NCBI RefSeq assembly: GCF_036373705.1
Contig: NC_089858.1
Coordinates: forward strand, 29,656,249-29,720,248
Length of the DNA stretch: 64,000 bases
Source: Amia ocellicauda
Lineage: Eukaryota; Chordata; Actinopteri; Amiiformes; Amiidae
Direction: 5' to 3'
Positions 1-64,000 of the stretch are shown here, one piece after another. The notes under the pieces were generated by a model. The model saw only the letters and a list, made by a program, of their open reading frames with translations. It ran no database searches and was not told the origin of the DNA. The position numbers were made by a program, and so were the translations under genes. Each line of letters opens with the position of its first letter. Position 1 is the stretch's first letter.

Positions 1-471
1 AGACTCATCAGACCAGGCAACATTTTTCCAGTCTTCAACTGTCCAATTTTGGTGAGCTTGTGCAAATTGTAGCCTCTTTTTCCTATTTGTAGTGGAGATG
101 AGTGGTACCCGGTGGGGTCTTCTGCTGTTGTAGCCCATCCACCTCAAGGTTGTACGTGTTGTGGCTTCACAAATGCTTTGCTGCATACCTCGGTTGTAAC
201 GAGTGGTTATTTCAGTCAAAGTTGCTCTTCTATCAGCTTGAATCCGTCGGCCCATTCTCCTCTGACCTCTAGCATCAACAAGGCATTTTTGCCCACAGGA
301 CTGCCGCATACTGGATGTTTTTCCCTTTTCACGCCATTCTTTGTAAACCCTAGAAATGGTTGTGCGTGAAAATCCCAGTAACTGAGCAGATTGTGAAATA
401 CTCAGACCGGCCCGTCTGGCACCAACAACCATGCCACGCTCAAAATTGCTTAAATCACCTTTCTTTCCCAT
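1..471 (-). CDS. Tc1-like transposase, N-terminal part (cut by window edge)
   Basis: Reading leftward from the ATG at 469-471, 157 codons are open with no stop, up to position 1. The product starts MGKKGDLSNFERGMVVGARR and carries a helix-turn-helix region (SISQSAQLLGFSRTTISRVY). A second DNA-binding segment follows, and the frame reaches WSDES, where the D is the first acidic residue of the DD34E catalytic triad. The window ends exactly there, so the catalytic core is not visible. Known family role: cut-and-paste transposase acting in the nucleus. Family members are about 340 residues, so roughly half is present. No frameshift or stop is seen in this half, but whether the whole gene is intact cannot be judged. 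It is part of the element ending at 619. Confidence 0.85.
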   Translation of the reverse strand, partial: MGKKGDLSNFERGMVVGARRAGLSISQSAQLLGFSRTTISRVYKEWREKGKTSSMRQSCGQKCLVDARGQRRMGRRIQADRRATLTEITTRYNRGMQQSICEATTRTTLRWMGYNSRRPHRVPLISTTNRKKRLQFAQAHQNWTVEDWKNVAWSDES

Positions 472-619
472 TCAGACATTCAGTTTGGAGTTCAGGAGAT
501 TGTCTTGACCAGGACCACACCCCTAAATGCATTGAAGCAACTGCCATGTGATTGGTTGGTTAGATAATTGCATTAATGAGAAATTGAACAGGTGTTCCTA
601 ATAATCCTTTAGGTGAGTG
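1..619 (-). mobile_element. Tc1-like DNA transposon, 5' portion
   Basis: The outer end is the inverted terminal repeat reading CACTCACCTAAAGGATTATT on the minus strand, ending at 619 and followed by a TA target dinucleotide at 620-621. The transposase frame begins 148 bp inside the end. The element continues past the left edge of the window. It belongs to a different Tc1 lineage from the three other Tc1 copies in this window, judged by terminal sequence and protein. Confidence 0.85.
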
Positions 620-3600
620 TATATATAATAAAGGTTCTGAATTGTATTTATACGTTAGGCTAATTAACTGACATGCCTGTATTAACTGAAAATTTAGATA
701 TTCAATAAAAACCATTACACAAAAAAAAAAAAGGAAATCAGGAATTTGACCGATTTAAGATTTATTTAGGGATACAAATGATGGTAGAAATGGTCTTATA
801 GTTACATTTACGTTACTTAGAGATCATTATTTTGAGATTTTTACATTTGAGATCAATTTAGGATTAAACTTTGGTCAAGGCAAGGGTTAGAGTCAGAGGC
901 CCCAGTAAACTGAGGCTTTCATTAATGGAAGGATTGATTTTCTCAATTTGGTGTATATTTGGTGTATATTTATTATAAGCCTAGTTTTGGTGTTGAGGCT
1001 ACAGTTTGGGCCTAAAATGAGAAACATAACCTGTGATGTAATACAATTGTGTATTCCAAAATAAAACATATATATTTTGTAATTGTAATTATAATGTATA
1101 GATGTATGCATTCCATTGCAAGCATTACGTCCACAATTTGTAATTCCACAGAAAAACAAAAAATGCCCTTCTTTTAACAGCTGTTTCCCCCTCCTGTACA
1201 AATTTCAAGCGGTAGAGCCCATCACTCTAAAGATCAAAGGATGATGTCAAAGACATGTTTTGAGAGCAAGAGACAGAAAGAAATGCAAACACAGCCAGCT
1301 GAATTCTGACAGTCTAGCAGAGGACGAGACTCTCACACTGGCAGGCGCGACCTCTCTCACACTCACTTCAATTAGCTGCTCCAAGACTCCACTTGTGACT
1401 GTGGTTTCCCAGCTTTTAATTATGGGGATATTGATTACCCTTTTCCCTGTGGGACTTCTACTGCAGCCCTCCATTCCTCCAGCCCTCCCCCACTTGTCTA
1501 CTTCAGGGACTTTACAACACACCTGGGGCCAGCCTAAACCAGCCAGGACCACTGGAGGTTAAAGTGTCAAAAGTAGGCCAGAATAAGATACTCACATGTA
1601 AAAAATGCAACTAATGCTGTTTAACAGAAAAAGGAAAATAACACAGAATTTTGAAGATGAATGTCGAATAACAGTCTTTCTTTTGCAAGGACTTTACTGT
1701 GCCTCTCAGTGCACTCCCAGCAGTCAGTCAGTCCTGAGTAGAGAGACGCCATCATCTAGCATGTTTCAAAGATGAAAAATAATGATTGTGTAAAAAGTAC
1801 CAGTACTGCAGTGTTAGGGTGAGCACAGGTGCACAGTGAGACATGACAGGATTGTGCAAGTGCATTGATACTGAACGAGAAGTTTAAATATGTTTTGTTT
1901 CATGTTTGCAAGTAGCAATATCTGTTGATGAAAGAAGCACCATTTGTAAAACCTCAGGTGCAATTACTCCAAGTGGATGACACTCATCAGTTCTTCATTT
2001 GCAGAAAAGTGAAGAACGCATCTATGTTTTACATGTTTGCTACATGGAGTAATGTAGCACCAATACTCATCTCAGTAAAAGGTAGAATGCTTTCATATGC
2101 ACTTATACTCCATTTCAGAGAAGAGCTTAAAAAACATCCTCAAAGAGTCCCAGTGACTGTAGAGCCATATGGTCACCCTGATATCCATGGGCCTTTCTTG
2201 CAAAGATGCATGTAGACACAATTTATTTCTATAACTCTGACACTGAGGCTTTGACCAATTTTGATTCATAAGTAGTTGAAGGTTGCCTCTAACAATAAAC
2301 TAAAATGTGACAGGGTACAGATTAGTACTTTGCTATTCACGAGTAGGTCAAAGTTTTGATTTGGTCTAGCCCCAAGTCTCAAAAGTTCCAATATTGATTT
2401 TAGATAAATGTTGACGTTACTTGAATGCTGTATTGCTGATGCCTTTGTGAAATTTACAAGATAAGATATGATGAAGGTAAATTAATTCAAATGTGCGTTC
2501 AATTGTACTAATTAAATCTACTGAAATACCTTAAAGCCTTAAACCATTTCTCTAATAAAAGATCAGAGAATATGATAAATAAAGACATTATGAAATTATG
2601 CAGCTCACACCATGGAACATTTTTTCTCGTTCTTTCACGTCTGTCACAAATAGATTAGCCAAATGCTATTTCATAATTAATTATTGACAGTTCTTCTGTA
2701 TTTATTAAGCTTCATAGATAATAATGTAAAACATTGATTAATGTATATCTGTTCCAATAAATGCCCATCCTAAATATGGCTGTATTGATTTCTATGAATT
2801 CCATACATTGACTTTCGGACTTTAGAACCCTAGAGACACCAAAAAGGGATAATACTCCTGGGAGGAGAAATACGAGGAAATGTAACAAAAGACTGTGGAT
2901 CATGTATCCGTTTCACTTTGAGGAATTCTCACTTTTTGCCAACAGGTCCATTCAGTTACAAAAAGCGGCAGTATGATTTATTTAAAAAGTATGTAACCCT
3001 AATTTCATAAACACTGTATTTGAATAGGCTTGTAACTTTATGCAAACCAGGCCACTGTCTAAAGATGTTTGCCTGCTGTCGGAGGTCCTAGAGAGATTAT
3101 GCCATAGCACTGCATTTTTTGGTGTTTCCTCAAATGTTTTTTTTTTTTTTTTTTTAATTACTGGAATGATAAGAAATCGAATAAGACAAGAAAACTAAGA
3201 GTAGTGACATTGCTAAATAATAATCATCATCATCATAATTTTCATAAGTTAGCGCCTAGTTTAAAGCAATGATAGGGTGTGTTCTTCGAGCACCTATTAC
3301 TATTATTATTGTATGGCAACATCACTTCATGCTGTTAATAAAACCTTAATTCCATTGTGATCCCATGAAACCTGACATTCTGTCTTCCCACATAGCCATG
3401 TCTCTATGCTCAGTCTACAAAATCAAACACCTGCCTCGATTCCTGCGAAAGGCGCATTTCCTTTGCAGGGAGGTCGACAGTAGAAACAGGGCATTAGATA
3501 AGCCGGATGTTCTCAAGAGTTTGTCAGCATCATAGTTCATGACTCGTCTCCTGGTGAAAAAAGGTTACCCTCCCGCCACACTATGGAGAATGTAATCAAT

Positions 3601-4221
3601 CTCTGCCCCCTCGCCTTGGGGCCAGAAGAAGAGTGGTGTTACCTTATGGTGATGACATCCCCTTTGTCTCCCTGGATATTCCAGCTGCAGTTCATCCCTG
3701 CAGGGTAATTGAGGGGCCAGGAAGGGCTGTAAATGACTCCTCTCCTTTCTGTGTGCTGTTCCACCTTCCCACTGCATGCAGCTACAGACAGACAACACAC
3801 AAATACAGACAACACAAGAGTCAGCGAGAGCAGTCAAAATCCTCCGGGAAGGCAGTCTATAGAGAATTCCAGGGCCTGTCACTGGGGCAAGTCTCACCAA
3901 TCATCTAACATATTCTTATTCGCAAAGACTGGCCCTGTTGTGCTCATGTTGGAAGGTCCCCCCACCCCCACCCCTCTCTACAAAGAAAACATAAGGTTTC
4001 ATTCCCTCATGGATTCCGAAATGGAGTGTTTAACTTCAGATTGGACATTTCTCGCCAAAATAACAAACAGAAAATCGGTAATAGCTACCCTGTACTTTGT
4101 CAAATGTCAGCACTGTGCTACTGGACAAGCTTTAGAAACCTCCATATTCTGGCAACCCTTGTTTCAATGTTTGTCCTCTTGCTGCACTGGAGACAGTTTG
4201 TAGCTTGGAGGGTTTGTATTG
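620..4221. other. Non-coding stretch, probable lrp3 intron
   Basis: AT-rich DNA with no exon I can recognise. It holds a run of 19 T at 3137-3155. Short open frames at 1247-1562 (both strands) and 1925-2215 (+) have no recognisable motifs and no convincing splice context. If the exon at 19998-20073 is lrp3 exon 1, this lies in the first intron. Confidence 0.4.
3137..3155. repeat. Poly(T) run, 19 nt
   Basis: Uninterrupted T run. No retroelement body was recognised next to it, so it is not clearly a poly(A) tail of an insertion on the minus strand. Confidence 0.7.
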
Positions 4222-5339
4222 TGCCCCGTTTCCACTGGCCACGTTTAGGTGCACCTCCGTGTGGCCATGCTGTAACTGTACACCTGCACTTTGCTGGCAG
4301 CGTTTCCACTCATTGTCGTGAGGTCCAGCTGCCCTAGGAAGAGACTGAGACACGAAAGGTCAAAACGCAGTCTGGGACACTCGGCACTCTGGGATTTAGT
4401 GTTTTAAACTGGAAGCTGAAATACCTCTAACATTAAAGTACAATAAACTTTGGGGTGAAATGTTTTTACCATATGTGACATAGTCTTATAGTATGTTATA
4501 CCAGATATTCAAAAGTAGAAACAGGGACACATATATAAACAATATATAAAACAAATGACATCACTTAAGTTTTGTAACATTGTAAGGTTTGTATTTCTGC
4601 AGTTCATAAAGCGTCTATACCTGGATTACCATTAATATATAGTTAGCAATAATGAGGGCTTACAAATACAATTAAAATATGCGCTTCTTCATACGATATC
4701 ACATAAAAACTAGCCTCTGTTTTAAATATTTTAATAGTTTTAAGAGAGTGTAAACAGGGGAAAGCTAAAAACCGTGCTATTTAAATTATTTTGAGAGAAT
4801 TTACAAGACATCGGGACATTTAATTTAAATCCAGGATGAATATTTAATGTTTGCGTGTATTTTTGAAAAAAAAAAAAAAAGCAATGTATTTCATCCCAGC
4901 ACAATGTATTGCAGTCCGATGCAGTCCTTTCTCCAGCAGGATTTTTGCGATCTTTTCAAACACTCTTAAATGTCTTTCTGCTCCAAGCAATTAATCCTGT
5001 GTGGCACTTTTCCATGGTACATTAATAACTGCTCCAGATTAATCATTTTCCCAAGGTATACAAACATATTCCTTCTTTGGAAAGTTTCTACCGAATCTCT
5101 CGCATCGAGAGTGGCCGCCATTACTGTAGTTACAATTTCCAAATGCAGTGGCGCTGCGTCAGGGACATCACAGAACTGACCCAGACCAGTTTGGGACTCA
5201 GCCGGTACGATGTACGAAACTGTGCCTCCTGAAACTAGTCCGGGCTCAGGCGGAGGTGCAGCTGAGCCCTAGTGGAAACGCCCTGGACCGGCACGGCCAC
5301 GCTGAGGTGCAGCTAAACGTGGCTAATGGAAACGGGGCA
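4222..5339. mobile_element. Decayed TIR-bounded DNA transposon, PIF/Harbinger-like
   Basis: The ends are inverted copies of each other over about 49 bp, starting TGCCCCGTTTCCA on both sides with about 6 mismatches. Each end also has a second subterminal copy of the GTTTCCACT motif (near 4302 and 5270). Flanking trinucleotides are TTG (left) and TTA (right), one mismatch from a 3-bp target duplication of the kind Harbinger elements make. Inside, on the minus strand at 4883-4963, 27 codons resemble the Myb/SANT-like DNA-binding protein of Harbinger elements. No intact coding frame remains. The family assignment is inference; the TIR structure is directly visible. The element is about 1.1 kb, too short for an autonomous two-gene Harbinger. 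Confidence 0.6.
4883..4963 (-). pseudogene. Relic Myb/SANT-like domain segment of a transposon
   Basis: On the minus strand the codons read VFEKIAKILLEKG followed by LHRTAIHCAGMKYI. This fits the pattern FEKIA..L.EKG..RT..QC..K seen in Myb/SANT-like proteins of PIF/Harbinger transposons and related MADF-like domains. The upstream reading in this frame is interrupted by a stop. It lies inside the 49-bp inverted-repeat element. Only one short segment matches, so the call is tentative. Confidence 0.4.
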
Positions 5340-8210
5340 TTAGTGTGATGCTTCAATTTTCACTAGCTTGTGTCTCTAGATGATCTATAGCCTAACAACT
5401 TAAAGTACAGCTTAGTGCTGCTATATTTTCTATATAAATTAAGCATTTCTTTCCCTATTGTGCACATAACGACACATTTAAGAATACTGTTGATTGAATG
5501 CTACATTTTAAGGGCAGTTGGGTGGTTTTGTTGTTTTTTACATTGACAAACTATTAACACCCAGTGAATAATTAAGATCATACGCATTTTCCTTTTACTA
5601 TAAATTGTTAGTTACCATATAATAGATGGCTATTTACCTATTCACATGACAGTCTGTAGTTACCATCAATAATTTACTATACATAATTCATAAAAACACT
5701 TCATTAAAAAATCATGACAACATACTTAATCTGATGAGTAGCAGCTAAAAAAAAAAAAAGAGTTCTTAAAATAAAGTCATACATTTGTGAGATTAGTGAT
5801 GCAGTTCAGGGGAGTCGAGGCCTGCGATCGCCCTGAACTACCATCGTCTCCGCCAGGCCGCACTTACCTGTCTTTTGGCTATTCTTCTGCTTAGCTATAA
5901 AGAGACAGAGACTGATGAAACTTTCATGCGTCCCTTTCCCTGACTGCCGAGCTGAGCAGTGCCTTGGGAAGCTCTTGTCAGCAACAGCAACAGCAACTTT
6001 TAATGAAATATTCAGCGGCTCTTGGGTGGCTCGGCTCGGGCCGATCAAATGGAATTGCATGGATGTTCGGTGGTGGCGGCCCATGGGTCTCGCGGCCCCT
6101 CTAGCACAGGGAGAGGAGAGGAGGGAGGGAGGCCGGGACGGGAAGCGAAACCTCCTCCTGTTCCCTTTAAGAGCAGGTCAGTAGGCCGGAATTCAAGAAG
6201 ACATAATGCTTGAGAAAGTAGCGGGGGGAGGGGGTGAATTTGGAGTCAGCAGGTATTTGGAAGACTAGCCAACATCGCAACACCTCCTAGCCTGTGTACC
6301 TTCAAGCTATCAAAGAAACCGTCCAGGAACTGAAATGTAGGTCTGTGCTCACTAATTGCCCATTTTAAACTGAGTGGAAAAGGGTTGAAAAATAATCATC
6401 AATTACAATTCAAATAAAAATGTTGTCAAGTGTAAGTTTGCCTTGGATTTGTGCTGTTGTGCGCTCACCTCCTCAGGGCCAAAAGCACACTTATGATTCA
6501 CACTTCTCTCCAGAACAGCACATTATTCTGATCCACTATCTACAGTTTCCAGGCCCTGAGGCATGGATTGATCACAGGAATTAAACTCAACTGCCAGAGC
6601 TTAGATGCAGACAGCAAGCACAAAAACTAACCAAAAAACGCCAATAGAAAATATGGTAGCCGCCCTGGGTTTGGGACATTTGGTATGACATACACAGTAA
6701 AATAATGTAATTATAGATACACATTTGTCAACAACTTAGTGACAACATTCAGTGTAATAGGTTTAATTTTGTTTATTGCTTGTATGTGACTTTTGGACAA
6801 TGTATTTTTCAGGACTGCATCCTGGGGTAGGTTCGTTTCTGTGTTGTTTTCGTATAGGTTAAACAAAACCAGGGAAAAAACATAACCACCTGTACTGTAC
6901 AGTTCTCCACATTGAAAGACTGGAAGACTACTGAAACCCAGGCTCTCCAAAGTAAAACTATCAAAGGCTAGTCTAGACTATCCTTCCCTAAAGAAACACT
7001 GACAGAATTAATCTTTCTATATATCACCTGGAATCTGCTGAGGACACAGCGAAAACCACCAAAAAAGCCTGTCAAAGATCCTAGCTCCGAGTTTTCAGGG
7101 CTCTACCTACTTCAAAACAGCTCAAGTGTGCTGGCTTTCAAGTTCCAGTGAATTAAACAACCACCGTGCTCAATGTTACAGATCATAGTCTTGATACATC
7201 TGTAAGGCTCTGAAAGTCAGCAGTCAGCAGCTACAGAACTGAACATATTTCAAATACAAAAAAATCACACATCAACAAATTCATTTCACTCTGCCATCAC
7301 CCCTCGCTGGGGAAGTTCTCTCTCCAGTCGCACATGGAGCTTTTTCTGCGCCGCACTGCAATTCCTACATCATGCTGTGTTCCAGAGTGTGAAAATGTCA
7401 AGAAGCATTCAGGAAACACATGCACATAATTAATTAAATTAATGGCGCTGTTCCAGCACTGCCAGAGGACACAGAAAGCCTATGGTTTGTGAGCAGAAAG
7501 CTTTTAATGAGTCTAGGCTCTTTCACTTTCAAGAACACATTAAATACATAATGAACTGATTTCTGCAGTAGGAACCTAGTCAATTATAATTAGTTCCCCT
7601 TGAATCAGGGTCCTTTTAATTTAGATTTACCTTAAATTGCCTAAACTTGCTTTAAATAGTTCAGAATATATATATATATATCATCCAACCACGCTTAAGT
7701 TAGCGCAGTGCCTTTTGTAAATGTTCCCAATTATAAAAGTGCACCGCTCTACCGACAGTCTCTCTGCTTTGCAATCTTTACACTTCATCAGCCATACTTC
7801 ATTCTGACTATCAGATCACAAGGTAATTATGACAAATTCTCAGTTGTATATAATCACCACTCAAGCATAATATTACCTGCCCCCAATTTGCTAGCGATGC
7901 TCTTGCTCTGCATTTTCTTTCACTGTGTAACTTCTTACATTGCTGTGTGTTACACTTGTTTCTAAAGATGCTTTCACCCTTATATTCCACAAGAATATCC
8001 ACAGGGGGACATTTCACTGCATGCTTATAATGCAAGTGTGTATTATGCATATTTGTTATGTTTATAATAAAGTTGCATGCCAAATAAATTAATATATTAA
8101 TACATTATCCAATACTCTGTAGTGCAGTGAAGCATGAAAATATATAGGAAGGGAGGCCGTCATCCAGCAGTGGATCGATATAGCCTGATGGTGATGGTGA
8201 TATATATATA
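5340..8210. other. Non-coding stretch with a GC-rich patch
   Basis: Mostly AT-rich, with no recognised gene. The exception is about 5806-6213, which is GC-rich, contains several CpG dinucleotides and has open frames on both strands of roughly 60-90 codons with no domain I recognise. A short AT repeat lies near 7667-7680. A GATGGTGATGG repeat motif lies at 8156-8210, just before a Tc1 fragment. Confidence 0.35.
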
Positions 8211-8444
8211 CACCGATCAGGCATAACGTTATGACCACCTGCCTAATATTGTGTAGGTCCCCCTTTTGCTGCAAAAACAGCCCTGACCCGTCGAGGCATG
8301 GACTCCACTAGACCTCTGAAGGTGTGCTGTGGTATCTGGCACCAAGACATTAGAAGCAGATCCTTTAAGTCCTGTAAGTTGCGAGGTGGGGCCTCCATGG
8401 ATCGGACTTGTTTGTCCAGCACATCCCACAGATGCTCGATTGGA
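8211..8444 (-). mobile_element. Tc1-like transposon fragment, 3' end only
   Basis: Begins at the terminal repeat CACCGATCAGGCATAACGTT, preceded by TA at 8209-8210, and reads as the 3' end of a minus-strand Tc1-like element. Similarity stops at 8444, where an AT/CA microsatellite begins, so about 85% of the element is missing. This family is distinct from the copies at 1-619, 8681-9921 and 24161-25739. Confidence 0.8.
8243..8444 (-). pseudogene. Truncated Tc1-like transposase, C-terminal end
   Basis: The minus-strand frame contains PIEHLWDVLDKQVRSMEAPP, where the E is the last catalytic acid of the DD34E triad. It then continues to the typical terminus AAKGGPTQY and a TAG stop at 8243-8245. 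The N-terminal helix-turn-helix regions and first two catalytic aspartates are absent. The fragment cannot encode an active enzyme. It is open as far as it goes, which suggests loss by truncation rather than gradual decay. Confidence 0.8.
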
Positions 8445-8680
8445 TATATATACACACACACTGCCAATAGAATGTAAAAATGTTCACCTTTTTGCCTTAC
8501 AGCCTAGAATTAAAATGTATTAAAATAGTGTAGTTGTTTTTCGTTTATCTACACATCCTACCGCACAACTTCCAAGTTTAACAAATATCCTAGAAATGTG
8601 CAGGCGTAACATCTTTTGAGAGCCTTCATCCAGTAGTGAAATGATATAGGCTGATGATGATGATTATATATACATATATA

Positions 8681-9921
8681 CAGTACTGTGTAAAAGTTTA
8701 AGGTAGATGTGAAAATATGCTGTAAAGTAAGAATGCTGTGTAGGAGGAATAAAACTGGGTGAGGAACAGCCAAACTCAGCTAACAAGGTGAGGCTGCTGA
8801 AGACAGTTTACTGTCAAAAGTCATACACCATGGCAAGACTGAGCACAGCAACAAGACACAAGCTAGTTATACTGCATTAGCAAGGTCTCTCCCAGGCAGA
8901 CATTTCAAGGCAGACAGGGGTTTGCAGATGTGCTGTCCAAGCTCTTTTGAAGCAGCACAAAGAAACGGGCAACGTTGAGGACCGTAGACGCAGTGGTCGG
9001 ACAAGGAAAGACACACCATGCTTACTTCCCTTCGCAACCGGAAGATGTCCAACAGTGCCATCAGCTCAGAATTGGCAGAAAACAGTGGGACCCTGGAACA
9101 CCCATCTACTGTCCAGAGAAGTCTGGTCAGAAGTGGCCTTCATGGAAGACTTGTGGCCAAAAAGCCATACCTCCGACGTGGCAACAGGGCCAAGCGACTC
9201 AACTATGCATGAAAACACAGGAACTGGGGAGCAGAAAAATGGCAGCAGGTGCTCTGGACTGATGAGTCTAAATTTGGCTGTAGCAGAAGGCAGTTTGTTC
9301 ACTGGAGGGCTGGAGAGCAATACACGAATGAGTGTCTGCAGACAACAGTGAAGCATGGTGGAGGTTCCTTGCAAGTTTGGGGCTGCATTTCTGCACATGG
9401 AGTTGGGGATTTGGTCAGAATTAATGGTCTCCTCAATGCTGAGAAGTACAGGCAGATACTTTTCCATCATGCAATACCATCAGGGAGGCATCTGATTGGC
9501 CCCAAATTTATTCTGCAGCATGACAACGACCCCAAATATACAGCGACAGTCATTAAGAACAAGGAGTCCTGGAAGTGATGGTATGGCCCCCACAGAGCCC
9601 TGATCTCAACATCGAGTCTGTCTGGGATTACATGAAGAGCGAGAAGCAACTGAGGCTGCCTAAATCCTCAGAAGAACTTAGGTTAGTTCTCCAAGATGTT
9701 TGGGCCAACCTACCTGCCGAGTTCCTTCACAAACTGTGTGCAAGTGTACCTAGAAGAACTGTTTTGAAGGCAAAGGGTGGTCACACCAAATATTAATTTC
9801 ACTCACTCACTCGCTTTGCATTTAGTTAATAGAGAAATAATCTATTAACATGTCTATTTATGAAAGCATTCTTACTTTACAGCATTTTTTCACACCTGCC
9901 TAAAACTTTTGAACAGTACTG
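8681..9921 (+). mobile_element. Full-length Tc1-like transposon, inactivated
   Basis: Bounded by inverted repeats starting CAGTACTGT at 8681 and ending at 9921, each flanked by TA (8679-8680 and 9922-9923), the Tc1/mariner target-site signature. The repeats extend inward about 55-60 bp, including the shared stretch ATGCTGTAAAGTAAGAATGC. Length is 1241 bp. It encodes a broken transposase on the plus strand. Confidence 0.88.
8830..9796 (+). pseudogene. Tc1-like transposase pseudogene
   Basis: Starts MARLSTATRHKLVILH and meets an in-frame TAG at codon 17. The same frame then continues with QGLSQADISRQTGVCRCAVQ, a helix-turn-helix region. The coding similarity later moves between frames: TSLRNRKMSNSAISSELAEN in one, then the catalytic segments [16 protein letters not shown] and PPQSPDLNIESVW, then the terminus AKGGHTKY with stop at 9794-9796. 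So all three catalytic motifs can still be found, but one nonsense mutation and several frameshifts separate them. The gap before the last catalytic E also looks altered, since the family usually reads NxIE. Known family role: cut-and-paste transposase; this copy is dead. Confidence 0.88.
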
Positions 9922-12900
9922 TATATTATCGAGGATCCAGTATAGTGGATATAATGCAAGTCAAATTTTATGAATAAAGTGCTTTGTACATCACAACATA
10001 AAAGCCTAAAATAAATGTAAAACAAAACAAAACAACAACAAAATCATACCATGTAATGGTTTGTATAGAAAAAGCAGTCTGGCTTTCCCAAACAAGGAAG
10101 AGGAGATAACCACATTTCACTGCTGAGACAACTTTCAAGTAAATGGTGCAGTCTGGAGGAAGTGAGAGCAAGATAATGGGACGGGCCACTGTTTGAACAA
10201 AAGGTGAACATCTACAATCCCAGGGCTGAGAGAAGACCATTATTTACCCGGTTCATTAGTTCAACGCTTAAAATACTAGGATGCAGGAAACAGCCGAAAG
10301 TCACACGTGCCAACATTAAAAATACATATATAAGAATAACCTCTCCTTTTCTGATCACCACAAAAACACCTCTCACGAACAGTAACCTTGCGTGTCCTCG
10401 GCTGAGCTTCACTTTAAATAAAGAGTGTAGAATGAAAATTCAAAACCTATAATCAGAAATAAGCTTTAATTATGCTTTACACTAATTCCTATCCATAGTA
10501 AGGTCTGACAGTGCCTGCTGTAAGTGGAATTTTACCAAGACCCCTGTGACTGGGTCACTGTATGTTTTACAGATAGAATAATCTCAAAAAACATACAGAA
10601 CACATTACTGACTTACTCCAAAATGGATAGCTTTCTCTTGTCATAGCAGACAAGGTGTTCATCTATTCTTAAATATGTAAAACCGCAGTAGCATCAGCAA
10701 GGCTGACATCTGTCCCGGATACAGAATGACTTCTTGACCTACTAACAAACTGGGGGTGATCAAAAGCATAAGTATGAGATCATTGTTTCTGTTAAAATCC
10801 GCTTTGTCTGCATGTTCCTTACATGGAGTTGTTGTTCCTAAACTATCAATGTCAAAACGTCAAATGATGGTCTAAAGTCAGAATTAGGGAGACAGATCAG
10901 GGGACAGCCCTCTGCGAGTGCCCTGGCTCTCCAAAGGCCTTCGTAATACAGACTGCATTTCTGAAAGAAAATACTTCTACAACATGCAACAGTTACAATT
11001 ACACTGCAGCACTCCTTACTAATCTGCTGTTTGGGAGGCCTAGTGAATCTCTAGCTGTTCATTCGAAACCTTTATTTTTTGTTTATTCCACGAGTGCCCT
11101 GAAAACTGGAATTTGTGTGTCGTGTACGTATTTTTTATTCCGCAAGAGCACTACGACTGCCCTCCGTTTATTGCCAAAAAAACACAGAATGAAAGACCTG
11201 TGGCAGCTAAAGGAGAAAAAAATATAATCTCATCTGTTTGGTTTATTTCACGTTTTATATTTTTTAAATTTGAATAGTGTTAAAATCAGGTCCCCAGCTG
11301 TAAGAAAGCAAATCCATGGCTAGCAGCCTTGAATGACTGTTTCCACACTTGAGAATGTGAGGAGATCGGGGGTGGAGAGGGGGGTAGATGTGCTGAATGG
11401 TTTGTTGTGACATGCATACGAAACACACTATGAAACCTCAAACACCAGGCTGATTTTCTGTGCTGAATGCCACGACGAGTCTGTAGTACGGTTAAAGGGA
11501 AGGAAAGGAAAATAGAAACACCACAATAAAGCACAGGCTTCTCAGGGCATCCAGTGTTTGGTATTGGTGTTTTCTAAGGGTTACTGTTTAAATAGCAATA
11601 CAAAAATAAAGTAATAAAACACAGTCACACACTTACACTCAAAGCCCAGAAAAGGCTCAGAGTGATTGAACAGATCAGAGAGAATTTTTAATTTCCATTT
11701 CGATTAATGTAATCTGCAGTGTGTTGCTCACTTTGCTTTCATATTTTCAAGGAGCGGGTCAAAGTGGAGTCCTCACAGAGACTCATTTCAAGATGGTACT
11801 AATGGCGCTTTTTGTGTAATACAAACACAGGCCTATATTCTGCCCATTGTCTTTAGCAGTGGTGGTAAATCCTGTTCCTGTAGATCCACAATCCTGCAGG
11901 CTTTCAACATCTCTATAAATGATCAATCACTGATTAACGCCACTAATTTAATTGGTTTAGTATTTGGATTAAACAAAAAACCCACAGAGACGGTGGGTCA
12001 CATTAATAAAACTTTCACAGTCACGCTAAATTAACACTTGTTTTTCCAAATTGGGGGGGAAGGGAAAAGCTGATATTTAAGCTGCACTTATGTTATTTCA
12101 TATGTACTGAGTTTCATGCATCTTGCCACAGCAGGCCTTTGAGTAGAGCTAAACTCTGATAAACTCTGTTCCTAGGTGACATAGTGGTGTTTGATTTATT
12201 TTCCAAAACCGGAGTACTCGATTACTAAATTAACATAATCATTTTCTCAGTTTGGCTTGCGTATGATTCTTACAGTGTTTGTTTTTACAGCCATTAGCTT
12301 AACATATATTGTAGACCCACTGGGCACAGACAGTACCCACACAACTTTTTTGGAGAAGAGAAAGATTGATAAATTCATCCAGTTAGTCATCTAGTTATAC
12401 CAAGTAAGCAGCTGAGAGGTGGGTTGGAACAAAATCTGGAAGAGATGGCAGCCCCCTCCAAAGACATGAGTTTGCCTTAACGGAATGGCAGTACAGATTG
12501 CAGGAGCTGAATCTCTTGAACAGAGTGGCCTTGATCCTTGGCTCGGCTTCTGCAGCAGATACCACCCCTGTTGTTTGGCCTGTAAATGAATGGCCAGTGT
12601 TGTAGCGGTCAATCATTTCTTGCACATGTAAGGGTGGACGTCTTCGGTTCGCAGCCTTGTGCATCAATGACAGCTTTTCTCCAGTGAGTCTTTCCTATAT
12701 CGATAGTGGACAAACACGATTTCATAAGAGTCTCTCGAAACACTGAGTACTAAATGACTCATTCCATGATCCCATTGTCTGGCAAAAAAATGAAACAAAA
12801 AGTGACGGCCAACAACAACAACTTAAAATGAGTGCAGTAGTAAAGCTGACACAAGTTATTAACAATCTAGCTCAATTTAGCAAGAATCTGTGCACTTGGC

Positions 12901-15900
12901 AATATCACAAAGAGTTTAATCCCCTTAGTCAATGTCCCATGGTGAATTAATCTGGCACGGCCATTTGCTCTGTGATATGCACATCATCTGTTTTAAAACA
13001 CACTCCCATGCTGTAAAAACACCTAAAGAAGACACAGTACAGACAGCCACAGTCTGGAGTACAATTTGCCCTTGATTAGATTGCTTCTTATTTCCACATT
13101 TGAATTATTAAACCTCTTTTGAATCATTAAAACTCTGATTAAAGCTAATCTTGCCAACTACTCTTGTCCCAAAGATAGTCACAATTTTTAACAGGCTTTC
13201 CAGTTTAGTGGCCTTTTTCGGTCTTAAGAAACAAGGTGTATGGATTACACAGGTTATCAATGACTGTAGGCCTTTTCTTAAGCCTGCCCACCATCTGTAA
13301 AGATACTGAAGATTTAAAAGCAACCGGCCTCATGACCTGACACAGAGGCAAAGACAGAATCTTTTGACTCACTTAACCCAGTATAAAGAGCTCAAACCCC
13401 AGTTGCACCTCTCTCTTTTGGGAAACTGCCAAATTCACTGCCAACACACTTTATTGGTTGGTGCCAGAGTATGCAACAAAAGCACGAAGACACAAGAAAG
13501 CAGAGATGGAAGAAAGGGCACATTTTGACCTTTTGAAGGTTTGGAAACAATGATCATTCAGTGTGCGTTTGTCGTATTACAGGCACACTCCCTCTCAGGA
13601 CAAGAAAAACGTGTCACCTTTTCTCAACATTGAACCTGATTTTCACATGAAATCCCACCCACGTTAATACTGCAAACAAAGCGACACAAGACTAAATTCC
13701 TGTTTAGGAGAGCTCAGAATAATTTAAGTTGACAACAAAAACCAGTGACTTCATATCTCTGGACCGAGTCTGGACATTCACATCAGAAGACTGAACAATG
13801 AGAAAAGCTTAGACCCATGCGCTGAGACTCGACTATAACTCCACAGCATTTCCAGCTGAATAATAAGATTAAATGTAATGTGTGCAGACAGTAGAACAAT
13901 AATAATAAAATGTATTTGGGAAATGTTTCTCCGTGATAGCCATGTACAATAAGCCTTTCTTATTGTTGTGTTGCATTCTCTCGAAAGCACACAAAGAATT
14001 GTCAACACCAAGGCCTCAGACATGCCTGCAGGCATTGTTTGGAAATGGTTATTAATCACAGGATATGAAATGAGAATTGCTAGGCTTCAGATGAATGCTG
14101 GGAAGTGGGTGACTGTTCAAAAGTGGGAGCTGAGGCAGAAAATCTGAAACAAACCATAAAGAAAATAAATATCCAAGACTAAACCATGGCAATAAAGAGA
14201 ATGATTTCCTCGATATCAAGAGTTAATCACCCCTTGTGCACCTTGGGTACTTCTATAAACATAAGATGTATAAACTTAAAAACAAGTACAGTGCTCTACA
14301 CCTAACACAGTAAAACCTTCACTTTTACTGCAAGTTCTTTTTCACTTCCAGGAACAAAAACTGTGTTTCCCAACCCATTTTATTGAAACAGCAGTACTTG
14401 TTAAAAGGTTGTACTTGTGTCATTATAAAGTATGCCTTGCTGTAATTAGTTAAGCCGAGGTTTTCTAGTTCATGTATTAATAAAATAAGCCTGCCTGTAC
14501 ACATTGTCCTTAGGATTTTAGTTATATTACTTAAAAAAATCCCTATATTAAGCTTTACTGAGGGTTTTATTAACATCTGCAAATACTATTTCTCCTCCAG
14601 CTTATTCAAAATTAATTGGAATTCTTCATTGTTATTGCACCAGTTGCAATTATGCTGGGAACACTAAGATAGATTTCTAGTAGCAAGGATAGTCATCTCT
14701 ATACTCCAATTATCTGGTTCGCAAGCCCCGCCGCCACATCGTATTGTCTACAGAGCTATTTGTCATGCACAAGAAACTACAAGCAACACAGTCTGCTTAT
14801 TAACATTTGCTACCTGACCCAGTGTTGTACGGTTTCCAAAGATTTTTTTCATAGCTGGTTACTGGGCACTTGAAAGTTTCTTTTAACCACATCACAGAAG
14901 TTGCTCTTCAGCATTTCAGATTAAAGCAGGACCCAACCTGCCATAAAGGCCCTGGATTGTTCTGAAACAAGGGGAAATTATACACGTAGTGCTTTTCCTT
15001 CCAGTGGGAGAACAGCATTCATTTGTCACCAGGTTTTTTTTTTTCAGAGTGCAGCGTGCAAGACCCTTACCCATCGTTATTGCAGTGGACTCTGTCTGTC
15101 GAATAATGAAGAAGCCAGCTATAAAAGAAAAAAAAAGAACAAAACACAGAAAATAGGAGTTAGAGCAATTTAGGTTCCTATCATTAATAACAAAAATAAT
15201 AATCATACTACTTTTTCATAGTTTATTAGGCTTAAATCCCACTTCATGATTTCATATTCAAGAAACTCATTTTATTTTGCTGGTTTCTTTCTACATACTA
15301 AGCTTTGTTAACTAGCTATTGCTGCAACAAATGGCTTCTGAAAAGAGCAGGAAGTGTGAAGGAATTAGTGAATCAGTGTAACACCAATTTCCTCCCCCAC
15401 GTCACTTCCTGTGGGGTCATTTTAAATAGAACAGCGGGTCAGCATGCCAAATGACACGCAATAACAAGATCAATTGCGAGGGAGCCATTACAAAAGAAAA
15501 TGGGTAAACATGAATGAAGTTTTAAAGTTTGTGACTGGACATGAGACTAAATAAAATAAATAAAGATGTAGTGGTGTTCACAATTATTGTGTTACTATGA
15601 AATGTATTTATTTGTAATTCCATCAATAATAATAATATTACATGAAAAATGGAGCCGAGCAGTGAAAGAGTGGTAGCAGAGTAAATGATTTAACTGCCTA
15701 CCATGGCCAAGGGAATAGTCCTGACTAAAATCCCATCAAGAGCTGCTGGAGAGTGACCAGTGCTGAACTTTGCAAAAGGAAGTCACAGACACGGACCAAA
15801 ATACATAATGTCACTTTTTATTCCATGAACAACTCTTCACAATTGTAATCCATGAACAACTATTTTCATAATGACAGATCACTGTGGTGGTGTATTTAAG

Positions 15901-15955
15901 GTTTAGGGTGGATCAACAAATTATCAGATGATCAAACACAAAAAGGTTGAATATT

Positions 15956-15958
<3 letters not shown>

Positions 15959-16009
<51 letters not shown>

Positions 16010-16020
16010 TTATTTATTTT
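15959..16020. repeat. (TA)n then (TTTA)n microsatellite
   Basis: About 22 TA units followed by about four TTTA units. Confidence 0.95.
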
Positions 16021-16571
16021 TTGCAACTTGAGCAAATAATGTTCTAAATTAAATCTTTATTGTAATTAATATAGTTTCATAGATTGTAAAAAATTTGCAT
16101 AAATAATACATGCAAGAACATTTTGTGACTCTTGAACAAGACTGTGCTTGTAAAGTCAAAGACTATTTGATTTTGTGTGAACAGGGAAACAAGCAGCTTT
16201 AACCGCATGAGTAGGATTTTACGGTGGCTTTAGATTATTTTTATAAATCACATTTGTGCTATATTGAGCTCAGTGTCTGACATTTTAAAAGATGATTGAG
16301 CGCACCAAGACTGTGTGGCAATAATGAAGTAATGACAGCCTGCAATGATATGGTGTCCTGCCTTCTGTTCTTTAGAAGAGACACAGTTTTGCTTATTGGG
16401 CTGAGGAGAAAAGTGCGCCGAGGCTTGGATGCATTTCTATGTCTGCTGTGGCATTTCTGAACCGAGAGGAAACGCACAGGGTGAATTCACTTAGATCCAG
16501 ATTCCATTTGCAATGTCAAGACTGGAATATTTCCCTTGGTAAAAATCAAGGGAAATAAGACTCAGAACAAG

Positions 16572-16572
<1 letters not shown>

Positions 16573-16617
<45 letters not shown>
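16573..16617. repeat. (AC)n microsatellite
   Basis: About 22 uninterrupted AC units. An open frame running through it (poly His-Thr) is an artefact of the repeat. Confidence 0.95.
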
Positions 16618-16618
<1 letters not shown>

Positions 16619-17236
16619 CCTTCCCATCCTTCTTTACTTCTGGATTCCAACTACAAACAAGCCCAGAGCTAGATGCTCAGAACATGCTGATCAGATTAAA
16701 AGTAAATGGCCACTCTCTATTTAACCAGCTGGGAATATTCTTTGCCAGTGGAACTGTCTGCAACATTCATCTTAATGGACCGAATGCAGTATCATTATAA
16801 CATAAGGGACAATGCCATCACTGGCTTCTCTGTTGTAATGCCCTTTATTTCTTACCTTGAAGCAAGCAAAACTATGTCTTGTTTCTGTACATTTCCCTAT
16901 TATTTCTAAATGGGTGGGAAAAAAGGGATTAAAAAAAAGTTTTATTTTACTTTACACAAACAATGGTGGTAACATTTACTGATCCCCACATATCTGTTTA
17001 TGTTAAATGAAGTTGATATTTTAAATCCCTGAGGAATCCTGTAAACCAATACCCTTCCTATTGCTACAGTTCAGTCTGATTAGTAGATTGTAAATTATAA
17101 CAGTCATTGCATTCCCTTGATAGCATTCATTCTATGAGAGAAGAACAGAGGTTGGGTCACAATCAACTTCTTTCTCTTATGAAATGGACCCTTAATCAAA
17201 TTATTACTTTACTTTTAAATATAAATAGAGGAGGAA

Positions 17237-17261
17237 ACACACACACACACACACACACACA
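17237..17261. repeat. (AC)n microsatellite
   Basis: Twelve AC units. Confidence 0.93.
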
Positions 17262-17920
17262 ATGGGAAAGCCCATATCAATCACAAGAGTCTCCCCTAAC
17301 AAATAAAACTCTCAGCTACTGCCTTTCAGTCTTGAAGTCATTACCTGCTGGAGCAGAGCCAAGCCACCATTGAAAGCAGCAGTTCGCAGGACCAGTCCAG
17401 AGCCCATTAATTCTTGGGATTGTTGGCAAAGGATCTGTTTAGTAACATGTCTCAAAAGGGCAGGCTGAAGGAAGGGGCTTATTTTAGTTTTTTCTGCTTT
17501 CATTTGAAAACCTTCTCTGCAGATTATGTGAAAACACTTGCCTATTTATTACTTTATTATTCAATGTCCCTACATCAAACTGGATACAACTCATTACAAG
17601 CCTCATTGCTAATTACTCAAACATTACCTGTGGTGTCAAAGACAAGAATAGATCACTCAACAAGCGGTTTTCTTGTTTATCTTGTAAAATTCCCTTATTT
17701 GTGCAGCAACTGCATTGGTCATAGAAAGCTACTATAATTTAATATTGTTAACTGTAATGAGAGGCTCAAACTGTAAAAGAAGTATATTGTGTATTAATGT
17801 TTCAAAAAAGACCTTGACCACCTTGAACAGAAGCATCTACTAAATGACTTAAAACTATAACTCAATGATACTAAATTACTTAAGACTAAAACAATAGCAA
17901 TAATATATTATAATAATAAT

Positions 17921-17923
17921 GGT

Positions 17924-17966
<43 letters not shown>
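17921..17966. repeat. (TAA)n microsatellite
   Basis: About 13-14 ATA/TAA units, preceded by a shorter imperfect TAA stretch from about 17910. Confidence 0.93.
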
Positions 17967-17967
<1 letters not shown>

Positions 17968-19924
17968 AAACAATCAACAATGAAATCCATTAATTCATGT
18001 AAACATCCTTCAAATAGGCCAGAAAAAGACAAAAACTACATTTATTTAACCCTATCCATACCACTTGATAATATCCAAGCACTTCATTAAATCAACTTGA
18101 GCAGAGCAAAAAGCTAACAATGAAATAGTCACTACTGGGGAGACAAGCTGACCCAGTAATAAAGAAATTAGTTTGCAGGGAAATTGAAATATAAATGTAA
18201 ATGAGTTTCCAGAACTGTCCTACCCTACCCTTACCCAACCTGTGGAGCCCAGTGATTATTGCCAAACCATTTTGTTGTTTGCTGTTTGATGGTCTTCCTA
18301 CATAATTCACACAAACAAAATCTGTGTCAATGGTTTACTACTTTTAGAAGAACCAAAAGATGTCAAACTCTAGATCATGTCTGTATCATGTCTTGTGGCT
18401 TCCTGAGAACTATCAAGGAAGCACAAAACATCCTTTCCTTAAGGAACAAACGGGATGAGAATGCGACTTTGTGCAGATCCCCATTGTTCTGGGTTCAGAT
18501 GGGTTCAGCAAAGGGGTAACAGAGTTAGAGTAGGTGTCCATTTGGCAGTGCTTGCTGCATTTTAATCAAGTCTCTCTCAAATTGACTAGGGCTGTCATTC
18601 TGTTATGGCTGTTAGACTTCACATTTTAATCAGAATATCCACAAATGATACCCCATTCCGGAGCAGTTTCAGTAAACTAAGACATTGACTGTGATATAAC
18701 CAAGCGAATGAAGTCTGCATTCAAACACCTTACAAGCAGAGCTCAAAACTGAGCCACCCCAATTAAGGGAGGAAAAACAGGAGACTTTTTTCAGGAGCTG
18801 TCTGCTACTCATGGCTCCTCTTTTTGTTATAATTGGATTGTTTTGCTTCACAGAGCGTTTAGGCCCCTAACTGAGACAGCAATGGGATCTTATTAGGCTT
18901 TCTACAGAACAAGGAAAGGGATTATTCAAACATGAGTCCTAGCCCGTCTTTGTGAAGATGTGAGCGTGTTAACTCCAAAATGAAGAAATAATGCTAAATG
19001 ACAAAGTTGTTGTGTTTCCCCCTCTCATCACAAGATCCTTGTTCATTGTGGATCTACAAATGTTATAGTACCCCTATGTGTAATGCACTGCGGGAACTGG
19101 ATCACTGTTCAAAGGGATCAATCCCAAAAACGGGAAGAGTCCTTGCAGTAAACCATATGCGCACACAGCGAGAACAAGTCAGCATGGGCTGCTGGGGAGA
19201 AACGTGTCTGTATCCGAGTCAACCAGTTCAATACTAAAATCCCATTTAATACCTTTAGCGAGGGGATTATCACAGCGTGGCAGGACACGGCCAAGCCGCC
19301 CTCCGCGCCACCTTCCAGCACAAACACGAGTGGGGCGCCAGTGTGCCAGCTGTCCGACTCAACCGCAATACTGGGTTACTGATGTTTCTTTTGTTTTTAC
19401 ATGTTTTATTCTGCGCATCATCTTAACATAGTTTGCAAACGGACGCCCACCTATTGTAGATGGACAATAACGTTCATAAGGTTATTATAGTTGATTGAAA
19501 TCAGAGATGGCTACAATCTAAACAAAGTTGCTTTATTTACATGTATTTCTTGTTTGGGGTGTCAACGTCACAAGGAAAGATGGTTAGAAATCATTATGTT
19601 TTAAATCACCCCTGTCAAGTGGGTAGCATTTTAATTTTAATATAGCGGGCCAGATGCGCCATATACAGTGTAAAGCTGGTGTGTAGTGACACTCAAAGCG
19701 CAGTATACCTCTGTAGCTACAGCAGTGTGAATACTGATGGTTACTAATTTGTTTAGCAGAGTTACACAACCTTATAAAATGCCAAGCTGCACATTCACTC
19801 GGACAATCTTGCTCAGCATCGTCTTGTGTCGGGCAGACTTTCCAAACAGTAAATCAAACCAGGTTTTGTACAACCCCAGTGTTGCTTGTGGTCTGCGGTA
19901 TAGTAAATAATTGCATTGCACTGT

Positions 19925-19949
19925 TGTGTGTGTGTGTGTGTGTGTGTGT
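19925..19949. repeat. (TG)n microsatellite next to the lrp3-like exon
   Basis: About 12 TG units, starting roughly 50 bp downstream (on the minus strand) of the splice donor at 19997. Confidence 0.93.
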
Positions 19950-19997
19950 TTTGTCGTGGCGGTTTTGTTGACAAAGCATGCACAAACTGACACTTAC

Positions 19998-20073
19998 CAA
20001 GACAAACCAGAGCAAAGCGAAAGAATATCCATTTTATCTGTGGGAGCTCCGCAGTTGCGATCTTCTCCATCAT
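19998..20073 (-). CDS. lrp3: Probable lrp3 exon 1 (signal peptide exon)
   Basis: From an ATG at 20073 (a second ATG follows at once) the codons read MMEKIATAELPQIKWIFFRF then ALVCL, ending one base into a codon at a consensus donor GTAAGT (19992-19997). The hydrophobic stretch suits a signal peptide. It resembles the start of mammalian LRP3 as I remember it (MEK..A.A.L ... VVCL), with the intron at the same point. LRP3 is a CUB- and LDLa-containing type I membrane protein of the LDL-receptor family. Context supports this: in human 19q13.11 the order is GPATCH1, WDR88, LRP3 on one strand, and this exon is next in line here, under a CpG-rich promoter. No CUB or LDLa exon was found in the remaining 20 kb, so intron 1 would have to exceed 20 kb. 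Similarity is short; a different secreted protein is possible. Confidence 0.55.
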
Positions 20074-20459
20074 TTGCAATGCCCACACGCTTCTTTTGTC
20101 ATCCTGGGGATAAGATTAAGACACATCTGCAGCTTTCCTTGTTTGGGGGGGTGTTTTGAGCTCAACACAAATGTGATGTCGCTTGCTCAGGTACCGTAGC
20201 TAAATCATAACCCCCAATTTAGCCCACAGAACTGAAATCTACATTGAAATGCATAGGGCTGGCAGCTCAAGGTAATACAATTCCCTTCACCTAAGCAATA
20301 CACATGCCACCGTCAATGCCTCAAAATAGCTGGTGACTCCGTGCATGTTCACTCATGGTTAAAATCCTCCTCGTATTTTAAATCTGTACAAGTCAGTGCA
20401 CATCTTCTCCACGCATGCGGTCAAAGCAACTTAAAATATTCCCATTGCGTTATTGTCCC

Positions 20460-20790
20460 TCCGATCAGTGCATGTGTCTGTTTGACAAGGCATCGCTGCT
20501 CCTCTTCAACAACAAACAGCAGCCGCTACACGACGCGCCGCCGCCGGACTGAGCCGCCTCCTCTGGGCGCCTCTTCCGCGCATCCCCCGCCGCTGCGCAC
20601 GCCAGGACCCCCAGTCACACACAACCAGAAAAGAAAAGGTGGAAGAAGAGAACAAAAAAAACCCCACTGGCAGCAGAAATTCTCATTTTTCAACTTCCTG
20701 TCCTGACCGTGTCATCGCATGGCAGCCGCGCAGGTGAAAACGCAACACGACTGGCCCCGGTGTCCGAGGAAGAGCACGTCTGTGACAGGC
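20460..20790 (-). promoter_or_regulatory. CpG-rich promoter/5' UTR region
   Basis: The stretch around 20520-20600 contains well over ten CpG dinucleotides in about 90 bp, and CpGs continue around 20725-20775. The rest of the window is strongly CpG-poor. It sits 400-700 bp upstream of the lrp3-like ATG on the minus strand, the expected place for a CpG-island promoter and 5' UTR. No TATA box was identified. Confidence 0.55.
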
Positions 20791-21225
20791 TGTGGCCACA
20801 GGGCAACACTTTTACATCATTTTTGCATCTTCGGGCTTTTTTTTCATAACAGAGCCGTTTTCTTTCCCTTGAAATATGCCCGTTTTTCTGGGACTGTTAT
20901 GAAAATGTTGCTGTCAAATGCAGCCCTCTTGTGGGCGGAGGGCTACATGACATAACTTGCATACCCAGCTTCTGTCTGCTGGCTGTACTTAATAAACCTG
21001 CATGGACAGCAACGCATCATGAAAGACATGTTTCCCTCTTCGCTCGGAGACACGACAGCGCGTCCCTGGGAGCAGCAGCCGAGGGGCCACAGTTCGGACT
21101 TCTATGGAAAGAATGACGTCATTTTTTAATTTCGTTTATGTGCACTGACTACAGATTTGAGTGCGGCTAGGCACTGTTATGCAAATGAGCAATGCATCAT
21201 ATATTTTACTTGTTTTCCTTTTCCC

Positions 21226-21228
<3 letters not shown>

Positions 21229-21263
<35 letters not shown>
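21229..21263. repeat. (AT)n microsatellite
   Basis: About 17 AT units, between the lrp3-like promoter and the 3' end of the CAP-domain gene. Confidence 0.95.
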
Positions 21264-21267
<4 letters not shown>

Positions 21268-21501
21268 CAACCATGGTACCATCTTATAAAGGCTCATAAA
21301 GTTGTGAAAAAACACGTGTCATTTTTATTTTTTATTTTTGTTTTTTAAAACCGCAGATACATTTGCAGATTACCAAGGTCAGTGGTGGTTTTCTAAGATG
21401 TTCAACAAGATTGGTTGGTGCTCATTATTTGTTTGTTTGTTTGTTTATTAATAACACTACTGACTGATAACAAATACACTACCCAATGAAGTATTTCATA
21501 T

Positions 21502-21507
21502 TTTATT
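21502..21507 (-). terminator. Candidate poly(A) signal AATAAA for the CAP-domain gene
   Basis: AATAAA on the minus strand, about 360 bp past the stop codon of the candidate last exon and about 970 bp past the last well-supported exon. Placement is plausible, but no transcript end can be seen. Confidence 0.3.
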
Positions 21508-21866
21508 AAATTAGTCACAGATTTACAAACGATTAATGCAAATTAATGTGCAAGTGTGCAATAATTAAAGTCAGATTTCATAGCAAATAAATAGTAAAAT
21601 AATAATCATTACAGATGTGTGTGTGTGTCTGTGTGAGAAATCTACATGCTGTATCAACAGGATCTTTCAGGGAACAACATCTGAGATTATAATCAATACA
21701 TTTACAAATTAGATATTTACTTTTTTCTATATTGAAGCAAACAATGACAAACAAAAACACGTGGCAGGTTCTTAAGTGATCTTCATTGACAAGTGAGCAG
21801 ACAGACACTTATAAGTACATCAGAGACAAAGTCGCTGGAGCCAGTAATGAAACCAGGCAAAATTCA

Positions 21867-21982
21867 TCAATATGTCCACCTCCCAGTTCTGCTAGGCAAA
21901 AAATTACAAATCCATAAATCAATCACAAATAGCAACAGCACCAGTATAAACTTAGAATACAGCAAAACTGTCAAGCTGAAAA
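21867..21982 (-). CDS. Candidate last exon of the CAP-domain gene: hydrophobic tail
   Basis: An acceptor (GACTCTCACACAG) ends at 21983. If joined to exon 9 (which ends one base into a codon), the phase fits and the reading is VFSLTVLLYSKFILVLLLFV then IDLWICNFLPSRTGRWTY and a TGA at 21867-21869. About 24 consecutive residues are mostly hydrophobic, so this would be a membrane anchor. Evidence against: the hydrophobic codons are AT-rich and could be chance. Without this exon, exon 9 could simply read through its donor and stop at TAG (22469-22471) after GKT. Confidence 0.33.
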
Positions 21983-22479
21983 CTGTGTGAGAGTCAGGCT
22001 CAGTGACAGGGCTGTACACTGGTAGAGCGAACACAGTGCATTTGACGTTGCCGTTTTATTTGCATGAGTGGCACTTGTATAGGCCTGCTTCAGTAGCTTA
22101 ACACAGTGATCATTTGTGGTCTAAAAACAAACTTTGAAATCTATAATAAAAGGCATATTCATATGACTCTGAGTATTATTACTATGACTAAGACTACTAA
22201 TAATAATAATGTATGGCACAGTGCAAACATACTACTAGTACCATTTACAACTTCACAATATTTATTACAAATACAACTAAACTTTTAACTACTACTATTT
22301 CTACTACAATACTAATACCAATACTACTATAAACTCTATCACTAGTAATAATTAAGAATAAAACAAGATTAGTTCAAGTCTATGAACAGTATGTCTAAAT
22401 GTAAATGGGCCCATTTGCTGTTGTGCTACTGGACACACTGTGCCGTTTTTGTTCACTGAAAGAGCCAGCTATGTCTTAC

Positions 22480-25400
22480 CGCAGTGCTCCCCGTGGCGGC
22501 CAGCCTGGCACACACACTGGCACAGCCTGGTGTTCAGGAAGCCCTTGTGGTAACAGATCTTTCCACCGCAGCACTGGGGGGCACTGGGAGTGTTCCTGAA
22601 AGGAGCTGGGGCAGAAGACATGGCCTGGGGTCACTCACCACCATGCCAAAACCATTCATCACAGACACAACAGAAAGACAGCTGATATGACGGGGTGTTC
22701 GTATGCCTAAGGAGTCCCAGTGGTGTTAAGCCAATCTGTCAACCTGCCCTTCGTAGAAGAGGAGATGTCACTGGCTCCACTCCCAGGCACACAAAGCAGG
22801 CCCCTGTTAGTCCAGGATCTGCAGAGAGGGCGGCTGCACCATCCACGAACCAGAGCGTCAGACAGAAAAACAACTGCTGGGGGATGTCTATTCTGCTCTA
22901 TTGCAGCCCAGGGACCTCCAAGTAGCAGATGTCAGCTGAAGGGTAAGTGTGGACCACAGCTTTCTGTGTGAACTGATGCACTACTGGTGTCTGTGGTGGG
23001 TTTAAAAGAGCAAGCTGGCCAAGGTGCCATCTCCTTTCTGTCTGCATGCATGGTAGTACAAACACAGGAAAACCTAGTGGGCAATTTTATTTAAATTTGG
23101 GATGACGCATACTGTTTAAAGCAACCCCACAAAATGATTTCCTGCACCTCGGACTGCTACACTACCCTGGGCTGCTGATTAATCGTTTTTTGTTTCAGGA
23201 CGATGCTGACATTCTGCAGTTTTTTCCTTGTAATTAAGTTTTCCTTTAGTTGCGTTGCATAACATACCTTAACACAGGTAACACTAGGGAAAAGCTGCTT
23301 ACTCTGGAATTGAGTGGATTTATGCAACTGATCCCCGATCCTGCTACATCACGTCTTCTTCCCGATTCAAACTTCCCCAAACAGGAGCAACACATGCTGA
23401 GAGTCACAATCCCACTCCTTAGAAGCGTGTTAGTCATGCACTGTGCACCAGTGTTGATCACGCGTTATGTAAGGGCTGTGAATCAGACATGATTAACTGT
23501 AATCTATCCCACCATTCAGAGACCCGTGACATCCAGCAGTCTCTGCTTACCGCACTGTCCGCATCTGGCCCTGCACTGCTCCACTCTAACGACAGCGCAG
23601 TTGGGTGTGTAGAGTTTGGAGCAGAAGCTTGGCTCGGTGTCTTCACAAGCCTCTGGAACAGCAAAGCACAGCGTACAGTGTGGTGAGACACAGGCCTGGA
23701 GAGAGACACTACCTGCACGTCAGTCAAGCCTATCAGAACGAACAGCAACTGGGTAGGTTCGAGCTAAGAGACTTTCTGGAGCAATGTCAAACCACCCTTG
23801 ACATGTGATTGAGAACACTGATTATTATTTAAACTATATTGACCAAAATTAATGTCCTTTTTTGACTCTTATACTAGCACAAGCGGGGGGAAAGTGCTCT
23901 GTGATTTTCCCTTGCCAAAAACATACATTGACATATATTTTCAATTTTCCTAAGTTTCATCCTTGGTGATGTAAAAATATTTTTGGGAAATCCTGACAAA
24001 TACAAACTGGACCATACCTGAATAATCACTGGCTTAGTAATTTACACACACTGTCTCTCTTTATTTTAACCTCAATCCATTACATTGTGCATGTTCCTTA
24101 AGAATTTACTTTGTCTTTTTAATTATGTCATAAGCCCAGAGATGACATGTTTTTTGTATACAGTGAGGGAAAAAAGTATTTGATCCCCTGCTGATTTTGA
24201 ACGTTTGCCCACTGACAAAGAAATGATCAGTCTATAATTTTAATGGTAGGTGTATTTTAACAGTGAGAGACAGAATAACAACAACAAAATCCAGAAAAAC
24301 GCATTTCAAAAAAGTTATAAATTGATTTCCATGTTAATGAGGGAAATAAGTATTTGATCCCCTATCAATCAGCAAGATTTCTGGCTCCCAGGTGTCTTTT
24401 ATACAGGTAACGAGCTGAGATTAGGAGCACTCTCTTAAAGGGGGTGCTCCTAATCTCAGCTCGTTACCTGTATAAAAGACACCTGTCCACAGAAGCAATC
24501 AATCAATCAGATTCCAAACTCTCCACCATGGCCAAGACCAAAGAGCTGTCCAAGGATGTCAGGGACAAGATTGTAGACCTACACAAGGCTGGAATGAGCT
24601 ACAAGACCATTGCCAAGCAGCTTGGTGAGAAGGTGACAACGGTTTGTGCGATTATTCGCAAATGGAAGAAACACAAAATAACTGTCAGTCTCCCTCGGCC
24701 TGGGGCTCCATGCAAGATCTCACCTCGTGGAGTTTCAATGATCATGAGAACGGTGAGGAATCAGCCCAGAACTACACGGGAGGATCTTGTTAATGATCTC
24801 AAGGCAGCTGGGACCATAGTCACCAAGAAAACAATTGGTAACACACTACGCCGTGAAGGACTGAAATCCTGCAGCGCCCGCAAGGTCCCCCTGCTCAAGA
24901 AAGCACATGTACAGGCCCGTCTGAAGTTTGCCAATGAACATCTGAATGATTCAGAGGAGAACTGGGTGAAAGTGTTGTGGTCAGATGAGACCAAAATCGA
25001 GCTCTTTGGCATCAACTCAACCCGCCGTGTTTGGAGGAGGAGGAATGACCCCAAGAACACCATCCCCACCGTCAAACATGGAGGTGGAAACATTATGCTT
25101 TGGGGGTGTTTTTCTGCTAAGGGGACAGGACAACTGCACCGCATCAAAGGGACGATGGACGGGGCCATGTACCGTCAAATCTTGGGTGAGAACCTCCTTC
25201 CCTCAGCCAGGGCATTGAAAATGGGTCGTGGATGGGTATTCCAGCATGACAATGACCCAAAATACACAGCCAAGGCAACAAAGGAGTGGCTCAAGAAGAA
25301 GCACATTAAGGTCCTGGAGTGGCCTAGCCAGTCTCCAGACCTTAATCCCATAGAAACGCTGTGGAGGGAGCTGAAGGTCCGAGTTGCCAAACGTCAGCCT

Positions 25401-28400
25401 CGAAACCTTAATGACTTGGAGAGGATCTGCAAAGAGGAGTGGGACAAAATCCCTCCTGAGATGTGTGCAAACCTGGTGGCCAACTACAAGAAACGTCTGA
25501 CCTCTGTGATTGCCAACAAGGGTTTTGCCACCAAGTACTAAGTCGAAGGGGTCAAATACTTATTTCACTCATTAACATGCAAATCAATTTATAATTTGCG
25601 TTTTTCAGGATTTTGTTGTTGTTATTCTGTCTCTCACTGTTAAAATACACCTACCATTAAAATTATAGACTGATCATTTCTTTGTCAATGGGCAAACGTA
25701 CAAAATCAGCAGGGGATCAAATACTTTTTTCCCTCACTGTATGTCTATACTTGCAGTCTGTAACCCCAAGAAACAGAAAAGTTGTTTCTAAAAGTAAAAA
25801 AAAAAAACAGGCTTAAGGACACACAGATTTACATAACATTAAACATGAACAAAAAAAATGTACATCAACACATTTAATAGATAATAGGACACCCCCCACC
25901 ACCCCAAAGGAATTAGTCATAATACACACTTTGGTCCACACTTTTAAAGATATTTGCCAGGAGCACTTTTTATTTTTCTGAAGGGAATTAAAAAAGGGAA
26001 AAGAAATGCTGAAAACATTTTCTGTGAACCACACAGAAAACATCTTAAAATGCTGATGGAAGGATTCATGAACTCCGGGTTTAAGAGTTGCCGCTTTAGC
26101 AGGATTAAATTACCCCTGAACACCGCAGAGAAAACTTTGTTCTTAGTTCAAGGCTCAGTGGATCTTGTTACTGTCAGCAGAATTGATTTCACCTGAACAG
26201 TCAGAGTAGTCCCAGCCCTCAGCACACGCGCAGCTGCAGGTGGTGTTTCTGAGAACTCCACAGTTCCTACACTGCAGTGGACAGTCTGCAGACACAAAGA
26301 GCACATATATAACACACACAGGAATCCGCCTGGTATACAACACACACACACCAGTCTGTATCCGCCTGGTCTTTACAAGATCAGGCCATAAGCATGTGGT
26401 CAATTCTCAGATCTACTGTATGCTTTTGCGATTCAAGTATGTTATATTGTAGTTTTCTTACTTTAAAACACTCTACATTATGTACCTTTGTACGGTTTGA
26501 TGTTTTTGAAGCAATTCTTCTTCATGCCATCCAGGAGAATGAATAATAATTAATAAAAAAAAAATTGGCTGTGGATGATGCTGATGATATCTTGAGGTTT
26601 TTGACTACCTTCTTTCGAAACTTAATCCACATACTGTGAACGTAAAGCATTTTACATAGTTTCAGGGCAAAAGGCATTTGCCATTTGTATTCTGTCTCCT
26701 AGATAGCTTTGAAAGAATGTAAAAACAACCAATTTAACAAGTCATCAGCACAGTAACCAGAATAAAAATGTTTTCCACCTGTGATAAGCACTTCTTTTCT
26801 CACAATGGTCCTGCCTTGAGAATAACTTACCACAGTCTCCGCCAGGACACTCAACTGCAAACAGAAAAGAGAGACAGTTGAAGTGTAAGAAGGCCCCACA
26901 TCCGTTTCTGTTTTGTTTTAAGTGTTGTATACTGAGGAAATCTCCCAGCCTTACTGCACAAGCCATTCTCACACCAGCCTTGGCCAGAGTCACACTTTGA
27001 GCAGGGATCTCCATTCATGTAAGGCACCTTGGGTTCCAAGCCCTTATTTCCCCTGCAATTACAAGAGACACATTAACCTGCTGAGTGTCCAGCAAAACAT
27101 CTACACAGACAACACTTCATCACATCACAGTTGTATTATGGAAAACTCCTACATCTGGACTGCCACCCCACAGCTTTTATAGATGTCTCAGTTAGTGAGG
27201 AGCTTTAACCAGAAGTTATTTGACCAAATAAGTCCAATAATTGAGTTAAATAAGTTTATAGACAAAACTCATATCTGAAAGCACTTCAGCAGCTGGACAC
27301 CGCTGGCATTGAGGAAAGCTCAACTTGGGAGAAAATATTGTCTAACTACAGCGTCAATTAAGATAAAGAATGGATTTAATATGCTGCCATTATTGGATTT
27401 GGGCACACCCACGTATTCAAAGAACAGCTCCCAAAAAAACATTACAAAATACGGAGAGGGGAGGGGAGGGGGGTTCATCAAAGAGGAAATTCTCACCTGG
27501 GACCATAATTACAGACAACATAAGTAAACCGTCCAGGACAGCGACTGCCATTCACGTAACCACAGCCCACAAACTGTGTGCGTGCCCAAACAAGCTGCGG
27601 GAAAGCAGAGAATGATGTCGCCTGAGGAACTGTTCATTTCCCACTACCAACAGCAGTTACCAGCTGCATTCATTTACACATGGGCTGCCTCCAAAAAAAC
27701 AGCAGAATCGCAGCCTTGCACCAGGTTTCTACGGATCCCTGGCAAAATCCACACACAGTGATAGCAGAGGTCCCCGATGCCCTTGCGCTATCAGGCCCCT
27801 GTCCCCACGGCCTGTTTAAAAATAGCTTCACCATTACTCATCCTCAGCAAGCCAGAGGAATCAAAACTTTCCACCCAACCTGGGGTGAATCACAGAGGTC
27901 AGCTAGGATTATTATGTCACTGACGGCAGCATGGTTGGCTGAAAATCTGCAATAGGAAATGGTGATTTTATCATTTAGAAGAGAAACGCCTCTGGCTGTA
28001 GACAAGGTGCCGTGATTACAGCCATGCCGAGGAGATGGACTGATGCATCTCCTGAAATCTTTCCTGGCAAAATAAGGACTCCTTTTATATTCCAGCAAAA
28101 TAACAGGGGGAGAAAAGATTGTAACTGAGCGGTTGCTAGGCTTGTTGGATTGACTTCTACACCTCTTCAATCTGTGTAACTACTGCCAAATTCAAAGAGA
28201 CACCCAATCCATTAAAGCAAATGTGCCAATGATTCTAATACTGTATTCTTAATATGAACCCGAACCCCCTACTGGCTTGCTCTCCAGTTATGATGTTTGG
28301 AGACGAGCTGTGCGTACTTAATGCCAGCTCTTGGTATAAAGCCTGCATGTTTCATCACTAGATGAATGTGGGATCCCTACTGAGCGCAGGTGTCATATGG

Positions 28401-30621
28401 CAGAGCTTTCCCCGTGGCACTGCTAATTCTCCCTGGATAAAGAACCATCTGCTGAACCCTCCCTGCAGGAAAGGTTCTGCACGTTTTCATTATCGCTTAC
28501 GCCAGTCAAGTACAGCGCAGTACGGCTTGTTAGGCATAGAAACTGAAAGATCTGTATTCTCGCCGACTAACACTTAACTGTGTGTGCTGTTCCATGTGAG
28601 CCAGTGTGCTTGGCTGTACTTCACTGTTGTACAGATTGCCGGTTGTGTTAATCAAGCAGAAGCAGAAAATGGCCGTACTTATAACTTATAACTTTTATGA
28701 AAGTTTGCTATTTTAAAGTGGAGGGTATCTTCTCACCATTTGCCACACTAATACCCGAGTTTTACTTTGCCACGGTTCCACATTGGTTTCTTAAAACATC
28801 AGCTTTACGAACACTTGAATCAGATACCCTAGTGATCTCCTCCGGTCCAGGCTAAAGATTAGATGATCTATGGAAGCAGAGATGCTGCTGGAGGAAGTTG
28901 TGCTATTTGAGTCAGACTGACTGTGGGGGCAGCTGTGTGCATACCTGAGTGTAGTGTCCACAGACGGGGCCTAAGCAGAGACTTCTCTTGTAGTCGTACC
29001 ATCGCTCCTCTTCCCACCAGGCCCTCACAGCCTGCAAAGTGCGGGCTTCCACCTCCAAAGAAAAACACAGTGCTTCCTGTCATTTTATACTAACATATAG
29101 ATAGAGCTTATTTCACCCGGTGAGTGAAGGCCAGGCACAACAGTTTGGCTATAAAGGTTTGGGATAAATACATTAGTCTATGAGGTATAATATTAGTAAT
29201 ATGGACTTAACTTGTCACATTGTGTAAATAAAATATAAATAGATAAACAAACAAATAAATGGATTGAGGATGAGGATGAGGATTCAATTGAGATGTTTAT
29301 TGAGTGATTCTAGGAAATCACATTCAACAAAGGTGTCTGGGTATAATAATTATTATTAATTTATTTAATCATCATCATCATTTGAATTCCTTTCATAGAA
29401 AACAACGAATGAGTCTTCACATTTCACAAAATCCATATATTTTTTGCCTCCAGAATACACCAAGACTTTACATATGTCTTGCATTATATTTACAGTATAT
29501 TTTACAGAATACAAGCGTTATTTGTATATAGCTTTAAGCAGAGAGAAAACGTTTTGATTGAATAATGAACTGGTGACATGGAGAAGCAGGTGGGCGAAGT
29601 CAATTTTCTTTAAAGAAGGAAAAGAAAGAAGGGATTTTAAGAGTTAAGAGGAGTTTGGAATCCTTAGCATTCATTTTTAATTATATCCAAATGCATTGAA
29701 GGCTTCTAGCTATAGCTACTGTTGTACAATTAACTATTAATTGCAGATTAGAATATATATTTTTTTTTACTTTCTATTGTTAAAATACATTCTTACAGAG
29801 TCCAGACGCGATGGGTCAGTGCTCATGAATTTGTTCAGATTCTGGCCGATCCCATCAAACGGGGGGGTCTCTGTCTTCATGTGTCCATGTTCAAAACTGC
29901 AGAGGTCAGCCCAGTCCTGAGCCATGCTGGCCAGCCCGTCGTGCCAGTCCTTTTGGTGTCAGGTTGAAGTGTTATAATGAAGGGAAATAGGGATTAACAG
30001 CGCACCCACAAGTCGCAAATGTACCACATCAGACTTAAGAGCGGCAATCGGCACCTCCAAGTTAAAGCACATTTTAATTAGATAATTGTTTTGAAAAATC
30101 AATCACTCCCATCTAAACAATAAACCAAGCAATGCGTTAATAATTAAAACAGCACTGTAAACTGTGGATTTACACTTGAGTCGGATTTCAATATCATGAT
30201 TTATTATATTCGGTCATAACTGTAAACCGTAGTTATTATCCAAGTAGAATCAACAAACAAACAAATAAGGTTGAGTCTGTTTGTTAGAATGAATTTGATT
30301 TGATTTGTCCTGCCACATAGCGGTACAGGAACCGCTGGTTTTGATTAGCCTGCTGTAATCATATTAGCATCATTACCATCACTCTCCCTATAGTTTCTCC
30401 TTAAATCACCAGTATTACACATTATCCAAGCCTAGCGAAACAATAAGGAAAACATACGAAGAGCTTACCAGCCTTTTCATGTTAGCAGCTTGTGGCTCCA
30501 CTTGCTTTCTGTAATTATTATGCAAATCCAACAGGATTTTGATTTCTTCTGGTGTGTAATCAGTTTTTCTTCCATGCAAACCAATTACCAGGGTTAACAC
30601 GATTAAACACAGAGGGAGCAT
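22480..30621 (-). CDS. Secreted CAP/SCP-domain protein with EGF-like and ShKT-like modules
   Basis: Nine exons were joined by eye: 30469-30621, 29797-29949, 28945-29031, 27497-27594, 26955-27052, 26831-26854, 26193-26285, 23551-23652, 22480-22605. All phases agree. The ATG at 30619-30621 opens a signal peptide ([17 protein letters not shown]). The CAP domain spans exons 1-4: [19 protein letters not shown], then [22 protein letters not shown], the CAP1 motif GHYTQLVWA, and CAP2 [17 protein letters not shown]-like hinge follows ([10 protein letters not shown]...CENGLC). Then come an EGF-like module ([14 protein letters not shown]), a six-cysteine ShKT-like module (exon 8) and another EGF-like module ([14 protein letters not shown]). 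CAP proteins are extracellular; the exact role here is unknown. CLEC18 shares CAP plus EGF modules, but no lectin domain is seen. The 3' end is uncertain (see 21867-21982). The tetrad position usually read as GENL is GQNL. Confidence 0.75.
24389..24485. repeat. 42-bp perfect inverted repeat (hairpin) upstream of the transposase
   Basis: Arms at 24389-24430 and 24444-24485 are exact inverse complements, separated by 13 nt. It lies between the left terminal repeat and the transposase ATG, so it would fold in the 5' UTR of any transposase transcript. Confidence 0.95.
24528..25541 (+). CDS. Tc1-like transposase, 337 aa, apparently intact
   Basis: The start is the ATG at 24528 in a good Kozak setting (CCACCATGG). 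The reading frame extends 28 codons further upstream only through the hairpin and has no ATG there. The protein begins [20 protein letters not shown] and has a helix-turn-helix ([17 protein letters not shown], about residues 23-39) and a second DNA-binding part. The catalytic residues are D153 (WSDET), D241 (QHDNDPKYT) and E276 (DLNPIETLW), giving the DD34E spacing. The glycine-rich box [13 protein letters not shown] lies near 184-196. It ends ANKGFATKY and TAA at 25539-25541. D153 matches Sleeping Beauty D153, but D241 and E276 sit three residues earlier than D244 and E279. This implies a three-residue deletion at about residue 173 (RRRN|DPKN), a region that may not be essential. It inserts TA-flanked DNA by cut and paste. 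Confidence 0.93.
26831..26854 (-). other. 24-nt microexon of the CAP-domain gene
   Basis: Flanked by a TTTGCAG acceptor and a GTAAGT donor. It adds IECPGGDC in frame between the hinge and first EGF-like module, including two cysteines. Entry and exit phases are both 1, so it could be skipped without shifting the frame. Its coordinates are included in the gene entry. Confidence 0.6.
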
Positions 30622-31431
<810 letters not shown>

Positions 31432-32188
31432 TCAAGGTGAAAAAAAAAGTTATCATGAAAGGTTGAAGTAGCGTTATGTTTTGATTTATTTGTTTTGATC
31501 TCGATACAAATATTTATAGACAGCATTTTGATGTCTGGAGCTTTGGCCTTTGACAAATATTGAACTTATTTGTTTCAAAAAGACTGGTTTATCGTATTCG
31601 TTAAAAAAAAAAAATTCAGCACGTAATACTCTCATTGGACATGGCAGAAAAGCGGCTCAATGCGTTAGATTACATTACAAGTTATTATGCTCAGGTTTAG
31701 TCTTACCAATGCTCTGCACATGCGCCTTACTGCGAGTTTGTCCGTAAAACAATTAAAGACAATATTAGTTTTCTATAAATTCTCCATAAAACAATAACAT
31801 TTAAAATTAAATGTTATGATAAATATAGGCTACAATAATACATATGATATATAAATACATTTAAAACAACAGAAAACAAGTCTCTCATAAATTGCTAAAT
31901 GGAATATATCACGTAGGCCTAATACAAGTTTATCAGCAGAACAAGCCCATTAGATTAGAATTGCAGGCAATTCAAGAAAGAAAAGTGCAAGTCTAGAGAT
32001 AATAATAAGTAAGAACTTCACTGTATTTTGACCAAGGTGTGTAATGAACAATTATTATGAATTACTTATCGAATCATACAAACTGCGAGGCAATTGCAAT
32101 ACATAAGCATCAGAAGAGACAACAGATCACACAGCTTCATGTCCTATACTGAAGTCCCATCAGTGTGTCTGCAGCTCCCCAGGTGAGG

Positions 32189-35100
32189 TCAAAGAGCAGG
32201 TGGGGCTGGAAGGTAATTTCGGGAAGGAGCCATCAGTCGACAGAAGACACACTTGGAAATGAACTCGGAATTCTCCATCTGGGTGATGGAGAAAGGCTTT
32301 TTGCACAGTTCACACTGAAAGGGGATACAGACCAGGGTAAGAGTTAGTGGATCTCAAAATGTTACCCTTATATCCTGTATTTGGGCAATTCACTCATTAA
32401 ACCACTGTCTCCCCTTATATACGTTGCCCAACATTTGGGTAGGTGAGTTGCTACAGGGGAAATGTTGTCCAAGTAGTAACGGTTTGTTATAAGGGTGTAA
32501 TCTGTTGCATTTGTAAATGTAAATTTTGATGTATTAAAGTGAAATCCATTTTGGATACTTTGAAATAGGGGCATGTAAACCTAATATTTAATATATTCAC
32601 ATAGAGAAAGAATACTGAGGATGTGTCCAGGAGTGAATACAAATAAATCATCTTAAGCAACAAATATTTCTGCCGTGCTATATTACATCAATAGAACATT
32701 TTATATGAAGTACTGTATGTATATTTGTATTAATTATTAGCTCTAGTATATAACATCATTCACATCAATAGTATAGTAATAATAGGGTCATATAACATGA
32801 ATAACAACCTTGATTATTTGAAATCCTGCGGCCTTCCTTGTTTCAATGACTGCTGGAATGTGGTCCGAGTGTTCGATGTTCCACATTCTCAACGTGGTGT
32901 CCTATGGCAGGTAAACTGGTTTTAACAGGCAGAATGACGAACTTACATTACTGACATCTTGTTACCATATGATATATATAAAATATAAAAGAAGGCATGA
33001 AATCTTTAAAAATATAATAATTAAATACATACAAAAAATAAAATGTACAAAAGTGCAAAAACTCTCACTCTACTATTGTAAGGGAAGTAGTCCATTAGTG
33101 AAGCAATTACTTGTAGTATTACTCAGGGCTACATACATAATGTTATTGTTTCTTTTAAAGTATTGTGCCAAAGATGCTTGCATAGTTTGTCAATTGTTAA
33201 AATATGTACTATTTTACACAACATATTTTTTGCTGATTCTTAATGAAATTGCCTTTGTTATATGTATTGCATAAACAAATACATGCTTACAATGCTCTGT
33301 TCTCAACAATCATCCAGTGACGTTCTCTCTACATGAGATCTTCAAACCTGGTCCTTAAGGTTATATAGGTGGCATTTACTCAGCAGGTTAAGCCTATATT
33401 ATTCAATAAACAAATGGCCTAAAAACACATTCAGAAGCTCTGATGAAAAGAAAAGCAGAAGCCCCTGCATGACTTGGAACAAACCATATGGTGGAATTCC
33501 AAAACAATTAATAAGGTCTTTGACTATTCTCATCATAAAAGCTGAAGTGTTTAAAATCCTGTAAGCTTTACCTTAGAGCCTGAAGCAACCCATTTTTTGT
33601 CAGCGCTGATTGCAACATCCATTACCCAGTCCACATGTCCCTGGAGATTAGAATGAGAATCAATCAAAGCACAAACTAAAGAGACTTTACATAGTTGTGA
33701 ATTAACTCTATGGCCATGATTTAGCAGCCAGCCACAAAGGCATCAAGGCCACAGTGGAAAATAACTGCGCAAAATCAGCAGTTCGCTTTTGGTATCTATT
33801 TTGTATACAGTTATAATTAATTACCTTGAGAACCAGTTTTTTACAAAGTCCTTCCATGTCCCAGACAGTCACATTCCTGTCACAGGCGCCCGATACGAGG
33901 AGAGATGCTGTAAGATAATAGTGTTTGTTTGTTTCTTGTGTTTTCGTCAACTCTTATCTCTGCAGTGAGCAGAGAGGGTATGCGTCATACAAACAGAGTA
34001 ATAAAAGATAATAAAAAGACAGTCAAGCTGGCGATGTTAAGTCTACATTACTTAGCCTATTAACTTTCATTGATACAGTGTATGCAGGCATTTCATATTC
34101 ATATTTTTTATTTCTATCTTTTAACATATATCCCAAACAGCTATCTTTTGTGTGGGTGGAAAAAATAAATAAAGTTTACAGAGAAGTTTATTCTCTCTCT
34201 CTCCCCCCATCTTCTGTAAATACACCTAAGAAGTAAGTAGGTCAGAACATATTTAGTTTAAGGCATTCATCTGCTACCTATAAGAGCCTTCATTAAGAAG
34301 TGTCTCTATGCAATTTCATTAGAGTTTAATAAGCAAGTCTCCAGGTGGTGAAAGTGAGTGGCAGTTTGATAGATGGAGGGAAGCACACCTCCCCCAACAG
34401 CCTCCAAGTACAGAGACATTAAAGTCACAAAGGAGGTAAACACTTTTGTCAGGGATATACGAGATGGAAAAAAAAATGTTTTATGACTCTAAGAACAACT
34501 GAAACCCATATGATTACAAATGCATACACTGATGGCAACAAAAAGTAGGATACGAATGTATTGTGCCCATGTACCTGCTCAATTGATAAGAATGAAATAT
34601 TTCCCATTTTGTCAGACATGGTTGATTTAAGGATGCCCTATGAAACCTGCTGTATTGGGGCTCTCTAGGAGCGGAGTATGTGAGATCTCCCAGGCAATGG
34701 CAAATAAAATTAGACCTCTTGCCTTCTTCTTTAGAGAATGAACGGGAGACGAAAAGATAGTTATCAAAGGGGTCTCACAGTCCTGAGAGAAAACACTGGA
34801 GCTGATGTTGCCTTCATGCCCTTTGTGGAGCTTCACTCCTCCCCGAGAGCGAAACTGCCCTGTCTGGATGTCCCATAGCTGTAAAGTTTTATCCCACGAT
34901 GCCGTGCACAAGTGCCGCCCATTGCTGGTGAAACAGCAGTTGGAGATCACATTGGAGTGAGTGCTGGAATGGGAACGTGATCAAATGAGTGGAAAACCAA
35001 AACAGTAAGACATAAGGCCGCAAAGAAGAAATTACATTTGCCTTATCCTGATCATCAAATAAATACAATTAAGTAAACATAAAATCTTGTTTCTATCTGA

Positions 35101-38100
35101 ATTTACCTACAGAAAACCGAGAGAGCAACTTTTGTGCTGGGTTGAAAATCACCCTTCTCTCGCTGTTCTATAGATTTAAGACTTGAAAGGATACAAATGG
35201 GCCCTGGATTTCAAAAGGATTTGAAATTTCAGAGGGATCAATACCAAACCAGGCTATGGACTTATTTCACAGAATGCTGTATGCAGAAAGGTCAGTCAAT
35301 GGCAGATTAAGTAGAAATACTAAAAGGGTTCTTCAGTATAGCTACAGGAGGTAACATAAAAAGAAAAAAAAAAAACATGCATCAAAGGCCAAACAGTCTT
35401 TGGTACATGCCTTTACAATAAGGTATCCTTCAAATCTGCCGGTATACCATTCTTTTGCATTATTCAGGGCATATAAACTGGCTGCAGTCCAGCATTTTCC
35501 TGCAGATTAGATGTTCTCCTGACGGGATCTCCTCAGTTACTCAGCACTGCTTAGAGCTGAGTTAGAAAGCCCCAGGGAAACCCAAACAGCATGATATCTC
35601 ATTTTTTCTTCTTCTTTTTTTTATAAAGCACTTTATGTACACAAATAGAGAATTGATAACATGCAGAAGCTAAATATTGATAAAGCTAAATAATATGACA
35701 TACAGGGAGAAGTGTATGGACTTTAAATCAAGTGATGTAATGTTAAAATGGTACAGTTAATCGTTAAGACCTAATTTCGAATACTGGGTACAAAACTGTT
35801 CATCATATTACAAAAGGGACATTTTTGCCTTGGAGACGATTTAAAGAAGGGTGACCAAGTTCCAGTATGCACAACAGAGAAAGCTTCAAATAGTCTAGAA
35901 CACAGGAGATGACAAATATGACAAATTCTGACATGTATCAGCAAGCCCTACTGCCAGAATAATAAGGAAACAAGGACTCAGTGAAAAAGAAGAGGAAAAT
36001 TGCAGGAACCTCTTTACACAAAGGGTGGTGAGTGTCTAGAAGAAGCTACCCAGCCATGATATCGAAGCTGATTCTGTGAGATCTTTCCAAGACACAGCAG
36101 CATGAGTTCTGAGGAACACGAAGAAGGCAAAACAAGGATTTGCCTTCATCATGTTTGTAATCTATCTTATGTTCTGATGTATCCATTATTGGATCCTTCG
36201 TGTGCCCTCCCCCCTGACCTGTTTATTGAAAGGGTCGTCCTGCGTGCAACAAGATCCCAAAGTTTGATGGTCTTGTCCGCCGAGACAGTGGCCACACGCT
36301 GGCTGCCTGGATCAAATCGACATCTTGTCACGGTGGATTTGTGATGGTCTGAGAGCAAGCAAAGACATACAAGTAAGATGAAGACCACCTTGGTTTGCCC
36401 TCAGTATAACAATTTCAGTCACACCAGAGATAATATATTCTTAGCCTAGCTCAATTCCCAATGACTGAATCTTGAGTAACTTGTCAGACAGAACAAAGGT
36501 GCTCACCAAAGCAAGGCTTGACTTCTGTGAAAAACCTGTATGAATTCAAATCCTTCACATGTACCCATTAAAGTCCTTTAAGATTCATACACAAGGAAAA
36601 CAAATGAATAAAGTGCAATTCACTTCTGCTCATGAACTTCATGAGTCAGTGATCTTCAAATCAGGTCCTCAAGAGATACCAAGTTTATAGGTCTCCAGGT
36701 TATTTCCTGTTCCAGAAGTTGTCATTCTGTATAGTTCGCTTCAGTTAAGTGATTCACATCAATGATCACAATTTAGAGATGGGAAGGAATGAAACTGGAC
36801 ATCTCTGATAATTGAGGACCACATTTAAAAATTACTCAACAACCATTCTGGAGCTTTGACAAATTAGCATAATTAGCTAGGACACATCAAATACATTATT
36901 ACAATGCAGCTAATCCAGCTAATTACCTCCAAACACAAACAAAAGCAGGTCCTAATTTTCTTTGCCCAACTAATATAAATCGGATTAGTTTAACGTATTT
37001 GTTTCTCTAATTGTCTGTTCCATAGTCAAAATCTTGATCTCTAAATGTTGAGCTGTAAATGCCATTATTGCATGTTTCCTTTTGCACTGCAGTTTATATT
37101 TTCATTGCCTAGGGGAGAAAATGTTCTCTTTTCTGTTAAGCATCTCAGATTGCTTTGCTCAGGCAGAGCCAGTCTCTGTGAAGGTGACTTCACACACACT
37201 TGTGATTGTGCAGTTCCGTCGTTCTTTATAGCATAAACAGCCAGCCCAGCTCCAGAATCCATTAGCAACAATTACTGAATGTGAAAGTGAGTGTATGCAT
37301 TCCATGGAGAGTTCCACTACAGATGGAAATGCCACCTTAGAAGACCATCATTGGTGTACTAGAAACTGCAAATACTTGAAAAGCTAGAGAGTTCGCCAAC
37401 ACTCCCACCTTACCCCCCCACCCACCGAGCGCACTTCGTCGGCAACAAGAACCACACTTTGGCAACCCCCCACTGCCCCCCCATGACTGCAATTTATTGG
37501 GACCCAGACTCCACCAGCCGTCGCCCCCCTGGGTAACAGTCCAGGCCTGTTTTTTGGTCCTAGTCTGCCCCTGCAGAGTGCCACCCCAGAGGGCTTCGTA
37601 ACTGGTCCTTTTGATATTGAAAGTGCTGTATAAATCTAGTCTAGTGTAATCTGGTACATACTGTGTTACTATGCAGTTAGTAAGCATTATTTGGCAGTGT
37701 TACATGCAGCTCCTGTGCACAGACGTTACACTGTATTCCTACAATGCGCATATCGTTTGAAAGCTTATTCTCTTGATACCAGCGCGTTTAATTCTCAAAC
37801 AAATCCGATTTACAGTTTCCATGTCGCCCGCCCACTGGGGGTAAACGTGCAGTCTGCTCTGGGGGGAGGGGGGTGGTCTCATTCAGACAGTCAGTAGACT
37901 GTCTGGTATAATATTCTGACAGAATATGTCATAATTGTCAATATCTTCTGAGATATCTTCTGAGATACTTGGTCTGAGGTATTCCTACTCACCCCCCCAT
38001 TTCAGAATGCGGAGGTGGGGGGGGCGTATAGAAAACAAATTTCGATTCCATGATTTTTTTTATTGCTAGTTGTTTATTTGATCTATGCTTTAATTTCAGA

Positions 38101-41100
38101 GTACATTGAGACATTAAACTGCGAAAATTTCAATAAAAACTGGAAATATTGAGGTGTTCTAAAATGTTGACCGGTAGTGTACATAATAAGGAGAAAACCT
38201 AACCTCTAATCTGATTAAGACACTTCTCTTATAGTAGTTGAAACATCAGTATTAGATATAACAAATTAATAAATTATGATTGGAAATGCATCTGAGTGTG
38301 CATTTTGGAGATTTCTTTGATAAAAGCTGGTGCTGATTTGTGAACCAAAACCATGCTAATGTGTTTGAGTTGCTATACCTCCTTTGTCTTATCAGGTATA
38401 GGCTACATAAATGAAAACATACAAGTAAATTGGAACTGGATAAGCACAATTAGAGGTGGAATTGTTAAGCAGATTTCAGACAAACTTCCTTTAAACTTTA
38501 ATTGCAGTCATTAATCATTCAACTTAGACTTGTACTCTGCTTTCAACATAGAAACTTTTCAGAAACTAGGAGGATTTCCACAAGGACAATACTAGTGGGT
38601 ACATGACACTGCTTTAGTAGTACAAGTCCTACGTCAGTACTTACAAGACCAGCACCATAACTCTTCTCAGACTGCATGAATGCACTCACATGTCATAATT
38701 GCATGGTGGCACTAGGAAGGTGTTTTGGAGCATATTTGTATGATATAATTGTATTTAACCATCAGAGCAGCAACATTTTATGTAGTCCTAATTCATCCTC
38801 TAAGCCATTTATACTGTCAAATACAAGGGTCCAACCTTTGATATGAAAGACCTTTTCACCAGTTTCAGCACAGGTAACGTAGAGAGCGTTCTCCATATCA
38901 GAGGCAGACGCCACATACTTTCCATCCAGAGACACGCTACATGACGTTAGGAGGCCATCATGAACTGCCTTCCACTGCAAAAGAGCAACAGCAAATGGGA
39001 AAGTCAGTAAAAAACAAAGGCATAAGTGAAGCAACATAGTCTCTCTAATTACCTTTGCTTGAATGGGCATAAGCACTGTGGCTTGCATTGGTAAGTCTTT
39101 TAAATGGTCATCAGGGGATCGAGCACTTTATGAAAATTACACACAGTCAAGTCTTAGCACTGGAATCATAATGACTTACTAGTATATGTCCAGTTTCCAT
39201 GTCCCAAGCTGTCATGGTCTTATCCCAAGATGCTGTGATCAACCTGAAATATAAGTTCAAGGCAGCACAGCCTGCTCAATGCCCTAACTTTAAGGTCAGA
39301 GGACACCAACATTGACTGGCACGGGGGGCTGGGGTCAAGAAGACACCAAATAGTCTGAAAAATAGACTAGAAACTGTGCTTTAGGGGTAATGGTTGCAGT
39401 ATTCCTCCAGCCATCTAACAATGGATTGCAGCAGTCAAACACCCAGCCTACGCCCAGGAAATACAATGTAATGTCTTTAGGGATTTGTCAATTACTCTAA
39501 CACACTAATATAGTGCATGTAGCCTTAAAACAAATTAACTCAGTTTCAACAGTGACTTTGTTTAATGTCCACAATTTCAAGAACTGGGTAGTTAAAGCAG
39601 CATTGGAGATTAAACTAAACATAAGCAAAAAATGCCTTTTGAAATATGTCGAGTGAATGGTAGAAGTGTGTTAAGGGAAACATCAACCCCCCACCCCCAG
39701 ACAAACATATCATCTGTCTCCTAGAAAAACCCCCATGATTAACAAGAAAAGCTAGTTTTATAGTTCAGTGGAGACTGAAGCTACATCAGTAACATTTTAA
39801 TTACCACATGCATTTGTGGAGCTTTCTTGATTCAGTTTTTCCTCAGTCGCCCCCCCCCACTTTCTATGAAGTGATGTGACTATGTCCTAGTGTGCATTCT
39901 CTCCTGATTGAGTTGCCTGGCAACAGCGTCAGTGCCGGTGGGGTGCACAAACACAAGGGCCTGCAATAATAGAGCTCTTCAGGAAGACTTTACAGGGGAC
40001 CTAGGTTGCTTTTATAATATGAAAAATCACCCAGGAATTGCAATTTCTTTATACTGCAATTTCTTTATACTGCAAAGCATGCTGCTGCCCAGTCCAGAAT
40101 TCTAAAACCCATTCCCCTCTTTAAGGTGACTGAACACGTCAAGGCTACAGTGAAGAACTAATGTGTTTTTTGTGTGCTTGGAGACTAGGGGGTTTTCAAA
40201 GAAGGTAGACACAGAAAGTTTGCCCTTCAAATTCATGAGAAGCAAACCTGAACCCCAAATCTGCTTTTGAAAACAGCGGGTGCAGATGTGACATTGTGAG
40301 CCATAATTTCAAATTCTAAAGTAAGTGGGATAGCCATAATGCAGGTTTTGAAAGAGCCACTGATTTAATCATATTTATTCTATTATTGAAAATTATTGAC
40401 TCACAAGCATCTTTTCTCATTGGTATAAGTTCTAGCGAGCGAAGGGCAGAGTTTACCAGTGTAGGAGAGAGGTATACAAATTTGAATCAGGCTGTTGCTG
40501 ATTTAGTCTGTTGAAATGTGTTGCAAGTTAGTTTACACTAGAAATGAGACCATATGCATATTTCTATATACTTTTTTGCATTAGGAAAACAATACTTTGG
40601 TATCAGATATAGAAACAAATAGACATTTTCTCAAGAAAACAAAATTATTTATTTATTTAGCCTATAATGCATTTCAGTTGCACTGTTCCAATTTACTAAA
40701 GCGGTGAAGTGCAAAGCTGTACATACAGCATATTTTACATGAAGAATGGGTCAAATAGAAGCTATAATTCCAGTTTAATATCAGACTCCCAATCCCAGGC
40801 CTGGAAATCCACTAACAACCTAAGCTTGAGAATTTTCAGAGTCTCCAAAATGTGTATTATTATTTAGGTATTTGTTTAAAAAGGGGGAGTCGTAGAATAG
40901 GGACACATAATCATAGATCACACAATATTGAATTATTTTAAGATCATTAAGATCATTAGCACATCAGGTACTTGGAAATGCATATCATAAATATGCCAGT
41001 AAGCCTGGTGACTGAGGATTGCAGAGCTTGGTGTTCTGCATTGCAGTTTGCCTGTTCTGTGCACCTCCTGGAATAAGCTATGTAGCAGCAGTCTGTTTCG

Positions 41101-42791
41101 GGAAGGCTGGATTAAAGCAAAACCCTGCCAGCACACCACATGTACAACCACAGAGTTCAGCTGGTGCAGAAACAGCTTGTAATGACCAAGAAATACCTTG
41201 TGTGTTTTACATGGAGCACCTAGCTTTATACCCACGGCAGCATGAAAGTGTTCCTTTGTTATTTTACTGCCAGAGTGAAAATCAAGCCCTCAAAGGTCAC
41301 CTTTTGTTGTCAGGAGTCAAAGCGCATTCAACGATTGGCGCTGAGTGTCCCCCCTTAAAGGCCAGTACAGGATCTCCACTTTCAGCATCCTACAGTGAGA
41401 AAAGGTGACGAATATTAAACAGGCACTCTTTCATTTCTTCAAGGTTCAGGTTATCACTTTGCGTACTCTGCAGTACAGCATCTGTCAAAATGTAAGAACA
41501 TCATGAGGTTTTTGAAAAAGCTTTAGATTTCAGCCTTGACTAATTACAGGTAGGCTAATGCTTCACAATAATGAATGCTTGTGAGATAAGCACGTATTCA
41601 TGACAAACTTTGAAGTTATTTACTTTGATTTGATATGAATTAAACATAAAATGCCACTTATTACAAAATGTCATCAGATCATCCTATCAAATAGGAAAGA
41701 TGCTACTGCACAGAATATCTGCATTGATATAGAGCTGAAAATTAAGAAATATTATTATTTAACAATTAACCCCAATGCATTATCAGCAGTAATAGTTGCA
41801 CCTTCATCAGGGGGAAAGAAAATTATTAATTGACTACATAGTCATAATTTACCTATAGACTGATCATTGATAATGTTCACCTGGAACAATCAAGTAAATT
41901 TCCTCCAAATCCATGCAAGTGAGTGAAATAATCAATTCCACAGAAATACTTAACATATAAAATACATTGCAATAATAATTGTGCAATAGTGCTATACAAT
42001 TAACCCTTTGATGCACATACCCAGAGGATTGCAGTTTTGTCATAGGAGCAGGTAAGGATTTTACTGTCTTCAAAGCAGAAATGGCAACTGCTGATGGCAT
42101 CAGTGTGACTTCTAAAAACTTTAATGGGGATCTGTGGAAAACCAAACAGGAGTTTAAAAAGAAGGTGCAATTATACAGCATTAAAAAACAGCATAGGACA
42201 TGTTTAAAATAGATCAACGGCGTTTGCATAGATAATCAACAAACTAAAACCGTAAAGGGATTATTTTGCGGTGTTTTAAGCTAAGGTTGAGATCCTAAAT
42301 GATAGTTTGACCCAAAAGCATGAAGGGGATTCAATCGAAATTACTAACAGGTATTTGCATGACGTATAACACATCTATTGACATCATCACACTAAATAAT
42401 CTGCCCTCCGCTCGCACCGGCAGAGGCAGTGCACTGCCAGACTGTCACCACCAGAGCAACAGCTAGCTTTGTTTCCGCAGCTAATGCTTTTAAACGGTCC
42501 ACACTACAGCTGCTGTATACAACTGAATGTCATTCGTGTTTTTATATCCGTTTTAAATGGTCCAAACGACAGGCCTAGCTAACTGGTGCGAGTGGTAATG
42601 TACACTTTAGACCAGTAGATACACAGACGACAGCTGATATTTGATATGTAAACGGCGCATTTGCACTTCGCACAGGCAGCTCTGACCCGGGACAGCTGCT
42701 GATGCGCCCAGCCCGACGTCTTCCCCTGCTGCTGCTCTTCCGCGGCCTCTTGCACAGACAGGGGGTCGCTGCTGCGGTTTGATAAGGGCAT
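32189..42791 (-). CDS. wdr88: WD repeat-containing protein 88
   Basis: Eleven exons: 42687-42791, 42021-42131, 41301-41389, 39180-39243, 38836-38974, 36219-36348, 34779-34963, 33825-33907, 33572-33640, 32809-32901, 32189-32314. They sum to 1194 nt (397 aa plus TGA) with every phase consistent. After a low-complexity N terminus with EEQQQ, seven WD repeats follow: FRSHTDAISSCHFCFEDSKI, ASWDKTMTAWDMETG, a repeat with SLDGKYVASASD, ADKTIKLWDLVARR, ASWDKTLQLWDIQTG, ACDRNVTVWDMEG, and GHVDWVMDVAIS with TTLRMWNIE. The end is a CELCKKPF...CVFCRL module, likely zinc-binding. The match to human WDR88 is clear along the whole length; human is 472 residues, with longer ends. WD propellers are protein-binding scaffolds, and the partner of WDR88 is not known to me. 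The upstream in-frame TGA confirms the start. An X-box lies at 42894-42907. Confidence 0.93.
35765..36185 (+). mobile_element. CR1-type LINE, 3' end fragment
   Basis: Read on the plus strand, broken frames give FEYWVQNCSSYYKRDIFALE, similar to the conserved C-terminal reverse-transcriptase region YCVQ.W.P.Y.KDI..LE. Further on are NLFTQRVV and IEADSVRSF, typical of the C terminus of fish CR1/L2-group elements. The end TTTGTAATCTATCTTATGTT is the characteristic 3' terminus of this LINE group as I recall it. Stops and frameshifts are present, so it is an old copy. It lies in the intron between wdr88 exons 6 and 7, antisense to wdr88, and ends only about 33 bp from the exon 6 donor. Confidence 0.75.
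36647..36837. mobile_element. Short non-autonomous element with 26-bp imperfect TIRs (hAT-like)
   Basis: The left end CAGTGATCTTCAAATCAGG and the inverse of the right end share about 19 of 26 positions, including an exact GGTCCTCAA block. CAGTG-type ends with GGTCCTG/GGTCCTC recur in this window (near 11856, 48689, 54701 and 56808). No clear 8-bp target duplication was seen. The family call is tentative. Confidence 0.35.
37370..37660. repeat. C-rich intronic stretch, possible old repeat tail
   Basis: Several C7-C8 runs lie in wdr88 intron 5, and the stretch ends in GAAAGTGCTGTATAAAT, which resembles the 3' terminus of some fish LINE/SINE families. No coding similarity was recognised. The assignment is weak. 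Confidence 0.25.
38033..38179 (+). mobile_element. Tc1-like transposon, solo 3' end
   Basis: Ends with GTTGACCGGTAGTG at 38179 followed by TA. This is the inverse of the TIR CACTACCGGTCAA common to a fish Tc1 family, which usually reads CACTACCGGTCAAAAGTTTTAGAACACC. Upstream sequence back to about 38033 fits the 3' flank of that family. No transposase or second end was found, so it is a fragment. Confidence 0.6.
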
Positions 42792-43040
42792 GTCCTCGCT
42801 GTGGCCGGTATTCACCGGCGGAGTGTGAAGGTGAATCTGCTTTTTCTCTGCAAGGAGCCGCTTTCAAACGTTGGCTTTGTTCAGGCGTCCTGGGTTGCCA
42901 TGGCAATATTACCGTAAAACACGTCTGCTTCTGTCGCAACGCTGGGGACGAGGCACTGCACCCGTTTACAGCCAATTCACACTTTAGGGAGGATCCCCTT
43001 CAACGCGTTCTCTCATTCGCTAGTCAGACCTTATTATGCA
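42792..43040 (-). promoter_or_regulatory. wdr88 promoter region
   Basis: A moderately GC-rich stretch upstream of the wdr88 ATG. It contains the X-box at 42894-42907 and a CCAAT motif at about 42972-42976 (plus strand, ATTGG in the direction of wdr88). An in-frame TGA upstream of the ATG shows this part is non-coding. No TATA box was seen. Confidence 0.45.
42894..42907 (-). promoter_or_regulatory. RFX X-box motif upstream of wdr88
   Basis: The plus strand reads GTTGCCATGGCAAT and the minus strand ATTGCCATGGCAAC. It is a palindromic pair of RFX half-sites with a 2-bp spacer, one base from the ideal GTTGCCATGGCAAC. It starts 103 bp upstream of the wdr88 ATG, the usual distance for X-boxes that drive ciliary genes. 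This suggests, but does not prove, RFX control. Confidence 0.6.
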
Positions 43041-43118
43041 TTCCTTAAAATGCATTAATAAGTTAATGTCCTTTTCATGTTTAAAGTCTCACTTTCATAC
43101 TATACTTAGTTATACTTA

Positions 43119-43260
43119 GATTTTCAGAAAGCTTTTGATAAGGTTCCACACCAAAGACTGATCCTCAAATTGGAAGCTGTAGGCATTCAGGGTAATGTAA
43201 GTAGATGGATTATGAACTGGTTGATGTTTAGGAAACATAGATAGGGTCAAATACAGAAAT
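43119..43260 (+). mobile_element. CR1/L2-type LINE fragment, reverse-transcriptase segment
   Basis: The plus strand reads DFQKAFDKVPHQRLILKLEA then VGIQGNVSRWIMNWLMFRKH and a stop at 43242. This matches the reverse-transcriptase palm segment DF.KAFD.VPH..L..KL...GI.G.....I..WL..R in non-LTR retrotransposons. Both ends of the element are missing. It is a short dead fragment in the wdr88-gpatch1 spacer. Confidence 0.72.
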
Positions 43261-45470
43261 CGAGCAGAGGGACAAGCATGTCTCAAAAGCAACAAGGGTC
43301 AAGCATGTTTCTACAGTGTCTCCTAGTGATTCTCCATTAACAGCAACACAGAAAATGTTAAGAGGGAGTCAACTAAGAAATCACACAATCAAGAGAACCC
43401 TCCAGTTCCACAATGTGCTCGTCAAAGAACTGTGTCTGAACAAATAGAAATCTTTGAAAAGCACCAGGAACTAACAGTATTAGGCAGGATTCTGAGAATG
43501 AAGTCCACCAGTTTGGATTAACTTTTAAATTAGTAAAAGACAAACAAAACCAAAAAAGGCAACATTTCTCCAGGCCATCACACAAAAAGTTCATAATTTC
43601 ATTTAGTCACTATACATGTATAAGGCAAAGGTTGCCCTAACACAGACAGTTGAGAACACCATATTTGTATGCTTCTGTTTAACTGTGATGTGAAGATGCT
43701 TAGCTAAATCTGTTAAAGTCTCTCACATATTATTAAAATTTCACCTCTCGAGATTGTATTTTTGTAAACGGACAGCCAAAATCCAATGTTTTAATTTTAA
43801 ATTTGTATACAGGGTGAGTTATTTATAATCATTGTAATTGTTAAATTAAAAATGTATGATCATCATATCTTCAAATAAGTCAATTTTCACCATCGGTCAG
43901 TGGTTTGTCAACTCCGTAATTGACTACACAACTCCGTCAGATAGACATTTAGTCAGTTTTCTCCCAAAAATATTTTGACTGCTGTTCTGCACATATGGTT
44001 GAACTATTAACATACCTTTTGTGCTTCACCTAAGAAATCCTCTTTCTTGGCTCTTAATCTTAAAAAAACTAATTCAAAATTAGAAAGCATTGGTACCAGG
44101 CTGCTATATACTGGTATAAATACAAAATAAGTAAACATCCAGATTAAACAATTTAAGTCTTTACATTCTTACTGAACAATACATATGAAAATAAGCCTTT
44201 TATTTTGTCTGGTGGAGTTGACATAAATCCTATTAAAAATCAAAACATTTACCTTTTATTGAAATTATACATCAGGAGGTTGTTCCTTTACATGGTTTGC
44301 TAGCCAAGATGTTGGTATACATTTTAAACATAGTTAATAGGAGATTTTTATTTTGAAAAAAAAAAAGTCCCATCTTTCAAGAATCCCTGATGTATAGTTG
44401 TAAGTGGAAACATACTTTTATTTGGAAAGCAAAATGTGATAAACAGCAGCATTCTATTAACAGTGCTAGCCAATAGATTTCTATGGTAATTAGCCCAAAT
44501 CATTAGGCCTAGATGTTAAATAAATTAGAATCAGACTACTTCCAAATTTGTTATTTAATATAAGTATTGCACATTCATATTTTCAAATCAGTAGTAAAAC
44601 TGTAAATCCTGAAATTGAATCAACTTTTAAAATGATGAAAAGCTCATCACTGAGAACAAAATGTTTGCCAATACTTTTCCTGAAGAAAGCCTGCTGTGAT
44701 GAAAAGCTTTTCAATGTCAATGCAGATCAAATATATGAAGCAGATTAAAGGCTGACAAATTAAACAAAAAAACACCTTGTATGATCAACTACTGCAATAT
44801 TATTGTATAATTCCCCGAATACCTTACATGACATGCTTGTTTATAAACCAGTTTTAATTCTAACATAAGAAATAATTTAGTTTCAAGACAGGAAAAAAAT
44901 TGTTGCATTAAGTTTCATTAACAAAATCTGTGTGTGTACAATGTTACCGAGTGCATACATAACAGGCTGGAACTAAAGGGGTTCGGAAGAAAATACTTTT
45001 GTGATGTTTCCTGGGTAGATACAGCATGCCATCTCCATTAATAAATACTGGCTGTAAGGGCTGAACACTTTACAATTGTTTATAGCTATTCCCTATTACC
45101 CCTCCTGGCCTCATGAAAAGCTGAAGTATCGGTTAACACTCAAACATCACTCTTACTGGTGTGCCCATTCTTTATGCAAGGCATTCTCCAGCCTTCCATG
45201 TCTAACCTTTCCGACAAAATTCCATTTAAAAAGCCATAAAAACATGTGCCCATGAAGTGGATAATTGTCTAGAAAATGCCAACATAGACACCACAAAACT
45301 ATTAAAAAGAATCCCATTATCTGTTAGTGTTTGAAACAGATGGTTTGAAAAACGTGTTGTGTTCAGAAAATAACTTCCAGCTTTCAAGAAGTGTCACTGC
45401 CTCGCTGCTTTTGGAAAACTTGAAAAAAGTTGGTAAATTCAGTCTTAAGGTCACGAATGGAGACAAAACA
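43261..45470. other. Spacer between wdr88 and gpatch1
   Basis: AT-rich with no supported gene. The minus-strand open frame at 43373-43594 has no recognisable motif. It includes the transcription end of gpatch1 at its right edge. Confidence 0.35.
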
Positions 45471-45476
45471 TAACAC

Positions 45477-45482
45477 TTTATT
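45477..45482 (-). terminator. Poly(A) signal AATAAA of gpatch1
   Basis: AATAAA on the minus strand, about 155 bp past the gpatch1 stop codon. It is the first canonical signal downstream, giving a short 3' UTR. Confidence 0.55.
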
Positions 45483-45634
45483 TACAGGGAAGTGGAGTTT
45501 TTGATTAAGGTACGGAGCAAAACCATCTGATATTAACATTCATTAGAGCTGAGGTTACATGGCAACTGCGCTCTACATGTCCTCATAGAGGAGACGGGAC
45601 ATTTTGCAGTGCTGGCACTTCAAGGAAAAGTTAG

Positions 45635-48600
45635 TCATTTCTTTCCACGCAGACTCTTCATCCTGGTCAAGGGGAGAGAGAGAGAGAGAAAGAAAGAGAG
45701 CGAGCACAAGAGATAATGAATTGAGAACTGTTTGTTGGAAATGAAATTCCACGAATGTGATGTCATACATGCAACCTCTTACCCATCTCCTGGGTTTGTT
45801 TACATGTATGTGTTGAGACTTTTCTTATCAATTGCAACAACTTAATTAGTTTAAACTCAAATTCATGCAGCAGGATTGTCCGCTGCATCATCTATGGATG
45901 TAGTAACATCAGTAGGAAAGATTGTGGATTAAGTTTCCGGGAAAAATATCACTACAGATGCAATGGACCCACTTTTGCAGATGGTGGCAACTGACCAGGG
46001 TTATTGGGAATGGCAGAAAATTAGCTCAAGAGCATTTAATTTTGAAGTTCTTCTGGCTTGCATGAAAGCAATGAACTATCCCAATGTGTGAGCAAGGTCA
46101 TTTCATGGGCTGTTCCCAGTCAAAAATCACAAACAAAGGCAACACAGTCTAACAGTGATCTAGGACACATCTGCATTTGAAGAACACTGCTGTGCATCTT
46201 GATTTCTCTTACCATCTGTTTTTTGTGTGAATTATTATCACATGTAAACAAACAAAAAATAGCAAATGCAACTAACCTTCTTAACAGGTCTTCGGTTGAC
46301 AAAGCTCCAGATTCCTCCCCCAAATCACTGTCACTGTCATTGTCTGAGCTGTCGCTGGCCTCCTCAGTTTTCTTCTTCTTCTGCTTGGACTTGTGCTTGC
46401 GTTTCTTGTGCTTCTTCTTGTGCTTCAAATATACAGAAAAAGGCCTTTGGTGAAACTAGTGCACAGATCTCCTTGCCGGCAGCAGCCCAGCCTGGGCCCA
46501 CACACCATCTGCCTACTTGCGAGACATCGCAACTGCAGAGATTGGTTGCACTGAGGGGGTGCAGATACACAGAGAAAAGAGAACAGCGTCTGTCCCAAGG
46601 CTGTGGTTATCATACACAGTCTTTATAAATTTAGTCGGCCTATTAATACAACTGCACTGTGTCCACAAATTCCATTGCTTCAGTTTTAAGTACAGATGTT
46701 TGAATGAGCACACTAATTTAAAAGTATATTCTCTCTCTCGTTCTCTGTGTTCCTGTTTCTTGCTAGTATAAAAAGGAATGAGCTACATTATGTAAAAGTC
46801 TAAAAAACACTAACAAATTGGGGGGGAAATACAGATTGGTGGTAGTACAGTGGCTACAGACAAAACCTTGGCCACACTGCATCCCCCAGTGGCTGTGGGG
46901 AGGTGTTACACTGCCTGGCATCACCTGACCCGCAACAGCACTGGCTAAATGGTGAGTAGGAGCCGGTGTGAAGCAGAGAAATTAAGAACTGGTGAGAACT
47001 ATTCTGCTGTTATAACTCCTTACAGTTGTGTGTAGATCTAAAGCACAATGTCAAGGTTACAAGGTTTAAGCCTCTCAGCACGCAATACCAGCATCATCCT
47101 AGCTGCCACGGCTTTACAGATAAGGCCCTGAACACAGGAAGTGTGGTTGGGTGTTTGTTTTCATTCATTCTCAGGCATTGTACATAATACAATCCACCCT
47201 GTGTCACCTCATGTACTGCTTCTGTGTCCGCTACCCTGAAACCCCACTGAAAGCAAGAACCCAGACACCATTTCACTCCCCCATGTGTTATAGTAATTGT
47301 TTAGTCAGAACAAAACAATTATGCAATAAATCTATTCATCAATCTATAAAACGTCCAAATGCATTTTAACAGAATCTGTATTGAAGTAAGCTTTAACTAT
47401 TCAATATGGAATAAGGAATCTTATCTTATCTAAGCAGATGTTTCCGTCTTAGTTTGCAAGGTAAAAATCTCAAAAGCTGTCCCTGAAGAGTTCTGCAAAC
47501 ACCAATATTGATCTTCAGTTTACCTTCTTGTCTTTCTTGTGTTTATGTTCCTTTTTTGCTTTGTGCTTCTCTTTGCATTTCTTCTTGTGTTTTTCCTCCT
47601 TTGTCAAAGAAGTAATCAGCTGTTGTCCTAAGCAGAGAAAAAGAGGAAGGGAGTTCCTTTATAGAACTAAATGACAGATTTACACCTTTGCCCAAGGTTA
47701 TGACCAACCAGGCTGCAACGCATGCTGAGTACAGTACCTGAGAACTGTCACGGGCCTCAGTTTATGACTTCCAATATTTAAAAAAGGTTAGTAATAACAA
47801 TAAAGGAGGTCATTTTTGTCTGGCTTTAACAAAATTATTTTTAAGTCCAAAGATCAATCTGAAGCTAGCCAGGCCTTGATCTGTACCCTTTAGATAAAGA
47901 TAATTAGATAATCAGACCAGAAGATAATGCAGGGGGCAGCCTGGGTCCAAATTCTTCCTCTTCTAGTCCCTGATGAGAAGGTACCACAAATCCAGCAGGA
48001 GGAGGATGTTCAATAGAAGAGGCTTTGTTTTCTACAAAGATTATTAAAAAAATCATCATCATAGTAATATATACATGTATTTCTTTCACCGCTGTGTCTG
48101 ATGTACACAAGAAGCAATTCAAAATGTCACTCAGATTCATCCATAAAAACCTTACACTGTAGAATTGTAGAATTATTCAGATCCCAAAACAGGAATATTA
48201 CAACAGCATGCAACTCTTCACTTTAACAGTCCTTTCTGGCACCTTGTTCTACGCAAAAGGTATATTTTGCTTATCTGCTTCACTGTGTGGATAATAAAAT
48301 ATTTCTCCTCGGTGACAAAGAGAGACTCTGCCATCATCTCTGTATGGCTTACAGGCTCTCAGTCTGCTGCCTCTTTCCATTTCTCTCTGCTCTCACTCCA
48401 TGCAGTCCCTCTGCTGCTCTGTGCAAGAGACAGCATCTTCTGCTGCACCTAGCACTCTCCATCTCCCCCGCCGAGCCAAACCCAATTTGCAAGTCATGGT
48501 CAGAGCTCCAGAAACAAATAAATCAAAAGTGACAATTTGTAATTGGTTTCTCTTTCCCCTTGAAAAAGCAGACTCAAGATATCCCTCAAGTGGGTTATTA

Positions 48601-51600
48601 CTCTACTAAAAAAGAAACAAAAAATCCATCTGCAATCTGTTCTCAGGAAGCAGGTGGTTCATCCTGGGTTCTGCGGGATGCAATAGAGCAGTGGTTCTTA
48701 ACCCCTGGTCCTGGCATACCCATGTGTCTTCTGGGTTTTGTTCCAGCGGAGCTATAAATTACTAGATCAACACTTTTAAGTGCTATTTCTATTAGTTTTT
48801 ATTATTGAGAGTTGGTAAAGGGTTCAAATTGTTCAGTTAATAATTAATTTAAGTAACTGAGTGCACAAGTGGAAAAAATAGTAAGGGACAAGGGGGTTAT
48901 TCCAGTACCAGGTTTGAGTTTTACTCTTGCTTCACCTTCGCTGATGGGGGAGGGCAAAGGTTGGGCAACGGTTGCAACTTCAGAGTTGTTGGGGAGCTTG
49001 TCCTGGGACCCAGCTTGTTGTTCATCCTCTTCTGCCTCACTCTCTTCAGAGGACGATGAAGATTTCTCATCCGAAGAGCTGGCAAAGATGGCCTTGAACA
49101 GGTCCATGGGTGGCCTTTTGTCTTCCTCCTCATCCTCTTCTTCCTCCTTCATCTCAAAGAGAAGAGACAAAAGAGAGTATTAACATGCTGAGCTGCAGAA
49201 GGAAAACAATCCCCTTCAACTATCAGTGCAGCTAACGGTACAGATGTTCTGTGATTGATCCCCTACTCCTTATCAAGCTCCACATTCCTAGGAAAATGTG
49301 CATTAGTATTTAAAGATTGGGTTACTTTAAGGCCAAATGGGTACTCGGCAGAAAAGGTAAAAAGAAGATTAAAACATACATGCTAGATTCCATGTGTTTT
49401 GATATCTTGTGATGCTTGCAAACTGTTGTGTTCCAGATCGCAATTAAAAGGCAGCAGTCTCAAGAATAACAGTGAAGTGCATTTCTCCTCAGAGGTGTCC
49501 GTCAGTGTTACTCCACGACCACAAAGGAGGCTCGGGGAGATCACCACTCCATTCACTGGCACTCACTAGCTGACACGTAAAGCAAATGGTAGCTTCCGAG
49601 TACTCTGTTCTCTCAACTAAACCATTCCATGTCATGGTACACGAGTCAGATCCATCCCCAGACTGCAACTCTTCAATAACAACATTTACATTCACTATAT
49701 AAAGGCTGTTTGGTCCGTGTAAAGCTTATCAGTTTAACTTTCAGGACCTTCCGTGAAGAATGCAATTATGATCTAGTTTTTTTTTTTCTCCTCTTAGTCC
49801 TCAGTTATACAACTTAAAAATAAAATTTTGGTTAATCATTTTTAAATGTTTTTCCTAATTTAATGAATGAAAACAGTGTATAAGATGAAATTACTTGCAT
49901 TTATTTTTCAAACAAAATTAAAAAGGGGCAGTAGTGTGAGTTCTGCTACTCGTCTGTGAACACTATTTGCACCAGAGGAGGGGGACACTGAAGAACAGAT
50001 CTGCCAAGCGACAATGGTAGACTATTTACTCACAACAGAGAAAGCATTCAATCACAATGTCAATGCTTGTTTTGACTCTAGACTTGACGGTGTAATTTAA
50101 ATAGCATTTTCAGATCATTTAAAATAAATGTCAAATATTTCTGTTTGTTTGATTTGTAAGTCTGGTTTTAAAATAATTACCTATTAAATAACTGTCTTGC
50201 CTACATAATAAGAGTAAATAAAGTTAACAGATCCTTCAAACTCGATCGTCATCAGTGTTGCAAAATCACAAGTCAAAGTCGGCTTCTGTGATGTCATCAG
50301 CTTCCACCAACATAGCCACGATAGTGACATACTATAGGGTGAATTAAAGTAAAATAGCATCAAAAAATGGCACTGCCCCTGTGCAAAAGCCTAACCCTCT
50401 TTTTAGGACTTATTTTGGGGGAATACGTTTCTCTCCTTATATGCGATTATATACGATTGCCAACTAACTTAACCTTAACAACAATACAATAAACAATAAT
50501 CATGGGCAAATCTGCTTCCACAGCCGGTCTTTAGATCCCGCAGTCTGTGACAAGGTTGTGTTTATGGACAGAATTGTGTTTATGTTTACCTGTGTTGAAG
50601 ACTCGGAGCTCTGTGTGGGACCAGCCTGGATGTCTGCGTTTGGCTTGCTCTCTGCTTGAGCCCCTGCACTCGCCTCATTCCTGGCCGCACTGAGGAATTC
50701 ACTGAGGGGGTCTAATGGCACCGTGCTGGGAGCAGAGACATCCCACCTGGACTTCCTACTGTTCTCTGGTGGCTTGGGGGCATCTGCTTAAAAAATAAAA
50801 AGTATTATTATTAAAATAAAAAAGTTAGAGAGTTTAATCCCTAAATGCAGGACTGATCATTTATCCACAATGCATAAAAAAACTAAAAAGTATATACAAC
50901 CCAAACTCAGGAGTAGCACTTGAATAGTAATGATTTCAGTGTGTTCTGGTGTTTGGGGTACTTTGAATATGCAGCTGGACCTTTTGCTTTGTTTGTATCA
51001 CTTTTAAGTGCACAAACTCACACAAAAGACATTTGTGATTTGGATTTCAATCAAATAATTTCTTTATTTTTTCCCTTTCTACATCAAATATTAAAAGAAC
51101 AGTATTCAACTATTTTACTTTCCTATATCTGAGCCATTTGTTCATTTCATTTTTTTGTATTTTAAAGAGAACCAAGGGAAATATATACACATTTCTTTAA
51201 ATGTGTCCACATACGTATAATAAAATTGCAGGGTATCAAATTAATTCGTCTTTACAAGCTGCATATAAATGGTATTTACAAAAAAGAAAATATTTTTTTA
51301 AACCCAATTTGAGTCACTAAATAAATTATCTTGTATGTATTCAGTCACCACACCTTTAAAAATATAAATTAAGCAACTTGGTTACATAAATCACAGTATA
51401 ATAATCACTTTGCCTAAAGCTGTTTACAAATCATGTCGATGCAGTCTTCAATTTTGTAAAACTCCTTGCGAAAGGAGACGTAAAACAAAGTGTACAGATA
51501 TCAGTGTACACTTCATTGAGCAATGACTTGATTGAGGATCCGCCAGGATCCATCAAAGAGACATTAAAGCTCGGTCATTGCAGTTTCTCCAGCTGTTTTC

Positions 51601-54600
51601 AGACAGTTCAGGTTGCTGCAGTGCAGTCCTGTACAGTGCGGTACTGTACCCTTGGAGGTGGTGGGCAGGCTCTGTGCTGACGAGTCTCCTCCCAGTGCCC
51701 GGGCTGCGGGCTGCCTGCTCTCTGTCACAGTCAGGAAATTGAACACAGAGAATTTGTCTCTCTTCACCTTGGGGAGTCCAACGATTCCTGACCTGGGAAT
51801 CAATCAAAAGCAAGAGGATCTTAAAATGGGCCAATCTTCTCTGTGGCTTTCAGCAATGAATCAGTTGCAGTGCTACAGCGTTGTGAACTTTTCATCAAAC
51901 ATTTCTCATTAGGACTGAAACATCTAGTGCCAGAAACATTTTATGATAACAATAATTAATAATTAATGCTTAATAATATTTGTCTATATTTAAACAATCA
52001 TTCCCAATTTGAAATTGATATTCATATTTTCTATTAAATTACTATACATAATGACCATTGCATAGTTTGCACAGTTCTATTTTTATAAAGAAGGCCTATT
52101 AAGACATTACAAAGAAAGAAAACAATACTTTATGATTGTACCGTAGTCTGCATTGATTAAACCAAATGAAAATAAAACACGTTTGACTTGGTTTACAGCA
52201 AAGACTGCAGATTTTAATTCACTTCAGATTTTTAACAAATGTTTAAAAAATATGTTACTACATTTTCCTGAATATTTACTTTATGGTAGGCTTTGAAGTC
52301 GACCTATTGCAGCTACTTTGAACTGAAACACACCCTTTGTAATATTGTTCCCATTTAAAGTAATATTTTACCATCATTACAATATATAACCATCACTAAT
52401 GCTGGTGGTACTTTCAGGAAGGCACATGTTTACTTCTATAAATCATTTAAAACTGCCCTGAAGCATGCAGAGCTTTGGAAAACAATAAAATTATATTACA
52501 TTCTTTGGAGATCCTGAAAAGTAATCAAAGGTATGTAATATTTGCAAATAGTGCACTGTACTTTTTGACTGTGTACTCTGCCCTTCCTATTCATTTTAAG
52601 CAGACCAACAGTAAGGGGATTAATATTCCTACTGTTAAAAATAGCAAAATAGTAATTGTGTCCATAATTGGAATCCACACCCACTCCGTTTCGTTTTAGT
52701 GCCAACTCTTTGTCTTCTGGGTATTGGCTCAGCAGAATCTTTAACTGAAGTTAATTATGGTTAATTAGGCGTTAATAAGGGAATTTAATAACCACATGTA
52801 GCACTGATCTACAATCACAAACATGTAAGGATGAATGTTGGGACTCATGAATGTAATGAACCAAACTACTTTCTGATGGGTTCTTATGCCTTGGTTCCTC
52901 AGTGGTAAGAATGCCCCGTGCCTCCTCAAAATTACACAAAACAGCTATTGTGATCAGTATGTGCTGAGGACAGCTGACGTACCCGGGGTAGGGGTCAGGA
53001 ATGTTAAACCTCTTGCAGAGCAGTTTGTCGGGGTGCCATTCGAATGTCTCTCTCGTCAGCTTCCCAAACATCTTCATCTTCACGGCTGCCTCTTTGTCAC
53101 CAACGTCATTCTGTGGGGGGAACCAACCAATGCCCAACTCAAACACTTCAAACTAGATCTCGATTTTTGAAACTACATGTAATGTCAAAAGTCTAAAACA
53201 CATTTTATGTACAATAAGATTTCGCACCTCAGGAATTGTTTTCTTTAACCCTTAATAATTAAATTATATTCACACTTCCTAATTTTACTGAATTATCAAA
53301 CCATTGTATTCAACCTGAAATACAATACATCTGCTTATTATTACCATCCCTCTAAAAGTCCAAGCCTCTAGTCTGTTTGCCCCCCAAGTGAAGCAAGTTT
53401 GCTGTCCCAGTTTACTCCAAGGACAAAGGACAAAACCCTTAATTTGGCAGAGGCTGCCTACAAATTCAAAAGCACTGACAGAAATTACAGTTCCACTACA
53501 CTACACCTTAACTGAACCACAACTGCGAGAGATTCAAGATGCCAGTAGGCAACTGCTAATCTCTGCCATGGGCCTAAACATAGCACACCAAGTCCAGCAA
53601 AACAAGGGGGCCAACCTCCGGGTCCCGCGGAACTTCAACCGTGTCTGTGTCATCCTCATGTCTCCCGCGCGTGAACCTGCAGGCCAGGGTGGAGTTGGTG
53701 GGTTTGTAAAGCATGGCAGAGCGAATGAACTCATCCCTCTCGCGACCGCGCTCCCACTCAGTCATCTGGGGATCCAGGCTGGAATCCAGGGCATCTAAGG
53801 GAGATAACACACACACCATCACATATCAGGTGCTGACATTTCCAATTATGCAAAAAAGAAATCGATACATAGAACATAATAGTCCCAAGAGATCTTAAAT
53901 CATTTTTAAAGGTGAATATTCAGTTAGATTCAGCATTTGCATACCTACTGAATTTATCGGGGAAGTTCCACTTTTTAGTTTCATGTCATTAACTTTTTTT
54001 CTGAGATATTGGACTGTCTGTGTAGCCAACTATTACAAATACACTTTCACTTCCAAAAGATACAAAAACAAGTATAGTATATTGTCCAATTTATACACAA
54101 AATGTTTATACTTGCTTATGTTTGACTGGAAGTGAACCTATATCACATAGGCCACTTAAATTATTAAAAGGATTAAAATGTGACATTAGATATTGCTGAT
54201 AAAATATTTTGTTAACGAAATGTTGAGTATTTATATGATAAATAACCACCTTAACAGTGTGTTTATACCTTTGGCTAATTAATTAATTTACAGCTCTAAC
54301 TGGATATATGAAAATCAGAGCAGGGGCACCACCTTTCTGGCCCTGTTTGAGCTTGGTGATGTAGTTGTCGTAGCGCGTCTGCTTCCCGGGGTTCTTCTCG
54401 AAGGGTCTAAATGTGGGACTGCTGTCCGTGGAGACACCCTCCCAGGCGCTGAGGGCAGTATCCTGGGTGGCGGGGGGTACGAAGCGGTTGGAGAGGGCCT
54501 GCTGGGAGGAGGTTTTCGCTGCTGCTGCCGCTGTCGCCACCATTGATGCCTTCCTTGCCTCTGCTGCCTGCCTGATGCCCGCCAAGCGCTCCTTATCCTG

Positions 54601-57600
54601 GCTGTCCAGGAGGTCAAATACAGAGCTGGGGCCTGGGGACCAGAGGCATCAAGAGCGGTTACTCATCTGGAAAGACCTAAACAACTCCCATTTAACAGCA
54701 CAGTGCTCTCCATCCCTGGTCCTGGAGAGACCCTGTGCAAATATCTTTAGCAAAATAAAATAAAAATGGTTATTTAAAAACGGGAACAGTTCTTCCTGCT
54801 GGGGTTTGTGAAAAATCAGTTTTGTAGCTACTAATGCAGAATAATAACTGCACCTCACTAATAGCATATATTATACTGTTTTATTCTCCAGAACAGTGCA
54901 TTTGTGCACTGTGCATTTCACAGGTTTCTAGCTATTGTACAATAGAACTGAAATACAGGTGCTTGATCTGAAATCAAATATCCAAAGAAAGTGGGAAATT
55001 ACTAAATATAAATGCATCCCTATTCCAATGTGATAACTTAGCTAGGAGATCTGTATTTTAACCGCAACACAGAACCCTCACCCTAATTAATCATTTCCTG
55101 GAATGGGGAATGTGGAAGGTCACTTAGGTGGTGCGTTTGGCATCAGTCAGAATTAAGAGCAAGAAAATCAAATACCTTAGAAGTCATTAAATGGGACCAT
55201 CATCCTCTAGCCAAATACACATGTCAGGGGAAGGCAGATATAGAGAATGCTTGATGGGATACCATGGAGATGTGGTGGCTTCTCAACATTACCCAGGTGG
55301 TCTTAGTCAATAAACTCATCTCAACACACACATGGGCTACACACACAGCCTCCTATAATCACATCCTTCTGCCTGTTTTCTTTGAGGTGACTGTGATCAG
55401 ATCAGTTGAGCTTTGTAAGCGTTATCAAAATCCTGCTGACAGAATCAATTAAGAATTATGGATCTTCAAAAAGCTTTTAGTTTCCTCCACAAAGAAAGGG
55501 GGGGGGGGGGTCTAAAACATCTGGAGCCTGCGCTGTCTGTGTTTCCATTCCTCGCAGACTTGTACATTCCACACAAATGCAAGGACTGAGCTATTGTAAA
55601 ATTCACCAGGACTGCTTTGTGTAACCTGAAAGTAGATGTACGCCTTCACCGTCATCCCCCTTAACTTACCCCTGAAAAAACCCATTCTCAGGGGGTGTAG
55701 CTCAGCCTGCACCATTATTCTGACTGCATTCAAACTGTTAACATAATCTGTTTGTGAGCACAACTACTGTAATCAAATCATTTGAGACACACTGTGTTCA
55801 TGTTCACATGTAATTATCACTGTTTGTTCAGGCACTGTAAAGTAGCTGGACTGTGGGGAGGAAATTTACAACAAAGGTGCCGGGGCACAGATAATAAACC
55901 TGACTAATTACAGGCATTGCGCACACAAAAGGAGTCCTCCTTGGCTCATCTACCCACAGGAATGGCTATGTAATGTGGGAAAGCTAGTCACATGGATGAT
56001 ACAGTTTAACTGTAAGGTCCCCAAGCTGTGTCCACACCTTGGCATATACAACATTGATTGAGTGATTGGAAGAAGAAAACAGTAAGAGTGAAACTGGGAA
56101 GATTTGATTTGACTAAATAAAAAATACAAAACTATAAAGCAGTGAAGTCAGACAGGGATAAAAACAGTGGAGATTGATACTATGGTATCAAGTAGGCTTT
56201 TCCAAACCACACAGTCAGCTCTCAGTACCTTCCATGGTTGATTCCCCAAGCAGGTTTCTCCTTTGGGAGGCATCCAGCTGGTGTCTTCCTTTCTGCTGGT
56301 CATCCTGGGCCATGTGTCCCGCTGACGCCTGCAGCAGCTGTGCCACCTGAGGGCTGGCACTGGACAAGTCCAGGACTGGGCGGAAGTAGTGGACTGGGCG
56401 ATAATCCCTGGGCAGGTTAGGAGGGGGATATATCTGTGGAGTCATTCAGATAAGAAGATGAGCTTTCTAAAATTAATGCCTAGTTGAAGAGGATATAAAA
56501 AAAAAAAAAAGAGGGGCATGTATAGAAATTATAAACAATCAAAATAAGTAAATGATGTGAAGGTCAGGGGGGGGCAACACTTCTTTTCTGTTAATATTGG
56601 CTACAATTTGCAGTCTTAAATGTTTGTTTATATAACATACTCTAGCTATGCTATGCATTTAATAGGTTGTTGGCAGGCTGTTGTGTTTTCCAATGTCCAA
56701 TTGAAACACAAAAATTAGCCAATGCTTTGCATGGGAGACTTTCTTGGGATGGGTTTGCCATACTAGATATCAAGTGCTTGTATGAATTATCCCTTATTGT
56801 ACTGCAACAGTGGTCTCCATCCCTGGTCATGGAGATTATCTCCAATCAATGGCAAAAGACCATTGTGTGATCTTGACTATTTACCACAACAAAAAGCTCA
56901 ATTGTGTTGTCGAGAGCTTGTTGGGAATAAAGACCCGAACACCTTGAGTTCTCATAAATAGTTGCATTCTTTGTCTGCATTTAAACATTTAACTGAAAAG
57001 TAGTTATCTATTGTGTTACAGAACAACAGGTCCGAACAGTAAGAAGGCCAATATGGTACATCAGATAACTTTCATATTAAATTAATCTTTAAACTGGAAT
57101 AAAACCACTAATCTAACAAATTAATAATACAATACAACAAAGTCAAACAATAATAGGCTACATTCTTAAAATCATGGCTAATAATTTTTTTTGAATACAC
57201 TAATTATCATAACTTTACGAGCATCTCAAGAACTATGGCAAATGTCAATCACAGTGCTTGCAGATTTGGATCAGTTTAATTAAAGGAGATAACAGCCATG
57301 TGAAATGAATGAACAGCCTCAGAAAAGTGTCCACAATATGGCTTTGATTATATAAAACATAAAAATTAAACTGATGTTACACTGATAGAAATGTAATTGC
57401 ATTAGAAAAATGCAAGCAGGTAACATTATGCTTGATGACAGTACTCAATTACACAAATTATAATTAATGTTAGTTTAGAAGCAGTATTTTATTAATAAAT
57501 GTACATTAGTTTAAAATAAATAAAGGCAAAATATTTGTTAAGTCATAATTTGCCCTAACAAGCAAAGGTAACACACCACACCACCATAGCTCCTGAACCC

Positions 57601-60600
57601 CTCTCAGCACAGGCAGAGCAGGCAGGTGCTGATAAGAAGTCATATACATCAACTGTGTTATGGTGCTTCAACTGTCACGCTCGCTTGAAATTACTACCCC
57701 TTGTATACGCAGCCGGCTTTATTTGCACCTCACAGGGACAAGCATTCTGAGCAGATCTGGGAAGCTGTGACCGTAAAACAAAAGAGCAGGTGACAGGCCT
57801 GATAACGGGCACAATTTACCGGGCCCTGAACCTTCAGGAGATTAGCATTCAATTTAGCAGCAGCCATTGCCGCTGACGCGAGTCTAAAACAAGCCATCAA
57901 ATGAGACACAGAGGAAAATTGAAAATGGACACCCACTGTTTTGGCAGACGTGGATTTGGAAGCCAGCGTGAAACCCTCCAGAATTTTCCCCATGTACGCA
58001 ACGTCTTTATTAGAGCCTGCAGAGGAAGCAAAGAAAACATAAACCAAAACACTAAATACAGGCATGGGCATTACTGATTTTTGACCTCCGATCAATGTCG
58101 GACCAAATCCAGTAATTCCTTATAGTAGCTACACTAAATTAAATAATAGCCCAAAAGGTATATTTTATATATATTTGTATATTTTAGCTACAATCGTTTT
58201 TTATTTTGTATTATTATTAAATTGGGTATTTCTTAGCTGCTCATCATACAATCAACAAATTGAGCTCACAGAGTAACAAAGGGATGAGTTTTTTTCAACT
58301 AATCTACCTAGAATTAAAAGAAACATCTGAGACTTTGCCACACTTGAGTTGTTAGGTATATGTAAATTGGGAACCCATAGATTCACCTATTTGGTTAGTA
58401 GTCTTTAAAGGTCTGAAACAATCACATTATCCTCTCTTTAAAGTGCCCTTATCAAAAGTACTCATTCTTCACACTTCTGCATCCAGGAAGCTTTTGTTCA
58501 AGACAAGGCACAATAGGGGTTTACTGAAGTGAATAAACAGAGTGGGATCTATTTACGGTTACTGCTGATTCAGACTGAAACAAGATACCTCCAGCAAGGT
58601 TATTCAGTTGATTTTAAGAGCATCATTGTTAGTAAATGACAACCACAGGTGTGTTTTTGTGTTTTGTTTCCCACAGCACATCCACAATTCATTGGGAATC
58701 AAAGCAGCGCAAATTAAAGCAATGCTACTGGAGAAAACAGGACGGGGGTGAGTTCTGTGGCTAGAATTATTTTTCCCTACCCTTTTTCTTCCCCGTGTAT
58801 TGCTGCGGGGCCGTCCATCCAAACAGCCCGTCCCCTGGCTCCTCATCCTTGATCACAGTGTCGTATCGAGAGAGTGAGTCTCTGTGGTAGATGTCATCGT
58901 CCTCTTCCTCCAGTGCCCCAACCCCAAATGCCTGAATTTTGGAGAGATAAGTTAAATATGTCATCCATGCTGGGTCTAAATTAAGACATTGATTAGTCAA
59001 TATTTTTCAAATGAATAATAACTCAAATTGTCTTGCATGATTGGGGGATGTTTTGGTTTATTCTATTCTTAAGGAAGTAACACGTAACTAAATTTAAGCT
59101 GCAGGACTCACTATAATATTTATTAAGGTCATACCGATGAAAGTGATCGTTCCAATTAGGAGTTGTATAAGCTGTTCATCACATGTGTTGTGTGTTTTTA
59201 ATAATGGCAATAGGTAAGTGAGATCAGCATGTTTGACCCCACCTCACACACGGCTGATCTCACTTACATATTGCCATTGTTAAAAACACACAGGGTGGTC
59301 TGTGTGGACTGAAATATTTTTTTTTTCCAGATTTGGACATTTTTCATTTCCCATTTTCTGCTATCAGTCCTTTTAACTCAAAGTAGTATACTGGTCATCA
59401 AAACAATGGGGTCACAAGGACAAGCTCATTGCAAAACACCTAAGGAAGCAAGAATCAATCATTTAAATGTAATCATTTAGAATCTGTTATAACCTTCTTT
59501 TAAGAACATGAAACAGAGTCCATGTTTCATTGCTATTTTACTGCACTTTCCTCAAAAAGCTACGCACTCTAGAATTTGTTATTGTAATACAAATAAGGTG
59601 TAAAATATCTGTCCATTCAAGATAAAAGCCTCAAATACATTTCAATGCAAACAATCCCTTGAACTGTGTCCAAATCCACAGGATCTATATGGAGAAACCT
59701 TTCATTTCATTCTTGAATGTATGAATCCCTGTTTCTGATGCATATGCAGGGAGCCTGGGCTTCTACCTGTCCTGAGACACCTCCTCTCCTGTTGTGACTT
59801 GGCTTGCCCCCCCCTAGCAGGCTGGTGGCCCGGTCAGAGTCCAGATTGAAGAGGTCTATGTGGCCTCCTCTCGCACCACCCATCAAGGCCTGTTGTGGGT
59901 TCAGCCCTCGGTAGCCCAGCCCATGGAGGTCATCTTTGGAGGTGAAGTCTATTGGGGTGAGGTCTTTCGGAGCAAATGTCACGTTTTCGGGAGCGTAGTC
60001 ATCACCTTCGTCCTGCTGGTCACCCAAAAGAAAAGGGAATCGGATTATTTCTTTCTTTAAGACATTCACTGTGTTTCGTAATCAAATAAATAGAATCCTC
60101 CATTTCGGGGGAAAAGTATACAAAATACAGTGAATTTTGTTTGCTAAAAACAAACATGTATGGTACCAATTAAACTGCCCATAACACAAGCAGAAGCATA
60201 TACAGTAGATAACAAGCTTGAAATGTGGCTTCTAGCGCAAACGTTAAACTAACGTTGGATATTATAAAAAAAAAAAATCAATGCTATCACTGAGAAAATA
60301 CATGGGAATTGGCAAAGCACATTTAAGTTGAGTCTGTTCTGTATTTTGCTGTTCAGGATGCAGCTGTTATCTGAAAAAGGCTGTGGTCTCAGGAGCAAAA
60401 TAAAATGCCTGGGTTACCTCAGAATTCTCTGATCCATTGGTTGATAATGCACATCCATAGATCCTCACACTGGGATCTGTACAACCAGAAACACAAGCTT
60501 ATTTACCATGAAGGGTTTCTTGATGCAGCTCTATACACACAGATGGGACTGGACTGCACAACTCAGCCAGTCATTATTCAAAGATAATTGTATTATCCTG

Positions 60601-61626
60601 CATATAACAAATGATCAGATCCTATAGGGATAGTGCACCTTGGTAAGGGTGGTTTAGAACAGGCTTCAAGGCCTTGCACAATAATTGACAGCTCAATCTG
60701 TTTTTGAAGTAAGCTGCATTTCTGAGGTCTGTGGTATGCTATGGAAACATCCTGTTATGCAATGAGGTCATTCAGATTACTACAAATCAATCGAAACACA
60801 GAGAAACTGTGCAAAATAACAGAAAAGCGATTTCGTTGGGTGAAATCATTTTAGGAAAAAAACTGCAATTTTCAGGGTTCTCAAAAAAAGTCTTATTCTT
60901 CTTCATGTATTTAACATCTTGACTTTTGATGGACAGTAAAAGGTTGAAATATGTCTCAATCGTTTTTCTGTACATGGAGGGTGTGAGATGCCTTGTGTTT
61001 GGCCCTTTGACCCATAAAAGGAGGTCCATTTGACACCATAACAACTAGGGCTTTTTAACAGGAACAGGGAACAGAAAAATAAAGCCCCATTTGTCTTTGT
61101 AGTGAGAACAACGCAGATGAGAAAAGACACGTTGAGTTTGACAGAGCTTAACGGTGTACTGTAAACACAGCACTCAAGAAGGAAAAAACATGACAGGTTT
61201 TGAACATGAAACAGCTGCAGGAAAACCCTGGGAAGTAGCAGAAAAATTATGAAAACCTGTGCAATGTCAACCATCTCAAACTAACCAATTTAAAATAAGA
61301 GCCAAAGAGCGAACAAAAAGTTCCAAAACATGTTTTTTTTTTTTTTTTTTTTTACAACGTCCGATAATACAAAAAGACGAGAGAGGCTGCATTCCCCAGA
61401 TGTGCAAGAAAAGCAGCAATGCACAATTTAACTCAAGCATTGCTCAAGATTCCATTGCAGCCATGTCAGGGTGAACTTGGACTGGAGCTCAGATCATCAG
61501 GACCATAGTCTCAATGGTGGGTAATTACCAGCTTTCTGCTTCTGAGGCTTCCTCTTAACCCTGGGCCCCACTCCCTGGCCTTCTTTCCACCCCATCTTCA
61601 TCAGCAACTCAACCCCAACCGAGATC
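45635..61626 (-). CDS. gpatch1: G-patch domain-containing protein 1 (N-terminal exons outside window)
   Basis: Sixteen exons: 61529-61626, 60418-60476, 59767-60012, 58781-58931, 57937-58016, 56229-56433, 54333-54632, 53616-53794, 52983-53110, 51650-51792, 50590-50783, 48936-49152, 47918-48031, 47524-47627, 46277-46422, 45635-45662. They sum to 2392 nt in frame (796 aa); human is 931, so roughly 150 N-terminal residues are missing. The G-patch opens the visible part (ISVGVELLMKMGWKEGQGVG). Conserved blocks follow: DDYAPENVTFAPKD, DEEPGDGLFGWTAP, IYPPPNLPRDYRPVHYFRP, DPQMTEWERGRERDEF, KMFGKLTRETFEWHPDK and VGLPKVKRDKFSVFNFLT. The C-terminal part is an acidic/serine tract (SSDEKSSSSSEE), EEEEFGPRLPP, a long Lys/His-rich tail, and the end LLRRMKSLRGKK with TGA at 45635-45637. 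G-patch proteins activate DEAH helicases; GPATCH1 is a nuclear spliceosome-associated protein paired with DHX35. Confidence 0.94.
45671..45701 (-). repeat. Polypyrimidine (CT/CTTT) tract before the last gpatch1 exon
   Basis: On the minus strand a run of CT units ends about 5 bases before the TGACCAG acceptor of the last exon. It serves as an unusually long polypyrimidine tract. Confidence 0.7.
48689..48850. repeat. Dispersed repeat with CAGTGGTTCT...GGTCCTGG end
   Basis: Starts CAGTGGTTCTTAACCCCTGG, a common opening in fish interspersed repeats, in the gpatch1 intron between exons 48936-49152 and 47918-48031. Related openings occur near 11856, 54701 and 56808. The far end is not defined. Confidence 0.35.
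54701..54740. repeat. Dispersed repeat fragment (CAGTG...GGTCCTGGAG)
   Basis: Reads CAGTGCTCTCCATCCCTGGT and then CCTGGAGAGACC. It matches the opening of the copy at 56808 in 19 of about 25 positions. Intronic in gpatch1. Confidence 0.35.
55499..55511. repeat. Poly(G) run
   Basis: About 13 consecutive G in a gpatch1 intron, preceded by AAAG. Confidence 0.8.
56808..56850. repeat. Dispersed repeat fragment (CAGTGGTCTCCATCCCTGG)
   Basis: Same opening as the copy at 54701. Both lie in gpatch1 introns. Length and far end are unclear. Confidence 0.35.
59190..59291 (-). repeat. 39-bp near-perfect inverted repeat (fold-back hairpin) in a gpatch1 intron
   Basis: Arms at 59190-59228 and 59253-59291 are inverse complements with 2 mismatches, separated by a 24-nt loop. 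It lies in the intron between the exons 59767-60012 and 58781-58931. It is either a small fold-back element or a hairpin RNA precursor; pairing does not extend beyond the arms. Confidence 0.85.
61333..61353. repeat. Poly(T) run, 21 nt
   Basis: About 175 bp below the G-patch exon on the plus coordinate, within the next gpatch1 intron. Confidence 0.85.
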
Positions 61627-64000
61627 CTGAGAGGCAAAAAAACAAAAAACAAAAAACAAACAAAACGCATGAATTAGGTGTCCTTAATGAACAGCTGGGA
61701 GATCACAATAACAGTAACAGCCAAGAGGGTAGTAACAGTCTTTAAGTGATTGTGCTACACGGTAATACTTTACTAAATACTAGGCATTGATATTACAGTA
61801 TAACAACGCTGAAGGGGAATGGAAATGTAAAAATTGAAATGTATAGTTAAAAAAAAAAAAAAAAAAAAAAATGAAATAATGAATCAGGAAACTAAATTAT
61901 AATCGTTACAGCAAATGGATGTTTTGCACACAAATTATAATCTACTCACACTGCCCTTGTAAGAAAAGCATCACTTGCAAATGAAACAGAAAGCCTGTAC
62001 TTTCTCTTCAAGGTTTCCTTCCGAATACAGTTTGAATCCAAAGCTAGTCTGCAGTTTTCCCATTAGAGGCTTCAGTGTAACCTTCCCATTTGTACGCAGA
62101 TACTGTACTGTAGCTCTTGTAATGTGATCTCTTTCATGATTCACAATTATAATTTCTACACTTGAAGCGCTGAGCTGGTCAGTTTGATACATTTAATTTG
62201 AACTACTCTGTGCTCCTGAATACTGTGGATACCCATTCTTGACTTTTCATAAATATATATATTAAATATGCCTACGGCATTTTAGCTGGATAAACGCAAA
62301 TCAAGTTCAAGTCACAATCTCTACCTGTCTGCAGTCTTTCATGTGCTTGAAAAACACACGCATTGCACAACATTACAAGTGTCTTCTTACAACTGTAGTC
62401 AGATTCAGTAGACACAGTGATTTGGCTACGCCACAAAAACATTGGTTTCATTTCTTTGTTTTGACTGTGCAGTGTCCACGTTTAGAAACAAATAAAGCGC
62501 TTTCATTTTATTTATTTTACCAATCATTTTAATTTTTTATTTTCATATTTCCATTTAAATCCCCTACTCCATTTGTGCTAGTTTTATTCGATCGTTTGCT
62601 TTTCATTATTATACCAGAGTTTAAAGAGCTATTGGTTAAAATGAGCAGTTTTGGCTCTTGTAGGCAGTTCAAAATGCCGGGTCTTTTAGTGTTAAGGTAT
62701 AATCACCAGTCATTATAAAAAAAATCTGCTCGATTAAATAGAGAAAATTTGGATTGTCAATCAATTAATTAGATGATTTATAGACGCGATTAATCACGGC
62801 AGCACTCAAATTACAACTCTTCTTCAATACCACAAGCTGAAAACACCAGGCTAAGACCATTCACTTATGAATAAGAAAAAAATACTCTTCTCCTTATCAA
62901 TCCTTTTAAGTAATACCCCTGCAAAAAGGAGAACCCCTGTAAAATAATTTTCCTTATATTTTATTTACATTGCTGGGACTGAAAAACAGCAAAGCATCAG
63001 TTGGCAAAAGATGAATATAGTTAACCGGATTATGCTGCATATTACAAAGGAGTATGCCCCCCCCAGTCTGGTATGCAGATCTTCAACACTTCAAAATCAG
63101 CTGACAGGTTTGTCTCTTAAACTGAAATATAAATAGAAAGGTTGCTACGCAGTCTGCCTGTCAGTACTACAGGTTCCTTTGCTTTATATTAAGTTCTCAC
63201 AGGTTCATGGACTCAGTCTGATGGATTTTATAGAGAATGATAATGTTTTGCCATTACTAAATATCCTGTTTGTGCTTAGCAAAACAACCCCAACCATTTA
63301 TTCTCGGGGCAGAACATTTCAAATCTATTTTAATGGGTCAATGACTATCTTTTAAAAATGGTCTTTTGGAAAATACCTTTTGTATATTAACCACATTCTC
63401 ATCCTATCACAGGTCACTATCTCTCTGACTGTGATAACATCTGGAACAAAATGTATCTGATATGGCGGGAAGTGAAACTGAAATGCATGTTTGAGAGGGT
63501 TAGCTTTGTTCCTTTGCACAATTAGTGTTTAATTTTAGTTGTATTGTTGTCTGTGCTTCAATGTTTTTGTTTGCTGTATTTTCTGCATCTTTCCATTGGC
63601 TGGCTCTTTCTTTTCCCAGATATTCAAATCCAGTGCTCTGACTTAGAGGAAAATACGCACTCCATTACCAAGGTAAAACGCTGAGTAATAGTATTAACTA
63701 AAAAAAAAAATGTTTTCAAATGGATGTTAGTTTTATTTTTTATGTTTTGCATTAGGCAATGGTCTAAGTAGTTTTGCATAAGTAGGATTTCAGAGAGATG
63801 GTCCGGGTGTCCCGATAATTTGACAGAGTGTAGACAGAGAGAGTTTCTCACTGTTCAGACAAAAATGTCAATTTCTCAATACCAAAAATGTTGTGTGTGA
63901 TTTCACATTTATTCATGAAACAGAAAAAGAGGAAGTTACAGGTCTAGAAATTGGCAAGCGTTGAAATATGAGCAGCATTCATCGCTGTGTGTGGAGGAAT
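61627..64000. other. gpatch1 intron upstream of the G-patch exon
   Basis: No exon for the segment before the G-patch (about 150 residues in human) was recognised here on the minus strand, so this is taken as intron. It holds a 24-nt poly(A) run at 61848-61871 and otherwise AT-rich sequence. The open frames at 61971-62192 and 63624-63851 show no relation to GPATCH1. Confidence 0.45.

Follow-up and report, generated by a model that had tools for sequence, protein, structure and literature searches.

We describe a gene of Amia ocellicauda, read from the sequence of a 64,000-nucleotide window (the whole stretch of DNA analysed). It appears to be a genuine fish gene, present in one copy, whose product is secreted or sits at the surface. 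It comprises ten exons on the minus strand (30621..21867), and the protein starts with a signal peptide and continues with a CAP domain, a CRISP-like hinge and two EGF-like modules with a ShKT-like one between them, perhaps followed by a membrane-spanning tail. The reading that we favour, somewhat above even, is that of a functional-looking, single-copy vertebrate CAP gene apart from CRISP, GLIPR1, GLIPR2, PI15, PI16, R3HDML, CRISPLD and CLEC18. Its product would most likely be an extracellular disulfide-rich binding protein, and CLEC18 is probably its closest relative.

Gene structure and neighbourhood

All nine introns of the CAP-EGF-ShKT gene are GT-AG. The entry phases of exons 2 to 10 (0,0,0,2,1,1,1,1,1) agree with each other, as the original prediction had claimed. 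The nine exons that it counted are all present, but the number is ten, including a microexon of 24 nt. Exon 1 (30469..30621) carries the start codon, the signal peptide and a 22-residue stretch at the start of the CAP domain, and has a phase 0 donor; the N-terminus reads as hydrophobic and the Pfam CAP match begins at residue 31. Exon 2 (29797..29949) continues the CAP domain with an 11-residue stretch followed by GQNL and RLDS and contributes the metal-site residues His72 and Gln87. The position of its phase 0 donor has no equivalent among the splice sites that we read in six other types of CAP gene. Exon 3 (28945..29031) leads from a 14-residue stretch to CGHYTQ. An alternative acceptor would start this exon at 29052 and add VEARTLQ. 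With acceptor 29031, the joined protein covers positions 1-117 of the 117 in the Pfam CAP profile (E 7.2e-25, 88.6 bits; curated cut-off 21.1), and with acceptor 29052 it scores E 8.5e-24 and 85.1 bits; we prefer 29031 for its CAP score, which is 3.5 bits better, although the choice is uncertain. A full domain above the cut-off places the protein in the CAP superfamily.

Exon 4 (27497..27594, donor phase 2) completes the CAP domain with a 33-residue stretch, and exon 5 (26955..27052, donor phase 1) encodes the hinge, which runs from an 11-residue stretch to WCENGLC. The next four exons are symmetrical (1-1): the microexon 6 (26831..26854), which encodes IECPGGDC and has both splice sites near consensus, exon 7 with the first EGF-like module (26193..26285), exon 8 with the ShKT-like module (23551..23652; C-x7-C-x7-C-x7-C-x3-C-x2-C) and exon 9 with the second EGF-like module (22480..22605). 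A Tc1 element lies inside intron 7. Exon 10 (21867..22018) would supply a C-terminal hydrophobic segment and the stop codon. It is the weakest part of the model, with 40% G+C, and the hydrophobic stretch could have arisen by chance. If exon 10 is unused, the frame of exon 9 runs to a stop after HCGKT. Exons 1-9 together have a G+C content of 53.5% (39% for exon 1 alone, 50-63% for exons 2-9), and the introns range from 31 to 48%. The joined protein contains HYTQLVWA and the second, 11-residue motif of the original prediction, whose signal peptide, full CAP domain and CRISP-type hinge were likewise borne out.

The EGF-like and ShKT-like modules were also found as predicted. Pfam recognised none of them up to E 10, so their identification rests on cysteine spacing. 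We scanned six frames of 22 sequences (267,502 bases), consisting of the window and 21 loci of the same genome, mostly CAP loci. The ShKT-like spacing occurred once, in exon 8, whose six cysteines end C-x3-C-x2-C in line with the ShKT spacing rule. The CxCxC EGF spacing occurred four times, namely in two exons of the window and in the two EGF exons of CLEC18, and the spacing C-x9,10-C-x-C-x-C-x8-C was confined to the CAP-EGF-ShKT gene and CLEC18. Against the PDB, the ShKT-like module had no match up to E 10, and a profile built from the EGF modules of the window and CLEC18 matched 34 sequences, of which most were common EGF modules and the best had E 0.001. A single-sequence AF2 model of exon 8 has two short helices and is weak (pLDDT 64, pTM 0.31); for exon 9 by itself the model was unusable (pLDDT 61, pTM 0.15). 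In total, 32 cysteines lie between residues 68 and 311, which span the hinge and the EGF-ShKT-EGF stalk.

The gene is flanked by lrp3, a WD40 gene at the position of wdr88, and gpatch1, all on the minus strand. Its predicted location between wdr88 and lrp3 holds on the lrp3 side, where the exon at 3645..3782 contains the start of a CUB domain (CUB E 4.1e-7) and matches a human LRP3 query with E 1.8e-22. The alignment with this query continued to 3848 across a stop. A first exon of lrp3 may lie at 19998..20070, tentatively suggested by a weak match (E 38) and a donor site that could be read. The upstream neighbour is an open frame with WD40 sequence (34630..34980) in the expected place and is called wdr88 by position only. 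Beyond it, gpatch1 was confirmed as an additional neighbour by an open frame at 52775..53152 (PDB 9s2f GPATCH1, E 3e-23).

Relation to the known CAP families

Counterparts of CRISP, GLIPR1, GLIPR2, PI15, CRISPLD, PI16, R3HDML and CLEC18 are all located elsewhere in the 988-Mb genome of this fish, and the CAP-EGF-ShKT gene is thus an additional CAP gene. The original prediction had considered that it might turn out to be a plain CLEC18 or CRISP orthologue with lectin exons elsewhere. It withstood this check, as CLEC18 and CRISP exist separately in the same genome. CLEC18 with its lectin exons (C9:32.616-32.620 Mb) shares the contig with it, at a distance of 2.9 Mb. Its four lectin-exon matches have 67-81% identity with the human query, and it pairs with human CLEC18 at 100/99 while the CAP-EGF-ShKT gene falls outside this pair; identity with CLEC18 was hence rejected. 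The Pfam C-type lectin domain had no match in the three minus-strand frames of 20700-30500 and 5800-20700, and a regex for lectin motifs found none on the minus strand and one chance match on the plus strand, antisense to exon 8. A CRISP orthologue was rejected as well: two CRISP genes lie on C1, the six-cysteine module of this genome's CRISP ends C-x3-C-x-C and not C-x3-C-x2-C, and in the CAP-EGF-ShKT gene an EGF module intervenes between the shared hinge and the ShKT-like module. For the CAP domain and hinge, the best solved structure is GLIPR1 (E 1.7e-25). GLIPR1 has a C-terminal membrane segment, as the CAP-EGF-ShKT protein possibly does, but lacks EGF and ShKT modules and the extra CAP intron, and three tandem GLIPR1 genes are found on C21, so this identity was dropped. 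PI16, the best BLAST score, was dropped because PI16 lies on C5. A search of viral contigs with the protein returned a single match (L001), which we read as a chance EGWDYSDC motif inside a phage protein.

By architecture and map position, CLEC18 is probably the nearest relative, from which the gene differs by a ShKT exon between the two EGF exons and by the missing lectin exons, although the kinship is uncertain. Both genes share the CAP domain, the hinge and two EGF-like exons with the same cysteine spacing. They also agree in intron phase at HYTQ|, at SPG/GPR, and behind GLC and each of the EGFs. CLEC18, GLIPR1 and PI16 lack the intron that separates exons 2 and 3, and in CRISPLD and R3HDML it has a different phase. 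A tree grouped the CAP-EGF-ShKT gene with CLEC18 at 82/78, an unstarred value that comes with a long-branch warning; when CLEC18 was removed or GLIPR2 added, the gene had no supported place. In AU tests, placement with CRISP (p-AU 0.254), the PI15 group (0.215) or GLIPR1 (0.059) was not rejected. BLAST of the CAP region against seven human CAP families, run with the alternative exon 3 acceptor, ranked CLEC18 last (71.6 bits vs 94.7-102 for the other six) and singled out no nearest family. EGF comparisons with CLEC18 reached a shuffle p < 0.05 in six of eight cases, and the two position-matched pairs with fish CLEC18 are the two above this value (0.084 and 0.062). With the CLEC18 EGF pair as query, a search up to E 10 gave 15 matches, none of them an EGF exon of the window; conversely, below E 0.1 the EGF-ShKT-EGF cassette matched nothing but the exons of the window and did not retrieve the EGF exons of CLEC18.

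The metal site differs from that of CLEC18. In columns defined from the GLIPR1 sequence, the CAP-EGF-ShKT protein has H72, Q87, E110 and H128, keeping both histidines and one glutamate, with the other glutamate replaced by glutamine. This H-Q-E-H tetrad is common to all five PI15/R3HDML/CRISPLD rows, whereas CLEC18 has S/T-W-E-H. We know of no EGF or ShKT modules in PI15, R3HDML or CRISPLD.

Possible function and origin

The signal peptide would direct the protein out of the cell. Its CAP domain, a conserved fold, could offer a groove for a lipid or sterol and bind a divalent metal via His72 and His128. For GAPR-1, zinc binding at the two equivalent histidines has been reported on the basis of calorimetry, simulation and mutants, and zinc was also seen in the GLIPR1 crystal (PMC6900432). 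The hinge and the EGF-ShKT-EGF stalk, which would stand in place of the CLEC18 lectin domain or the CRISP cysteine-rich domain, probably keep the CAP domain off the surface and bind a partner, either a protein or a glycan. The C-terminus may anchor the molecule in the membrane.

As to origin, we tentatively consider that the gene represents one more CAP family of vertebrates. In this reading, which is doubtful, an ancient protein of the order CAP-EGF-ShKT-EGF arose near the CLEC18 stock, was fixed between wdr88 and lrp3 before bony fish and tetrapods split, and was lost from mammals. Among open-licence papers, judged by title or the opening of the abstract, none dealt with a vertebrate CAP-EGF-ShKT gene or with any gene located between WDR88 and LRP3. 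The combination of CAP, EGF and ShKT has, however, been published for molluscs, so this kind of architecture is known in animals. The type II CAP-ShK proteins of Cumia reticulata (CreCAP-ShK 4-7) combine CAP with poorly recognisable ShKT and with EGF-like modules (PMC6409789). Membership of this type is defined by grouping in a tree with Conus Tex31/Mr30 and genes of molluscs.

Rather unlikely, yet the best of the alternatives, is a CAP-EGF-ShKT lineage that dates back to early bilaterians, is related to these mollusc proteins, survived in some fishes but not in mammals, and does not have CLEC18 as its sister. The module set is the same by published architecture (PMC6409789), the ShKT is poorly recognisable by HMM in both, and the fish gene has a long branch to itself. 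On the other hand, the molluscs belong to another phylum, their module order varies and they carry an N-terminal spacer (PMC6409789); the likeness comes from architecture, not sequence, and since the EGF and ShKT modules lie on readily shuffled 1-1 exons, convergence could explain it.

We consider it improbable that the gene stems from a duplication, confined to this lineage, of a PI15/CRISPLD-type or CRISP gene and acquired its EGF and ShKT exons through exon shuffling among the fishes. Its tetrad, its highest CAP identity (41%, to CRISPLD of the same genome), the unrejected AU placements and pairwise BLAST scores above that of CLEC18 would agree with such a duplication. The internal CAP intron, however, differs in place or phase, the long branch suggests an old split and the EGF spacing is of the CLEC18 type. 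A decaying pseudogene or a mis-joined set of exons is very improbable: although exon 10 looks weak and a Tc1 element interrupts intron 7, exons 1-9 are open with consensus splice sites and agreeing phases, exons 2-9 have raised G+C, and the CAP domain scores over its full length.

CLEC18 is reported missing in zebrafish and Xenopus (PMC12871919), and CAP-EGF genes may therefore be prone to loss. In the CAP families encountered in this genome, the CAP domain is followed by no more than a hinge or by a short tail (PI15, PI16, GLIPR1), by a six-cysteine ICR (CRISP) or by EGF and lectin modules (CLEC18). To our knowledge, a gene with the architecture reported here is absent from mammals, which makes it a concrete candidate for a CAP gene that they lack. 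The combination of CAP, EGF and ShKT in one fish gene could reveal how CAP tails were exchanged. The relation between CAP structure and function is described as still poorly understood (PMC6900432, PMC6803662), and a naturally occurring protein in which CAP is combined with different modules would help to test what the CAP domain itself contributes.

Gene model and genomic setting

The CAP gene lies on the minus strand of the window and comprises ten exons running from 30621 to 21867, with GT-AG borders at 9/9 introns and entry phases of 0, 0, 0, 2, 1, 1, 1, 1 and 1 for exons 2-10. The agreeing phases of the original prediction were thereby recovered, but its nine exons became ten; the one overlooked was probably the 24-nt exon 6. 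Two acceptors are available for exon 3. The preferred CAG (exon 3 = 28945-29031) yields a protein of 361 aa, a Pfam CAP score of 88.6 instead of 85.1 bits (+3.5) and a distance of 17 rather than 24 residues from GQNL to the next tryptophan; counted by eye, this distance is 15 or 16 in the human CAP proteins used for comparison. The other acceptor, a GAG with exon 3 starting from 29052, has the superior pyrimidine tract, gives 368 aa and may also be in use.

The gene shares its strand with gpatch1, identified via a PDB match (9s2f, E 3e-23), with a WD40 gene and with lrp3. WD40 matches were found between gpatch1 and the CAP gene, one of the scans covering two of the three minus frames of 31500-43500; they fit wdr88 without establishing that identity. 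An lrp3 exon (3645-3782) matched human LRP3 (E 1.8e-22) and CUB (E 4.1e-7), and its second-best match in the Amia ocellicauda genome was just 51% identical. A tRNA-Thr (AGT) gene (31350-31423, minus strand) separates the WD40 gene from the CAP gene. Intron 7 of the latter houses a Tc1/mariner element (24158-25742) with 155-nt terminal inverted repeats of 95% complementarity; its transposase frame lies on the plus strand and is open (HTH_Tnp_Tc3_2 9.2e-25, Sleeping Beauty HTH 5.6e-24, DDE_3 1.6e-14). A 48-nt inverted repeat (24389-24485) lies within the left end of the element. Tc1-like transposase fragments were also seen by eye in the ORF list at 8246-9575, inside the stretch between two lrp3 exons, and beyond that stretch at 1-471 (minus strand).

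Modules and C-terminus of the candidate protein

Pfam recognized a full-length CAP domain and, up to E 10, nothing else in the protein or in the EGF and ShKT exons alone. GLIPR1 was the top PDB match (E 1.7e-25), followed by snake-venom CRISPs, with alignments extending through the hinge. Since Pfam is silent on the following exons, the EGF-like modules (exons 7 and 9) and the ShKT-like module (exon 8) rest on cysteine spacing. We scanned 267,502 bases in six frames, i.e. 22 sequences consisting of the window and 21 loci of the same genome that were picked for CAP genes and hence non-random. The ShKT-like spacing C-x5,9-C-x5,9-C-x6,10-C-x3-C-x2-C matched once, in exon 8. The spacing C-x9,10-C-x-C-x-C-x8-C had four matches, two in this gene (exons 7 and 9) and one in each of the two CLEC18 EGF exons; as this pattern was derived from these same modules, the result speaks for specificity, not discovery, within the bases scanned. 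Exons 6-9 are symmetrical (1-1), as is usual for shuffled modules. AF2 returned two short helices at low confidence for exon 8 alone (pLDDT 64, pTM 0.31) and no usable model for exon 9 alone. The sequence of the ShKT-like module has no lysine in the loop between cysteines 3 and 4, where cnidarian ShKT peptides carry their pore-blocking lysine. A lysine is reported to be required for potassium-channel pore block by those peptides, yet many snake ShKT domains without it are still channel blockers (PMC4202326). Pore block is therefore neither suggested nor excluded for this module.

The protein may end at either exon 9 or exon 10. Ending at exon 9, it would terminate in HCGKT with an AATAAA at 22266; for exon 10, AATAAA occurs at 21507 and below. 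The hydropathy of exon 10 peaks at 2.44 over 19 residues. On the minus strand, 5 of 682 acceptor-like sites in the window, exon 10 among them, led into an open frame of 45-99 residues with a peak of at least 2.4 (plus strand, 3/615). With the required peak raised to 2.5, all 34 sites from 20070 to 22480 failed, exon 10 included. Given 34 sites and a rate near 1 in 160, a chance hydrophobic tail at this position is not unlikely. The G+C content is 40% in exon 10, 50-63% in exons 2-9 and 39% in exon 1.

CAP genes in the Amia genome and possible kinship with CLEC18

In the assembly (988 Mb, 385 contigs; window at C9:29656249-29720248), Pfam CAP gave at least 19 exon matches, one being the window gene. 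Matches on C1, C4, C8, C9:23.8, C21 and C24 were classified against human sequences. This yielded two CRISP genes (C1:45.13-45.14 Mb), R3HDML (C4:51.35), a CRISPLD gene (C9:23.81) and three tandem GLIPR1 genes (C21:16.366-16.383 Mb), two of whose three VVWAK exons have identical protein sequence; at the C8 locus, no relationship to the human CAP queries was seen. A GLIPR2 exon (C24:14.46; GHFTAMVWK...) was called by eye, GLIPR2 being outside the query set. In the R3HDML-like gene, the final CAP exon (C4:51352097-51352228) carries an in-frame stop and DNW where GNW is usual, and is possibly decayed or misassembled. The genome further contains PI16 (C5:0.725), PI15/CRISPLD1-type exons with the last exon in two copies (C2:21.84-21.87) and a CLEC18 gene whose exons encode CAP, two EGF modules and a lectin domain (C9:32.611-32.620 Mb). 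Seven other CAP matches cluster at C9:12.902-12.912 Mb; at 166 to 405 aa their open frames are uncommonly long, and they are possibly GLIPR2-like. The window gene is additional to all these named families. Searched against the same genome, its EGF-ShKT-EGF cassette (exons 7-9) matched its own three exons; six further matches, with E values from 0.36 to 4.3, appear fortuitous.

CLEC18 and the window gene lie on the same contig and agree in CAP-hinge-EGF-EGF order and in EGF spacing. Their intron phases match at HYTQ| (0) and the SPG/GPR position (2), and likewise following GLC (1) and each of the EGFs (1); GLIPR1, PI16 and CRISPLD also have the HYTQ| and SPG/GPR-position introns. In shuffle tests beyond the cysteines, with CLEC18 as sole EGF family compared, 6/8 pairs of a window and a CLEC18 EGF module reached p < 0.05 (range over the eight 0.001-0.084, uncorrected for number): 4/4 with human CLEC18 modules and 2/4 with fish ones, where the misses were the position-matched pairs. 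The ShKT module, used as control, gave 0/4 (p 0.095 to 0.55). Against kinship, a search with the CLEC18 EGF pair gave 15 matches up to E 10, none of them an exon of the window gene, and the CAP region alone gave CLEC18 the lowest score among seven human families. In a tree built from 16 CAP domains (nine from Amia, window gene included, and seven human), the window gene grouped with CLEC18 at 82/78, a join that carried a long-branch warning.

Joining it elsewhere gave p-AU values of 0.046 for PI16, 0.059 for GLIPR1, 0.215 for the PI15 group and 0.254 for CRISP; it had no supported place in a tree lacking CLEC18 or in a 17-row tree with GLIPR2. Its tetrad H72-Q87-E110-H128 is identical to that of 5/5 PI15/R3HDML/CRISPLD rows; in the two CLEC18 rows the tetrad reads S/T-W-E-H. 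The exon 2-3 intron is in phase 0, in contrast to a nearby phase 2 intron in CRISPLD and R3HDML, and CLEC18, GLIPR1 and PI16 have no intron at this position. The window gene is best described as a separate CAP lineage whose nearest relative is perhaps CLEC18.

Possible function and significance

Reading frame, modules by spacing and residues are direct observations; the functional steps are inferred. The protein would be secreted, its CAP groove could bind a lipid or metal ion and its cysteine-rich stalk might be the partner-binding part; a membrane tether is conceivable. Zinc is reported at the two equivalent histidines in GAPR-1 and GLIPR1 (PMC6900432), and yeast Pry1 in cholesterol export (PMC4921858). 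Human CLEC18 is described as binding glycans (PMC11103991) and sulfated glycosaminoglycans (PMC12871919); lacking a lectin domain, the window gene's product could not act through one.

CLEC18 is present in Amia ocellicauda, lectin exons included, whereas a 2025 report gives it from lamprey to human but not in zebrafish or Xenopus (PMC12871919). Mollusc CAP-ShK type II proteins are reported to combine CAP with EGF-like modules and a ShKT that is hard to recognise (PMC6409789), so the architecture is a variation on a known kind. The vertebrate search covered the Amia genome, and the gene is likely already in public annotation under an uncharacterised name. The new element would be a vertebrate with CAP-EGF-ShKT in a gene of its own.
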